IMG/VR virus record: IMGVR_UViG_3300035698_005713
Location: 1 to 48,947 of that record
Direction: 5' to 3' (one strand)
DNA length: 48,947 nucleotides
DNA from: a virus
The position numbers and the translations under genes are program-made. The notes beneath the pieces were generated by a model that was given only the letters and a program-made list of their open reading frames with translations, did no database searches and was not told the DNA's origin. Below, one piece after another: positions 1 to 48,947 of this stretch. Position 1 is the first letter of the stretch. The number at the start of each line of letters is the position of its first letter.

Positions 1-87
1 AGTCATCATCTCACACAACTCAGCAAAGCTCGTAATGTAATACGGGCTTCCTTCTGAACCGGCGCCTGTGCCACTGTAAGCTGCCAT
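1..87 (-). CDS. GLUG-type surface protein, N-terminal fragment (runs off the left edge)
   Basis: The first 29 codons of a minus-strand gene, beginning MAAYSGTGAGSEGSPYYITS. The opening closely resembles the starts of the two complete GLUG-repeat proteins near the right end (MASYVGSGGSGTKASPYLIS and MSEYSGNGAGTDEDPYVITT), so this is a third or fourth member of that family. It follows the 401-residue structural gene with only a 3-nt gap, suggesting the same transcript. The gene is cut by the window edge. It may be the front part of the GLUG gene cut at the right edge; both edges fall on codon boundaries in this strand. Confidence 0.7.
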   Translation of the reverse strand, partial: MAAYSGTGAGSEGSPYYITSFAELCEMMT

Positions 88-90
88 AAG

Positions 91-1296
91 TTATCCTATC
101 AGTCCTGTTTTAGAGTTCCAACTCGTTGACGATATTTGATTTCCAACTGCATCTCTGACTAATATCATATATGTGCCGTGCGACTTCGCTAATTCAGCCG
201 CCTGTCTTTGGGCATAATACTCATCTATTGGCCCGGGTAAATACAAACTTCCTAATGGGCCATCCGTGTAACTTGAACTCGATTGCCACTCACTGCTGTG
301 GCCGATACCGCTGTAAGATGTTATCACGAATTTATACTGTACAGGAGAATCTTCGCTGTTTTCATCTAAGTCTGTGCAGGTGGCAGAAACCATCTTGACA
401 TACCATCTGTTGCCACTGCCATAAAGCGTTGGCACAGTTGACCACAGACCCCAAGCAGTCTCTGTGTATGTCGGAACAGAAGTATCCTCTGGTTCCGCCC
501 ACGTTGTCGCTTCTACTGTATCCGAATAATCTGATTCATTCTGGAATACAGACTTATCTCTTGCGTAGAATTTGTAACTATAAGCTGTTTCTTCGTCAAG
601 TCCTGTGTCAACAAAAGTCCTACTATCCTGCCATCCGCTATCGTGTTCCGAGTCTGTTACATTGGCAAAATAGTATTCCACTGCTTTTGTATTACCCTGC
701 CCGATTGCTTCTGTAGCAGTCATAGAAACTGCTGTCATACCAATAGCCGTCGGCTGGCCATCGCTATAAACTTTGTAGCTCTTGCCGGTTATGTTGTCTA
801 ACGCCCAGGCATCTGCAAGGACAATAACGGTATCGTTTGTCCTGCTGGCTATTTCGTACTCAATGTCGTTATAAACCAATACCCTGTCGTCTGCTACCCA
901 CGACGGCCACGTTGCGCCTGTCAGGGTTACGTTTTTGCTGGTTTTGACTATTGCTATCGTACCGAGTTCCCAACCGCCGGTATTATAATAATCCGCCGAC
1001 CACGTTATCGGTTCAGGAGCGTCTAAAACGCCTGCAACAGTACCACCGCCAATCAAAGATGGTATCTGTACCGATACTAAACAATCAATCCGTTTGGTAT
1101 CGCCACCAATCTGTTGAGAATACAGCTTCCTTAGTCCGGGTCGCTGTCCGCCTCTGGCTCTTTTTTCGAGAACATCATAGGCTCTGACATTCTGCAAATG
1201 CGGACTACTCAGCGCGGGCTGATCGTTGTAAGGCCAGTTTTCAGATAGACCGAGCAACGGAAACGATAACCTAATAGAATTAATACGTTTTGCCAT
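91..1296 (-). CDS. Virion structural protein with fibronectin-III-like domain
   Basis: 401 residues. The N-terminus (about 1-65, with RARGGQRPGLRKL) looks like a phage structural protein tail-completion segment. Residues about 115-170 hold a module with WPSW (130-133) followed by YEIASRTND, which recurs in the protein at 3088-4095. Residues about 185-265 look like a fibronectin type III or similar beta-sandwich domain (GLDEETAYSYKFYARD). The gene lies in the structural operon, 1 nt after the preceding small gene. The role is probably in the tail or head-tail connector. This is inferred from context and fold-like features, not a firm family match. Confidence 0.7.
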   Translation of the reverse strand: MAKRINSIRLSFPLLGLSENWPYNDQPALSSPHLQNVRAYDVLEKRARGGQRPGLRKLYSQQIGGDTKRIDCLVSVQIPSLIGGGTVAGVLDAPEPITWSADYYNTGGWELGTIAIVKTSKNVTLTGATWPSWVADDRVLVYNDIEYEIASRTNDTVIVLADAWALDNITGKSYKVYSDGQPTAIGMTAVSMTATEAIGQGNTKAVEYYFANVTDSEHDSGWQDSRTFVDTGLDEETAYSYKFYARDKSVFQNESDYSDTVEATTWAEPEDTSVPTYTETAWGLWSTVPTLYGSGNRWYVKMVSATCTDLDENSEDSPVQYKFVITSYSGIGHSSEWQSSSSYTDGPLGSLYLPGPIDEYYAQRQAAELAKSHGTYMILVRDAVGNQISSTSWNSKTGLIG

Positions 1297-1297
1297 T

Positions 1298-1612
1298 TTA
1301 CAAACTCAGAGGGAGTCCAATTAAGGCTGTTCCCGACCACATAATTCGTCTGCCAAGCGTTAAAGCGTCTGTGGTTGCAGGTGAAGCGGCATCGTAAATC
1401 AGCATATCAAAATCACCTGCCGGCAAATCCGCGGGAATAGTTATCGGGATACCGTTAATGTACGTTTCTTCCGCTAATGCGATTGCTGTGTCGGCGTAAG
1501 TAGGTGTAGCTGCCAACGCTCCAGCGACATCATCCCACTGTTTCCCGTCCGCAACCCTAACATACCTGACAACCGGATTAGTCAACGCTAAGTAAATGAT
1601 TAAGTGATACAT
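1298..1612 (-). CDS. Small structural-operon protein, function unknown
   Basis: 104 residues starting MYHLIIYLALTNPVVRYVRV. No family recognised. The sequence is beta-rich and hydrophobic-alternating, without a signal peptide or metal-binding motif, and ends in PLSL. It is packed tightly between the endonuclease-VII-like gene (1-nt gap) and the 401-residue structural gene (1-nt gap), so it is almost certainly translated from the same message. A minor virion or fibre-associated protein is the simplest guess. Confidence 0.6.
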   Translation of the reverse strand: MYHLIIYLALTNPVVRYVRVADGKQWDDVAGALAATPTYADTAIALAEETYINGIPITIPADLPAGDFDMLIYDAASPATTDALTLGRRIMWSGTALIGLPLSL

Positions 1613-1613
1613 G

Positions 1614-2099
1614 TCAACTCCTCAAATAGGTTATAGTTTTCTGTAAAATTTTAATATCTTCACCCAAAAGACCCAAAATCACATTGCACCTAAAACATAA
1701 TAAGCCTCTAATTTTGCTGGTGTTATGACAGTGGTCAACACTCAAACGTCTAAGTCCATATTGATTTTTGGCCGTTTCTATTTTATTGCAAATCGCACAA
1801 ACACCTTGTTGCTCTTGAAATAACTTGTCGTACTGTTCCAGGGTAATACCGTAATTTCTCACAAGGTGTGTATTTCTTCCTTTAGGGCCTTGAGCATAGT
1901 TTTTGGAATACGTTTTTTGACGGGTTTTTGCCCATTTTTCAAGCGTTCCTGCTACCCTTATCCTATACTTCTCAACCTGCTTATTTTTGCACTTTTTACA
2001 ATAGGTATCAAAACCGTCTTTTCTGGCTTTATATCTATAAAAATATTCTGCTGTAGCAGGGAACTCTTTCTTGCATTTACTGCATATTTTTACAGACAT
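1614..2099 (-). CDS. Recombination endonuclease VII-like HNH nuclease
   Basis: 161 residues. The C-terminal half matches the endonuclease VII family: YGITLEQYDKLFQEQQGVC (83-101), zinc cysteines C101/C104 and C135/C138, and a catalytic VDHCHNTSKIRGLLC stretch with D122-H123 and N139. The N-terminus carries a second Cys pair set (C6/C9 and C34/C37), a typical extra zinc-binding segment of free-standing versions. In T4 the family resolves branched DNA. Single copies lodged between structural genes usually behave as selfish homing-type nucleases, which fits its place among unrelated head and tail genes. Identification is from motif reading. Confidence 0.85.
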   Translation of the reverse strand: MSVKICSKCKKEFPATAEYFYRYKARKDGFDTYCKKCKNKQVEKYRIRVAGTLEKWAKTRQKTYSKNYAQGPKGRNTHLVRNYGITLEQYDKLFQEQQGVCAICNKIETAKNQYGLRRLSVDHCHNTSKIRGLLCFRCNVILGLLGEDIKILQKTITYLRS

Positions 2100-2113
2100 T
2101 TTCTTTTAACTCC

Positions 2114-2989
2114 TTAAATACGTAATACTTCTCCGTAAATTGATTTATCGTTTTTACCGTAAATACTGTCATCGCCGTAAGTGTAGAGTGTTTTTGCCTG
2201 ATATAACTGTGAAACTTCCGCCGCAGTTAAGGCTTTGTTGAAAATGATTACATTGTCAAGAGAACCGTCGAAATACAAAGGTTCAAGGTCCCTATATGCG
2301 CCAATAAGTACATCGTTCGTAGAAGTAAAATTGGCCATTGCTACCAGACCGGACGTGCCAGTCTCAACAAGAACGCCATTGACGTACAGTAAAATACGTG
2401 CAGTTATAGCGGATATTTTCTCGAAAACAACTGTTACCGCAGTCCACGACCCTACTCCGTCAGAAAACACAACTACACTATTAAGCGTTGCAATCGAACC
2501 AGTACCAACAATATAAGCACAATATAATTTTCCGGTAGTTAGTAACACAACACGAAAAAGATTATTAGCAGCTCTATAATTTGTAATAAGTGCCTGGCCG
2601 GCCGCTGGCTGACCATCGTCAGGCTTACACCATAAGTTAATACTAAAACTGTCCCTAAACGTACTCTGGAACGGCTGGTTACAGGTAATGTAGTCAAGAC
2701 TGCCGTTAAACGTCAGGGCGCCGCCTATCCTGCCGTCAGTGTGCAAAACAGACGTGTTCTGCTGTGCAGTACCATTCGTACCCTTTTCGTCCACTACGAC
2801 CTTACTGGCGGCATTATCATCGAACTTAAAATGAGCAACTTTATTAGCGTCTAAGTCATACATATTCCACTCCTGTGCGAATATAGCAAAGTCTTCAAAG
2901 TCAACATAACCATCTCCATTCAGGTCTGCTCTTAGCTGTCCAAAGCAGGCACTTGCCAACAAGGCACAAATCAAAATACTCGTTTTCAT
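2114..2989 (-). CDS. Secreted LamG-domain protein with dockerin-like EF-hand repeat
   Basis: 291 residues. The start at 2989 (MKTSILICALLASACFG) is chosen because AGGA sits at good distance and the following 19 residues form a signal peptide, possibly with a lipobox at C15; a longer reading to 3061 has no such support. Residues 22-41 hold an EF-hand/dockerin repeat (DLNGDGYVDFEDFAIF) typical of Planctomycetota exported proteins. Residues about 50-265 form a LamG/concanavalin-like beta-sandwich (AHFKFDD, GGALTFNGSLDYI). It probably binds surface glycan. A signal peptide is odd in a virion operon, so it may be a host-derived cargo gene or a fibre-like protein. Confidence 0.8.
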   Translation of the reverse strand: MKTSILICALLASACFGQLRADLNGDGYVDFEDFAIFAQEWNMYDLDANKVAHFKFDDNAASKVVVDEKGTNGTAQQNTSVLHTDGRIGGALTFNGSLDYITCNQPFQSTFRDSFSINLWCKPDDGQPAAGQALITNYRAANNLFRVVLLTTGKLYCAYIVGTGSIATLNSVVVFSDGVGSWTAVTVVFEKISAITARILLYVNGVLVETGTSGLVAMANFTSTNDVLIGAYRDLEPLYFDGSLDNVIIFNKALTAAEVSQLYQAKTLYTYGDDSIYGKNDKSIYGEVLRI

Positions 2990-3087
2990 AATCATTTCCT
3001 CTATTAGTCTGTTGCATAATAGTTTTTGTGTCCTTTCTATAAAAGCCTGCCGCCCTCTCAAGCGACAGGCCGGAGGGAAGAAGAAGT

Positions 3088-4095
3088 TTATATACTTCCG
3101 TTATAAGTTACTATTGTATTGTCGCGGTTACGCTGCCTGTCATCGCCGTCCCTGTGTTTTGTGTCCGACGAATCCCCGCAGTAGCCGAAGTAATTTATTG
3201 AATTGAATTGCTTGTCAATGGCAATACTGGCCGTGAGCCGTTCATCGAATAATTCCTTTTTCGTACCCCTCGAATCGTTTTCCTGTTCGTCCGCAACAGC
3301 AAGGCAGGCCGCTAATATCGTCTCGGCGTGTGATGCTCCGCCATAGGGATAAGTCAAAGTGGTATCGACAAGCATCTGCGGAAGTATTCGCTTCACATAA
3401 CTCAACGTGTAAACTATATCTGGAACAGGATAAAACATAATCTCAAATCGCTGTCCGACCGTTGTTGTTTCGTGTATTTTCGGCCTGACAGCAGCAAAAT
3501 ACGGGTTTGATGAGATATAGCCTGTCTGTCGCAAATGCCTTATTCTGCCTTCGCCAACGATAACTATTTTCGGCTTATAGTTCGTTGTCTCGATAACCAT
3601 ATTGCTCTCTATCATACCACCGAAGTCATCCGGCAGGTCATAATTACCGTTGTGTCTCAAGGTGTATTCTGCTGCTGTTTCGGTGTCCTCAGTCCACGCA
3701 GAAGCCAGCTCTATCTCGTTGTCGTCCGTCCTTGAGTCTATGACATACTCTGTACCGTCAACTATAAGTTCGCCGTGAGTTTCAGCCCAGGACGGCCATA
3801 CACCTGTCGTGAGTGTTACTGTCGTGCCATCTTCCTCAACAGCGATAGTACCTGTATCATACGGAGCAATGGTGTCTATTGTGGTTACAGGTTTCAGGAA
3901 CGACCACTGATAAGCAGGTTCATTGCCAAATCTCGGCGGAAAGTAAAACTGTCGCAGTCCCCGCTTGATTATCATATCAAGAACAGTTTCATCGTGAGTT
4001 GACCACGAACCCTCAGTCAGCGACAGTCCCAAAAAATGAGCTATCGCTAACCGCAGGTCGTCATATGTTACAGCCAAAGTCGATTCCGTCATCAT
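3088..4095 (-). CDS. Head-tail adaptor / tail tubular-like structural protein
   Basis: 335 residues. The N-terminus (TYDDLRLAIAHFLGL) and the C-terminal block (YPVPDIVYTLSYVKRILP, then PYGGASHAETILAACLAVADEQ, about 226-285) follow the pattern of short-tailed-phage adaptor or tail tubular proteins: DLPDDF, then an YP.P..Y.L..Y strand, then a helix with AE-type residues. Inserted at about 80-140 is the WPSW module shared with the protein at 91-1296. An AGGTGAT ribosome site precedes two adjacent ATGs (4095 and 4092). The gene overlaps the stop of the upstream gene. The family assignment is inferred. Confidence 0.65.
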   Translation of the reverse strand: MMTESTLAVTYDDLRLAIAHFLGLSLTEGSWSTHDETVLDMIIKRGLRQFYFPPRFGNEPAYQWSFLKPVTTIDTIAPYDTGTIAVEEDGTTVTLTTGVWPSWAETHGELIVDGTEYVIDSRTDDNEIELASAWTEDTETAAEYTLRHNGNYDLPDDFGGMIESNMVIETTNYKPKIVIVGEGRIRHLRQTGYISSNPYFAAVRPKIHETTTVGQRFEIMFYPVPDIVYTLSYVKRILPQMLVDTTLTYPYGGASHAETILAACLAVADEQENDSRGTKKELFDERLTASIAIDKQFNSINYFGYCGDSSDTKHRDGDDRQRNRDNTIVTYNGSI

Positions 4096-4547
4096 ATCAC
4101 CTCTATATTATCCCCTGTTGCTTCTACTATAACATCATCCTCTGTCAGGATAGTGTAAGTTACCACTTCGTCTTTTTCTGTGTGTCCGCTGACTTTGCCG
4201 GTGAGACATTTACCGTTACTGGTAAACGCTTTGACGCTCTGGCCGTTCTTAATGATTTTGCTGCTATCAGAAGTCTTTTCAAGCCTCTCTGTATCCTCTT
4301 TGTTAAAAGTATGCGGGTCGCCATCATTAAACTTCAGCGTCTCAAGGTTCAGGCCGCAGTCCATAGCTATCCGCAACAAATCACAGGACGTGAGGCGGCC
4401 ATCTATCTTGTCGAGTGGCCTTTTAACAGCAAAATACCGCTTCACAAGGAACTCCGGCAACTCATTCAGCCCCAACATAGTACGGAGCGTACTGTTATGC
4501 TGCGTATTCACTTTGTCTCTCAAGTCATTCAATTCTTCTGGGGTCAT
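4092..4547 (-). CDS. Hypothetical structural-operon protein
   Basis: 151 residues (MTPEELNDLRDKVNTQHNSTLRTML). No family recognised. The N-terminal third is helical and charged; the C-terminal 45 residues look like a small beta-barrel of SH3/KOW type (KNGQSVKAFTSNGKCLTGKVSG, VVTYTILTEDDVIVEATGDNIEVI). It overlaps the start of the adaptor gene by 4 nt (TGATG), implying translational coupling. It could be a head-completion protein or a linking factor. Confidence 0.6.
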   Translation of the reverse strand: MTPEELNDLRDKVNTQHNSTLRTMLGLNELPEFLVKRYFAVKRPLDKIDGRLTSCDLLRIAMDCGLNLETLKFNDGDPHTFNKEDTERLEKTSDSSKIIKNGQSVKAFTSNGKCLTGKVSGHTEKDEVVTYTILTEDDVIVEATGDNIEVI

Positions 4548-4580
4548 AATACTTCCTTTCGGTTAGGGGTTGCCAAAATA

Positions 4581-4602
4581 GCCCCTGCCCGAAGACAGGG
4601 GC
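4581..4602 (-). terminator. Hairpin, possible transcription terminator
   Basis: Perfect 7-bp stem (GCCCCTG/CAGGGGC) with an 8-nt loop, just after the stop of the zinc-ribbon gene at 4611-4745. On the minus strand it is followed by TATTTT, a modest T tract. It could be a weak or leaky terminator, or an mRNA-stability hairpin. Confidence 0.5.
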
Positions 4603-4610
4603 GTTAAGTC

Positions 4611-4745
4611 TTAATGCCTGTTGCAGCAAACACAGCCTGTTTCCGGCATTATGCTGCCGCACCTCTTGCATACCAAAGGCGGTGGTTCAGGCTTGAACAC
4701 TGCCTTTGTTTCTTTCTTAACTTTCTTGTCTTTCTTAAAAGCCAT
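4611..4745 (-). CDS. Small zinc-ribbon protein (44 aa)
   Basis: A short gene reading MAFKKDKKVKKETKAVF, then VCKRCGSIMPETGCVCCNRH at the C-terminus. The first half is a lysine-rich tail and the second half has paired cysteines (C26/C29 and C38/C40/C41), a likely zinc ribbon. A GGAAG ribosome site lies 6-7 nt upstream of the ATG, and a hairpin follows the stop. Similar tiny Lys-rich zinc proteins are common in phage head operons; the role is unknown. It could bind DNA or RNA. Confidence 0.7.
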   Translation of the reverse strand: MAFKKDKKVKKETKAVFKPEPPPLVCKRCGSIMPETGCVCCNRH

Positions 4746-4765
4746 AAATCACTTCCTTTCTATTG

Positions 4766-5710
4766 TTAGTCTGATTCCAATATATAAGGAACTTGGTCTG
4801 TTTCGTCCTTACCAGTGATAAGGTTGTCAGCAGCCATACCAAGTACGAAGTCATAACCAGCGGTTACGGTTGTCGTATCGACATTTGTAATCATCCTGTT
4901 TCCAATAACAGCCAAACTCAAGAAAGCTGTATCGGACTCAGAATCAATACCTATTCCGACCGTATGGAAAATATTGTCGATAGCAAAACAGTTTACCGCC
5001 TGACTCGTTGTGCAATTGAAGTCAAGGCCAATAGCCCCGCTGTGAATCCGGCAATTCTGCAATAAGAAGTTAGTAACACTGCCAGCGTTTATCTGAATAG
5101 CAGCCGTTGAGAAACCTACAGCAGACGTATTCGGGTCAAACCTGCAATCGATGATGTTCATATCATGCGCCTGTACCGCTCTCAGGCCAATGGTCGCAGC
5201 ATTTGAAGCCGTGAATACGCAGTTGTGGAACGAAATGCCGTTCTGATCAACTGGAATGTCCACGGTGATACCACCGCCTGTGCCATAAAACTCAATGTTG
5301 TGGAATGTGCAGCCGAGGTATCCGTCTGTCGTGTAGGCTTCCAGTACATGTTTCCCTTCAATTCGAGTCCGAGGATGTTGGTTTGTCGTACCAACGCCGA
5401 TAACGTCTGTCTTTTCCGCAAACTTCGTCAGGTCTTCCTTAATGGAATCGCCAACGACGTAAATCCTGTTCCGTCCCGCCCATGTCCTGTTCGCTGGAGA
5501 ACTGATTTGAGCGTGGCTGGCAGCCAAGCCTGTTGCCAGATACTTGTACGCTGTAGCCCGCGTTGTGCCATCACCGCTGTCGTCAGACTTGTTACCATCT
5601 ACAAAGTAGATTTCGCCTGATACTTCAGGTCGGTACAAAGCATCCAGTTCCGACCGCAGAAGACCCAGACCTTCGTTTGTAATAAGTTTTCTTGTTCTTG
5701 CTATATTCAT
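4766..5710 (-). CDS. Right-handed beta-helix virion protein
   Basis: 314 residues from the ATG at 5710. An ATG at 5719 also exists, but the GGAAAGG ribosome site abuts it with no spacer and is 9 nt from 5710, so 5710 is preferred. The N-terminal 30 residues are an attachment segment. Residues about 35-310 repeat short strands typical of parallel beta-helix proteins (GEIYFVDGNKSDDSGDGT, then FHNCVF, IIDCRF, LLQNCRI). No polysaccharide-lyase active site is recognisable. It is probably a head fibre, decoration or tail-spike-like protein; its position next to the capsid genes favours the first. Confidence 0.7.
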   Translation of the reverse strand: MNIARTRKLITNEGLGLLRSELDALYRPEVSGEIYFVDGNKSDDSGDGTTRATAYKYLATGLAASHAQISSPANRTWAGRNRIYVVGDSIKEDLTKFAEKTDVIGVGTTNQHPRTRIEGKHVLEAYTTDGYLGCTFHNIEFYGTGGGITVDIPVDQNGISFHNCVFTASNAATIGLRAVQAHDMNIIDCRFDPNTSAVGFSTAAIQINAGSVTNFLLQNCRIHSGAIGLDFNCTTSQAVNCFAIDNIFHTVGIGIDSESDTAFLSLAVIGNRMITNVDTTTVTAGYDFVLGMAADNLITGKDETDQVPYILESD

Positions 5711-5773
5711 TTTATACATCCTTTCCTTTTATATTTAGACTGCGAAAGCGACGCAGCTTTAAGGGAAGATGAA

Positions 5774-5797
5774 AGCCTTGCCCCGGAGGGCAAAGCT
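5774..5797 (-). terminator. Rho-independent terminator after the capsid genes
   Basis: A 10-bp stem (AGCTTTGCCC with GGGCAAGGCT, one G-T pair) closed by a TCCG tetraloop, followed on the minus strand by TTTCATCTT. It lies between the 395-residue capsid-region gene and the beta-helix gene, so it probably reduces readthrough from the very abundant coat message. Confidence 0.75.
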
Positions 5798-5822
5798 AAC
5801 ATCAAACCCAGAACCGATTATT

Positions 5823-7010
5823 TTAAGCTGGCACTACATCAGTACCGGAAACGCCAGTAAGTTGCCAAGCTCCATACGTTGTTCCCGCCGGCCCAAACTG
5901 GTGCCACACCATTGTGAACCATTCACCAGCCGTTTCAAACTCCACAGTCGCTAACGTACTTGTCGCTATGGTCCCACTGGAAAGAGTAACTCCGCTGGCT
6001 ATGTTAGGCTTAAATTGTGCTGTTCCCAACGAGCCAAGCATATAGAAGCCTCTCCGTGCGCCGTCGATGGTACTGTCTGGGATGACCGCATCGACATCGG
6101 CGGCTACTGCTAACCCGCCAAGCACAATACCAAATCCTTCTGCAAGGATAGGTTCTGTTGCCGCCGCTGTTTCAGGCAGGAAATAGTCAACAAGACCAGA
6201 TTCCTCGCCATCACAAAGATAAGCCAGCCTGAGCAAGCCTTTCTTCCTGAGAGTGCCTGTCAAAGCTCCGTCGCCGGTATCGCCTAATACAGTGAAGACT
6301 GTAGCCGCAGTTGCCTGAAGTACAGGATAGACACCGGACGGACACCGTTCTGCCGTCGAAGTAGCCGCATCTGCACCACCCCAAACGACGAACTCATAGT
6401 CGTTTACGTCAAGGTCGCCAGAGACCCATCCCATATAGGTTCCGGGCGTTCCGGTTGAAGACGTGATGGTTGTGATACCTGTGCTGGAAGCATAAACCGA
6501 GGTGCTAACGCCGGTGATTTCCTGCATAGGCATATCACCTTCGTCTGCAACAGCAAGAGTTGTCAGCGGAATCGCTGAACCCTTGCCCCTGAAACCACCA
6601 TATCCGAAGATACCGTTTATCAGGGTAGTGTCGCCGCTGTCATCTTCGCCGACCGCACAAGTCAACAGGCCGGTATTGATTACCGACGTTGCCGCCTGTG
6701 CAATCATCGCACACGCACCCGGCAATGCCAGTTGAACCTTCCTGACCAGTCCGTTCGGATTTGCAGCGTAGTTCTGCGTGAGAACGCCCGCAAAAGCCAT
6801 ATTGTTTGAAGAAGAAGGTATCTGGATTTCCTTCAAACCCCTTGTGCCGAAACTATCCGTCGCTGTTTCTTTTGTAGTGGTTGTCGCGTAGTCCAAATTG
6901 TAGCACATACCAAACCCTTTTTTAAGGGCAGCAGTGCCGCGATAGATAAACTCCGCTTTCTTCATATACGCTTGCTTCATATAATTCGTCAAATTTACTA
7001 TGTCAGCCAT
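5823..7010 (-). CDS. Capsid-associated structural protein (possible head decoration)
   Basis: 395 residues (MADIVNLTNYMKQAYMKKAEFIYRG). It directly follows the coat gene and precedes a strong terminator, the usual place of an abundant virion protein. The sequence is Gly/Ala/Thr-rich with many predicted beta strands, including long low-charge runs (GVSTSVYASSTGITTITSSTGTPG), and has no enzyme motif. A head decoration or second capsid protein is the best guess from position and composition; I do not recognise the family. A tail protein is the alternative. Confidence 0.6.
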   Translation of the reverse strand: MADIVNLTNYMKQAYMKKAEFIYRGTAALKKGFGMCYNLDYATTTTKETATDSFGTRGLKEIQIPSSSNNMAFAGVLTQNYAANPNGLVRKVQLALPGACAMIAQAATSVINTGLLTCAVGEDDSGDTTLINGIFGYGGFRGKGSAIPLTTLAVADEGDMPMQEITGVSTSVYASSTGITTITSSTGTPGTYMGWVSGDLDVNDYEFVVWGGADAATSTAERCPSGVYPVLQATAATVFTVLGDTGDGALTGTLRKKGLLRLAYLCDGEESGLVDYFLPETAAATEPILAEGFGIVLGGLAVAADVDAVIPDSTIDGARRGFYMLGSLGTAQFKPNIASGVTLSSGTIATSTLATVEFETAGEWFTMVWHQFGPAGTTYGAWQLTGVSGTDVVPA

Positions 7011-7052
7011 TTTAAGCTCACTTTCTTCGGGTAATTTCCCGAATTAAAAAAT

Positions 7053-8126
7053 TTACTTACTGATTACGAAATTGTTGCGTCTGTTGGTACAGATAGACTG
7101 ATACCTGTGGTACAGGACAGCTTTGAAGACACGACTCTGGTTAGGAGCTACACGGAAGTCGCCTAAGTCCATATTGCTGCCCTTTTTCACCAGCATATTG
7201 AACGTACTCATATCAAGACCATAAACAGGGTCGCTGGTATCGTCGTTGAGAAGTTCCGCATACACAAAAGGATTGCTCTTGAACAGCACATTACCATCGC
7301 CGTCAGACCTCAAACCCCATTTACCCGCACCCGCGACCTTTGGAGCTACATCGTTGCCGAGATTCTCATTCTGGTCTGCTGCGATAGTCTCTAATCCTTC
7401 AAGTGTGTCTTCGTTGCACAGATAGACTCGCTTTCGAGGCATTGCATCACCTTTGAAACCGGCATCTTTACGAGGAGCTTTGAATTTAGTCCTTCTATGC
7501 GCCCGTTTCATCTTCAAAATGAGGTCTGCTTTACTGATAGCCGTGTACTGGTCGGTGTAGTTCCTGAAGTTAGGAACTTCCGTCAGATTGATATTACCAA
7601 TCTTGCTAAAACCGGAAGGATAACCGCCGTTGAAACCAGTCGTTGAGTTCTTGACAATCCAATACTTCAGACCCCACGGAGTCAAAGAGTCAGAGGCATC
7701 CGGTGTGTCAAAGAAAACCTCTTCCATCGTCTCTGCCACACGAAGATACATTGCCCTTCGCCGTGGCTTGAAAATGTTATTGATTCTTTCGTCGCCTCTG
7801 TTGTCTTCGATTTCGCCTTGACTATGGGCGACACCGTCTGTCAACAGTGTGAAGTCAACTTTCATTCGTTTCAAGAGGTCAATGACGTTGACGGTATCTT
7901 CGTCATACTCGCCGATGAACTTAGAACGACCGCCGTGTTGTATCATCAGCGTTTTTTCAAGTCCAACGCCACCGCTTACCATTTGCACACCGCCTTGCAC
8001 TTTCATAAGGTACGGCATAGCAATATACTCTGTTAATTCCTGAGATATGTCGATGACCTCATTCTTCTTCAAAGAAGCATAGTTTGCTGTCAGCATATCT
8101 TCAATGTCTTTTGTATGAATACTCAT
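7053..8126 (-). CDS. Major capsid (coat) protein, HK97-fold type
   Basis: 357 residues. It lies immediately downstream of the scaffold gene and reads as a coat protein of the kind seen in short-tailed phages: N-terminal helix (MSIHTKDIEDMLTANYASLKKNEVID), central GGRSKF and LLKRMKVDFTLL strands, then a C-terminal region MDLGDFRVAPNQSRVFKAVL with RYQSICTNRRNNFVISK. The length fits the HK97 fold without a large inserted domain. No protease gene is visible beside it, so processing is probably absent and the separate scaffold suffices. Confidence 0.8.
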   Translation of the reverse strand: MSIHTKDIEDMLTANYASLKKNEVIDISQELTEYIAMPYLMKVQGGVQMVSGGVGLEKTLMIQHGGRSKFIGEYDEDTVNVIDLLKRMKVDFTLLTDGVAHSQGEIEDNRGDERINNIFKPRRRAMYLRVAETMEEVFFDTPDASDSLTPWGLKYWIVKNSTTGFNGGYPSGFSKIGNINLTEVPNFRNYTDQYTAISKADLILKMKRAHRRTKFKAPRKDAGFKGDAMPRKRVYLCNEDTLEGLETIAADQNENLGNDVAPKVAGAGKWGLRSDGDGNVLFKSNPFVYAELLNDDTSDPVYGLDMSTFNMLVKKGSNMDLGDFRVAPNQSRVFKAVLYHRYQSICTNRRNNFVISK

Positions 8127-8147
8127 TACAACCTACTTTCTGACGGC

Positions 8148-9188
8148 TTAATCTTCGTCCATCTTTCTATCGAACTCTGCGTTCGACTTCGCAATGGCCG
8201 CTGCCGCCGATACTGCCGAAACCTTTTTGGAACCCTTACCAATAACCTGACCTGCTCTTTCGGCCAGTTTCTTAGCGGTTTCCTTATCGGTTTCCGACTT
8301 GTTTACAATGTTTTTATGTAAATACGATACAGCTTGGTTAAAGAGTTTGTTTCTTGAAGGCACTGGTTTTCCGAGCTTCTGATACGTCATAGCAATAAGG
8401 CCAATCCTTTTACTGAGCTTCGCTCTGTTCTCAAACTGGACAGAGGCAGGCTCAATATCTTCGATTTCACCTTCGCCGAGAGCTTCCTTGAAATCTTCGC
8501 CGAGAGAATTAATTTTATTATCAAGCCAGTCCGTGTGTCTTTGCGAACTCTGCTGTGTGATAACAGTTCTCAGTTCGACGTTTTCTTTTTCAACAGCTTT
8601 GCTATCGTCCTGCGCCTTCTGACCCTGCTTATTCAACTGCTTAATAAGACCCTCGTCATAATCTTCAGGGTCTAATCCGCAGTCGTAAGGTTTGTCATCG
8701 GCTACGACTTTTTTCTCAGCTTTAGCTTTCGCCTCCGCTTTGGCCGTTGCTTTGGCCGTTGCTTCAGCCGTTGCTTCAGCCGTTGCTTTCGTATCAGATT
8801 CGGCAAGTATTTGTTCTTCAACAATCTTTGCCTCAGCTTCAATCTCTTTTTCTTCTGCTGTTTGTTCAACTGCTTTTTTTTCGCCGGTATCTTTTTTCGC
8901 AGCTTTTTCTTCGGCTTTCTTTTCTTCTGCTGTTTGTTCAGCAGGCTTCTCTTTGGCTGCTAATTCTTCGGCAGCTTTTTCCTCTGGAGTTTTTTCATCA
9001 GAGGTTTTATCATCGTCAACAGCGGTATCATCATCACTGTCCATTTTTTCATCAAACTTTTTGTTAGCGTCAATAACTTCCTGTGGAATCTCTGGCTTGG
9101 TTTCTTCCTCACCTTTTTTGATAGCGGAATCCAAAGCCTCCACGTCGTCAGTTTTCTTTTCTTCAGGTTTTTCGATTTCTTTTGCCAT
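8148..9188 (-). CDS. Capsid scaffold protein
   Basis: 346 residues from the ATG at 9188, which has GGAG at about 8 nt; a TTG two codons upstream is not needed. Residues 1-170 are extremely rich in Glu, Lys and Ala with heptad-like repeats (EKAAEELAAKEKPAEQTAEEKK) and near-repeats ATAEATAEATAKATAKAEAKAKAE, predicted to be long helix or disorder. The C-terminal third is a compact helical region likely to touch the coat protein (KRIGLIAMTYQKLGKPVP). Position directly before the coat gene and composition are those of a phage scaffold. Confidence 0.8.
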   Translation of the reverse strand: MAKEIEKPEEKKTDDVEALDSAIKKGEEETKPEIPQEVIDANKKFDEKMDSDDDTAVDDDKTSDEKTPEEKAAEELAAKEKPAEQTAEEKKAEEKAAKKDTGEKKAVEQTAEEKEIEAEAKIVEEQILAESDTKATAEATAEATAKATAKAEAKAKAEKKVVADDKPYDCGLDPEDYDEGLIKQLNKQGQKAQDDSKAVEKENVELRTVITQQSSQRHTDWLDNKINSLGEDFKEALGEGEIEDIEPASVQFENRAKLSKRIGLIAMTYQKLGKPVPSRNKLFNQAVSYLHKNIVNKSETDKETAKKLAERAGQVIGKGSKKVSAVSAAAAIAKSNAEFDRKMDED

Positions 9189-9222
9189 TTTCAATTCTCC
9201 GGTCTTGGGTTAATTGTTTTTA

Positions 9223-9639
9223 TTATCCTATCAATCTTAATTGTCCGCCACCACCTGCATTTTTGCTTATATTGCAACGCAAGTGAGCAGCTTGTATATT
9301 TATCGGAGCATCGGCCCCGCCTTTAATCAACGGAACGATATGGTCAATGCTCTTTGACCGCGGATGAGGCCATTTTAGACGCTTATTTATCTTCTGACCG
9401 CAAATCTGACATATCCACCCATCACGTTCAAAAATGTAGGTGTCGGTGTAGGGCTGATGTCCATTGCCGAGCTTAAAGGCTTTGCGTTTTCGGTCATAAG
9501 CTGCCATCTGTTCTGGATTTGCAAGCCGATACGCTTTCCGATACGCTATTCTGTCTCTATGTTGTCGTATCTTTTCGTAAGCTTTCATGTAAGCTTTCAT
9601 GTACGCCTTTTGTTTTTCTTTATCTTTATACGGCATCAT
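9223..9639 (-). CDS. HNH endonuclease
   Basis: 138 residues (or 137 from the second ATG at 9636). Clear HNH nuclease: zinc C77/C80 and C122 (ICQICG, LRCN), catalytic SIDHIVPLIKGG (D99-H100) and AAHLRCNISK (H119, N123). The N-terminus is very basic with AYMKAYMKAYEK and RIAYRKAYRLANPEQ repeats, a DNA-binding helix common in homing HNH enzymes. It lies between the scaffold and small head genes. Packaging-associated HNH nucleases normally sit beside the terminase, so a free-standing homing nuclease is more likely here. Confidence 0.85.
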   Translation of the reverse strand: MMPYKDKEKQKAYMKAYMKAYEKIRQHRDRIAYRKAYRLANPEQMAAYDRKRKAFKLGNGHQPYTDTYIFERDGWICQICGQKINKRLKWPHPRSKSIDHIVPLIKGGADAPINIQAAHLRCNISKNAGGGGQLRLIG

Positions 9640-9679
9640 TTTCCTTATCTTTAGGCAGGTGTCGGATCAGAGTGGGTTA

Positions 9680-9841
9680 TTATACGATTGTACTTATAGC
9701 CTTTTTGCGTTTCTTTAATTCTGCAATAGCCAGTTTATATAACTTTTTGTCTTTCAGCTTCATCGTCTCTGCTTTAATTAAAGTGTCCGCCGCACTTTCA
9801 ATGTCCCACACATCATACCCATCAATCTTTTTACTTGCCAT
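9680..9841 (-). CDS. Small helical protein (53 aa), function unknown
   Basis: Reads MASKKIDGYDVWDIESAADT and continues Lys-rich to KKAISTIV. The start at 9841 is fixed by a perfect AGGAGG 7-8 nt upstream; a longer reading from 9865 would run through this site. Largely helical and charged. It lies in the head operon and is not a recognised family. Confidence 0.7.
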   Translation of the reverse strand: MASKKIDGYDVWDIESAADTLIKAETMKLKDKKLYKLAIAELKKRKKAISTIV

Positions 9842-9874
9842 TGTTGTTACCTCCTGTATAGCCATTATTTATTA

Positions 9875-10282
9875 TTAATCTGGAACTGGGTCCGAATAAG
9901 AAGCGTTTCTGTCGTGAACTTTATGCGCTCTGCAATACTTCCTGCGATGCGTCGCGTCTCGCATTACAGGGTCGCCTTCGCCGTTATATTCTGTCGGCAC
10001 GCCCATTTCCTTATCAAACGCCATTCTATGCTGTATTTCTTCTGGGTGTACGCCTAATGCAGTCGAAGCATACGGCCATATATCGCCAAATAGCTGTTTA
10101 CCGTAATCGGCCTTGTAATCACGTAGCATAACGAACGCGTCAACTTCGCACAGAACAGGCACTTCCGATTCGCTCATCGGCCTAACAACTACTTGCCTGT
10201 TTCCGCACGCAGGGCATTTATAACTGTATTGAGGGATAGTTATTTCCTCCGTCCACGTCCAGTTTTTCTTGTGGTCGCACAA
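9875..10282 (-). CDS. Zinc-ribbon protein with WPYAS/GVHPEE motif
   Basis: 135 residues. The N-terminus has a zinc-ribbon pair (YKCPACGNRQVV). Residues about 66-90 carry WPYASTALGVHPEEIQHRMAFDK, a motif recurring in the neighbouring gene at 10402-10722, followed by a basic C-terminal segment (RKYCRAHKVHDRN). I have no firm function for the family. Such proteins are frequent near the head genes of phages with planctomycete-like hosts. The first 43 nt overlap the small basic gene at 10240-10359. Confidence 0.7.
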   Translation of the reverse strand: MCDHKKNWTWTEEITIPQYSYKCPACGNRQVVVRPMSESEVPVLCEVDAFVMLRDYKADYGKQLFGDIWPYASTALGVHPEEIQHRMAFDKEMGVPTEYNGEGDPVMRDATHRRKYCRAHKVHDRNASYSDPVPD

Positions 10283-10359
10283 CCGCCTCTGCCTTGATTA
10301 GCCCTTATACCTCTGCCGCTTCCATCTCGAAGAGGAACGCCTTTTTTTGCTTTTGCCAT
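10240..10359 (-). CDS. Tiny basic Gly/Arg protein (39 aa)
   Basis: Reads MAKAKKGVPLRDGSGRGIRA and ends KTGRGRRK. The RDGSGRG and NQGRGGC pattern resembles short basic phage proteins often found beside head genes, probably DNA- or virion-binding. It is preceded by AGGCGG about 9 nt upstream. Its last 43 nt overlap the first codons of the zinc-ribbon gene in another frame, so the two genes are likely translationally coupled. Confidence 0.6.
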   Translation of the reverse strand: MAKAKKGVPLRDGSGRGIRANQGRGGCATTRKTGRGRRK

Positions 10360-10401
10360 TTTATGCAACCGCCTTTCCTACTCTATTAAGTTTTTTTAAC
10401 T

Positions 10402-10722
10402 CTAATACATAGTGATTTGTTCGCTGTTGCTCTGGTTTTGTAGCCTTTCGCATTGGCCTACCTTCGCCTTGTCGAACTCCATTCTGTTTGGAACCTCGTC
10501 TGGATGAACACCTATGGCAGAAGAAGCCATAGGCCAATTACCCGGAGTATGAAAAAACTTCTTTCTGACAGTACCGTAATCATACGCTTTAACACCATCA
10601 TCTAAAGTAATGCACCATCTTGACGACCAACCATCGCTCCAAATTCTGTCTGTCCATTCGGCGAAAGTCATCTCCAAGACAACTTCCTCGTCATTGTCTG
10701 TTCTTTTGAACCTATGTAACAT
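10402..10722 (-). CDS. Paralogue of the WPYAS-motif protein
   Basis: 106 residues (MLHRFKRTDNDEEVVLEMTF). Residues about 65-90 read WPMASSAIGVHPDEVPNRMEFDK, clearly the same motif as in the gene at 9875-10282, with a different N-terminal half lacking the zinc ribbon. The N-terminal half looks like a short beta-rich domain. The two genes probably arose by duplication or share a functional peptide. Function unknown. Confidence 0.7.
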   Translation of the reverse strand: MLHRFKRTDNDEEVVLEMTFAEWTDRIWSDGWSSRWCITLDDGVKAYDYGTVRKKFFHTPGNWPMASSAIGVHPDEVPNRMEFDKAKVGQCERLQNQSNSEQITMY

Positions 10723-11022
10723 TTAACTTCCTTTTAACCTTTCCTCTATTCTCTCTAAGGATTTTTTAATATCTCCTGTCCTTTCATCTGTCCTCTCGAC
10801 AGCGGATTGTATTTTGATAATGTCTTTTTCGTTCTGATACGCTTTGGCTTTTGTGATTTCGCCTTGTGTGCATAAGTCCTTAACAGCATTTGTATTGTTA
10901 TTGATTTGTGAACGATAAACCCCCACAGCGATCCCGACACCTAAAATAGTTACAACTGTCGCAGTTACAGCGATGATTGTCCTGATAATTTTTATCTGTT
11001 GCTGACCAACGAGGTTACTCAT
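10723..11022 (-). CDS. Single-span membrane protein with coiled coil
   Basis: 99 residues from the ATG at 11022, which has AGGAG about 9 nt upstream; a GTG further upstream would overlap the portal gene more. Residues about 15-36 form one transmembrane helix (IRTIIAVTATVVTILGVGIAVGV). The remainder is a charged coiled coil (IIKIQSAVERTDERTGDIKKSLERI). Topology suggests an inner-membrane anchor with a soluble helix, as in hemolysin XhlA-like or spanin-like proteins. Lysis helper is a guess; it lies between portal and head genes. Confidence 0.65.
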   Translation of the reverse strand: MSNLVGQQQIKIIRTIIAVTATVVTILGVGIAVGVYRSQINNNTNAVKDLCTQGEITKAKAYQNEKDIIKIQSAVERTDERTGDIKKSLERIEERLKGS

Positions 11023-11035
11023 AAGATTTACTCCT

Positions 11036-12823
11036 TTACGCACTCGCTCTCGATAATGAAGCCACCTCTGACTGTTGCGGTTTGCCGCCCAATAATGCCT
11101 GTTGCATTACTGCGCTCTTGCCTTGGTTCGTTGCGCCGGGAATACTGCGCCTTGTGTAATTGCGATTAGTAACAGGAGCTTGACTTGACTGTCCTATCGG
11201 CTCACTTTGCAGTTGCGGTGTCGCATACTCAATAACGTCGTTGAGTTCTGTGATGTTACTTAATTTGCTTATCGTCTTGAACAGCTTCTCTATATTCAAA
11301 GTTACACCCTGCTGTTGCATCATCGGAAGTAACGGCTGAACCATCTCTAACATTATGGTTCGTATCCCCTGCATTTTGCTTTCAGGAGAATGGTGCTGCA
11401 TACTAAACGGCTCCATCTTGATATTGTATTGCAGGTAATCGCCTTCTCTGTCTTCTGGATTGAACGGTACAGTAATCGCAATACTCTCGAAGCCCGGTAC
11501 TTTCTTAATAACATCTCTCTGTTTTGGATTCGGGTCATACCACAAATACCACATCAGGTCTTTTAGGACGTTGGTTGTGAATATAGTTACTTCTTTTTGC
11601 ATCTTCTGGATTCGCATAGAGGCAGAAGCGGAAAGTAACTGGTCTTGTCCGAGCGTCTCTGACTGCGGCCCAAGCCCGCCGAGCATATCAAGATTACCGG
11701 CAAAATAACTGAACAGGTCTTTTATCATCAGTACAAAAGCTAAAGTCTCTGACTGTATTCCGCCTGTTTTCAACTCTGCTACATTTCGGGGATCGTCCAG
11801 TTTGACCATATCGCCATCACTTGCAGCAATAACGGTATTGCCATCAGTGTCGCCGCCTGGACGGACTCCTACAACTGTCTTTTGTCTGTCCGCCTGTCTT
11901 CCAAGTTTTCTAAACAACCTGTTTGCGAGATTGTGAAGGTCAAACCAATGCATCGCAGGTGCGACCGGCATTGTGTTACCCTCCAACTTGCCGAATCCCA
12001 GTTTTCTGTACGGCCCGTTTTCCGGCCCTTTCCATTCAAACGACTTTAAGACTTTATCTATCGGGCCGTCTGTTTCACCATCATCATCGTTTACAGTGCA
12101 TTGCAAGACCATATTCTGTTTCTTCAGGAACAGGTCAAGCATTTTTACTTTCGGCCTAAATTCTTCTCGCTGCGAAGCGTTCGGGGTGGACTCTGATATT
12201 TGGTGGTCTTTGTCGTCTGAAACTGACTGGTCTTGCACCTTTGTGAAATCTGATTCTTTAGCATCGGGGAACATCGCCATTACTTCGTCGATTGTCGGAT
12301 ACCAATAGTCGCCCTCAAACTGAGCATCTTCGTTTTCATCGACCGTCATATCCTCAACCCAATTATCAAGCGAAATGGCATTTGCAAAAGCCTGTCCGGT
12401 ATCGTGCGTTACACCGCCGACTTCTACAGTGGAACTGTTGAGGCCGATTTTGATAATCCCCTTAGAGAACATCGCAGCGGAGACAACTGTTTCAAGGGTT
12501 TCACCGAGGCCGATTTCTTCGATAAGATGATTGCCGCCGAGGTCAAATCTGGTGGCTATCTCTTTGAGTTGCTGGTAGTCTGTCGTTATTGCGACTTGCG
12601 GATTCTGTGCCACAAGTCTTTGCAAATAAATGTTCATCGACAGTTCCATAAGATTTATAGGAACTTTGTCTTCCGCCCCATTGTCAGAATAATTCGACCC
12701 GACGTATTCCCGCATCAGCCTCAGTCTGTTCTCGCGGAAAACTCCCAACTGCCTGCGAGAATAACCGACCGACTTCGACAGGTCATCTATGTCGGTTGCT
12801 GATTTAGGATTAAAGCGTGGCAT
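11036..12823 (-). CDS. Portal protein
   Basis: 595 residues from the ATG at 12823 (an upstream TTG would add seven residues). It follows the terminase gene and has portal-like features: N-terminal helical wing, central MHWFDLHNLANRLFRKLGRQAD and QTVVGVRPGG region, QSETLGQDQLLSASASMRIQKMQKEV long helix (about 390-420), and a Gln/Ser-rich C-terminus. This is the dodecameric channel at one vertex of the head. The size and context fit a short-tailed phage portal. Confidence 0.8.
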   Translation of the reverse strand: MPRFNPKSATDIDDLSKSVGYSRRQLGVFRENRLRLMREYVGSNYSDNGAEDKVPINLMELSMNIYLQRLVAQNPQVAITTDYQQLKEIATRFDLGGNHLIEEIGLGETLETVVSAAMFSKGIIKIGLNSSTVEVGGVTHDTGQAFANAISLDNWVEDMTVDENEDAQFEGDYWYPTIDEVMAMFPDAKESDFTKVQDQSVSDDKDHQISESTPNASQREEFRPKVKMLDLFLKKQNMVLQCTVNDDDGETDGPIDKVLKSFEWKGPENGPYRKLGFGKLEGNTMPVAPAMHWFDLHNLANRLFRKLGRQADRQKTVVGVRPGGDTDGNTVIAASDGDMVKLDDPRNVAELKTGGIQSETLAFVLMIKDLFSYFAGNLDMLGGLGPQSETLGQDQLLSASASMRIQKMQKEVTIFTTNVLKDLMWYLWYDPNPKQRDVIKKVPGFESIAITVPFNPEDREGDYLQYNIKMEPFSMQHHSPESKMQGIRTIMLEMVQPLLPMMQQQGVTLNIEKLFKTISKLSNITELNDVIEYATPQLQSEPIGQSSQAPVTNRNYTRRSIPGATNQGKSAVMQQALLGGKPQQSEVASLSRASA

Positions 12824-12846
12824 AGAAATCTTTCTGCGCAACAAAA

Positions 12847-12890
12847 AAAGAAGGCCACTGGGCGATTTAGGCCGCCTAATGACCTTCTTT
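12847..12890 (-). terminator. Strong terminator between terminase and portal genes
   Basis: An 8-bp stem (AAAGAAGG/CCTTCTTT on the plus strand), then CA/TG after one mismatch, closing an inner GGCG/CGCC hairpin. On the minus strand it is followed by seven T. The rest of this 197-nt gap (to 13020) is A/T-rich, with no obvious promoter for the portal gene, so the terminator may be leaky. Confidence 0.75.
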
Positions 12891-13020
12891 GTTTTGTTGG
12901 TTGTTGGTATTCAGTCTATTGCAATAAACCAAATACGCCCGTATATTAACTTTTAACTTACTTTTTTAAGTCTATACATACTTTATCGAAAATTGCAAGA
13001 AAATTATTTTATTTCTGTTT

Positions 13021-14931
13021 TTACCACTCGCTTTCTCTCTTGGCTTCAAGCTCGCGGTCTCTCTCTCTGGCCATATAGCAGTTCTCTGGAATTGCACCTT
13101 TGCCTTCCTCACCCTTTTTAGGCTTCTTGCCGAGGAAGTCAACACATTTCGCAGCTAAAGCGTCTGCTATCACTCTATCGCCGTGGCTCATACCAGCACC
13201 GGACGGGTCGATATTATTGGCAGCGGAACTATGTATGATTTCCTCACTTGTCTTTTGAATATATTCCAGACATTCCTGATTTGCAAGTGAACTTCGCTGA
13301 ATAAAAGTCCGGTCTTTCAAACTACGCCTGTACAGGCCGAGAATAGCACCCCTCTCTTTCGTATTCAGGAACACGCCCGGCTTGTCAGATACTTTCTTAT
13401 TCAAACCTTCCTCATTGCGCCTGTAATACAGATTTCTGTACCCTACCCGAACAAGCTCATCTGAAAATACTCTGCCTGTCGGACCACTGGCGTCAAAGAC
13501 CAGAAAAGCGTCATTGAAGAATCGGCATAAGGCTATTGTAATTTTTGAAAACTTCTCCGGCGTTACCCACGGGTTCGCATATTCCGCTACTTTCTCACCT
13601 GTTTTGAGATTCACAAATGACAAAGCTGAATTACTCGCCCCTGTACCAGCAGAAACATCGCCGCCACAGCCAGTTTCAATATCATAAGGCACTTTCCCCT
13701 GTAAATCCAGAGGTGTCCACAGCTTCAAATGGCCGTTTACGCCATCTACGAACTCTATCGGGTCAAGCGAATCTTCGTCAAATTCCAGCATCCCCTCTCT
13801 ATAAGGCGGGCAAGTGTTTTCTTTCTCGATTTCGTCTATCAGATTCGGGTCGAAGAACTGGAAGTCGGAACTGAACGGATCCATATCCAATTCCTGTGCA
13901 ATCGCCATTGGATGAACAGCCCTGTCGCACTCATTGTCATACCACGGGCTTCGCAGTTTGCCATCTGCTCGGTACGGATATTCGTCTGGGAAGTTGTGTG
14001 TTTCCCTTGTTACGGTAACTTCGCCGTGGAAATTGTCGTGATGAATTATTTTATTGCCCTCTGAATGGTACAGTCCAACTGAAAAGATAGGGTGTACCGA
14101 CCAGTGGATTGTCAACTTTTTAGTTGCCCCAACACTCAACTTATAGAAAGCTGTAGCCGCCCCTTTGTGAGTTGAATTGAATAATCGGCACTTCGTAACG
14201 TGCTGTGTCGATTCCAACATACCGTGGCCGTCTGGGACAGCCGCAAACTCATCAGGCAACATAGCAGTACACCTGCCGCCACGAGCCGCGTCAGACGTTG
14301 TTGCACAGCCTGTCAAAGTAGAATCATTATCCTCATTGAGTATATTCAGTTGAATTATTCTGCAAGTTGGAGCAAGCCACTTTGGTAAATGTTTCAACCA
14401 GAATCTCAGTTTCCAGAAAAGCGCATCTGGGTCAACCGAATCATCTACTTTTCGTTCATTTTCACTCAACAGCCGAAAAGTAACATAAGACTTGAAGTGG
14501 AAGAACCAGCCAAAAACAGTTAAATACATCCAACTGGCTCCGACACCACGGGACTTCTCTGTGAGTTCATCGTGCGGAGCGTCAATCGCCATCTTTATAT
14601 CGTCAAGAGCGACATCCTGAAAATCGTAGGTAATAAAAGGAACCTGCGTAGGCTGTGGTAATAGTCGCGGATCAAATGTAAAGCAAACGACATTAATATA
14701 GAACAGCATATCCCTGCTGCACATAGCGAAAAGGTCGTTTTTGAAGTCAAGATTGTCCGCTGCCAGTTCGAGAAGTTTTTTTCGGAACGCCAGATTGCCT
14801 TTCAGCGTTTTGTACCCCTTGACATTTTTGCAACACCACGAATAGTAAGGATATTTATTGCCGGCCTTTATTTCGGCGCACTTAGCTTTGTAGTCTTCTC
14901 TTAACTCAAGTAATTTGCTTACTGGTATCAT
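13021..14931 (-). CDS. terL: Terminase large subunit (packaging ATPase and nuclease)
   Basis: 636 residues. ATPase domain: Walker A-like KSRGVGAS at 126-133 and Walker B TAMLPDEFA at 222-230 (D227/E228). Nuclease domain: acidic residues in GCGGDVSAGTG (D425), LVFDASGPTG (D480) and HGDRVIADALA (D585, D590). The motor translocates DNA into the prohead and cuts the concatemer. The Walker A has the classic Lys displaced to the N-terminal side (K-S-R-G), as in many large terminases. Preceded by a train of very small genes and a likely small subunit. Confidence 0.9.
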   Translation of the reverse strand: MIPVSKLLELREDYKAKCAEIKAGNKYPYYSWCCKNVKGYKTLKGNLAFRKKLLELAADNLDFKNDLFAMCSRDMLFYINVVCFTFDPRLLPQPTQVPFITYDFQDVALDDIKMAIDAPHDELTEKSRGVGASWMYLTVFGWFFHFKSYVTFRLLSENERKVDDSVDPDALFWKLRFWLKHLPKWLAPTCRIIQLNILNEDNDSTLTGCATTSDAARGGRCTAMLPDEFAAVPDGHGMLESTQHVTKCRLFNSTHKGAATAFYKLSVGATKKLTIHWSVHPIFSVGLYHSEGNKIIHHDNFHGEVTVTRETHNFPDEYPYRADGKLRSPWYDNECDRAVHPMAIAQELDMDPFSSDFQFFDPNLIDEIEKENTCPPYREGMLEFDEDSLDPIEFVDGVNGHLKLWTPLDLQGKVPYDIETGCGGDVSAGTGASNSALSFVNLKTGEKVAEYANPWVTPEKFSKITIALCRFFNDAFLVFDASGPTGRVFSDELVRVGYRNLYYRRNEEGLNKKVSDKPGVFLNTKERGAILGLYRRSLKDRTFIQRSSLANQECLEYIQKTSEEIIHSSAANNIDPSGAGMSHGDRVIADALAAKCVDFLGKKPKKGEEGKGAIPENCYMARERDRELEAKRESEW

Positions 14932-14940
14932 ACAGCGACC

Positions 14941-14994
14941 TTATTCTTTTTCCGCCGGCAACGCCTCGCCATTTTTAAATTTCAACATAATCAT
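14941..14994 (-). CDS. Very small ORF (17 aa) ending ALPAEKE
   Basis: Reads MIMLKFKNGEALPAEKE. Its ATG overlaps the stop of the preceding 19-residue ORF (ATGA) and it ends 10 nt before the terminase start. The C-terminal ALPAEKE echoes the ALPAESEE tails of upstream genes. It may be a real micro-gene or a translational-coupling device. See the finding on repeated tails. Confidence 0.35.
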   Translation of the reverse strand: MIMLKFKNGEALPAEKE

Positions 14995-15050
14995 TCCTCG
15001 CTTTCCGCCGGCTTTTTTGGGTTATAGAAACTTGGAAATTTATCGTTCAT
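14991..15050 (-). CDS. Very small ORF (19 aa) ending PAESEE
   Basis: Reads MNDKFPSFYNPKKPAESEE. Its ATG lies inside the end of the upstream 57-residue gene, and its stop forms ATGA with the next start. The last five residues and the underlying 17-18 bases repeat the ends of the genes at 15210 and 15467. Preceded by GAAAGGATGAAAA, an acceptable ribosome site. Confidence 0.4.
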   Translation of the reverse strand: MNDKFPSFYNPKKPAESEE

Positions 15051-15213
15051 TTTTCATCCTTTCGGCTCGGGTTACTGTAACCTCCACTTCTTCAAAATCT
15101 TTAGAAAAAAAGCCCCTCATATGGTATATGCACTGGGCTACAACGTGTGCTTTCTTCTTGTCTTTACAATAACAGAGAGGGTCGCCATTAACCATTATTA
15201 TATATTCCATCAT
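15040..15213 (-). CDS. Small hypothetical protein (57 aa)
   Basis: Reads MMEYIIMVNGDPLCYCKDKK, then KAHVVAQCIYHMRGFFSKDF and VEVTVTRAERMKNER. It looks like a compact alpha/beta protein. The start overlaps the stop of the upstream gene (TGATG) and uses a GAGGA ribosome site that lies inside the repeated ESEE tail of that gene. Function unknown; it resembles the many small accessory proteins found in phage operons. Confidence 0.65.
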   Translation of the reverse strand: MMEYIIMVNGDPLCYCKDKKKAHVVAQCIYHMRGFFSKDFEEVEVTVTRAERMKNER

Positions 15214-15470
15214 TCCTCGCTTTCCGGCAACGCCGCCTTCAGCAAACTATCGCACTTTTCATCTGCTCTTTTGATTTGTTCTCTCTGTCTAAATATACCA
15301 AAATTGAAAGTCAGTTGTATCCCCTGCCGGACACCATAGACAATAAAATCGTCCACATTATCACAACCTAAATTGACACCCTCCTTAACAGCCCTTTGAA
15401 TATCCTCTTCTTTCCACTCTTTGGATTGTTTCCAAGTTACTTTGATTTGTCTGGGCTTGTTATCCATCAT
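15210..15470 (-). CDS. Small hypothetical protein (86 aa) ending ALPESEE
   Basis: Reads MMDNKPRQIKVTWKQSKEWK and continues to KCDSLLKAALPESEE. Acidic/basic helical protein, no known family. Both boundaries overlap neighbours by the same cassette: its start lies in the repeated GAGGAATGATGG end of the gene at 15467, and its own end carries the same bases. Translation is therefore coupled to the upstream gene. Confidence 0.65.
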   Translation of the reverse strand: MMDNKPRQIKVTWKQSKEWKEEDIQRAVKEGVNLGCDNVDDFIVYGVRQGIQLTFNFGIFRQREQIKRADEKCDSLLKAALPESEE

Positions 15471-16117
15471 TCCTCGCTTTCCGCCGGCAACGCCAAAAGT
15501 AGCCGGTCTATCAGTTCAATCGTTTCTTTGCCTGTATCTGCCAATTTACCGCTTTTATCGGTATCTTCCTTCGTCAACAGTTTCGGCCACATAGTCTTGT
15601 AAAAGTCCCTACGCTGTTCCGTGTTCTCACGAAGCTCCAGTAAAAGAGCATACGCACCGGAGGACGGAGCGGAAGAAGCCTCCACGCCAGCAAGGTTCAT
15701 ATTCTCAAATACCCAACGCAACTTCGCATTTTCTGTAACAGTCTTATCTTCTATGAAATCAGCTTTGTCCACCAGAGCCAGCACAGTTTCATTAGTTTTC
15801 ATAGAAGCATTGATAGATTTGACCTTTCTGGGAATCATCACAAGGCCGCCTTTAGCCCTGCGTATCAAAATTGCGTCTATCATCACCTGAGCGCAATTAG
15901 AAGCCATAACCTTGTCGTATCCGCCATCGCCATCTGTAAGTAACTGGCAAAAACTGTCCATCAAGGTCGTGTAATACGCCCATACAGCCTCGTCTGAATA
16001 AGTATACTTCTTCTGCCGCCAAGCATCGCCGACGTCCAGAACCTTACAGCCCACCCCCCTGTCGCGCAGCTCCGCTTCAGTATATTTTATCTTACCACTC
16101 GCAAGACCTTTTGCCAT
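15467..16117 (-). CDS. Probable terminase small subunit
   Basis: 216 residues (MAKGLASGKIKYTEAELRDRGVGC). It lies upstream of the large terminase gene, separated only by four tiny genes, the standard place for the small subunit. The body is mostly helical (DEAVWAYYTTLMDSFCQLL, ALLLELRENTEQRRDFYKTMWPKLL) with a basic patch (IRRAKGGLVMIPRKVK). I do not recognise the sequence family, so the call rests on context and size. It ends in LLLALPAESEE, a tail repeated in neighbouring genes. Confidence 0.5.
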   Translation of the reverse strand: MAKGLASGKIKYTEAELRDRGVGCKVLDVGDAWRQKKYTYSDEAVWAYYTTLMDSFCQLLTDGDGGYDKVMASNCAQVMIDAILIRRAKGGLVMIPRKVKSINASMKTNETVLALVDKADFIEDKTVTENAKLRWVFENMNLAGVEASSAPSSGAYALLLELRENTEQRRDFYKTMWPKLLTKEDTDKSGKLADTGKETIELIDRLLLALPAESEE

Positions 16118-16128
16118 AATTCATTCTC

Positions 16129-16380
16129 CTATTTCGTTCTCTGGTTAAATTTCCACAAAACCGCTACTGTCATCGCCAAAGCATTGTTATACTGTTTTTC
16201 ATACCTCACAAGCGGCACGCCATTTTGCCAGTCGTATAATTCCTGCAAGGCTTCTATGGCCTCAGCAAGTTCGGCTTGGAGTTGCTCTATCTTAGCATAT
16301 AAAGCCGTTTCGCCTTTTGCTTCCGGGCAGCCCAATCGGTGCATAGGAAGTTCAATTTTGCAATTTTTACATTGTACCAT
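16129..16380 (-). CDS. Small zinc-finger / coiled-coil protein (83 aa)
   Basis: Reads MVQCKNCKIELPMHRLGCPE, with a zinc-binding set C4/C7 and H14/C18, then a coiled coil (AKIEQLQAELAEAIEALQELYDW) and a C-terminal helix. The layout (short zinc knuckle plus coiled coil) suggests a small DNA- or protein-binding adaptor. Located between the degraded AP2 gene and the probable small terminase. Function unknown. Confidence 0.7.
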   Translation of the reverse strand: MVQCKNCKIELPMHRLGCPEAKGETALYAKIEQLQAELAEAIEALQELYDWQNGVPLVRYEKQYNNALAMTVAVLWKFNQRTK

Positions 16381-16392
16381 TTTACTCTCCTA

Positions 16393-16761
16393 TCAGAAAT
16401 TAGTGTTTGCGAATTCACCAAATAGAGCTTTAGCTTTCTGGTCGTATGCTTCGGCTGCCTCAATTTCGTGAACAAAATAGCCAAGATGCTCTAGTTCCCC
16501 ATTGCACTGGATTTGAGCACGCCACTTTTTGTCTCTTTTTTGCCAGCAAACGCCTTTGTATTCAGAAGTACCGGTTTTTCGATGCATCCGCACGGTATAC
16601 GGCTGCCCGCCGAATGGACGGCGGCAACTTCTCACAGCATAAAAAGTATATGGAGCCTTCAGTGCGCACCATTTATGCTTTGACAGCTCTTCAAAGTCTT
16701 CATCGTCGACCAGCGTAAAAGTATCTGGGTATTTCGGGGTGCTAATATCAATCCGTTTCAT
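16393..16761 (-). CDS. AP2-domain protein, homing nuclease that has lost its HNH core
   Basis: 122 residues from the ATG at 16761, which has GGAG 8 nt upstream. The N-terminal part (FTLVDDEDFEELSKHKWCA, TVRMHR) and the C-terminal AP2 domain (EYKGVCWQKRDKKWRAQIQ, LGYFVHEIEAAEAYDQKA) align with the complete nucleases at 22275-22769 and 32734-33225. The segment between RMHR and TG, which in those holds TDHKDGNGLNNQ and NLR, is missing (about 40 residues, in frame). It should still bind DNA but cannot cut. A structured leader precedes it. Confidence 0.8.
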   Translation of the reverse strand: MKRIDISTPKYPDTFTLVDDEDFEELSKHKWCALKAPYTFYAVRSCRRPFGGQPYTVRMHRKTGTSEYKGVCWQKRDKKWRAQIQCNGELEHLGYFVHEIEAAEAYDQKAKALFGEFANTNF

Positions 16762-16797
16762 AATACTATCTCCTGTAAATAGTTCCTGATAATATTT

Positions 16798-16850
16798 GTG
16801 CGGCAGGTTGGTCAGGATGTCCAACTTTTCGGTAATGAACCTATCCGCAC
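16798..16850 (-). ncRNA. Structured leader hairpin, copy A
   Basis: On the minus strand, GTGCGG pairs with CCGCAC, enclosing an inner GTTGG/CCAAC hairpin, 37 nt upstream of the AP2 gene. The same architecture, with compensating changes in both stems, lies upstream of the AP2-HNH gene at 22275-22769. The gene-proximal flank is also alike (ACAAAT, GGAAC, then GGAGATAGTA before the ATG). Probably a cis-acting mRNA structure or part of a mobile unit. Confidence 0.6.
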
Positions 16851-16954
16851 ATAAGAGTAAGTTGTTCTTATTCATCTGGCAAGATTTATTTATCGCTTTT
16901 ATTCTTTCATCTCAGTCTGAAACCGCTCAATTATAACCATTCTCACTCAAATAA

Positions 16955-16977
16955 TACCCATATGGGTACTAGTACCC
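16955..16977. promoter_or_regulatory. Two overlapping 14-bp perfect palindromes (operator candidate)
   Basis: TACCCATATGGGTA (16955-16968) overlaps GGGTACTAGTACCC (16964-16977), sharing GGGTA. Such tandem dyads suit a dimeric repressor or activator. They lie about 140-170 nt downstream of the minus-strand promoters and upstream of the structured leader. No cognate regulator was identified. Confidence 0.5.
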
Positions 16978-17113
16978 TTTCCATCCTCTTTCTGTCCCGA
17001 ATTCCAAGTATCGTAAAACCAACATCTTACAAATGTCGATATTAAGGGTTCTTGAAACTCCTGTTTACCAAAAATATAAGACCACGTTAGTCCACAATAC
17101 CACGTCCATATAT

Positions 17114-17142
17114 ATTATAGCGAGATTCCCGACCCCAGCCAA
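17114..17142 (-). promoter_or_regulatory. Sigma-70-type promoter, minus strand (proximal)
   Basis: On the minus strand TTGGCT and TATAAT are separated by exactly 17 nt. It would drive the leftward operon beginning with the AP2 gene and terminase cluster, leaving a 5' leader of about 350 nt. Confidence 0.55.
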
Positions 17143-17154
17143 TGACCAAAAAAC

Positions 17155-17183
17155 AATATATACAACATATCGACACAAGTCAA
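17155..17183 (-). promoter_or_regulatory. Sigma-70-type promoter, minus strand (distal)
   Basis: On the minus strand TTGACT and TATATT are 17 nt apart, 41 nt upstream of the other leftward promoter. The pair forms a tandem promoter for the structural operon. Confidence 0.55.
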
Positions 17184-17843
17184 ATAACTTCTTTAATTTT
17201 TATTGTAGCACATATCAGTCGGGTTTAGCGAAAAATTAAAAGACGCTGGAAAGGGTAGCTATAGGGGGGTAATCGAAAAGGGGTGGGGGGCGTGGTAAAG
17301 ATACTGGGAGGCAATGCCCTTTTTTTATGCTTACAATCAAATAAGCCTTGATTCTGGCCTGTTATGAGCCATCACAATCGGCGCAGTGTGTTGACACTAC
17401 ACCGATATAGGGGCTACGGAGGCTCCACAGGCCATAGGAGCTGGCAGGGCTGTCTCTTGTTGAGTTACCTTGCTGCCGCGCTCTGTCTGTGTTGGAAGCT
17501 GTGCTGTATGCTCTGTCTGTTGGCTGTCGCGGCTTCTGTCTGTGTCGCGGCTGGCCTGAGTGTGCTGTGGCTGCCTGTTGGTGGCTGCCTGCCGTGTGCT
17601 GGCTTGCTGTATGTTATGAGTGTTGACTGTTGCGGGCATTGCTTACTGCTTTGTGCGGTGTTGGCTGCTGTGGTTGCTGTGTGTGTCTGGTGTTGGCTGG
17701 CTACTGGCGGCCTCTCCACTTCGGACGCCTTCTCTTTGTATGTATCCTTTGTAATAGTATGTATTGGTAATAGGACAATTACTGTTGTAGCGGCTGTTGC
17801 CTGCTGGAGTCGAAAAAAAACTTAAAATAAACTAATTATTTGC
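17184..17843. other. Divergent control region with G-rich and TG-rich low-complexity DNA
   Basis: About 660 nt between divergent promoters. It contains a G-run cluster (17264-17290: G6, G4, G6), a T7 run after a weak GC hairpin (17309-17333), and from about 17436 to 17715 a GCTG/CTGT/TGT-rich stretch with strong strand bias. Long open frames occur on both strands there (up to 153 codons, plus strand), but they are Cys/Leu-rich or Gln/Thr-rich and look like composition artefacts, so no gene is called. Candidate for a replication origin, packaging site or regulatory DNA. Confidence 0.5.
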
Positions 17844-17871
17844 TTGACATTGTGCCGATGGGTAGTATAGT
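17844..17871 (+). promoter_or_regulatory. Sigma-70-type promoter for the plus-strand genes
   Basis: TTGACA and TATAGT separated by 16 nt, about 44 nt upstream of the first plus-strand start codon. It would transcribe the small early-type genes and the serine recombinase. Confidence 0.7.
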
Positions 17872-17914
17872 AAGGATAAACACGGTAATTTTAACCAACT
17901 GAAAGGGTTTGATT

Positions 17915-18124
17915 ATGGAGATAAGAACAGATATGAACTGTTGCCCGGACTGTGGATCTGCCCGGCTGAATTTCGCCGCTGGTATCCATCACGGCAATCT
18001 GTCAGAGGAGTATCCCTGCTGTTGTGAGGCTTGCGGCTGGCAGGGTTCGGAATGGTATCGGGACGACTATTTCATAGGCCACACAAACGCATCGGGTGTC
18101 CAGTGTGGCTATTCATTAACTTAA
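17915..18124 (+). CDS. Small zinc-ribbon protein (69 aa)
   Basis: Reads MEIRTDMNCCPDCGSARLNF from the ATG at 17915; a TTG two codons earlier lies too close to the GAAAGGG ribosome site. Two Cys pairs (CCPDCG and CCCEACGWQGSEW) form a zinc ribbon of the kind that binds nucleic acid. First gene of the plus-strand unit, directly after its promoter. Function unknown. Confidence 0.75.
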   Translation: MEIRTDMNCCPDCGSARLNFAAGIHHGNLSEEYPCCCEACGWQGSEWYRDDYFIGHTNASGVQCGYSLT

Positions 18125-18142
18125 TTACTGAAAGGGTTTCAA

Positions 18143-18316
18143 ATGGACGTTAAAATCGAAAAGGACAAAATCACTATTACACTGCCAATATCACCCAGGA
18201 CGAGCAGTAGCGGCAAGTCAACTATTATCGCTTCAAGTGGCGGCAATAAGGCCAGTTCGGCTATGTATGAGGGCAGACCGGTTATCTGTGGCGTTAATTG
18301 CTACGTGCCGAAATAA
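18143..18316 (+). CDS. Small conserved hypothetical protein (57 aa)
   Basis: Reads MDVKIEKDKITITLPISPRT, then SSGKSTIIASSGGNKASSAM and ending VICGVNCYVPK. The layout (short beta hairpin, SSGKS-II-ASS-GN segment, G-V-N-Y-V end) matches a widespread family of about 55-60-residue proteins in phages and mobile DNA, function unknown as far as I know. Preceded by the ACTGAAAGGGTTT leader. The SGKS is probably not a P-loop, because no fold of the right size is present. Confidence 0.7.
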   Translation: MDVKIEKDKITITLPISPRTSSSGKSTIIASSGGNKASSAMYEGRPVICGVNCYVPK

Positions 18317-18399
18317 CAATGGTGAACTCCGGGCGGGTCGTTCTGCTCGGTGTTGTCTGTTGTTAAAAATCAATTTAATTTTACTGAAAGGGTAGAACA

Positions 18400-18918
18400 A
18401 TGAAACAATTAAACAATTGGCTCACAAACGAGGAAGCACGGTATCGGCTGGAGCATTGCCAGTCAATACTTGAGGGGACAACGGCGGCGGGGTTGCTATA
18501 CGACGAGCAAATAGCGTCAATTGACGGGGCTGTTTATGAGTTATACACCACAAAAGACACAACACCGGAGCAAATTAAAGAGGCTAAACATATTATCAGG
18601 GACAACCACGACGCCATAGGCTTTCACACTGTCAAGGTTATTCAGCAGTGGATTGAAGAAGTAATGCACAAGCCAGACACCGCCCCGGACAAGGGCTGGA
18701 TTGAGTCGATGCGGCAGATTGTACTTGAGAAGCAATGCCGAAAAATCGACGTGAACGGTAAAATTATCGCAAAAACCAAAACAGGTGGTCAACTTGTAGA
18801 TATGTTCACCGCTTCGATAATGGTACAGGTCTACGACAAGTTAAACCCTGTCAACCGTGAGAAGTTCCATAAATCTAACTTCGCTGTCGCTCATCATATC
18901 GCGATGCAACTAATCTAA
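18400..18918 (+). CDS. Hypothetical protein (172 aa)
   Basis: Reads MKQLNNWLTNEEARYRLEHCQ. All-helical prediction, with a Lys/Asp-rich middle and a C-terminal block KLNPVNREKFHKSNFAVAHHIAMQLI that looks like a conserved phage helical domain. Preceded by ACTGAAAGGGT at a good distance. No catalytic motif seen and no family recognised. The 83 nt before it (18317-18399) hold no gene. Confidence 0.7.
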   Translation: MKQLNNWLTNEEARYRLEHCQSILEGTTAAGLLYDEQIASIDGAVYELYTTKDTTPEQIKEAKHIIRDNHDAIGFHTVKVIQQWIEEVMHKPDTAPDKGWIESMRQIVLEKQCRKIDVNGKIIAKTKTGGQLVDMFTASIMVQVYDKLNPVNREKFHKSNFAVAHHIAMQLI

Positions 18919-18928
18919 AAGGGAAACA

Positions 18929-19147
18929 ATGAAAACAGCACTTGAACAATTTGCAGAACTGTTAGAGAAAGAACGTATTGAGCAACTTCATAAAGACGAT
19001 ACTGCCTGTCAAGCGAACATCGACAACGCTAAAACTTCTGTTAAGCCCGGCAAAAAATACACTAAAGTCGATATTGGTTATTCAGGCGCGTATATGGTCG
19101 TAAACGATTGGTATTGGGGCTCTTACAGGGCGTACCCAAAGAACTAA
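18929..19147 (+). CDS. Small hypothetical protein (72 aa)
   Basis: Reads MKTALEQFAELLEKERIEQL; the helical first half is followed by a beta-rich segment (YTKVDIGYSGAYMVVNDWYWGSYRAYPKN). Ten nucleotides after the previous stop, with AAAGGGAAACA before the ATG. The aromatic C-terminal half resembles small phage accessory proteins of unknown role. Confidence 0.7.
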   Translation: MKTALEQFAELLEKERIEQLHKDDTACQANIDNAKTSVKPGKKYTKVDIGYSGAYMVVNDWYWGSYRAYPKN

Positions 19148-19158
19148 ACCCGAACCCC

Positions 19159-19184
19159 GCCCGGCTGGCATAGACTGGCCGGGC
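19159..19184 (+). terminator. GC-rich hairpin (possible attenuator or terminator)
   Basis: A 7-bp perfect stem GCCCGGC/GCCGGGC with a 12-nt loop, followed by ATTTA but no long T tract. It sits between two small genes and could attenuate transcription or protect the message. Confidence 0.4.
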
Positions 19185-19206
19185 ATTTACTGAAAGGACT
19201 GTTGAA

Positions 19207-19396
19207 ATGATATTTAACTGTAAAAATGGACAATGCCGCTTTCAATGACGGCGCAGACACAACGGAATTGTGCCGCATTTTAGATGCGGTCAAAAACAAT
19301 GTTCAACAATGCTCAACGCCTGATTTTATTTCTTACAACTGTCGGGACATCAACGGAAATAAAGTCGGGCATTACGAAACAACTGGCATCGCATAA
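19207..19396 (+). pseudogene. Small phage protein interrupted by a 1-nt shift in an A5 run
   Basis: The ATG at 19207 has the usual ACTGAAAGGACTGTTGAA leader but stops after 13 codons. One frame over, from ATG 19226 to 19396, runs a well-formed 56-codon frame (MDNAAFNDGADTTELCRILD, ending INGNKVGHYETTGIA) that fits a known type of small phage protein (AF-DG, ILR/ILD helix, GNKVG end). Removing one A from AAAAA (19222-19226) would join them as a 62-residue protein. So this is a real frameshift, a homopolymer sequencing error, or a slippery site. The 104 nt after the stop contain a 7-bp hairpin at 19406-19423 and no clear gene. Confidence 0.65.
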
Positions 19397-19500
19397 GCAC
19401 TCGAAACCGGGCTTCTGCCCGGTCTATCGGACTGGCGATCCGGTACTGATGAGAACGCCCAGACTGTTAAAGAGGCCAAAAGGCTGGAAAGAGGTTGATT

Positions 19501-19764
19501 ATGTACACAAAAGGAAAATGGAAGTTCGACGAAAACGATTACACAATTACAACCGAGGAAAATGACCTGTTTTGTATTGCCGACGTTAGCCCTCTTAATT
19601 ATGACGGAAGAGCTAACGCCGAGCGAATCTGCTTATGCTGTAATTCTCACGATGAGCTTGTGGCGGCGTGCGAAATAGCTTGGATAAAATCAGCTAACCA
19701 CGAAAAATTAACGTTTGACGACTGCGATGTGCTCAAAAAAGCCCTTGCTAAAGCAAAAGGATAA
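19501..19764 (+). CDS. Phage 'YTKGKW' type hypothetical protein (87 aa)
   Basis: Reads MYTKGKWKFDENDYTITTEE, then NAERICLCCNSHDELVAACEIAW. The pattern (T-G-W start, beta strands, then NA-xx-I-ann-ELLxAA) is a common small phage or prophage family, function unknown. Start at the ATG 19501 after AAAGAGGTTGATT; a TTG two codons before is unneeded. It ends 6 nt before the serine recombinase, suggesting one transcript. Confidence 0.75.
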   Translation: MYTKGKWKFDENDYTITTEENDLFCIADVSPLNYDGRANAERICLCCNSHDELVAACEIAWIKSANHEKLTFDDCDVLKKALAKAKG

Positions 19765-19770
19765 TGACCT

Positions 19771-20523
19771 ATGAAACGCAAAAACCAGACCAATACCACT
19801 GCAGTTATATATGCCCGCTACTCTCCACGCCGAAACAAAGATGAGTGCGAATCTTGCGAAACCCAGATTGACTTCGCGCAAAACTACTGTAAATTTCACA
19901 AGTTAGCGGTTATATCTACTCACCGGGACGATGGTTTGTCCGGCTCCAAATCTGTCAATCGCCCCGGACTTCAGGAAGCGTTGCTGGCAGCAATAAATTA
20001 CAAGGCCGTTTTAGTTGTTTATTCGCTGTCCCGGTTAGCGCGTAACACCCGCGAAACAATCGAAATAACAGACAGCCTTCAGGCGGCAAAGGCTAATTTA
20101 TGTAGCGTTACCGAGAATATCGACACGACAACCGCAATGGGGTCAGCGTTCTATAAAATCATAGCTGTATTGGCAGAATTAGAGCGCGAACAAATAGGAG
20201 AACGCACCCGCGAAGCGATGCTGTGGCATCAAGCCCACGGTCGCAGAATGTCAAAAATACCGCCTTATGGCTGGCAGGACGACCCTTACGACCCGGCCCG
20301 GATGGTTCCAAATGAATATGAGATAACTGTCATTGAAAAGATAAAGAAGCTCAGGGCGGCTGGGCTGTCGCTTAGGAAGATTGCCGCTGAATTGATAAAA
20401 TTAGGATACGCGGCCCGGATGGTTGCGAAAGTGGTTGACGGACAGGATGTTGAGGTTGCTGGAGTATGGCATTTCGGCACAGTTCGTAGAATTTTGAACC
20501 GCGCCGAAATGACCTCCTATTAA
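19771..20523 (+). CDS. Serine recombinase (resolvase/integrase type)
   Basis: 250 residues. Catalytic domain of the resolvase/invertase family: AVIYARYS with nucleophile S18, DDGLSGSK (53-60), RPGLQ, YSLSRLARN (84-92) and the GERTREAM helix (143-150). The C-terminus has PPYGW, then KLRAAGLSLRKIAAELIKLGY and WHFGTVRRILNR, a short recombinase-type DNA-binding segment. It lacks the long coiled-coil tail of large serine integrases, so it is intermediate in size. It could integrate the phage or act as a resolvase/invertase. No attachment site was recognised. Last gene of the plus-strand block; it meets the opposing gene 4 nt later. Confidence 0.85.
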   Translation: MKRKNQTNTTAVIYARYSPRRNKDECESCETQIDFAQNYCKFHKLAVISTHRDDGLSGSKSVNRPGLQEALLAAINYKAVLVVYSLSRLARNTRETIEITDSLQAAKANLCSVTENIDTTTAMGSAFYKIIAVLAELEREQIGERTREAMLWHQAHGRRMSKIPPYGWQDDPYDPARMVPNEYEITVIEKIKKLRAAGLSLRKIAAELIKLGYAARMVAKVVDGQDVEVAGVWHFGTVRRILNRAEMTSY

Positions 20524-20527
20524 AGTG

Positions 20528-20887
20528 TTATCTTCTCTCATAACTGCACAGATGAGCTACAATCCAGCTAATGATTATCGCCCCTGCTACCCACCAAACA
20601 GTCATTATTTCGCCCTTTGCATATATTAAAACAGCCTTAACGACTAATGCAACTGGCACGGCTATTGCCATCGGCCAGTCGATATACTTAGGCAGCAAGG
20701 GGATATAGAAGTTTGTAATCGTGGCCTGTTTCTGCCAAATAAGATACGCCTCTATACAACCAACGGCTATCAATAGCCAAATTGCCACAATGTGCCATAC
20801 TATATTGACACCAAAAAACAATAAACAGAGAGCTAAAGCTATGAGTATTATTGCTATCCAGTGTAAATTTTCTTTAATTGTTTTCAT
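20528..20887 (-). CDS. Four-span membrane protein
   Basis: 119 residues (MKTIKENLHWIAIILIALAL). At least four hydrophobic segments (about 9-28, 30-50, 66-86, 95-112) with short loops. It overlaps the end of the upstream membrane-protein gene by 14 nt. Holin-like by topology and by proximity to a 3D-domain wall protein, but I cannot assign a family. A tail-end position next to the recombinase gene is also compatible with an exclusion protein. Confidence 0.65.
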   Translation of the reverse strand: MKTIKENLHWIAIILIALALCLLFFGVNIVWHIVAIWLLIAVGCIEAYLIWQKQATITNFYIPLLPKYIDWPMAIAVPVALVVKAVLIYAKGEIMTVWWVAGAIIISWIVAHLCSYERR

Positions 20888-21362
20888 TCTTTAATCCTTT
20901 AATTATTTCTCCATTTTTGTTCCGTTCCTGTTGATAATTTATACATTTCCAGACCAATACGCCTACTGCTACGACTGTTACGCCGAGCGAAATCCATTCA
21001 GCATATCGCGCCCACCAGGTTATAAATCCGATTCCGCCGGCTGCTGCTGCTGGAATCACCCAGCCAAAGCGGGATCGCGTGAATCCCCAGAAGATAAAGC
21101 CGCCAACCATAAGAATCACCAGCCCGACATAAAGCCAACCGTTATGCTTCAAGACTGCACTTGCCCGGCCTGCCGAAGTTAATGCGTTGTTTGCCAGAGC
21201 TTCTACCATTTTTTCGGCAGCCTTGCCTGTTAGGTGATAAACTGGTTCGTTCGGGTCGTTCTGCCATTTAATACTTGACGCACAACCCGCCACCGTCAAC
21301 ACAACCAGCGTTACTATTGCCACGACAATTATCCACCAAATTATCCACTCTGCTTTTGTCAT
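20874..21362 (-). CDS. Membrane protein with lipobox-like N-terminus
   Basis: 162 residues. The N-terminal hydrophobic helix ends in a lipobox-like VAGC27, then a soluble loop (KWQNDPNEPVYHLTGKAAEKMVEAL) and two or three more membrane helices (about 72-92, 95-115, 120-138), then a charged tail. Layout suits a lysis or cell-envelope protein. It lies beside the 3D-domain gene and another membrane gene, suggesting a lysis cassette; this is inferred. Confidence 0.65.
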   Translation of the reverse strand: MTKAEWIIWWIIVVAIVTLVVLTVAGCASSIKWQNDPNEPVYHLTGKAAEKMVEALANNALTSAGRASAVLKHNGWLYVGLVILMVGGFIFWGFTRSRFGWVIPAAAAGGIGFITWWARYAEWISLGVTVVAVGVLVWKCINYQQERNKNGEIIKGLKNENN

Positions 21363-21526
21363 CGTTTACTCTCCTTTTCAGATAAATCAATAGCGGTTTC
21401 TAAAACCCAATTAAAATTATCAGCGGCTATTCTGTCCGCTCGTTCTCTGCAATCTTGGCCGCCGCAAGACCACCACCTATAGTATTCATCTTTAACCTTG
21501 TCCAGTTCTCTTAGACTACTTATCAT
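21359..21526 (-). CDS. Small hypothetical protein (55 aa)
   Basis: Reads MISSLRELDKVKDEYYRWWS, then CGGQDCRERADRIAADNFNW. The ATG at 21526 has AAGGAG about 8 nt upstream, which rules out a longer reading that would run through the 3D-domain gene. CGGQDCRERAD may bind zinc weakly. It overlaps the end of the wall gene by 11 nt and the membrane gene by 4 nt. Function unknown. Confidence 0.65.
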   Translation of the reverse strand: MISSLRELDKVKDEYYRWWSCGGQDCRERADRIAADNFNWVLETAIDLSEKESKR

Positions 21527-21854
21527 CTTTATTCTCCTTAAAAAAAATACAATTAACGTACCTAACGCCCCAGTTAAGGGCTTTTTCGTGAGGGGGACAA
21601 GAACTTTTAGGGTCAAAACCAAAAAAAACGTCCAACTTGTTCTCCACAATCGCCGAGCCCCTGTCTTCAACTGTTGCAAGTCCATAACCCGGAACATAAA
21701 CTTTAGTCCCAAATGGAATATTCTTCGGTGCTGCGATAATCAAACCTTCTGCTTTCGCTCCTGAAGCTGTGAGGCGTTCACCTTTTTTGTTGATGCCCTC
21801 TAACGCCCAAATGCCGCAACATTTTTCGCAACTACAATAAGCTGTTACCCGCAT
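21516..21854 (-). CDS. 3D-domain cell-wall protein (probable lytic enzyme)
   Basis: 112 residues from the ATG at 21854, with GAGG 7-8 nt upstream; a GTG at 21890 lacks a spaced ribosome site. It shows the 3D domain named for three Asp: VTAYCSCEKCCG, TASG, then VEDRGSAI and NKLDVFF. The fold is that of MltA/RlpA-like double-psi barrels that cleave or bind peptidoglycan. No signal peptide, so it would need a holin to reach the wall. Best candidate in the window for an endolysin-type function. Confidence 0.75.
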   Translation of the reverse strand: MRVTAYCSCEKCCGIWALEGINKKGERLTASGAKAEGLIIAAPKNIPFGTKVYVPGYGLATVEDRGSAIVENKLDVFFGFDPKSSCPPHEKALNWGVRYVNCIFFKENKDDK

Positions 21855-21906
21855 TGAAACGACCTCGCAGGAGGCTGTCAGACCGTACACGCCTTTGATA
21901 GGGCTA

Positions 21907-21966
21907 TTATCTCCCGAAATAAGTCCCCGTACAGCCTATAATTATTAAAATCAAAACTGGGGTCAT
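21907..21966 (-). CDS. Candidate hydrophobic micro-peptide (19 aa)
   Basis: Reads MTPVLILIIIGCTGTYFGR, starting at an ATG that abuts the upstream stop (TAAATG) and is preceded by a strong AGGAGG about 8 nt away. A small membrane peptide is plausible. Alternatively the ribosome site belongs to a frame starting at a non-standard codon and ending at 21878. Confidence 0.3.
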   Translation of the reverse strand: MTPVLILIIIGCTGTYFGR

Positions 21967-22278
21967 TTACAATCCCTCCTCGGCATATTTCAAAAACCGT
22001 AGAATATCTACCAATGAGGCGGAACTGTAAGCCATCTTCAGGTTGGTCGGCACAAAACCATAACCTTGAAAGTCTTGATTCCACGACATTAAACCCGCTT
22101 CCTCCATATCGCGCCGCCTGCTGAGAAGCCACACATCGTGTTTAGTCTCGAAATCTGAACCGATAACCTCAAAGTGAAACTCTGGAAAAGCCTTCTCCAA
22201 ATTCACTCGCCGAGCTTTATAAAACCGCTTTTGCTGCTCTATCCGCCGAGACATCTCTTTCGTTATTGGAGATTTCAT
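21967..22278 (-). CDS. Hypothetical protein (103 aa)
   Basis: Reads MKSPITKEMSRRIEQQKRFY and ends ILRFLKYAEEGL. Charged N-terminal helix and a beta-rich centre (FHFEVIGSDFETKHDVWLLS). Its ATG overlaps the stop of the AP2-HNH nuclease gene by 4 nt, so the nuclease was inserted just ahead of it. Family not recognised. Confidence 0.7.
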   Translation of the reverse strand: MKSPITKEMSRRIEQQKRFYKARRVNLEKAFPEFHFEVIGSDFETKHDVWLLSRRRDMEEAGLMSWNQDFQGYGFVPTNLKMAYSSASLVDILRFLKYAEEGL

Positions 22279-22769
22279 AATAGTACCGCTTGGTTTAAGT
22301 TTGCAAATTCTCCAAACAAATCAACGGCTTTTGCGTTGTACGCTTCAGCTGCCTCAATCTCAACATCAAAATAACCAAGAGAGATTGTTTTGCCGTTCAG
22401 CTTAATTTGTGAAACCCATTTTTTGTCTCTTTTGTTCCAATGAACACCCTTGAAACTTGACGAAATCCCTGTCCTAAGATTTATTCGATTTTGACAGTTT
22501 TCAGTACAAGTACAAATTCTGAGGTTAGACCGTTGATTATTAAGACCATTGCCGTCTTTGTGGTCTGTTTGCATATCATTAGGCGTGTTCATAATCTGCC
22601 GGTGCATCCGGATAGTATGCTTTTTACCATCGACGAGACATCTATATTTTCTCGAAGCGTAAAAAGTATGCCTACCTTTATCAACATACCACTTGAACTT
22701 TGAGAGTTCCTCAAAGTTAGAATCATCGACTATTGCGAATTTGCCTTGTGTAAGCTGAATTGTTTTCAT
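22275..22769 (-). CDS. AP2-domain HNH homing endonuclease
   Basis: 164 residues from the ATG at 22769 with GGGAG about 8 nt upstream. N-terminal domain (QGKFAIVDDSNFEELSKFKW), then HNH core TDHKDGNGLNNQR and NLRIC (68-86), then a C-terminal AP2 DNA-binding domain (FKGVHWNKRDKKWVSQIKL, LGYFDVEIEAAEAYNAKA, about 106-150). The family spreads by cutting alleles lacking it. The same family has one intact copy at 32734-33225 and one HNH-less copy at 16393-16761. The leader upstream carries the shared structured element. Confidence 0.9.
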   Translation of the reverse strand: MKTIQLTQGKFAIVDDSNFEELSKFKWYVDKGRHTFYASRKYRCLVDGKKHTIRMHRQIMNTPNDMQTDHKDGNGLNNQRSNLRICTCTENCQNRINLRTGISSSFKGVHWNKRDKKWVSQIKLNGKTISLGYFDVEIEAAEAYNAKAVDLFGEFANLNQAVLL

Positions 22770-22805
22770 CGTACTATCTCCCATAATAGCTGTTCCCAAT
22801 AAATT

Positions 22806-22860
22806 TGTGCAGCAGGGCGATTGGGAGTTCGCCTTTTTAGCCGCTAAGCCTATCTGCACA
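22806..22860 (-). ncRNA. Structured leader hairpin, copy B
   Basis: On the minus strand TGTGCAG pairs with CTGCACA and encloses a GGCGA/TCGCC hairpin, about 37 nt upstream of the AP2-HNH start. It has the same plan as copy A at 16798-16850, with base changes on both sides of the stems that keep pairing, plus conserved AT-AGG and CT-G joints. It overlaps no gene; the rest of the 119-nt gap (22770-22888) is leader sequence. Confidence 0.6.
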
Positions 22861-22888
22861 TTTAATTGTATAATACCATCTTGCATTG

Positions 22889-23395
22889 TCAATCTTTATT
22901 TTTCAACCGTCGACGCTCTAAAATATCCGGTTTTTTCTGTGATTTCAATAGTTCAATCTGGTTTAGGTAGCGATTATACATTGTTTTTAGTTCCTCAACA
23001 GTAAATTTCCGCACTGTTTTCGACAACCTGAGCATCTCGTCAATGCCGTTTTGGCCATACCGTTCCCGCATAAACGCATAATAACCAGGCCAGTTACCTT
23101 TCAGGGTGATATTGCAGTTATAACATTGGCCGTGTACGCAATGCTCCAAAAACAGAATCGAATTGTGCCTGCCGGGAATAAAATGACCAGCCTGAGCGCA
23201 ACCCACCCCAAAAGCAGGGTAAGGTTTGCCACAAGAGCAACACTTCAGGGTGTGGGGACTGCCGGTAGTCTCCAAGGCATCCCGCAAACGAATGTAAGGA
23301 CTGAACGCTTTCGTCCAGACCTTCTTCTTCCACCAAGCAACTCCGTGCTTCTTCATGCTTTTCATCCCCGTTGTAAGTTTCCTTGCCTTAGCCAT
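22889..23395 (-). CDS. ninG: NinG/Rap-type recombination nuclease
   Basis: 168 residues. Matches the lambda NinG (Rap) family: basic N-terminus, then zinc site KCCSCGKPYP (C52-C55), AGHFIPGRHNSILFLEHCVHGQCYNCN with H71, H88, C91/C94 and N95, then LKGNWPGYYAFMRERYG. It acts on branched recombination intermediates in concert with annealing proteins, fitting the RecT-type and nuclease genes further upstream. AGGTAGG ribosome site before the ATG. Confidence 0.88.
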   Translation of the reverse strand: MAKARKLTTGMKSMKKHGVAWWKKKVWTKAFSPYIRLRDALETTGSPHTLKCCSCGKPYPAFGVGCAQAGHFIPGRHNSILFLEHCVHGQCYNCNITLKGNWPGYYAFMRERYGQNGIDEMLRLSKTVRKFTVEELKTMYNRYLNQIELLKSQKKPDILERRRLKNKD

Positions 23396-23411
23396 CCGTG
23401 CCTACCTTTCC

Positions 23412-23517
23412 AGACCCTTAAGGTCTCTTACTTCCCTATGCTTATAATGTCTTGTACTGTACTGTACTGTAATGTGTTAATAGCAACTATGTAGTCGCTA
23501 TGTAGCTGCTCATAGTT
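23412..23517. promoter_or_regulatory. Intergenic repeats ahead of the ninG gene
   Basis: A 120-nt gap (23396-23516) holding: AGACC/GGTCT with a 5-nt loop (23412-23426); four tandem GTACT-type units (23454-23472); two direct CTATGTAG copies (23487-23494 and 23498-23505); and an AACTATG/CATAGTT inverted repeat (23485-23517). Candidate regulatory DNA for the ninG-3D-domain end of the operon. No convincing promoter. Confidence 0.4.
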
Positions 23518-24035
23518 CATCGCTTTTTTACCTTAAATAATGTTTTCAGCCGCGTCTGTAAATCGGTAAACGACGAGCCGCCCGACCTGTCATCCTGAGA
23601 AAATGAAGCAATTCGCCAGACAGTATGTTCCAGTGCTAAATAATAATATTGTGCAAGTGGGCAATATTCTCTTGGTTCAAGGACGAAATTCGTAGGGAGA
23701 AAATCTCTACCCGCAAGGTACATATGACTGGCAAGTTCGCCCAGTTTCCCAATAGTCTGTACAACATCTTCTGCTATAAAGGTTTTATATTCTTGTCTGG
23801 TTTCAACCATACACTCTACAATCTCGTGAGAACGCTCGGGTATAACCGCTTGGTCTAATTTGTGCCATTTTCTAATCCACTTCACAAGGCTTTTCCATAC
23901 TCGCTTTTTTGCCTCAGCCTGCTCGCTTTCGTGCCAATCTTCTTTGCGCTTATCCCAATACTCTTCAAAATCTTCTTCGATACCTTCAAATACTGATAAG
24001 GTAAGCAATTCTTTTTCACTTTTTGTCAATTTCAT
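23517..24035 (-). CDS. Hypothetical helical protein (172 aa)
   Basis: Reads MKLTKSEKELLTLSVFEGIE and is helical throughout, acidic then basic, with aromatic-rich stretches (CPLAQYYYLALEHTVWRIASF). No motif recognised. It overlaps the replisome-organizer-like gene by 20 nt and has GGTGA before the ATG, so it is probably co-translated and involved in replication control. The family is unknown to me. Confidence 0.65.
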   Translation of the reverse strand: MKLTKSEKELLTLSVFEGIEEDFEEYWDKRKEDWHESEQAEAKKRVWKSLVKWIRKWHKLDQAVIPERSHEIVECMVETRQEYKTFIAEDVVQTIGKLGELASHMYLAGRDFLPTNFVLEPREYCPLAQYYYLALEHTVWRIASFSQDDRSGGSSFTDLQTRLKTLFKVKKR

Positions 24036-24369
24036 TTTTCACCTTTTCCAGCCAGCCAAATCGGGGCTTAACTAATTCCGTAAACGCTAATTCAAAACAC
24101 TCTTGCCGAAAGCCTGTTTTGTCTGCCAAATCCTCTGCTGTCAGTGCCCCGTCCAAGTCCACAAGCAATCCCCGCTTCTTCATTTTACTGGCAACCTGAA
24201 TAATCAGCACCCACGCAGCGAAAAGGTCTCCGGCTCTCGGATGGCTCATTATTCGCCGAAAACCCTTGCCGTCGTGCCTGTTCGACACGGCAACCCACGT
24301 CATTTTGGCGCAAATACGGCCTTGTGCAACTTCGAAATGTTCATTCCAGTCTTTTATGCGGTATATCAT
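24016..24369 (-). CDS. Phage replisome organizer-like DNA-binding protein
   Basis: 117 residues: YRIKDWNEHFEVAQGR, MTWVAVSNRHDGKGFRRIM, GDLFAAWVLIIQVASKMKKRG, then LTAEDLADKTGFRQECFELA and FGWLEKV. This order (DW-x-FE, then a tryptophan-containing helix, GAW-like helix, winged-helix start) is that of N-terminal domains of phage replication initiators of the replisome-organizer type. It probably loads or recruits helicase at an origin. Short for the family, so only the DNA-binding half is present. Confidence 0.7.
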   Translation of the reverse strand: MIYRIKDWNEHFEVAQGRICAKMTWVAVSNRHDGKGFRRIMSHPRAGDLFAAWVLIIQVASKMKKRGLLVDLDGALTAEDLADKTGFRQECFELAFTELVKPRFGWLEKVKNEIDKK

Positions 24370-24401
24370 TCAAATAGTCCTAACTGGCCTTTTCTTGCTT
24401 C

Positions 24402-25061
24402 TTAGATATATAATCTTTGCTTCCTGCCCTCTATTTTAATCGTTACGCCTTTGATAACACCGTCTCTTATATATTTAGCGATGCTACTTTTGGCCGTTTG
24501 GTCTGATGAATAATGAAAGCGACCAACCGAATCGACCATTTCTTTAATTGTAGTTCCGGGATTTTTTTTGATAAAAGTTAATACATCCCTGACCGTTCCT
24601 TTGAATGGAGTATAATAGCCACCATTGGCTGCACCTGCTTTTGCAAAATGTTTATGTTCTTCACAAAGCATATTTTTTATGTTCCACAAAGCCGCTTTTT
24701 TATTCCTCATCAATTTAGGCCTATGGCTAATCTGAACGTATCCTTCTTCCTCAACTTCCATCAACCCAACACCTTTTTCTTTATGAAAAAACCAAGACGC
24801 TGCCCCTCCTCTTCTTTTTTTGGTTCTCATAACCGCTACGGACACATAATTAGCACAACACCTGCTTATCCAAAAACAAGCCTGGTCTATAACTGCAAGC
24901 CCATATCTCGTTTTGGTTTCAATAATCCAAGTTAAACCGTTTTTTACTGCCACAATATCAGCAATAGGGCTTAAAGCGCCGGTACACACTTCTTGATAAA
25001 CCTCCCACTCTCTTTTTTCTAACCATTTAATAATATGTTTTGCAAGTTCCTGCTCTGTCAT
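24402..25061 (-). CDS. PD-(D/E)XK nuclease with winged-helix C-terminus
   Basis: 219 residues. N-terminal restriction-like nuclease core: PIADIVAVKNGLTWIIETKT, giving the D-(15)-ExK pattern, followed by a helix (VIDQACFWI). The centre is basic (RTKKRRGG). The C-terminal 75 residues look like a winged-helix DNA-binding domain (TVRDVLTFIKKNPGTTIKEMV, AKYIRDGVIKGVTIK). Likely a structure-specific or end-processing nuclease of the replication block. The ATG has only a weak ribosome site. Confidence 0.75.
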   Translation of the reverse strand: MTEQELAKHIIKWLEKREWEVYQEVCTGALSPIADIVAVKNGLTWIIETKTRYGLAVIDQACFWISRCCANYVSVAVMRTKKRRGGAASWFFHKEKGVGLMEVEEEGYVQISHRPKLMRNKKAALWNIKNMLCEEHKHFAKAGAANGGYYTPFKGTVRDVLTFIKKNPGTTIKEMVDSVGRFHYSSDQTAKSSIAKYIRDGVIKGVTIKIEGRKQRLYI

Positions 25062-25097
25062 ACTAATCGCCGTAAATAATTTGGTTAATCGGTAAGG

Positions 25098-25946
25098 TCA
25101 ACAAAACCTCGCATTTCCCACCAGTGTCAGCACCATTGCTGCTGTTGCTCCGTTCCTGTACCACTCGCGAATATCCTTATATTTCGGTGGCTTAACTACC
25201 CTGATTGACTGTGTGCAGCTTTTAAGCTCTTTTGCTAAGCGTATTCCGCCCTCGTAGCCCGGATAGCTCACACGGCCATTAGGAAGCTCTGTCGGCTTAT
25301 CTTTGTCAGCTACTATTACTACCGTCCTGTTAAAAGGACCTATCATAGTTTTAATGTACTCTGCGCCAGTATTGCAGGAAGCCCTCGATATTGTATCGAA
25401 TCCCAAATCCAAAAGTGCGGCGCAATCTGTTGGCCCTTCCGAAATTAGCAACAACCCCGTTGTATCTGCTTTCACTCCTGCGGGAATGAATATCCCATTT
25501 TTTGAGCCTGTTACTGCATATTTGCCACCTTTAGGCCTTCTAAGTCTAATGCCAATTATTTTCCCATATCCATCACGCATAGGAAACGTATAACATTTCC
25601 CGTCCCAACCTACTCTGAGCCTGTCCAGTGAATCAGCAGATACCCCTAATTTGTCTGCAAGCGGCTGGCGGCTTTGTAAATTGGTGTAATACTTTTGTGC
25701 CAACATTGTAAAATCCTTTTGGGGTTGTGGCTTTTCTTTTTTTCGATTAGGTATTCTATTCTTAGGCAATGGGTTATCGAGCCTGTGCAACCAACCGCCA
25801 TTTTTACAAGGCTTATTAGATTCTACCCTCATACAGTTAGCCAATTTCCCATCTGACGTAATACAACACCAATCAGCTCTCTCGCTTTAACAAACTACAC
25901 AAGGGGAATTTTTATTTACTCGAATCCATTCGCTTTGTATAGTCAT
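25098..25946 (-). pseudogene. TOPRIM primase-like gene interrupted by an in-frame TAA
   Basis: The main body (25098-25886) carries a TOPRIM domain (ISEGPTDCAALLDLGF, VVIVADKD) and a primase-associated segment before it. Upstream in the same frame, 25946-25890 reads MTIQSEWIRVNKNSPCVVC with a good AAGGTGAT ribosome site, then TAA (25887-25889), then SERADWCCITSDGKLANCMR. The Cys pairs on both sides of the stop form one zinc-binding motif (C-x2-C ... WC ... C), so the real product spans it; a T-to-A change would give Lys. As sequenced, only a truncated protein starting at a TTG (25844) or Met further in could be made. Functions: zinc-finger primase or TOPRIM nuclease for replication. Confidence 0.7.
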
Positions 25947-25963
25947 AGGGCATCACCTTCTTT

Positions 25964-26125
25964 CTAATCATCAAATAACGTCCTCGGTTTTTTACGTTCC
26001 TTTCGTCCGTCAAGTATCTCTTTTCTCGTCTTTGGATTGTCCACGTCAAGATGAGAAAAATGTTCTTTGTCAAGTGGGGCTTCTTTGTTTAGTGCAGCTA
26101 TTATTTCGGTCAATCTACCCATCAT
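25964..26125 (-). CDS. Small hypothetical protein (53 aa)
   Basis: Reads MMGRLTEIIAALNKEAPLDK and ends KERKKPRTLFDD. Charged, helical, with a basic segment in the second half. GAAAGG lies 4-7 nt before the paired ATGs. Lies between the primase-like gene (gap 17 nt) and a small membrane gene (gap 27 nt). Function unknown. Confidence 0.6.
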   Translation of the reverse strand: MMGRLTEIIAALNKEAPLDKEHFSHLDVDNPKTRKEILDGRKERKKPRTLFDD

Positions 26126-26152
26126 TTTCCTTTCGATAAGTTACCACAAAAG

Positions 26153-26296
26153 TTATTTTATCATAATAGTAAAAAACGTAATGCAGGCCGCCGCTATCCA
26201 ATAACCAGTTCGTGGCACATCGCCCTTTGTCGCATAGACTATCGCAGCGGCTATGTCGAGTATTATTAAGATTGTCGGAAAGACCCTCTCGTTCAT
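26153..26296 (-). CDS. Small two-span membrane protein (47 aa)
   Basis: Reads MNERVFPTILIILDIAAAIV, then YATKGDVPRTGYWIAAACIT. Two hydrophobic helices around a KGDVPRTGYW turn match a common phage small-membrane protein type (MN-x2-FPT-x-LI, GD-x3-xxYW-AAA). A different frame of similar length overlaps this region, but its residues are not protein-like. Role unknown. Confidence 0.7.
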   Translation of the reverse strand: MNERVFPTILIILDIAAAIVYATKGDVPRTGYWIAAACITFFTIMIK

Positions 26297-26299
26297 TCG

Positions 26300-26467
26300 T
26301 CAAGTCTTTTCCTTATAAATTCGTTCAATAACTTCAATCATTTTGTCTGTATAAACAAACCGTTCATGGTCTACCAGGTCGGCTATGAAGTTGACTTCCC
26401 ACTCTGACAGTCCTTTGCCGAAAGCGTCTATGTGCTGTATCAGTTCGTATGGTAGGAAATCACTCAT
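26300..26467 (-). CDS. Small hypothetical protein (55 aa)
   Basis: Reads MSDFLPYELIQHIDAFGKGL, then SEWEVNFIADLVDHERFVYT. Helical pattern with an acidic bias, ending IERIYKEKT. The ATG overlaps the stop of the upstream gene (ATGA), and its own stop lies just before the membrane gene. Typical tiny accessory gene of a replication operon; function unknown. Confidence 0.65.
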   Translation of the reverse strand: MSDFLPYELIQHIDAFGKGLSEWEVNFIADLVDHERFVYTDKMIEVIERIYKEKT

Positions 26468-26682
26468 CTTTTATTGGCCTCATCTACAAATTCATTTATA
26501 TCTTTCAAACACCCTGAACTGTAAACCGCTAAAACCATAGGGAAATAGCAATACTGTCGCCAAGCAGGATGCCACTTAACAACTCCTAATGCACCTCCAC
26601 TTTTGTTGCAACATCGCCAAACTTTGGTTTTTGGTTTTTCTTCCGCCAGATTAAAAACTATATATTGATATTCTAATTTCAT
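26464..26682 (-). CDS. Small hypothetical protein (72 aa), WRQYCYFP type
   Basis: Reads MKLEYQYIVFNLAEEKPKTK from the ATG at 26682 with GGGAGG 6 nt upstream; a TTG earlier is not needed. Motif GGALGVVKWHPAWRQYCYFPM followed by GCLKDINEFVDEANK fits a small family found in phage and bacteria (LG-I-WY-WRQYCF-P), role unknown. Overlaps both neighbours by 4 nt. Confidence 0.75.
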   Translation of the reverse strand: MKLEYQYIVFNLAEEKPKTKVWRCCNKSGGALGVVKWHPAWRQYCYFPMVLAVYSSGCLKDINEFVDEANKR

Positions 26683-26846
26683 TTTTCCTCCCAATGACTA
26701 CATTTAGCATCGCCTTTTTTATACATACCTTTTGGTTCGAGATAACAATATCCTTCATTCCTACCGTATCCCGACCAGCCATTTGCGCAAAAGGTTCCAA
26801 AATCTTGTTTCCACCATTTACACGTTGCACAAGTAGGATTTCTCAT
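26679..26846 (-). CDS. Small Cys-rich protein (55 aa), TCATCKWW type
   Basis: Reads MRNPTCATCKWWKQDFGTFC and ends KCSHWEEK. Cysteines at C6/C9, C20, C34 and C49 plus a C-terminal His give a likely zinc site, as in a widespread small phage family (TC-x2-C-x-W ... G-x-C ... C-x-W). Overlaps the helicase stop (TAATG) and the next start (ATGA). Function unknown. Confidence 0.75.
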   Translation of the reverse strand: MRNPTCATCKWWKQDFGTFCANGWSGYGRNEGYCYLEPKGMYKKGDAKCSHWEEK

Positions 26847-28513
26847 TACGCTCCCTTCTTTCCGTATGGCCTACGCCAGCCGTTTCTTGCCAACTGTCCT
26901 ATCAGCTTGCCAGCTTCCCCAAAAGTCATATTAGTTGTATCGTATTTATATTTTATCAGAACTTTAGTCTGCTTGAAAGTCGCCTTGCCATCCTGCTGTC
27001 GCTTCCACAGTGTATCAATAACCTGTTTTGCGTGCGTGAAGCCCATACCATCGGTATCAACGCCTTTGCCTTTAAGATACTCCAACTGTTTCTTTGTTGG
27101 CGGTTTACCTTTATGCCAAGCAACCTCTCGTACTGGATTAACGTCAAGAATATCAAACGGATTGACTTTAGCGGTAGAGAAGAAAGCCCGTAATTTAACT
27201 TTATCCCGCCAAGCCGCTTCTTCACGGTCTGCCTGCCTTTTTGCTATTTCGCGTTCTGCCGCCTGTAGTTCAGTAGCCACATCGACTGGTTTGCCGGTTG
27301 CGGCACTCTCTTTTTCTGCGTTTCTGGCAGCCAATTCCACCACATCATCGTCATATTTGCCGCCCAGAATGTCCGCAGCAGTCATCAATTTATGCCTGCC
27401 AGCGTTGCCAACGAAGTCTAAAACGGTTAATGTTTTCTTGCCGCTTTTTGCAATCGCTTCTCTGCGTTCAACAGCGTCATCGTACTGGTCAACATTAACA
27501 CTTTCCAGCACCCTTGTTCCTCGACCAACCTGCTGTGTATAGAGACTTCTGCTTTTAGTCGGCCTCGCAAGCACAACGCATTGTATAGAATCGTCATCAA
27601 AACCCTCAACAAACACTCCCACATTGAGAAGGTACTGAAACTTATTAACAGCGTAATCGGATACCACTCCCCTCCTGATTTCTTTCGGCGTTTTACCGTG
27701 AACAAACCTTGCAGAACCAGGTTTGTGTCTGTTGATAATCTCTGTGAGTCTTTCAGCCTGTACTACGGAAGCAGCAAAAATCAAAGTCTTTTTGTCGCCC
27801 GTCAGTTCGATTGTAGGAGAAGCTATTGCGTGCAGGTTTTCCTCAAATTCCAATACCTTTGCTAAATCCTTACCGTTCAAATCACCAGCTTGACTTTTGA
27901 CATTTGAATAGTCCAAACTTGAAACAAAAACGCTCTGCTGTTCTATCGCTACCAGCCAGCCATCGTCTATTCCGTCTCTGATGCCGTATTCATAAGCAAC
28001 CTCAGAGAAAATCTGTCCCATCGCCAAGCCGTCGTGCCTGTCAGGAACAGCAGTTACACCGAGAACTTTCAGGTTTTTATTCTGCTTATAGTAGTCAATA
28101 ACCTTGCGGTATGTGGCCGCAGGTGCGTGCGCCGCCTCGTCAACCACTAACAGTGAAAATTCATCGTAAGGGAAGCGCGTCATTCTACCGCCGAGCCTGC
28201 CGGCAACCTGCGTCTGGACAGTAGAAACTACAATCTCGCTTTTCGTCCAGCCGCTACCAGCCCAGTCAGCACCCATCTCAATATCAGCTTCCGTGTCAGT
28301 TATTCTTTGGATTTTGTCCTGAGCCTGGAAGATGAGTTCCTCCCTGTGAGCTATCACCATTATACGACCTGTCTTGCGGAAGTGGTCAACGATATGACTG
28401 AAATAAATAGTTTTACCTAATCCGGTTGCCATTACACAAAGTGCAGTATCGGTCTGCTCAAACTTCTTGAGAGTTTCGTCGTAGGCTTCCTGCTGGTAAT
28501 CGCGTAATTCCAT
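26846..28513 (-). CDS. Superfamily II DNA/RNA helicase (RadD/SSL2-like)
   Basis: 555 residues. Helicase motifs in order: Walker A MATGLGKT (28-35), Ia AHREEL (55-60), STVQTQ, Walker B VVDEAAHA (123-130, DEAA in place of DEAH/DEAD), GVTAVPDR, then TKSRSLYTQQVGRGTR (motifs V-VI). The C-terminal third is charged and helical and might bind partners. Probably unwinds DNA during replication or recombination restart, as no DnaB-type helicase is present. Central gene of the replication operon. Confidence 0.88.
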   Translation of the reverse strand: MELRDYQQEAYDETLKKFEQTDTALCVMATGLGKTIYFSHIVDHFRKTGRIMVIAHREELIFQAQDKIQRITDTEADIEMGADWAGSGWTKSEIVVSTVQTQVAGRLGGRMTRFPYDEFSLLVVDEAAHAPAATYRKVIDYYKQNKNLKVLGVTAVPDRHDGLAMGQIFSEVAYEYGIRDGIDDGWLVAIEQQSVFVSSLDYSNVKSQAGDLNGKDLAKVLEFEENLHAIASPTIELTGDKKTLIFAASVVQAERLTEIINRHKPGSARFVHGKTPKEIRRGVVSDYAVNKFQYLLNVGVFVEGFDDDSIQCVVLARPTKSRSLYTQQVGRGTRVLESVNVDQYDDAVERREAIAKSGKKTLTVLDFVGNAGRHKLMTAADILGGKYDDDVVELAARNAEKESAATGKPVDVATELQAAEREIAKRQADREEAAWRDKVKLRAFFSTAKVNPFDILDVNPVREVAWHKGKPPTKKQLEYLKGKGVDTDGMGFTHAKQVIDTLWKRQQDGKATFKQTKVLIKYKYDTTNMTFGEAGKLIGQLARNGWRRPYGKKGA

Positions 28514-28669
28514 TTACTTTTTCTCCTGCACGTCAGGCTTAGTGTCCATATTGTCGCCAATGTTAATTATTCTCCCGATAAGTTTATAACATCTACTATC
28601 ACGAAATTCTACTGTATCATCTGGCAAATGCTTGTCCTCAACTATCTTAAAGAAATCGGCTAACCTCAT
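28514..28669 (-). CDS. Small hypothetical protein (51 aa)
   Basis: Reads MRLADFFKIVEDKHLPDDTV, then EFRDSRCYKLIGRIINIGDN. Compact alpha/beta look, no motif recognised. It overlaps the end of the ParB-like gene by 4 nt and stops 1 nt before the helicase start, so it is translated with them. Confidence 0.65.
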   Translation of the reverse strand: MRLADFFKIVEDKHLPDDTVEFRDSRCYKLIGRIINIGDNMDTKPDVQEKK

Positions 28670-29538
28670 TTCATCTCCTTAGGGCTGGCTATATAACCAC
28701 TTTCGTTCATCCATCCCCGTCCATTACAAGCCCTGCAATCATCATTGTTTACGTCTCCGCCGCAATAAACACAAACAGCATACGGCAGAGTGAACCTGAG
28801 ATTCCGTCTCACGTTGCCAATATCAGCTTTCAACTGTTCTACCTTACAATTCGCGTATAACTCGTCGTTCTTCTCGACAGCCTCTTTGATTTCCCTGAAC
28901 ATCTTATTCATCAGAGCAACGTGGTCTGTGATTTCAGTCTTTCTGTCGAAGATTTCGACAAGGTGTTCCGGCACTTCCTTGCCAGTAGAATCAAACGTCT
29001 TTGCTGTTTCCTGCGGATTAGATGTGGTTTTTTTAGTTTCTTTGGGGTCTTTATTGCTTGCAAGGGAACTATCCCCCTTTTGGGAGTCGCCTTTTTTCCT
29101 ATCTTTGTATAGTATCCGGCACTTGGAAACGTAGCTTCTTGTGGTTCCACCAACCCACTCCGCAATAGCTTTGTCTGTCATTTTACCCCACTCTTTGTCA
29201 GGGAACATCTTCTCAATGAGCATATTTTTAACTGTTCCGGGCTGGCGTGGAAATCCGTGGTCTTTGTTGGCAGAGAAAGAGAAGAGGATAGCATTTCTTT
29301 GTGTACCCTCCTCAATACTGGCCGAGATATACTTCTTGCCGAGCTTTCGATAACAAAATAGCCTGTGAAATCCATTCCACAGCCAGTTATGCTTGCCATC
29401 AAAGACTACGCTTATCGGTGGAAATTCAGCCCCGTCTTCTATCAGTGCCTTATAACGCTTAATAACATCATCGTCTATTGGTCGCTGCTGCGTTCCACCG
29501 TCTATGCGAATATCTGCTAACGCCAGTTTTTTAATCAT
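28666..29538 (-). CDS. ParB/Srx-fold protein with C-terminal zinc motif
   Basis: 290 residues. N-terminal ParB-like nuclease/CTPase fold (about 1-100): DGGTQQRPIDDDVIKRYKAL, WNGFHRLFCYRKLG. Then an HTH region (KAIAEWVGGTTRSYVSKCR), a low-complexity linker and a C-terminal DnaJ-like zinc motif CVYCGGD and CRACNGRGW. Stand-alone phage ParB-like proteins act as DNA-binding regulators, partition-like factors or nucleases. Located in the replication operon and translationally coupled to the small gene below it. Confidence 0.8.
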   Translation of the reverse strand: MIKKLALADIRIDGGTQQRPIDDDVIKRYKALIEDGAEFPPISVVFDGKHNWLWNGFHRLFCYRKLGKKYISASIEEGTQRNAILFSFSANKDHGFPRQPGTVKNMLIEKMFPDKEWGKMTDKAIAEWVGGTTRSYVSKCRILYKDRKKGDSQKGDSSLASNKDPKETKKTTSNPQETAKTFDSTGKEVPEHLVEIFDRKTEITDHVALMNKMFREIKEAVEKNDELYANCKVEQLKADIGNVRRNLRFTLPYAVCVYCGGDVNNDDCRACNGRGWMNESGYIASPKEMK

Positions 29539-29714
29539 TTTCTTCCTTTCAACAGTCTGTTACTGTCTATAATTGCTTTCATTTTTATATTTTCATCCAA
29601 CAGATGTGCCATCTGTCTATTTGTGGCGTAATATGAGACAGCTTTGGCTTCTTTAATCATAGCATCAAGTATCCTTGTCCTGATTATGTGTACTGGTAAA
29701 AAAGGTATCTTCAT
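29535..29714 (-). CDS. Small hypothetical protein (59 aa)
   Basis: Reads MKIPFLPVHIIRTRILDAMI from the ATG at 29714 (AAAGAAA ahead), then KEAKAVSYYATNRQMAHLLD. Mostly helical; it overlaps the ParB-like gene by 4 nt. A longer reading with a poor N-terminus is not supported. Function unknown. Confidence 0.6.
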   Translation of the reverse strand: MKIPFLPVHIIRTRILDAMIKEAKAVSYYATNRQMAHLLDENIKMKAIIDSNRLLKGRK

Positions 29715-29785
29715 AATTTCTTTCAAATAAAAGTTGCGGCGTGTTTGGTTCAGGCACACCGCCGCCAAAGCCTGTACTGAAAGGT

Positions 29786-31048
29786 CTACTGTTTTACCGA
29801 ACCATCTTCGATAATTATGCCACCTTCACCTTCTATTCGCTCAAGCCACAGTTGAAAGTCTTTGTCTGCTGCCATCTTAGAAACAACATTCAGGCTCTCG
29901 TCGTCTAAATCATTTCCTTTCATTCGGATAACCCTCAGTTCCGGGTTCTCTGCCATTGCGATACCCATACCGATTTCGAGCTTCTTTGCGTCATTGACCT
30001 GCGACAGTGGTATGCCCTCAAAGACGACTCCATCGTCTGTTACAGATAGCCCTGGCAGAGGCATTTTCGCCTCCGCCAGTCTCGCGGCTTTACGCATGTC
30101 GCATAGTTTCACCTCCTTGCCGAGTTCGGCATAAACTTGCGTTTTTGCTTTGGCTTTTGCTTCCAGTTCAGCCTTTTGCTTTTTCAACCTTACGAGTCTA
30201 TTAGTTTCCTCGATAGTGGCGATTTCTCTTTCGATAATCTCTACCTCTTTAGCACCTTGCACGTTGCGAGCTATCTTTGTTAATTCCTCTGCTTGAATTC
30301 TCCCTCGTTCACTATTTTGAGCGTGCAACTTATATGTCCTCTCCAGTTTATCCTTTAAGTCGGCCATCAATAATTCTTCATCTTCACAGGTTTTCTCGTA
30401 TTCTTTTAGAACTCCCTCGCGATGCTCAATATCCTGTAAGATTGCCTTCCGTTTTGCGTTATGCTCATTCGCCTCGTTCAACTTCGTTGCCATCTCCAGC
30501 ATCGAAACTTCTTCGTCCGGCACTTCGTCGCCGACTGCTATCCGAGCCGCTTCGTGTTCGTAAGTCTCTTTGATAGACCTTACTTCCGAGCGCTTCTGCT
30601 TCAAAGTGGCGACCTGTTCGTCAATATCAGAGAAGTCCAGACCAGCCAGTTTCATTACAACCTCATACTGCTTACGCTGGTCGTAGTTAATAAAGAGCAT
30701 CGGGTCAAAGGCTAAATTACCGACTATCTTATCGAGCAACTTCTGAGGAGACTGCGCCCTCATACCGTCAGAATTTGTGATTGTAACAGAACCGCCACCG
30801 GCTTCAGTGAAAGTGCGTTTGACGATCCAGTTTTCCGTCTCGATTACGACTTCAGCTCTTTCTTCGCCATCTCTGATTGGCTTTTGTGGGGCATACTTTT
30901 TGCCGCACAAGGCACTTACTATCGCGTCAAGCACGGAACTCTTGCCAGCACCATTTTTCCCTGTGATTAAAACAGTATCCCCTTTGGGATTTATCTCTAT
31001 AGCCTTAAGACACATAAAATTCTCTGCATTAAGTTTGATAATTTTCAT
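29786..31048 (-). CDS. RecF/SMC-like AAA ATPase
   Basis: 420 residues from the ATG at 31048; an earlier ATG at 31057 abuts its GAAAGGA site, whereas 31048 has 9-nt spacing. Walker A GKNGAGKSS (about 32-40) with the N-terminal KIIKLNAENF strand typical of RecF/SMC proteins. A long coiled coil of ALEE heptads (about 140-320) is followed by a C-terminal lobe (GIPLSQVNDAKKLEIGMGIAMAENPELRV), with no clear signature motif or Walker B. Such ATPases process DNA ends with a paired nuclease; the RecB-type nuclease gene is two genes upstream. Confidence 0.8.
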   Translation of the reverse strand: MKIIKLNAENFMCLKAIEINPKGDTVLITGKNGAGKSSVLDAIVSALCGKKYAPQKPIRDGEERAEVVIETENWIVKRTFTEAGGGSVTITNSDGMRAQSPQKLLDKIVGNLAFDPMLFINYDQRKQYEVVMKLAGLDFSDIDEQVATLKQKRSEVRSIKETYEHEAARIAVGDEVPDEEVSMLEMATKLNEANEHNAKRKAILQDIEHREGVLKEYEKTCEDEELLMADLKDKLERTYKLHAQNSERGRIQAEELTKIARNVQGAKEVEIIEREIATIEETNRLVRLKKQKAELEAKAKAKTQVYAELGKEVKLCDMRKAARLAEAKMPLPGLSVTDDGVVFEGIPLSQVNDAKKLEIGMGIAMAENPELRVIRMKGNDLDDESLNVVSKMAADKDFQLWLERIEGEGGIIIEDGSVKQ

Positions 31049-31082
31049 ACTAAACATTCCTTTCTTTTGGTTTTGGGTTATA

Positions 31083-31613
31083 CTATTTGTTTGCTTTGGC
31101 AATAGCCTCTCGAAATGAATCGGCCATAACCTTTAATAATTCCTCGCTGGTCGCAACATTCGCCAAATTGTCCTCTTGGACGGGCATCTGTATAATCGCC
31201 AAAGACACAAGAGCGTTCTTTATCGTTGACAATAACCAATCTCTTTCTTTTTGCAGTTTATAGTTATAATCCGAACAAACCTCACAAAGCCCATTTATGC
31301 AATCAGTTTCAACAGCACAACAATTACATTCCATTACAGTTGTATCACTCATAATATCCTCTTTTTTAAGTATCCCATTGTTCAAATCTTTGTTTCCCGC
31401 AATGTTGGCATACCCAGCCATCGGACACCCGTCTTCGTCTTCGTTTAGTGTTACGGGTACTTCAATGGCTTGTGGTTCAAAGGTAATTTTAATTGTGTCC
31501 CCGTAAGCATCTGCCTTCAAGGAAGTTGCCTTCCCTAACGTGGGGTAGGCTTCTGTGAAAACCCTTAAAGCCTCGCCTTGACATATTTCTATTGTGTTTT
31601 TTCCAACCATCAT
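31083..31613 (-). CDS. Two-part hypothetical protein (176 aa), possible fusion
   Basis: Residues 1-85 (MMVGKNTIEICQGEALRVFT, then ADAYGDTIKITFEP) form a small alpha/beta unit. Residues 88-176 begin MSDTTVMECNCCAVETDCIN with four cysteines (zinc site CNCC..C..LCEVC) and a C-terminal helix. The second half has its own GAGGATATT ribosome site (ATG at 31352), which in the longer frame codes KKEDI, so this may be two genes read together or one fusion. Role unknown. Confidence 0.6.
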   Translation of the reverse strand: MMVGKNTIEICQGEALRVFTEAYPTLGKATSLKADAYGDTIKITFEPQAIEVPVTLNEDEDGCPMAGYANIAGNKDLNNGILKKEDIMSDTTVMECNCCAVETDCINGLCEVCSDYNYKLQKERDWLLSTIKNALVSLAIIQMPVQEDNLANVATSEELLKVMADSFREAIAKANK

Positions 31614-31624
31614 AGTTTCCCTTT

Positions 31625-32734
31625 CTATTTGAAATGCTCGTTTAATTCCGGCTTATCTATCGCCGACAACTTTGATATTGCCTTATCTTCAAATCCGCCT
31701 GAGAATCGCTCCTGCGGCACTTTCTGTGTGTAAACTACCTTTGACCCCTCAATCGCTCCGTGAGCCTTAATCCACTGCGTAGCAGCCCTTTTACGAGCCT
31801 TACAGAGAGCTTCCAAGACAACCAGACTGTCAATAAAGGCTTTCGGATCGTCGGCTATCTCCTTTGCTTCCATAGAAGCCTGCGGACAAAACCTAATCAC
31901 ATCACAGAAACAGCAGGTATCCGGTAAAGGATAAGCATCACGACAGTCTTTCATAAACAAATCAACCGCTTCTGTTATACGGCCTCTGAGAGCGACTTCT
32001 GTTGTCAGTCCTGGCAAGCGTGGGTGTTCTTCGTTTCTATCGAATCTGGCGTAGGCTTTGGTTCCGAACATAGTCTCGTAGTACCAGAAGTGGATTGTAT
32101 TGATTTCCTTGTACTCCTTCTGCTGGAACAGCAGGAACGCAATGCAGCCAGCCTGAAACGAATCCGCTGTTTCTGAATTGCTCCGCCGCTTGAAGCCCGT
32201 CTTCCAGTCAACAGCGTGGAGATTGCCTTTGCCTGAGCCTAACAGGTCTATTCTGGTTGTGGCGATGACAGCAGGAGCGGTGTCTGTTTCAGGAATAATT
32301 ACAAGCGATACCTGCTGTTCAACAGCAATAATATCGACGTGGTATTCAGCAATCATATCGCAAATATGCCGAGCGTGTCTGATAGCCATAGGCTGTATAT
32401 TCGGCTTAATCTTCGGCAGATTATCAACGAGGTACTCCGGGACTAAATGAATATCGTTTTTACATTCATTGAAAGCCTTGTCGATGAGTTCGTGGATTTG
32501 AGTACCGCACTCGGCCAACTTACCTGTTGTAGATTGCAGAGCTGTAGCGGACATTTTTTTAATGAGAGCAGGGTCGGCGTCTTTTGTTCTTTCGTCTTCC
32601 CATTTATGAGTTTCATATCCCTCCGCGATAGCCTTCAGAGCGTCAAAAAGTATCGTCAAGTAGGCCTGTCTTGGGCAGGTGGCGTACTGCTCCAAACGGC
32701 TTCTATCAAGGATTATAGGCGCGTGTTTTGCCAT
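31625..32734 (-). CDS. RecB-type nuclease with iron-sulfur cluster (AddB/Cas4-like)
   Basis: 369 residues. PD-(D/E)XK core: TRIDLLGSG (D163) and AVDWKTG (D176-K178). Cysteines C20 (YATCPRQ) and C274/C277/C283 (CCFCDVIRFC) match the four-Cys iron-sulfur pattern of AddB/Cas4-family nucleases, which holds the fold together. In phages this family supplies 5'-end resection for annealing recombinases; the RecT-type gene lies two genes upstream. It overlaps the AP2-HNH gene by 1 nt. Confidence 0.85.
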   Translation of the reverse strand: MAKHAPIILDRSRLEQYATCPRQAYLTILFDALKAIAEGYETHKWEDERTKDADPALIKKMSATALQSTTGKLAECGTQIHELIDKAFNECKNDIHLVPEYLVDNLPKIKPNIQPMAIRHARHICDMIAEYHVDIIAVEQQVSLVIIPETDTAPAVIATTRIDLLGSGKGNLHAVDWKTGFKRRSNSETADSFQAGCIAFLLFQQKEYKEINTIHFWYYETMFGTKAYARFDRNEEHPRLPGLTTEVALRGRITEAVDLFMKDCRDAYPLPDTCCFCDVIRFCPQASMEAKEIADDPKAFIDSLVVLEALCKARKRAATQWIKAHGAIEGSKVVYTQKVPQERFSGGFEDKAISKLSAIDKPELNEHFK

Positions 32735-33225
32735 TACGAAGCCTCCTTTTGCTTGAAGTTCAAAAATGCAAATTCGCCGAACAATCTTAAAGCCGCTTCA
32801 TCGTATTTTTTTGCGGCCTCAATCTCCGAATCAAAATAGCCCAAACTAACATTCTTTCCTTCAATCATAATCTGAGCTTGCCACTTATTCGTTTGCTTGT
32901 ACCACGACACGCCCTTAAATTTACTCGAACCTGTACGACAACGTTGATTGTATTGGTTTTCAGCCTTGGTACAAACTCGCAGATTATACCTTTGGTTATT
33001 CAAACCATTGCCGTCTTGATGGTCGGTTTCCATTCCGAGCGGCGTACCCATAAGCTGACGGTGCATCCTTACGGAATGGCGTTTTCCGCCAAGTGTGCAT
33101 CTACAATTTCTTACGGCGTAAAAAGCATACGAACCTTTATCAGCGCACCACTTATGCTTTGATAGCGATTCGTAGTCGTCATCAACAAAAGCTACTTTCC
33201 CTTGCGTTAATTGAATTTCTTTCAT
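32734..33225 (-). CDS. AP2-domain HNH homing endonuclease
   Basis: 163 residues: QGKVAFVDDDYESLSKHKWC, HSVRMHRQLMGTPLGME, HNH core TDHQDGNGLNNQRYNLR, then AP2 domain FKGVSWYKQTNKWQAQIMI and LGYFDSEIEAAKKYDEAA. Intact motif set, very similar to the copy at 22275-22769. Unlike the other two it lacks the structured leader: its start lies inside the end of the RecT-type gene (overlap 4 nt) and its stop shares bases with the nuclease start, so it is wedged precisely into the operon. Confidence 0.9.
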   Translation of the reverse strand: MKEIQLTQGKVAFVDDDYESLSKHKWCADKGSYAFYAVRNCRCTLGGKRHSVRMHRQLMGTPLGMETDHQDGNGLNNQRYNLRVCTKAENQYNQRCRTGSSKFKGVSWYKQTNKWQAQIMIEGKNVSLGYFDSEIEAAKKYDEAALRLFGEFAFLNFKQKEAS

Positions 33226-34127
33226 ACCCCTTCGCTCTCCAGATGGCGTTTTAGTTGTTTTATCATCTCTGCTGTGAATTTTTCTGGACTATCAAGCTCA
33301 TCTTCGTCCATACAGAGAATATCTGCTGCGAACTCGGCGAAGTTTGTGCCGCCTAACAGGTCGTATTTTTTGAAAACCCTGTCATATTCGGTTGTGTCAA
33401 AAGCAGTGCCGGCAGCACCTTTGTCTTCCGTAACTTCTTCCGTATCCGGTGCTGCCGGCTGCTCCGTGGGAGGAGGAGATTCTTCTGTTACAGTCTGTGA
33501 TTCTATTTTCTTCCGTCGTTCCTGTCGAGGCGGTGTATCGCACTCTGGGGCTGGCAGTGGTTCTTCTACTTCGCCAATCATTTCTTCTGTCAGGTGCAGT
33601 CCCATCAAAACATCTGGAAAATTATCTCTGAGATTGAAAGCCCTTGCTTTGTATTTCAGCATACGCTTCGGGTGTGTTATCCACGGTGTATCGCCGCCAC
33701 TTTTGCCTTTCTTCATCCACAATTTCGCTGTCTTTGCATCCGCAACAGAAAAGGTGGTTGTAACTGTTTCTCCAGCTTTTCTAACACTCACAACAGTAGC
33801 AACCATAGCATCGCCATCGCCAGTTACTTTCTCGGAGAACTCTTTAAGTAGTCCACTTTTCTTGACCATAGCAAGAGCAGCATCACCATAAACTGTTGCC
33901 TTGCCCCTAACAACACAGATAGAGTTTAGTGCCGCCATTGGAGTTAAGCCAAGCTCAAGACCGTATTGGGTCGCTACGAGTATTTTTGCGGTAGTATCTA
34001 ATGTTGCTGGCGCAAGTCCCGACAGCCTGACTCCCTCCGCCCACCGCTGCATTTCGTCAAGACTTCTTAATACAAGACCGTGATTTCCAGTCCTGATTTC
34101 TAACGCTGTTTCTTTGTTTTCGGTCAT
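33222..34127 (-). CDS. recT: RecT-type single-strand annealing protein
   Basis: 301 residues. N-terminal helices (HGLVLRSLDEMQRWAEGV), then ILVATQYGLELGLTPMAALNS with ICVVRGKATVYGDAALAMV, then TPWITHPKRMLKYKARAFNL and FPDVLMGL; this is the order of the RecT family. It pairs complementary strands during phage recombination. The C-terminal 120 residues are Pro/Glu-rich and disordered before a charged helical end. Works with the Fe-S nuclease and SMC-like ATPase. Confidence 0.75.
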   Translation of the reverse strand: MTENKETALEIRTGNHGLVLRSLDEMQRWAEGVRLSGLAPATLDTTAKILVATQYGLELGLTPMAALNSICVVRGKATVYGDAALAMVKKSGLLKEFSEKVTGDGDAMVATVVSVRKAGETVTTTFSVADAKTAKLWMKKGKSGGDTPWITHPKRMLKYKARAFNLRDNFPDVLMGLHLTEEMIGEVEEPLPAPECDTPPRQERRKKIESQTVTEESPPPTEQPAAPDTEEVTEDKGAAGTAFDTTEYDRVFKKYDLLGGTNFAEFAADILCMDEDELDSPEKFTAEMIKQLKRHLESEGV

Positions 34128-34147
34128 AAGTTTTTCCTTTCAGTCAG

Positions 34148-34630
34148 TTACACATTAAATAAATCATCAACTTTTGGATAATTTTTTCGTACTATCTTTG
34201 CGCATTTTTTGAGTATTTTGCTTTTGGCGGCGGCATCGGCGGCATAGGCGGCGGCATAGGCGGCATAGGCGGCATAGGCGGCGGCGGCATAGGCGGTATA
34301 GGCGGCATAGGCGGCGGCCTTTACCTCTTTAATAGTTGCCTTGTTTTTCGCCCATTTTTCGGCAGTTTCAATAGCTTTTTTAGCAACCTCTTTGTTTTTA
34401 CCGGCAAAAGGCAATGCCAGCCTTGCACATTCACAGGTAGTTAGAACCAATTTTTTTCTTTTATCATTTTCAGGTTCACCCGATAATTTGCCAATAAGCC
34501 ACAACATCCAATCACCACGCTCACAGTCATCCCATAATTCTTGAGATGTTTTGTAATTATGAGCGTCCAATACGGCTTCTTCGCAAGCACCCAGCTTTTT
34601 GATTTTCAAAATATAACCATTAATTTTCAT
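34148..34630 (-). CDS. Imm-5-like protein with Ala/Tyr repeats
   Basis: 160 residues from the ATG at 34630 with AAAGGAAAA ahead. Residues 10-75 read KLGACEEAV, LWDDCERGDWMLWLIGKLSG and LTTCECARLALPF, the layout of the putative immunity protein family Imm-5. The C-terminal half is a run of AYAAYAAAY-type repeats coded by a GGC-rich microsatellite, as seen in these proteins, then a KSKILKKCAKIVRKNYP helix. Known members pair with polymorphic toxins, but none is visible here; the role in a phage is unclear. Confidence 0.7.
   Translation of the reverse strand: MKINGYILKIKKLGACEEAVLDAHNYKTSQELWDDCERGDWMLWLIGKLSGEPENDKRKKLVLTTCECARLALPFAGKNKEVAKKAIETAEKWAKNKATIKEVKAAAYAAYTAYAAAAYAAYAAYAAAYAADAAAKSKILKKCAKIVRKNYPKVDDLFNV
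34226..34318. repeat. GGCGGCATA microsatellite inside the Imm-5-like gene
   Basis: Units of GGCGGCATA and GGCGGCGGCATA repeat about 10 times. They code Ala-Ala-Tyr on the minus strand and stay in frame. Likely to vary in copy number. Confidence 0.8.
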
Positions 34631-34805
34631 AATTTTCCTTTCAATATGGCCGCCGCCGCAGTGGTTGGGGGAGACCACGTGCAAGCGACGACTGCCTAAA
34701 ACTTTTCAATGGAACAGGCAGGGCTATGCCTGAGATTACCCTGCTCGGCTAATTTCTAACGATGGAAGGAGCCACCGCCCAGGCGACCGAATGGACTACT
34801 CCATA
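34631..34805 (-). ncRNA. Structured non-coding leader (candidate)
   Basis: 175 nt without a gene, between a small HTH gene and the Imm-5-like gene. On the minus strand it can fold as: GTCGCC/GGTGGC (6 bp with G-T pairs), GCAGGG/CCCTGC, and near the ribosome site GTCGTCGC with GCGGCGGC (8 bp) enclosing GTGGT/ACCAC. GC content exceeds that of the flanks. It is consistent with an mRNA leader that controls the downstream gene, or a small RNA. No riboswitch class was recognised. Confidence 0.4.
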
Positions 34806-34973
34806 TTAACTTTTGAATTTCTTAACTTTTTTAACAACACTGGTCGGATAGGCGTAGGTCTGCCCGAACTGTTGAGCCTTCACTTTGCCTTTCCTTCGCA
34901 GTTCACTTAATCTGTACCGGACTGTATAAAGTTCAATTCCTGTTTGTTCTGCTATTTGCTCTGCTGTCAGCAT
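34806..34973 (-). CDS. Small helix-turn-helix protein (55 aa)
   Basis: Reads MLTAEQIAEQTGIELYTVRY, then RLSELRRKGKVKAQQFGQTY. Textbook HTH: AEQIAEQTG, IELYTVRYRLSELR, then a wing-like GKV segment and a Lys-rich end. AAGGAA lies about 7 nt upstream. Possible excisionase or regulator of the early operon; it is the second gene after the strong promoter at 35414-35441. Confidence 0.7.
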   Translation of the reverse strand: MLTAEQIAEQTGIELYTVRYRLSELRRKGKVKAQQFGQTYAYPTSVVKKVKKFKS

Positions 34974-35003
34974 ATTAAATTCCTTATGGTTTCCTTGAGG
35001 GGT

Positions 35004-35375
35004 TTAGCGCTTGAGGGGTTTAGCGAAAGTCAGGTCTTTTTCTGCAAACTCTTTCAATGCTGAGTAACAATAGTCAATGAACTCTTGTCCGTTCTTAGAG
35101 TCGCAAAACCACAAGTCTGTGTAATAGTCCCTACAGAAACAACCTTCCGGCCACTCACGTTTGTATTCAGGAGAGTTCAAGTCGAAATCACAGGTGTTGT
35201 CTTTCGGGATACAAAGCAAGTCTAAGGCAACATTACAATTCCCCGGATAATCCAGCACCTCTCTTATGGCAACACTCACGTTGTCGCCTAATTCTGCTTC
35301 CATTCTACTATTGTATCCCCTATCGAGTTCAAACAAAGCTTTAACGGCATCTTCAATTCGCTCTCGGTATCCCAT
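35004..35375 (-). CDS. Hypothetical acidic protein (123 aa)
   Basis: Reads MGYRERIEDAVKALFELDRG and contains WPEGCFCRDYYTDLWFCDS. Acidic and aromatic; no family recognised. First gene after the early promoter/operator, with ACTGAAAGGG in front of its ATG, so it is probably expressed early. Small, acidic first-early proteins of phages often interfere with host functions, but nothing here shows a target. Confidence 0.65.
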   Translation of the reverse strand: MGYRERIEDAVKALFELDRGYNSRMEAELGDNVSVAIREVLDYPGNCNVALDLLCIPKDNTCDFDLNSPEYKREWPEGCFCRDYYTDLWFCDSKNGQEFIDYCYSALKEFAEKDLTFAKPLKR

Positions 35376-35401
35376 AATTTCCCTTTCAGTCTAAGTTTTG
35401 A

Positions 35402-35441
35402 AAACTGTTACCTATAATAACAGTTTACTTCGACCTGTCAA
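35402..35441 (-). promoter_or_regulatory. Early promoter with overlapping operator
   Basis: On the minus strand TTGACA (35436-35441) and TATTAT (35414-35419) are 16 nt apart, driving the leftward replication/recombination operon. A 9-bp inverted repeat AAACTGTTA ... TAACAGTTT (35402-35426, 7-nt spacer) straddles the -10 box, where a bound repressor would block polymerase. Confidence 0.75.
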
Positions 35442-35513
35442 GCGGAAAACTTGAAAGTTTTTTTGCCCCCCGTGATAACTATTGATTATATAAGACGTTG
35501 CTGAGAAAAGTTT

Positions 35514-37826
35514 TTATCTTTTCAGTCCCCTGTTTTTGCGATAATGAAACTTCCTGAGCATTTGGTTGCGAACTTCTGTTCTGATGGCGTTGAGCATTTT
35601 CTTTTTGTCTTCGTCGCTGGCTCTGCGATAGCTGGCTCTAAGAATCTCCCTTGCGGCACGTCTGCCGTATTCTCGGCCATAGAACTTCAGAGCTGACTGG
35701 TACAGGTTTTCGCTGAGTTGTGTTTTCAAGCCCTGAACCCTCTTTGAAGAACGCTCAATGTCTGCAATTGCTGGAGCTTCGCCGACAACTTCAAGCCTGC
35801 TGATTTCGTCTATTAAGGCGGACTCGTTCGCTGTTTTGACACGGCTTCCAAATAGTAGGTTTGTCCAGAATCCCTCACCTTTGATTTCCTCACCTGTGGT
35901 TGGGCTTATCTTAACAGGTAGCGTCTGTCGCAGCCCTGGGATACCAGCTTTTGTCCGAGCCAGCAAATCAGCCCTGTCAATTTTCCTGACTACTGGGTCT
36001 GTTGCTTTTGCAAGTGTATTTACAATACTCGGAATAACCCTCGACCGGACAGAATTGATAACCCCACCCGCCGCACCTATCGCCGCTTCTCCGGCTGTTT
36101 CAGCAATCAAAACCTCTTTAATACTTGCATACAAATCCTCGAAATCTATCAGTCCGGGAACTTGCAAAATTTGTTTACCAAGACCCTGAACGTACTTAAA
36201 AACTGTATCTCCCGGACTCCTGCCATATTTTTTGGCGTACATCATACCGACGAAACCGGCTCCAAGTGCGCCAAAGAAGTCAAGCGAAATCCATTTGCCG
36301 CTGATTTTCACAGCATTATAAACGCCTTTCTTCAGCCCCATCTGTTCTCGTTGTTTCGCTGTTACCGCTTCATAGGCACTAAAAAAATCGTCCGGTGGTA
36401 TCAATGCTGCTACAATCATTGAAAGAGCAAAACCCATACCACTGCGAACAAATGTCCTCATCACTTTCTGAAATTCTACTGGGTCTGGATTTATCTTGTC
36501 ATTTTTCAGGTTAAGTGCCGATTTCAGTTTTGCCGCGGCAATTATAGTTCCTATTGGCGTGGACTCGATACCGAACTGGATTACATTCGCGCCAGTCTTA
36601 ACAAACGGTATATTCCAGTACCCTATCTGCAAGTCGCCTGTTGCTTCGTTGAGCCAGTCTCTAAGCCCCATAGATAAATTCGAGATAAAACCTTTATTCG
36701 TCCACGTTGCGAACTCTGCGTCTGCTATTGCCTGTTGCCGGACAATGAAAGCCTCTTTGGTTACATCAGAGGATACGTCAGGTTGTATTTTTACTGATTC
36801 CTGAAATATCTCAAGAGCCTTTTGTTTTGCGGCTTCGCCTTTCAACCCCATTTTGCGGGCTATTTTTGTCGCGGCGATATTCGTCGAATCCGCCGCCGCC
36901 GCCGCCGCCGAGACAGTATCTGAATAGCCAAGCAGATATTTGAAAACGACTTTTGAAATCCCCCTGCCTGTCTTGCGGATAATACCCGGCCCCTCAGAAT
37001 GGATGATATGCTCTCCGAGCCGAATATCTTCTGCGTAAGCCCTGCTGATGTCGTATCCTGTGTCTGTAAAGATTCCGACAGCCATTTTGAAGTATTCTCT
37101 GGCAAACTCCGAATTTGAGCCTAAGTATTGATTGCTTGTTATTCGGCGTTCTAAAGCCTGCATAGTTCCCTGCACGATATTAGAAATAGTGTTCACCGTT
37201 GCAGGAGGAACATTCAAGAGCATATTGCCCCTGCCGATAGTTCCTGTTGCGACTTTCAGGTTGTGTGTTGGGTCAAGTCCGTTTATGAATTTGTCCATAT
37301 CTGTCATAGCCGCGTAGTATTCACTCAGGGCTGGTTTGACTTTTTTGAAATACTCTTTTGTCGGCAATCCTGTTTCTGCCTGTGCGGAAATTGCGTCGAG
37401 TTTTAGCCTCTCGATTTTCTTTGCTTTCTTACTGATGGACTCAACTTCCTCGGCTGTAACAGCAACACCCAATCTGTGTGAAATTAGGTCTGTAAAAGCC
37501 GCCGTTTGCGACTCTGGATTCAAAAGGTCTGCGTCCTCTAAATGTGCTATTTTGTCGAGAATGTTTTTGGTTTTAACAGTCTTCGCTTCTTGTTTCGTGG
37601 TTATTTCCTTGAAGAATTTTGTCAGAGCCATTTTACTTTTTGAAGCTGCTGCTGCCTCGAACTTCGTATTCGTCCACTTCGCAAGCTCTGGGGCAAGATA
37701 CTTACTCCATTCAGCTTGTCTCGCTTCAGACGAAGCCATATTGTACAAACCCTCTATTGACAGCTTGCCACTTACAAGAGCTTCTTTTATCTTTGCGACC
37801 GTTGGGGCTGGAATACATAGTGCCAT
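35514..37826 (-). CDS. Large internal-virion / ejection-type protein (770 aa)
   Basis: Mostly helical, with an N-terminal Ala/Lys-rich third, an amphipathic membrane-like centre (SGMGFALSMIVAALIPPDDFF, LDFFGALGAGFVGMMYA) and a basic C-terminal tail (KKMLNAIRTEVRNQMLRKFHYRKNRGLKR). Proteins of this kind in short-tailed phages form the DNA-ejection channel; similar large polyvalent-type proteins occur in other phages. It follows the other very long virion proteins, from which it is separated by a 9-nt gap. The role is inferred from size, order and composition. Confidence 0.6.
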   Translation of the reverse strand: MALCIPAPTVAKIKEALVSGKLSIEGLYNMASSEARQAEWSKYLAPELAKWTNTKFEAAAASKSKMALTKFFKEITTKQEAKTVKTKNILDKIAHLEDADLLNPESQTAAFTDLISHRLGVAVTAEEVESISKKAKKIERLKLDAISAQAETGLPTKEYFKKVKPALSEYYAAMTDMDKFINGLDPTHNLKVATGTIGRGNMLLNVPPATVNTISNIVQGTMQALERRITSNQYLGSNSEFAREYFKMAVGIFTDTGYDISRAYAEDIRLGEHIIHSEGPGIIRKTGRGISKVVFKYLLGYSDTVSAAAAAADSTNIAATKIARKMGLKGEAAKQKALEIFQESVKIQPDVSSDVTKEAFIVRQQAIADAEFATWTNKGFISNLSMGLRDWLNEATGDLQIGYWNIPFVKTGANVIQFGIESTPIGTIIAAAKLKSALNLKNDKINPDPVEFQKVMRTFVRSGMGFALSMIVAALIPPDDFFSAYEAVTAKQREQMGLKKGVYNAVKISGKWISLDFFGALGAGFVGMMYAKKYGRSPGDTVFKYVQGLGKQILQVPGLIDFEDLYASIKEVLIAETAGEAAIGAAGGVINSVRSRVIPSIVNTLAKATDPVVRKIDRADLLARTKAGIPGLRQTLPVKISPTTGEEIKGEGFWTNLLFGSRVKTANESALIDEISRLEVVGEAPAIADIERSSKRVQGLKTQLSENLYQSALKFYGREYGRRAAREILRASYRRASDEDKKKMLNAIRTEVRNQMLRKFHYRKNRGLKR

Positions 37827-37835
37827 ATCAGATTC

Positions 37836-40745
37836 CTAACATTTAAGACTCTCAATGAACGCCTGAGCGTTTGCGATATTCATTTTCACAGCTTCCGTTC
37901 TCTCTTTCGCTTTCGCCACCCCAGCTTTAATTCGCTCTGCAACCTTTTTCGTACCAGAGCCTTTTTTAACACTAACACCGAGTTTCCTGCCAACAGATTC
38001 CATCTTCTTAGATACAGCACGTTTGACATACTCTACTGGCGAACCAGTGAAGCCTCTGTTGACTACGATTTCCTGTCCCATTCTGGTATTCTCTGTGATA
38101 ATCCAGTTGGCTATTTTGGAGTATTCTTCCCAGTTGCTTTCACTTTCCATCTGCTCTGCATAGGCCAGCCTGACAGCATTGTTCAGAAGATTGTCAGCTT
38201 TGTCGCTACTGTAAGCTATTCGCCTTGCTTCAGCAATGTCAGTCGAAACAAGGTTTTGTGCTTTTCTAACTTCTTCCTCAACGGTAATCGGATCATAATT
38301 CAAATTTTGCTGAACGCCGTGTTCCGCCAAAGTATCGGCCAATTTCTGTGCTATAACACTTTTCGTCTTGACTTTGCGCGGCGCCGCCTTTTTTGGCTCA
38401 ATGGGCTTGGCCGCTACTTTTGGCTCTGTAACGACTGCCGGTTTTTCTATCGGCGCTTTCTGTACTTCCGCCCAGACTTTCTCTAAATGCGGCCTGATTC
38501 TCTCGCCCAGAGACTTTACCATCTTTGCTGTCCATTCGGCTTTCAGCTTCGCCTGACTGATTCCTGCTCTGGTCAGGGCTTCTGCGTGATATGCTCCTAT
38601 TCTCGCCAGCTTCGCAAACAGTACAGGGTCAACTCCAAATGACAGTGTACTTTTGTTGCGGAGTGCTTTTTGGTCTTTTTTGGCTGTCTCTGTTGAGACG
38701 CCTTTGTTCTTTGCGCCGTAGGTTGGCGTGATTACTTTGAATTTCTTTGGCACTTTTGGTATCCGCGTCGTTTTCGGCAATGCCTTAACATTCTTGCGTA
38801 CAAACTGTAAAGCCTCTTTGGTGTTGTAAACATTTATTCCACCGTCAATTTCAAAGTGCAACTTCTCAATGGCTTTTCTGTCCGCTACTTCTGTTGCTCT
38901 TGCCAGTGCTTTCGTTGGTGCTTTCGCTATCGCCGCGTCAAGTTCAGCCAGAATCTCGTCTTTCCTCGGCAGTATTTCTACTTTGTGGGTTTGGACTATT
39001 TCTTCTATTTCAGCCTGTGGCGTTACTTTTGCTTTAACAGCCTTCCTGCCTATCTTGGGGGCGACTGTGGGTTCAACAAGTCCTCGTTCAATACGCAGGG
39101 CTTTATTACTGGCCTTTTTGACAGCTAAATCAAGAGCGTTTTGCTTGGACTTGACAGTATTTTCTTCTGCTGCTTTTACGGCAACTTCATATTCTCTTAG
39201 TGCCGCTTCATATTCAGGAGAAGTTGGCTTCTTTTCCTCTGCAACAGCCTCTTTTGCTTTCGGTGGTATCTTCTTACCCTTTATCTTCTGTTTGACCACT
39301 GGTGGGACTTCTACACGCTTCTCTGCGGCCTCAAGTGCTTCAAGTTCAGCAGCAACGTCAGCTTCTACGCCAGCTATGTCCTCTGGTACTGTTTCCTGCT
39401 CCTGTGCGGCTGGTGGCGCAACTATCTCCGGTTCTGCGACCGTCGGCACTACTTCTTCTACGGGAGCTTCCTGAACAGTCTGGTCTTCGTCAAACTTCGC
39501 CTGTCTTTCGGCAGCAGTTGTTTTTCTTGTAATCCCGAACTTCTCCCTGAAATCCTTGCGACTGTAAGTGGTCTTTTTGCTTTTTAGATAATCAACAATC
39601 GCAGATGGCATATTTACCGCTGTTGCCGCACCAGCGGGTACGCTAAAAGCTCCCAGTTCAACTACGGTCTGTTCCGAAGACGGAATTACATCATCCCACC
39701 CACCCAAACCTGTAACAGCACGCAGGAAGTCGCCGAAACGTTCTTCCATATATTCTTCAATAGTGCCGTGATAACCGACTTTTTCAAGTTTTTTAATGCC
39801 TGTCGATATTCTTTTAACGAGTCCTGCTTCCGGTATGGCTCGGAGCAATTTACCTACCGCAGAGCCTTTTGGTACAAATTTCGTTAATTGCTTGCCAATT
39901 TTGCCGGCATATTCCCCCATAGCACCGCCTGAAACTTCGGATAAGTTCTCGATGTAAGTATCGCCAAAACCCTTAAATACTAACTTTGCTATTGAGTCCT
40001 GATTACCAAAAAGTCTTTCCTGTGCGGCGTAACCGGCAGCCTTGTGTGGCATTAGGGCTGTTCTGGCAACAGTTCCGCCAGCCGCCGCAGCCCCTTTTAC
40101 GCCAGCCCGAACAACACCTTTTTTGAGTAACTCTTTGCCAACCAGTTTTATTCCAGCCTTGCGAATAGGTGCAGCCGCGGCTCTATATGCTGGCCCTGTC
40201 AATAAGAATTCGAGACCGTATTTTGGTATCTGTGAAACAACGTCATAAATCTTTGCGGGTATTGTTTTACCTCGTTGGGCTTCCTCCTGCATATAAGCCA
40301 TAAACTCGTCAAACATCGCTTGTTCTTGCCTCGATGCTTTGCCCTCTTTGATTTTGTCGCCAATAATAGCGTAATTGATTAACTCTGCTTCCTGTAAACC
40401 CGGAACTACTGTAATATCCATACCGGCTCGACCTGGAACATCTCCTTTGCGTAAAATGTTTTCAAGAAAACCTATTTTTCCTTCTTCAGCAGGAGTTTCA
40501 TTAAGAGCCTTTTGGCCTCTAAGGAACGCTTTCCACGATTCAGAGTCAGTAGATTCAGGCTCCATAACAGGTGCTTCCTGTGGCGGCGGTTCTCCGTATG
40601 CCAGTTCCGGCGGTATCCACGCAGTTTCAGGAGATTCTATCTTGAAAGACTGCATAGTCGCTATTGGGGACTGTTTATCCAAGTAGGCATCAGGATTGAA
40701 AGCAGACTGCTGTTCCTCTAAGTATTTATCAGGGTTGAACGCCAT
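37836..40745 (-). CDS. Very large virion protein (969 aa), FNPD-repeat N-terminus
   Basis: N-terminus carries two tandem FNPDKYLEEQ/FNPDAYLDKQ units, a motif often seen at the start of phage ejection or polyvalent proteins. Residues about 90-380 include KQLTKFVPKGSAVGKLL and a globular, partly hydrophobic region (EEAQRGKTIPAKIYDVVSQIPKYGLEFLLTGP). A long Pro/Ala/Val/Glu linker (about 430-560) follows, then a helical basic C-terminal region ending KERTEAVKMNIANAQAFIESLKC. Probably an internal virion protein delivered into the host with DNA. No peptidoglycan hydrolase motif is recognised. Confidence 0.6.
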   Translation of the reverse strand: MAFNPDKYLEEQQSAFNPDAYLDKQSPIATMQSFKIESPETAWIPPELAYGEPPPQEAPVMEPESTDSESWKAFLRGQKALNETPAEEGKIGFLENILRKGDVPGRAGMDITVVPGLQEAELINYAIIGDKIKEGKASRQEQAMFDEFMAYMQEEAQRGKTIPAKIYDVVSQIPKYGLEFLLTGPAYRAAAAPIRKAGIKLVGKELLKKGVVRAGVKGAAAAGGTVARTALMPHKAAGYAAQERLFGNQDSIAKLVFKGFGDTYIENLSEVSGGAMGEYAGKIGKQLTKFVPKGSAVGKLLRAIPEAGLVKRISTGIKKLEKVGYHGTIEEYMEERFGDFLRAVTGLGGWDDVIPSSEQTVVELGAFSVPAGAATAVNMPSAIVDYLKSKKTTYSRKDFREKFGITRKTTAAERQAKFDEDQTVQEAPVEEVVPTVAEPEIVAPPAAQEQETVPEDIAGVEADVAAELEALEAAEKRVEVPPVVKQKIKGKKIPPKAKEAVAEEKKPTSPEYEAALREYEVAVKAAEENTVKSKQNALDLAVKKASNKALRIERGLVEPTVAPKIGRKAVKAKVTPQAEIEEIVQTHKVEILPRKDEILAELDAAIAKAPTKALARATEVADRKAIEKLHFEIDGGINVYNTKEALQFVRKNVKALPKTTRIPKVPKKFKVITPTYGAKNKGVSTETAKKDQKALRNKSTLSFGVDPVLFAKLARIGAYHAEALTRAGISQAKLKAEWTAKMVKSLGERIRPHLEKVWAEVQKAPIEKPAVVTEPKVAAKPIEPKKAAPRKVKTKSVIAQKLADTLAEHGVQQNLNYDPITVEEEVRKAQNLVSTDIAEARRIAYSSDKADNLLNNAVRLAYAEQMESESNWEEYSKIANWIITENTRMGQEIVVNRGFTGSPVEYVKRAVSKKMESVGRKLGVSVKKGSGTKKVAERIKAGVAKAKERTEAVKMNIANAQAFIESLKC

Positions 40746-40749
40746 ACCG

Positions 40750-41679
40750 TTATTTCCCTACCAACAACTGCATTATCTTTATTGCTCGCGGGTCATCTGG
40801 ATTCTGTTCAGCCCATTCCAACGCCTGTTGATCCTCACTTTTGTAATCGCCGAAGAGCTTGTCGGCAAGTATAGTTGCTTCCTCAAAAGACTTAGCCTCA
40901 TCTAACAGCTTTATTACAAGTTTCGATTTCTCAATAACCTTTTTTGCTTCAACATCGGCTTTATCAGTGGCGGCTTTTGCTTCCGCCTCGGCCTTTTCAT
41001 TAGCCATTTCAGCGTAAGGGTCAAGTTCGATTTTGCCAGTTTTCTGATTGATATAAGAATATGAGCCATCATCATTAGTCATTTTATACTTTTCAAATTC
41101 TGCAACAGGATTCGGTGTGGGTTCGTTTACCATCGAAGGCAAAATGCTATTATCTACCATCCATAGTTGTTTTTCGAGATTTTCGCCCTGTTCAGCTGTT
41201 AATTCTTGTTCGGCCACTCGTAGTCTGACTCCCGATATAGCCCTCTGAAGTTGTTCCTTTTTTCTTTTATCTTCTTCAGAGTACCGCCACTTAAAATCTT
41301 CTCGTTTACGTTCCTGTTCCGCTTTTGCTTCTGCAAGTTTTCGGGTCGGTTCGTCTTCCAGCCAATCCCTTTTGTCTCTATATGCTTCTGCTTCAGTTGC
41401 TTGTTCTTTCTCGAGATTTATATTCTCAAATTCCTGTTGTGCAATCCTCCTTGCAGTTTCAGCATCGCCTCTTTCCAAAGCCTGATTATACCTGTCTTGA
41501 ATGATTTGACGGCCAATCTGGTCTCGTTGAATACGGCGACTAAGTTCTTCCTCGGCTCGCCTATCCTGTGCCTGTTGAAGTTTTAACTGTTCCCGTCGCC
41601 TTACACCTTCAACTCGACCGGCTTTTTGTGCAAGCGTACTTAACGCACCGACAGGAGTATAGTCTATTTTAATTGGCAT
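40750..41679 (-). CDS. Coiled-coil virion protein (309 aa)
   Basis: Reads MPIKIDYTPVGALSTLAQKA, then about 120 residues of unbroken Glu/Arg/Gln coiled coil (REQLKLQQAQDRRAEEELSRR) and another helical block (KAEAEAKAATDKADVEAK). Ends AIKIMQLLVGK. The gap to the next gene is 4 nt. Composition and position match internal virion proteins of short-tailed phages, the smallest of an ejection set. Confidence 0.65.
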   Translation of the reverse strand: MPIKIDYTPVGALSTLAQKAGRVEGVRRREQLKLQQAQDRRAEEELSRRIQRDQIGRQIIQDRYNQALERGDAETARRIAQQEFENINLEKEQATEAEAYRDKRDWLEDEPTRKLAEAKAEQERKREDFKWRYSEEDKRKKEQLQRAISGVRLRVAEQELTAEQGENLEKQLWMVDNSILPSMVNEPTPNPVAEFEKYKMTNDDGSYSYINQKTGKIELDPYAEMANEKAEAEAKAATDKADVEAKKVIEKSKLVIKLLDEAKSFEEATILADKLFGDYKSEDQQALEWAEQNPDDPRAIKIMQLLVGK

Positions 41680-41706
41680 TTTCTTTACCTCATAACCGCT
41701 TTATCA

Positions 41707-42537
41707 CTAATTATATTTCGACTCATACGCAACTTTTCTTTTCGTAAAAGCCGCCGCTTCTGTAGCCGCCCTTATTGCGTCTCTCTGTTTTTTGGCCGCT
41801 AACGATTTTTCCTGTATCGCCGCACCCTGCCGTGCCGTCCAAGATTGCACCGGATTGACATACGCAGATGTAACCGCTGTATTATAACCGGTACTGAACT
41901 GAGGTGTTGCTGGTACAGGTGTTGCTTTATTAGCACCATACGAATACGAAGAACCGCCGACATCACCGACACTTGCCGCTTGTAACATATTGGCATATAG
42001 CGAAGGGTCTGGTGCTGCCTCAGTCTTTCTTTCCATAAAGTCAACAGTTTGTCCGACAGCACCAGCATATTTCGATGTCTGTAAATCGGCCAGACTCAAT
42101 CTTGCCCTGCTCCCAACATCCTGTTCCCACGCCTTTGGTAATGCTGACATTATCGTAGTATTTGCCAGTCCAGACCGAACAAGACTCTGTGTACCGGCGG
42201 CAACGTCTTTCCTTTTTTGTGCCTCAATATCAGCAAGTTGGCCTGTTCCGAAACCGCCGCCCAGAGCATACAAACTTTCCAGTCCGGTCAACTTACCCAG
42301 TCCAGCTTGATAACGAGCTTCATTGGCCGCATTTGCTTCTTCGTAAGCCGTCTTATAGTCCTGTATAGCTTGGTCGCTTGAAAGATTGGTGAACTTACCG
42401 TATGAAAAACCGGGCTGACCGGGTTCACCCGATGAAGCGCCAACTATCTGGTTCCACCGTTTCTTTTCGTCAATAGTCAGAGCGTCAGGGTTCTGTACAG
42501 TTTTCAAAAATTCCTGCCATTTGCTTGCACTTGCCAT
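41707..42537 (-). CDS. Probable internal virion protein (276 aa)
   Basis: Ala/Gly/Ser/Gln-rich with Leu-heptad stretches (SLVRSGLANTTIMSALPKAW, ARLSLADLQTSKYAGAV) and a Pro/Thr-rich segment before a basic helical end (AATEAAAFTKRKVAYESKYN). Similar to ejection-type proteins that precede larger ones in podovirus virion clusters. The family is not recognised with certainty. Confidence 0.6.
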   Translation of the reverse strand: MASASKWQEFLKTVQNPDALTIDEKKRWNQIVGASSGEPGQPGFSYGKFTNLSSDQAIQDYKTAYEEANAANEARYQAGLGKLTGLESLYALGGGFGTGQLADIEAQKRKDVAAGTQSLVRSGLANTTIMSALPKAWEQDVGSRARLSLADLQTSKYAGAVGQTVDFMERKTEAAPDPSLYANMLQAASVGDVGGSSYSYGANKATPVPATPQFSTGYNTAVTSAYVNPVQSWTARQGAAIQEKSLAAKKQRDAIRAATEAAAFTKRKVAYESKYN

Positions 42538-42546
42538 TTTAGGCTC

Positions 42547-42831
42547 CTATTCTTTTAATGCTATCACGCTATTAATATAATCCTGCGTAGCTTTCCTTGC
42601 AAAAGCAAAAACGCCACTTCTGTCGTCATTTATTAAGCTGCTTAGTTCTGCCACTTCTTCTTTGCTCATATCACAGGGCAGACCTTTATTGATAGTCCTT
42701 GCTGTTTCTATAAGGTCTAAGGTCTTTGCATTTCTGTATAAAAGATTTGCGATAACCTTGTGAAAATTACCGTCCGGTAAGGCGTTACCATCAATGTCTT
42801 TTAATTCGATTTTGGTAAAGTCCAGTTTCAT
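42547..42831 (-). CDS. Small conserved phage protein (94 aa)
   Basis: Reads MKLDFTKIELKDIDGNALPD, then FHKVIANLLYRNAKTLDLIE and SVFAFARKATQDYINSVIALKE-like end. The D-x-F-x-K-I-E-I-D-G ... LANLLY ... AR-x-I-NKG pattern is a frequent small phage protein of unknown role, often near tail genes. Fits 9 nt before the internal-virion gene. Confidence 0.65.
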   Translation of the reverse strand: MKLDFTKIELKDIDGNALPDGNFHKVIANLLYRNAKTLDLIETARTINKGLPCDMSKEEVAELSSLINDDRSGVFAFARKATQDYINSVIALKE

Positions 42832-42854
42832 TTTTACTTCCTTTCTAAATAAGT

Positions 42855-44387
42855 TTATTTTACAAGTTCAGTTCTACTGCCGACCGTATCTTCTTCGAGG
42901 TGCATACCAACTTGAGATATGAACACGCTATCGGCATATTCCGTTCCTCCAGTTGCAGCTATTCTTTTAACCGTACACTTTATATGCACACCGACAAGAT
43001 AATTGGTCAAAGTTAAATCGCCCATATCAAGATAAAAATTTGTCAAAGCACTTGTGCCTGTTGGTATTGTCAGTTCAGCCGTAACACTTGTTTCTTGCCA
43101 CACCTCATCAACATCTGCATAAGCAATGTAGATAGTGAACTTTGCATATTGATTAGTATCTCCATTTGGTGCGGTATTTTGCGCTGTTTTATTCGTAACG
43201 TGTAGATGAACATTTGCAGCCGTTCCTTCTTTCCAGCTATGCGGTACTTCATTTGCCATAAGATAAGCATATTCATCTACGTCAAATGCGTATTCATAAG
43301 TATTAGTAGTAAATGCTTCCCAGCTTGGAAAGTTGGCTGCTGGAACTTTTGAAGACGAAACTTGAAACTGAAGGTCATTCCATACCGTTGCATCGCCTAC
43401 AAAAGACAAATCGCCTGTTGCCGATATTCTTGTATCGTTTGTGCCATCGCCAATGTTAAGCGATGTTCCAGGTCTTATAATTCCATTTGTGCCGTCGCTA
43501 TAAATTTGTAAATCTGCGTTTGTTGTTCCAAATAATAATTTATTATTATTATTAAATTGCAAATCTCCACCAATTTGTAATTCTCCAACTCCTGTTCTTG
43601 TAAGTGTAACATCTCTTGCTCCCGTTCCAGCTCCCCAAGACATTGAACCTGTTGTACTAATTGTAAATCTTCTCCATGTATCATTATTAACACTTCCCCC
43701 AAAAACTGTGTTATCTGTTCCTGGTCCAACTAAATGAAAAAACTCATGGTCATTATTCTTCAAAAATCCGCTTCTATAGCTTCCATAACCGCCAATTCCA
43801 AATCTTTTATCAGATAATGAAAGGACATTATGGATTCCCGCCGCAACAGTTCCTGCTGTTTTCAAATCGATAGCCTCATCATCAGCTATTGCTATTACGC
43901 TATCAACATTTGCATCTCCTGTTGTAGTTAAATTTCCAGCAGTAAAATCATAATTTCCAGTAGAAGTATCTCCTGTATTAAGCATATAATCGGAATGAGC
44001 TTGTGAATTATCTACAGAATGGTCATAAGCTAAATCCCAGTGTGCCGAATTATCTGTAACAGACGAAAGTTCGCCTGTTGAGGTTTCTATTTTCACAAGT
44101 CCCGTGGAAAGAGCTTTGTTAAGATGTGTTATGAGTGTTTGGTCAATCGCTACTGTTTTTATCTCTCCGCCGGTCAAAACAATAGGAGATGTTCCGAGAA
44201 CATTCTGTACCGCACCGCCAGAGTTTTTTCGGACAAACGCTGTGGCGTGAAAACCGTCCAAAGTATCTGCGTCAACAACGTCTGTAACAGCACTTGCCGC
44301 CACAAGCTCATTAACCGCAGCGGCCAATTTTTGTATCGTCTGTCGTGTTCTGACGAAATCGTTCTCTTTTATGTTGCCATCTATCAT
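42855..44387 (-). CDS. Tail-fibre-like protein (510 aa)
   Basis: The N-terminal helical attachment region (TRQTIQKLAAAVNELV, DADTLDGFHATAF) is characteristic of fibre proteins, and is followed by a long run of beta-rich repeats with N-D-G-T turns (SVTDNSAHWDLAYDHS, LQFNNNNKLLFGTTNADLQ, ADLQIYSDGTNGIIRPG). The C-terminal 150 residues look like a compact beta sandwich (VHLHVTNKTAQNTAP, TIYIAYADVDEVWQE). Likely host-contact or fibre-shaft protein. Its start overlaps the end of the GLUG-propeller gene by 4 nt. Confidence 0.7.
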   Translation of the reverse strand: MIDGNIKENDFVRTRQTIQKLAAAVNELVAASAVTDVVDADTLDGFHATAFVRKNSGGAVQNVLGTSPIVLTGGEIKTVAIDQTLITHLNKALSTGLVKIETSTGELSSVTDNSAHWDLAYDHSVDNSQAHSDYMLNTGDTSTGNYDFTAGNLTTTGDANVDSVIAIADDEAIDLKTAGTVAAGIHNVLSLSDKRFGIGGYGSYRSGFLKNNDHEFFHLVGPGTDNTVFGGSVNNDTWRRFTISTTGSMSWGAGTGARDVTLTRTGVGELQIGGDLQFNNNNKLLFGTTNADLQIYSDGTNGIIRPGTSLNIGDGTNDTRISATGDLSFVGDATVWNDLQFQVSSSKVPAANFPSWEAFTTNTYEYAFDVDEYAYLMANEVPHSWKEGTAANVHLHVTNKTAQNTAPNGDTNQYAKFTIYIAYADVDEVWQETSVTAELTIPTGTSALTNFYLDMGDLTLTNYLVGVHIKCTVKRIAATGGTEYADSVFISQVGMHLEEDTVGSRTELVK

Positions 44388-46729
44388 CGCCTTAAAAAGC
44401 CTCCGGGCAATATGTCTATTCCAACCTGTTCAATAGCAAAAGTCTTTTCGGATACCTTGTTTCCGAATTTAATAGCCATTACCGCACCTCTCGCCCGTAT
44501 TCGCACATTCGACTGTCTGCCGCCTGAACTAAACGTACCAGAAAACAGTCCTGCGTTTGCAAGGTCATCTACTAACTGTTCGGACGAATCATTAACGTAA
44601 ATAGCCCACGTCATATTCGTAGTATCTGAACCGAGAGATACATACAAATTATTCAAGATACCCTCAATATCTCCCTTACTCATTACCAGTGAACCATACG
44701 TTACATAACTGTTAATAGCGACATTCTCATCCGTACCTGCCTCGTCAGAGTTGCTGTCTGGGTCGAAGAATCTCAAATAACCATCTCCGCACGCCTGTAC
44801 CAGTTTAGTATAACCAGCATCACTGGACTCATAAAATACCTGTGCAGCTATGCCCGTAACCACCGCTTCTGGGAACAGGCCATTAGTTCTTAAATCAAAC
44901 CAGTAATTTTGAGAGGTATTGTCCGACAGTTTCAAAATAGATATTTCAAAACCGCTTTCGTTTCGGTCAAAGCCCATAGAAATTCTATGTGTTTCCCTGC
45001 GTATTCCCTGCATTAAGTTCGGAACTCTGACATCAGATAGCGGCTCTGGTACGAAACCACCCCTCGCTATCTTGTACAGGCCGGACATTCCCATAAAATA
45101 TAAATTACCGTTACCATCAAAACAATATGAAGTTGCGCCGAATATGCCATCGCTTTTATACAAGCTGTCTATTGAACCGCCAGCGGCAGGGTCGCCCCTG
45201 AATATAGTAATGGAATGTAATCCACCATCTATCATATAGTCATCATTGAAGGGAATAAATGCTGTTGGAATATCTCCTATCGCACCGGCAACGCCTGTCT
45301 GGAGAGCAACCGCAGACAGTTGCGTATTGACACTGTACAGGAAACTGTGTGGGTCGTTCTGTTCCGAGAGATATTTTGCATAAGCGTTTCGAGTATCATT
45401 CATTACGATTCGACCGTTATACAGGCCAAGTACGTTTGAATACTCTGGCATTGCACCTGAAGACACTTCTCCACCTGTCGTGGGGTCTATGGTAGTCGGA
45501 TAGACTTCCCAGTCGTACCAGTGTGGAGCGGCTGTTACCGCCGACGGTACCGAAGATGTCATACTTCCGCCTGATACAGCGTTTGTAGTATTAAAAGTTC
45601 CACCCACGACTGTCCCGTAAATTGCTGTCGTTGTGCAGAAATCAACTACCATCTGCGCACCTGTAACCGCTTGTCCTATCAAAGCTCCTTTTGACGGCAC
45701 GGCCACCATAGCTGTAACAGTCAATTTTGTACTGACGAAATCGAGTATCTTCTTAGATGTGCCATCAGCTATAAAAACCTTACCCCAAGCCGCAACAGCG
45801 GCGATTATACCACCGCTAACTAAGTCGCCATTGGCAGCTACAAGTTCAGTCATCGTGCCGGGCGTACTTTCGTACCATACTTCGCCATTACCTATCGCAA
45901 CCAGTTTTGTTTCATACGGCGTACCGGTGTCAGCTTCTTCGTCTTCTGCTAAAAAAGTCGGATATGTGGTATCAACTGCCGTAGTCCAGATTAGAGTAAA
46001 ATTCCAGTCTGTGAAAGTGGTCGCTACTTTCATACTTGCGTCTGCAACCAACAGCCCCTTATCCTCATCTTCTTGAGTGGACAGTGAAGAATAAAAACAG
46101 TTATTTACAACGCCGCCATTGTAGCCACAGAAGCCGCCAACATTCGTATCGCCTGTAACTACTCCAACCGAATAACAGTTAATCACGGTATCGTTATATC
46201 CTACCAATCCGCCAACAACAAATGTGCCAGTAACCGCAGCAGTTGAATAACAGTTCCCTATCGTTGATTCGTTGTCTCCAACCAGTCCGCCAACATAATT
46301 CGTACCGACAACTTCGCCGGTAACATAACATCTTGAAATTGAACCCTCACTGTATCCGGCCAGACCGCCGACATTTTCATAACCCGTAATATCCACAGTG
46401 GTAAGGAAAAGATTCGTAACGAAACCAGTTGCTCCGATAGCCCCAAAAAGCCCTACCCAGTCCTCATCTGAACGGTTTATTTTAAGCAGTGAAATAGCGA
46501 AGTCTGCACCATTAAAAAACCCCGTAAATGCTTCGCCAAAACCGCCTATTGGCTGAAAACCGTAACCTTCTTCGAGTTCGTGTGAATCCGAAGCGTCAAT
46601 GTCATTGCCGAGTATCCAAGCCGCAGACAGACCGTCATCACAGATACCAACCTCACGCAACTGCTCAAAGGTCGTTATTACATAAGGGTCTTCGTCTGTT
46701 CCAGCACCATTGCCGCTATATTCACTCAT
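44384..46729 (-). CDS. GLUG-repeat fibre protein with propeller-like region (781 aa)
   Basis: Residues 1-250 hold at least four GLUG-type repeats (GGLAGYSEGSISRCYVTG, GGLVGDNESTIGNCYSTA, GFCGYNGGVVNNCF). The remaining 530 residues are beta-rich with blade-like motifs (GKVFIADGTSKKILDF, GNGNLYFMGMSGLYKIARGG), resembling a tail-attached beta-propeller. GLUG repeats are typical of secreted adhesins, so this is likely a receptor-binding or decoration protein. Overlaps the next GLUG gene by 1 nt (TAATG). Confidence 0.75.
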   Translation of the reverse strand: MSEYSGNGAGTDEDPYVITTFEQLREVGICDDGLSAAWILGNDIDASDSHELEEGYGFQPIGGFGEAFTGFFNGADFAISLLKINRSDEDWVGLFGAIGATGFVTNLFLTTVDITGYENVGGLAGYSEGSISRCYVTGEVVGTNYVGGLVGDNESTIGNCYSTAAVTGTFVVGGLVGYNDTVINCYSVGVVTGDTNVGGFCGYNGGVVNNCFYSSLSTQEDEDKGLLVADASMKVATTFTDWNFTLIWTTAVDTTYPTFLAEDEEADTGTPYETKLVAIGNGEVWYESTPGTMTELVAANGDLVSGGIIAAVAAWGKVFIADGTSKKILDFVSTKLTVTAMVAVPSKGALIGQAVTGAQMVVDFCTTTAIYGTVVGGTFNTTNAVSGGSMTSSVPSAVTAAPHWYDWEVYPTTIDPTTGGEVSSGAMPEYSNVLGLYNGRIVMNDTRNAYAKYLSEQNDPHSFLYSVNTQLSAVALQTGVAGAIGDIPTAFIPFNDDYMIDGGLHSITIFRGDPAAGGSIDSLYKSDGIFGATSYCFDGNGNLYFMGMSGLYKIARGGFVPEPLSDVRVPNLMQGIRRETHRISMGFDRNESGFEISILKLSDNTSQNYWFDLRTNGLFPEAVVTGIAAQVFYESSDAGYTKLVQACGDGYLRFFDPDSNSDEAGTDENVAINSYVTYGSLVMSKGDIEGILNNLYVSLGSDTTNMTWAIYVNDSSEQLVDDLANAGLFSGTFSSGGRQSNVRIRARGAVMAIKFGNKVSEKTFAIEQVGIDILPGGFLRR

Positions 46730-48312
46730 TATATACCCACTCCCGGCCGAAATTTAGGATAGTCCAAAATTTCTTTGATTCGCCATATATTCATAAAATC
46801 CCATACTCCAACATACTGAAAGCCATTTGTTATTGTATCTCCGCCGATAACCACATCCACTTTTCCGCCTGAATTGGCTGGGGTTGTACAGGTTATTTTA
46901 GTATTACTGACCACCACAAAGTCTGTTGCGGCCACGCCATCGAAAGTCGCTTCTGTTTCCCCTGTAAAGCCTACACCTGTAATAACTACATCTGTTCCGC
47001 CTAAATAAGTACCAATAATGGGCGTTACATAAAAACTGCCGTAGGTGTACCCGTTGATTATCGTATAACTGCCGACGACAACATCAACTCCACCTGCCGC
47101 GTGTGCCGGTGTAACGCAGGTGATAGTGGTATCACTGACTACAACGACGCTCGTCGCCGATTCCCCGCCAAAGGTTACTTCTGTTACGTCAGTAAAATCT
47201 TCTCCTGTAATGGTTACGGCTGTGCCGCCGTCCGCAGTACCAACAGCAGGGTCAACAGCATATAACCCATCTCGTAGTAAGGGATATGTTGTATCCTCGG
47301 TTATGAACCAATCCTTTGCGAAGTCCCAGTCCGTAAAAGTTGCCAGTTTTTTCATATTGGCATCGGTGGTCTTTGTAGCGTAACCCCTATCGTAATCTGC
47401 CGTAGTAAGTTCGTTATAAAAAGAATCTAAACAATAAGAAGTAATTAAAACGCCATCTTTCCAGTAATTCGTTTCGTTTTGATAATAGAAGCCATACTTT
47501 TTAGCCTCCGGGCGTTCTGGCATCAGTAGTGAAAGTACGCCATTGGTATAACAGTTTTTTACAGTCCGAGGATAACTGCTCCCGTAATTATTTTTTACTG
47601 CACTGGAAATGAAACCGGCTGCTATTACACCGCCAGTTATGCTTCCCCAAACATAACAATTCGTTATTTTACCACCAAAATAATGACCTATGAACCCACC
47701 AGGTATGCCACCCTCTGAAAGTGTTCCATCGTAATAGCAATGATGAGTTTCACCCTGATATTGTGCTCCTGAAAAACCGCCAACACTATGCCCGACTGCT
47801 GTAATGGTCGCTGTGCTATAACACCATCCTATATTTCCATTACCAACCCCAACGAAGCCGCCAGTATCATAAGTTCCTGTAACAGCCCCAGAAGTATTGC
47901 AATTTCTTATCGTCCCCAAATTCCAACCGCACAAAGAACCTACGATACGATAACCTGTTATGTCCACATCGGTTAGGCTGAGGTTTTTTATCGTCCCATA
48001 ATTCCAACCAAACAAACCTTGAGCGTGGAGGGGATTATTCCACTCAGAAAAGGCAGGGCGATAAGTGAATAGATTACTAATGGTTTTACTATTGCCGTTA
48101 AAATTACCTCGGAAGTTGGTTACAGGAGTCCAGCCAGCACCACTGTCCAATGCAGAGGAATCGGTAGCGTCAATATCATCCGTAACCTGCCAATACAGAC
48201 CGGAACTGCTACGATTATCGGCGGTCATCCACTCCAGCAAGTCCGCCCAACTCGAAATCAAGTAAGGACTTGCTTTCGTTCCACTACCACCACTTCCTAC
48301 GTAAGAAGCCAT
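46729..48312 (-). CDS. GLUG-repeat protein with two IPT/TIG domains (527 aa)
   Basis: N-terminus MASYVGSGGSGTKASPYLIS, then GLUG repeats (GLFGWNYGTIKNLSL, SLCGWNLGTIRNCNTSGAV, GFVGVGNGNIGWCYSTA, GFIGHYFGGKITNCYVWG; about 95-270). Residues about 345-500 hold two tandem IPT/TIG immunoglobulin-like domains (VGTADGGTAVTITGEDF, then GTYLGGTDVVITGVGF). The C-terminal 25 residues (FMNIWRIKEILDYPKFRPG) may anchor it to the virion. Likely an elongated receptor- or polysaccharide-binding fibre. Confidence 0.78.
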   Translation of the reverse strand: MASYVGSGGSGTKASPYLISSWADLLEWMTADNRSSSGLYWQVTDDIDATDSSALDSGAGWTPVTNFRGNFNGNSKTISNLFTYRPAFSEWNNPLHAQGLFGWNYGTIKNLSLTDVDITGYRIVGSLCGWNLGTIRNCNTSGAVTGTYDTGGFVGVGNGNIGWCYSTATITAVGHSVGGFSGAQYQGETHHCYYDGTLSEGGIPGGFIGHYFGGKITNCYVWGSITGGVIAAGFISSAVKNNYGSSYPRTVKNCYTNGVLSLLMPERPEAKKYGFYYQNETNYWKDGVLITSYCLDSFYNELTTADYDRGYATKTTDANMKKLATFTDWDFAKDWFITEDTTYPLLRDGLYAVDPAVGTADGGTAVTITGEDFTDVTEVTFGGESATSVVVVSDTTITCVTPAHAAGGVDVVVGSYTIINGYTYGSFYVTPIIGTYLGGTDVVITGVGFTGETEATFDGVAATDFVVVSNTKITCTTPANSGGKVDVVIGGDTITNGFQYVGVWDFMNIWRIKEILDYPKFRPGVGI

Positions 48313-48332
48313 ACTAAAAGACCTTTAATTAT

Positions 48333-48947
48333 CTAAGTGTAAGTTACCTTTTTCTTCATAGCCGCTGTTAAATGCGGCGAACCTCTATCATCATCGGTTT
48401 TACCCGATGTCGTCTGGTCGTAATGACAGGAGATGATATTGCCCGTATTAGTGCCACAAAAGCCGCCCTGCCCAGTTACAGCACCATTGGAATAGCAGGT
48501 TACAACATCACCTTGATTATCTCCAATGAAGCCGCCTGTATCAGACGACCCTACAACCGCACCTGTCTTTGCATAACAGTCGGTAACTGTTCCACCATTT
48601 TGCCCGATAAACCCGCCTGCTTTTGCAGCACCAGCAATAGTACCCCGACTGTAACACGCTCTTAAATCGCCACTATTCATTCCAATAAGACCACCAGTGT
48701 AACTTCCCGTTCCAGTAACAGTGTTGCCACCAGAGTAACACTTACTAATCGTGCCGATATTGGCTCCAAATAAACCACCGACATAATTAACGCCTGAAAC
48801 ATCGCCTGTCGCACGGCAGCCAGTAATATCGCCTGTATTATTGCCGATAAGACCACCAACGCAGTCTATTCCTGTTACTTCTGCATTTGAAGACGAATAA
48901 GACGATTGAACAGTGCCGTGATTAACTCCTATCAGACCACCTGTAAT
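48333..48947 (-). CDS. GLUG-repeat protein, C-terminal fragment (runs off the right edge)
   Basis: About 204 residues visible with no start in the window; the frame is open to the edge. At least six GLUG repeats (GGLIGVNHGTVQSSY, GGLIGNNTGDITGC, GGLFGANIGTISKCY, GGLIGMNSGDLRAC, GGFIGQNGGTVTDCY, GGFIGDNQGDVVTCY), ending LTAAMKKKVTYT. Third GLUG gene of the cluster, ending 20 nt before the next. The front part may be the fragment at 1-87. Confidence 0.78.
   Translation of the reverse strand: MTGGLIGVNHGTVQSSYSSSNAEVTGIDCVGGLIGNNTGDITGCRATGDVSGVNYVGGLFGANIGTISKCYSGGNTVTGTGSYTGGLIGMNSGDLRACYSRGTIAGAAKAGGFIGQNGGTVTDCYAKTGAVVGSSDTGGFIGDNQGDVVTCYSNGAVTGQGGFCGTNTGNIISCHYDQTTSGKTDDDRGSPHLTAAMKKKVTYT

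Follow-up and report, generated by a model that had tools for sequence, protein, structure and literature searches.

Two int-alpA RNAs ahead of AP2-domain genes in a phage genome, with a loop complementary to two downstream segments

Results

The window, by which we mean the whole 48,947-nucleotide stretch of viral DNA analysed here, holds two copies of int-alpA, a known and functionally unexplained RNA, before two mobile nuclease genes (Table 1). The initial annotation had placed AP2 nuclease-type genes after both copies. This holds for the gene led by copy 2, whose product also matches the PHROG family phrog_99, HNH endonuclease (E 4e-40). The gene led by copy 1 encodes AP2 without HNH; its protein shows a 41-residue gap relative to that of the copy 2 gene, corresponding to the lost HNH segment, and a homing-type nuclease domain is found for the copy 2 gene alone. 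The third AP2-HNH gene of the window, said to lack the element, indeed gives no int-alpA match even at E ≤ 1. It starts at 33225 and ends at 32734 (the figure given earlier is thus its end), and its ATG lies only about 10 nt past a GGAG that falls within the upstream ORF.

Table 1. Positions of the two int-alpA RNAs, their segments and the genes that they lead
Feature	Position	Strand	Basis
int-alpA RNA copy 1 (three-way junction and downstream segment A)	16784..16851	-	RF02996
Outer stem P1, 3′ arm, copy 1	16797..16803 (5′ arm 16845-16851)	-	sequence and Rfam alignment
Inner hairpin P3, copy 1: GUUGG / CCAAC, loop ACAUCCUGA	16807..16825	-	sequence and Rfam alignment
Segment L copy 1, UCCUGA	16812..16817	-	complementary to A (6 bp), B (5 bp)
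Segment A copy 1, UCAGGA, predicted pseudoknot partner of L	16784..16789	-	complementarity; family-wide permutation tests
Segment B copy 1, CAGGA, part of Shine-Dalgarno sequence	16771..16775	-	complementarity to L
Small hairpin copy 1, ACUAU(UU)...(AG)AUAGU, B in loop	16765..16783	-	fold -3.9 kcal/mol; arms covary family-wide
AP2-domain gene led by copy 1, HNH segment deleted	16393..16761	-	Pfam AP2 only
int-alpA RNA copy 2	22794..22860	-	RF02996, 39.6 bits
Outer stem P1, 3′ arm, copy 2	22806..22812 (5′ arm 22854-22860)	-	sequence and Rfam alignment
Inner hairpin P3, copy 2: GGCGA / UCGCC, loop ACUCCCAA	22816..22833	-	sequence and Rfam alignment
Segment L copy 2, UCCCAA(U)	22820..22826	-	complementary to A (7 bp), B (6 bp)
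Segment A copy 2, AUUGGGA	22794..22800	-	complementarity to L
Segment B copy 2, UGGGAG, Shine-Dalgarno sequence	22778..22783	-	complementarity to L
Small hairpin copy 2, GCUAUU / GAUAGU, B in loop	22773..22790	-	fold -3.9 kcal/mol
HNH_3 and AP2 gene, mobile-type nuclease, led by copy 2	22275..22769	-	Pfam AP2, HNH_3

Two minus-strand hairpins of a common plan had been described here, each with an outer and an inner stem. They lie where they were placed, with exact outer-stem spans of 16851-16797 and 22860-22806, and both stems stand: (T)GTGCGG/CCGCAC(A) outside GTTGG/CCAAC in copy 1, and (T)GTGCAG/CTGCAC(A) outside GGCGA/TCGCC in copy 2. The plan needs one correction, as each copy is a three-way junction (outer stem plus two hairpins) with an extra small hairpin between the stems; P2 of copy 2 is weakly formed. 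On reading the sequence, we find exactly the four stem pairs reported to differ on both sides and still pair, one in the outer stem (G-C to A-T) and three in the inner (T-A to G-C, T-A to C-G, G-C to A-T). Present in both copies, too, are the common flanks ATAGG, CTG, ACAAAT and GGGAGATAGTA/AGGAGATAGTA. The junction bases, CUAG and GAAAA in the family, are AUAGG and GAAAAG in copy 1, and AUAGG and UAAAAAG, with small deviations, in copy 2. A promoter scan upstream of copy 1 found 4 against 2.9 expected, no excess of note.

With the Rfam gathering score of 35.8 bits as the cut-off, both copies match RF02996 (int-alpA) over the full model (1-71 of 71), copy 1 at 44.5 bits and copy 2 at 39.6 bits (E values of 4.8e-06 and 8.7e-05, for a search of the window with all 4227 families). 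Because both lie above the curated threshold, the copies exceed chance, and they share with Rfam int-alpA the three-way junction and the conserved junction bases. The RNA element proposed initially is therefore real, but it belongs to a known Rfam family; a new family is ruled out, since RF02996 covers both copies. Taken on its own, folding of single sequences would have missed this, with z of -2.6 (copy 1) and -0.8 (copy 2), and it is uninformative for copy 2. Membership of the C4 family is likewise ruled out: RF01695 has no match in the window, whereas the controls reach 68.8 (P1) and 74.9 (P4).

The main feature, absent from the initial annotation, is that the loop of the inner hairpin contains a segment, L, complementary in sequence to two downstream segments, A and B. 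Segment A is placed directly past the junction, so that L:A would form a pseudoknot; B is the Shine-Dalgarno region and sits in the loop of a small hairpin. L reads UCCUG in copy 1 and UCCCA in copy 2, and the change is mirrored in A and in B alike, where CAGGA becomes UGGGA. Computed pairing energies in copies 1 and 2 are -8.6 and -9.5 kcal/mol for L:A, and -7.2 and -10.5 kcal/mol for L:B, whereas cross-pairs between the two copies are weaker (-3.1 to -5.8 kcal/mol).

Covariation across the family was assessed against leaders swapped between loci. One set of 46 copies consists mostly of genomic matches to the Rfam model and includes the two window copies and two viral ones; another, of 139 viral copies, was picked solely by a pattern in the hairpin that does not contain L. 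In the 46-copy set, L scores 14.8 with its own A and 10.9 with swapped ones (z 11.8), and 14.0 versus 11.3 with B (z 8.7), with 0 of 20,000 permutations in each case. The 139 viral copies give z of 29 for L:A, 17 for L:B and 18 for the arms of the hairpin around B, which also covary (0 of 5000 permutations each). When the sets are pooled (185 copies from genomes and phages), L pairs with both A and B through at least 3 shared loop bases in 164, against 47.6±5.5 for swapped leaders; stricter limits leave 118 against 13. The shared loop cores are diverse, with 99 distinct ones among the copies. A loop that is merely anti-Shine-Dalgarno is ruled out: among 55 loops that have no CC, 48 match the A and B of their own copy, compared with 9 on swapping.

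Spacing is regular, at about 7 nt each from P1 to A, from A to B and from B to the start. The start codon lies about 33 nt downstream; 96% of the viral set have it 25-45 nt past P1, and it is ATG in 127 of the 139 copies. Junction bases are strongly kept (UAG in 45 of 48; J2/3 of the GAAAA type). A few copies deviate from this layout: L040 has a single merged site, and L073 and L049 are without a clear gene. Pyrimidine-rich loops are in part expected to complement Shine-Dalgarno sequences, which the swap tests control for, ignoring shared ancestry.

A search for further copies, put forward initially as a check, recovered many in genomes and viral contigs with the Rfam model and the hairpin pattern; a strict consensus pattern gave no match in viral contigs. 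Among 274 sampled Gammaproteobacteria genomes, 34 hold copies above the cut-off, as does 1 of 151 Bacilli genomes; copies were also found in more than 100 viral contigs. Across many unrelated phages and genomes, int-alpA precedes HNH, AP2-HNH, GIY-YIG, endonuclease VII and LAGLIDADG genes, the last in a Bacilli genome. Domains in 135 led genes comprise HNH_3 (13), HNH (10), NUMOD4 (6), AP2 (5), endonuclease VII (3) and GIY-YIG (2), compared with HNH_3 (2), HNH (1) and NUMOD4 (1) in 105 next genes. In integrative elements, int-alpA leads genes other than mobile nucleases. A leader specific to AP2 genes is ruled out by these many other gene kinds and by close AP2-HNH relatives that do without the RNA: 13 viral relatives from a protein search gave no int-alpA match above threshold, and no similar leader was seen by eye at these or at 4 genomic relatives. 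Since the RNA is missing in relatives of 43-53% identity, the link between leader and gene is loose, and the gene can do without it.

The RNA and the gene can nevertheless move together. Vibrio phage 1.236.O has an empty site relative to 1.198.A, where int-alpA and the HNH gene are missing together, and int-alpA lies at the left margin of the insertion; in this one Vibrio phage lineage, then, the RNA and the HNH gene insert as one unit. Leader stretches of up to 95 nt are common to otherwise differing nuclease genes in Shewanella X14, Vibrio 1.242.O and 1.087.A. A search for an empty site for the Rhizobium phage copy gave nothing, a blastn comparison of leaders and genes from the window with phage records brought up no near relative of this phage, and blastn of L021 led to no result. 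The initial suggestion that the element travels with its genes is thus well supported, by the many nuclease types led and by the Vibrio empty site. The same facts (cassette travel, the empty site, the position at the left end) would also suit a recombination or insertion signal of the cassette that has no RNA function. We regard this as very improbable: A and B track L, the hairpin around B covaries and always lies on the sense strand beside the start codon, and a loop matched to its own ribosome-binding site would be superfluous in a DNA signal.

Discussion

Our data suggest that int-alpA is a mobile 5′ leader that would switch translation in cis through exclusive pairing of L with either A or B, a reading to which we give a probability of roughly 0.6. 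The three-way junction would display L. Pairing with A, about 7 nt past the junction, would form a pseudoknot and leave the ribosome-binding site in a weak hairpin, probably usable; pairing with B, about 7 nt ahead of the start codon, would block initiation. Because both pairings use the same loop bases, they are expected to be mutually exclusive, giving a two-state switch. We infer both the cis action and which state is ON. The conserved junction bases (UAG, GAAAA) may sense a ligand, a protein or a folding cue. Leader and gene would move jointly as a small cassette, the phage gene often being a free-standing homing-type nuclease, and keeping the nuclease low or timed may lessen harm to the phage. 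That the element controls its genes, as was first suggested, gains support from the family-wide covarying complementarity to the ribosome-binding site. To the Rfam description of an sRNA gene, the present analysis adds the leader position, B at the ribosome-binding site, the hairpin surrounding it and the link to mobile nucleases.

It is also conceivable that the leader simply shields the ribosome-binding site and keeps nuclease translation low, with A as a structural part or decoy and no switching signal. RNA structures that hide the ribosome-binding site hold homing endonucleases of T4-like phages low (PMC2988022), and L:A and L:B are nearly equal across the family (medians of -8.6 and -7.8 kcal/mol), which by itself would give partial repression. 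However, the kept junction bases and the three-way plan exceed what such a shield needs, and we consider it quite unlikely. The leaders of T4-type homing endonucleases (I-TevI, segB, Aeh1 mobE) share with int-alpA an RNA structure at the ribosome-binding site that limits translation (PMC2988022; PMC3014915). Those leaders are plain hairpins that transcription from a late promoter bypasses, whereas int-alpA is a separate conserved domain with two apparently exclusive pairings. With pseudoknot translational riboswitches, the switch that we favor would share, we infer, a compact conserved junction beside exclusive helices, one of them hiding the ribosome-binding site; unlike those, int-alpA has no known ligand, and its led genes belong to no common metabolic pathway.

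In layout, int-alpA appears to resemble the C4 RNA of phage P1, to which it is unrelated by sequence or clan and whose junction is different. In both, the targets follow downstream, and the second is found at the ribosome-binding site of the next gene: in the P1 annotation, target a2 lies 3 nt beyond C4, and b2 at the ribosome-binding site of icd. The CI RNA of P4 likewise has two complementary target sites (PMC4825925). By analogy, the int-alpA junction might be cut from the leader transcript and act as an antisense sRNA, in trans and on its own mRNA, with L pairing to B, and possibly also to A, within its own mobile element or related ones, in immunity or copy control. The placement of B in a hairpin loop, frequent for targets of kissing antisense RNAs, would fit such a role, as would the diverse loops, the poor cross-pairing of the window copies and the Rfam entry itself, which gives type sRNA only. 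On the other hand, the antisense loop would be occupied by A right behind the junction, the uniform distance between RNA and start codon suits a leader, and copies within several genomes have identical loop cores. Moreover, C4 has two different antisense segments for its two targets, whereas in int-alpA the same loop bases serve A and B (164/185), and the two RNAs share neither a clan nor a junction plan. We therefore think an antisense role improbable, though deserving of attention.

Translational control of free-standing homing endonucleases in phages is mostly unknown (PMC2988022), and the cis-acting switch, if true, would add a regulator to it. A literature search on int-alpA found it named in a single paper, within a list. 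To our knowledge, it belongs to the many RNAs that were found by computation and have no assigned function, and its covarying loop makes it a testable model of three short segments. Given the distribution of the family, the switch model would apply to many phages and integrative elements. More tentatively still, phages and integrative elements could widely use int-alpA as a sensing leader, whose junction reads a phage or host signal and toggles the loop between decoy and ribosome-binding site, and which may thereby time the expression of homing endonucleases and integrative elements.

Results

Hairpins had been described at two minus-strand sites of the window, a virus record of 48.9 kb, with four stem pairs that differ between the copies and still pair; both the structures and the compensating changes are as the initial annotation described. 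Scoring above the curated Rfam threshold, the two structures are members of int-alpA (RF02996), an RNA family that Rfam lists as an sRNA and that a 2017 paper reportedly introduced. The family is already known, and the two copies are new members. Its architecture is a three-way junction, in which an outer stem meets one small hairpin and an inner hairpin whose loop is 8-9 nt long. Besides both int-alpA copies, the Rfam search of the window matched only a type II hammerhead ribozyme, which sits among small ORFs upstream of a resolvase gene.

Features of the window, with the int-alpA segments and the genes considered here
Feature	Position	Strand	Details
int-alpA copy 1	16851-16784	minus	44.5 bits vs 35.8 cut-off, full model
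int-alpA copy 2	22860-22794	minus	39.6 bits vs 35.8 cut-off, full model
Copy 1, L		minus	UCCUGA
Copy 1, A	16789-16784	minus	UCAGGA
Copy 1, B	16775-16771	minus	CAGGA
Copy 2, L		minus	UCCCAAU
Copy 2, A	22800-22794	minus	AUUGGGA
Copy 2, B	22783-22778	minus	UGGGAG
Small hairpin around B			copy 1, ACUAU..AUAGU; copy 2, GCUAUU..GAUAGU
Gene led by copy 1	16393-16761	minus	AP2 only; HNH segment (41 residues) deleted
Gene led by copy 2	22275-22769	minus	HNH_3 + AP2
Third AP2-HNH gene	32734-33225	minus	62% identical to second AP2 gene
Type II hammerhead	19399-19463	plus	42 bits, above Rfam threshold
Resolvase gene	19771-20523	plus	

When the leaders are compared side by side, the inner-hairpin loop segment (L) shows complementarity to two downstream segments: A, which follows the junction, and B, the Shine-Dalgarno region, which lies inside the loop of a small hairpin. 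From copy 1 to copy 2, UCCUG in L becomes UCCCA, and A and B are both changed to match. Computed duplex energies are -8.6 (copy 1) and -9.5 (copy 2) kcal/mol for L:A, and -7.2 and -10.5 kcal/mol for L:B; computed cross-pairing between the copies reaches merely -3.1 to -5.8 kcal/mol.

Beyond the window, RF02996 was searched for in 274 Gammaproteobacteria genomes, which yielded 47 copies spread over 35 of them (34 genomes above the cut-off); all copies were inspected together with their downstream sequence. A second, viral set was drawn from contigs by matching the small hairpin alone to exact patterns, which left L, A and B unselected but tied the sample to two sequence variants of that hairpin; it comprised 139 non-identical copies for which there was a start codon. 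Pairing each L with its own partners rather than with those of another locus gave z = 11.8 for A and 8.7 for B (n = 46, two of them from the window and two viral; 0/20000 permutations), and z = 29 for A and 17 for B in the viral set (n = 139; 0/5000 each), in statistics that ignore shared ancestry. In the viral set, the two arms of the hairpin enclosing B covary as well (z = 18, 0/5000). L pairs with both A and B, with at least three loop bases common to the two pairings, in 164 of 185 pooled copies, whereas leader swaps give 47.6±5.5; under strict limits the figures are 118 and 13, respectively. Loops lacking CC, and so not generic anti-Shine-Dalgarno sequences, pair with both segments in 48 of 55 cases (9 when swapped), which speaks against L being merely such a sequence. 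The loop core shared by the two pairings takes 99 distinct sequences. As L:A and L:B draw on the same loop bases, they are mutually exclusive. With start codons chosen by a Shine-Dalgarno heuristic, the start codon lies 25-45 nt downstream of the outer stem in 96% of the viral set. The junction bases UAG are kept in 45 of 48 copies.

At one compared locus (L055, 1501-1570, minus-strand copy), segment A appears to have shifted: the junction is followed by a perfect palindrome, AAAAGTGCAGTCGACTGCACTTTT, and then by two GTAACGG copies, the second at the ribosome-binding site. Viral contigs L094, L112 and L266, like the window, carry two int-alpA copies with differing loops.

Both RNAs had been said to precede AP2 nuclease-type genes. 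This holds in full for copy 2; the gene of copy 1 has the AP2 domain and lacks the HNH part. It encodes an in-frame AP2 protein behind a still intact leader, and is either in decay or has been put to new use as a DNA-binding protein. The Rfam search and the upstream sequence bear out that the third AP2-HNH gene has no int-alpA leader; its start overlaps an upstream ORF, as in translational coupling. For most of the large window proteins scanned (91-1296, 7053-8126, 11036-12844, 35514-46729), PHROG gave nothing at E<=1e-4, and the proteins recognised came down to a weak terminase match, a helicase and an SbcC-like protein, so this phage is far from sampled phages.

Elsewhere, annotated genes after int-alpA include HNH endonucleases (deep-sea thermophilic phage D6E, Shewanella phage X14), a NUMOD4 protein (phage Tbat2_3) and a Seg-like homing endonuclease with an AP2 domain (Rhizobium phage RHph_X2_25). 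Some led proteins that carry hypothetical or winged-helix annotations have matches to HNH or endonuclease PHROGs, and two further loci (L105, L294) have AP2-HNH genes with the leader, as in the window. A Pfam scan of 135 led proteins, most of which come from viral contigs, found HNH_3 (13), HNH (10), NUMOD4 (6), AP2 (5), HNH_5 (4), endonuclease VII (3), NUMOD3 (3) and GIY-YIG (2); by reading rather than as a computed union, we estimate about 40 of the 135 to be mobile-type nucleases. In those contigs, the 105 genes that come next downstream gave HNH_3 (2), HNH (1) and NUMOD4 (1), together with HTH_17 (13) and AlpA (8), in line with the family name. A small Bacilli sample held two copies, of which the one above the cut-off leads a LAGLIDADG gene. 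In integrative elements, int-alpA leads genes other than mobile nucleases. Recurring ahead of mobile nucleases of several kinds, and of other genes as well, int-alpA is therefore not tied to one protein family.

The earlier suggestion that the RNA travels with its genes is supported by an empty site. In Vibrio phage 1.198.A, int-alpA and an HNH gene lie between two oppositely oriented genes; in Vibrio phage 1.236.O the same neighbours are ~60 nt apart, and RNA and HNH gene are both missing. In this lineage, RNA and gene inserted jointly. The same intergenic site in Vibrio phage 1.265.O (L317, 847-1476) holds a different HNH gene, of the phrog_99 type, in whose leader no int-alpA was seen by eye. 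Leader-only stretches of up to 95 nt, 77-93% identical, also precede different nucleases in otherwise different phages.

Discussion

Among known designs, C4 of P1 comes closest: there the RNA is followed by a target, a2, and then by b2 at the icd ribosome-binding site. P4 CI RNA, too, has two targets (PMC4825925). C4 uses two different antisense segments, whereas int-alpA uses the same loop bases for both, and the two are unrelated in sequence and junction. For these reasons we reject int-alpA as a C4 RNA, even though it would work somewhat like one. In the literature searched, which did not cover the original int-alpA description, we found neither the leader role, nor the exclusive L:A and L:B pairing, nor the recurrence on mobile nucleases.

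The int-alpA leaders hold three covarying segments, of which B lies at the ribosome-binding site of the led gene. We propose that L toggles between A and B, pairing with A leaving the site open and pairing with B closing it. The L:A pseudoknot would probably form first, since A is transcribed earlier and is nearer to L. The high conservation of the junction bases suggests a tertiary contact, or a binding site, that may set the balance between L:A and L:B. The main alternative is that int-alpA acts as a processed, trans-acting form. As for the proposed toggle in the leader, homing endonucleases of T4-like phages are repressed by RNA structure at the ribosome-binding site (PMC2988022; PMC3014915), which makes a benefit to the phage plausible.
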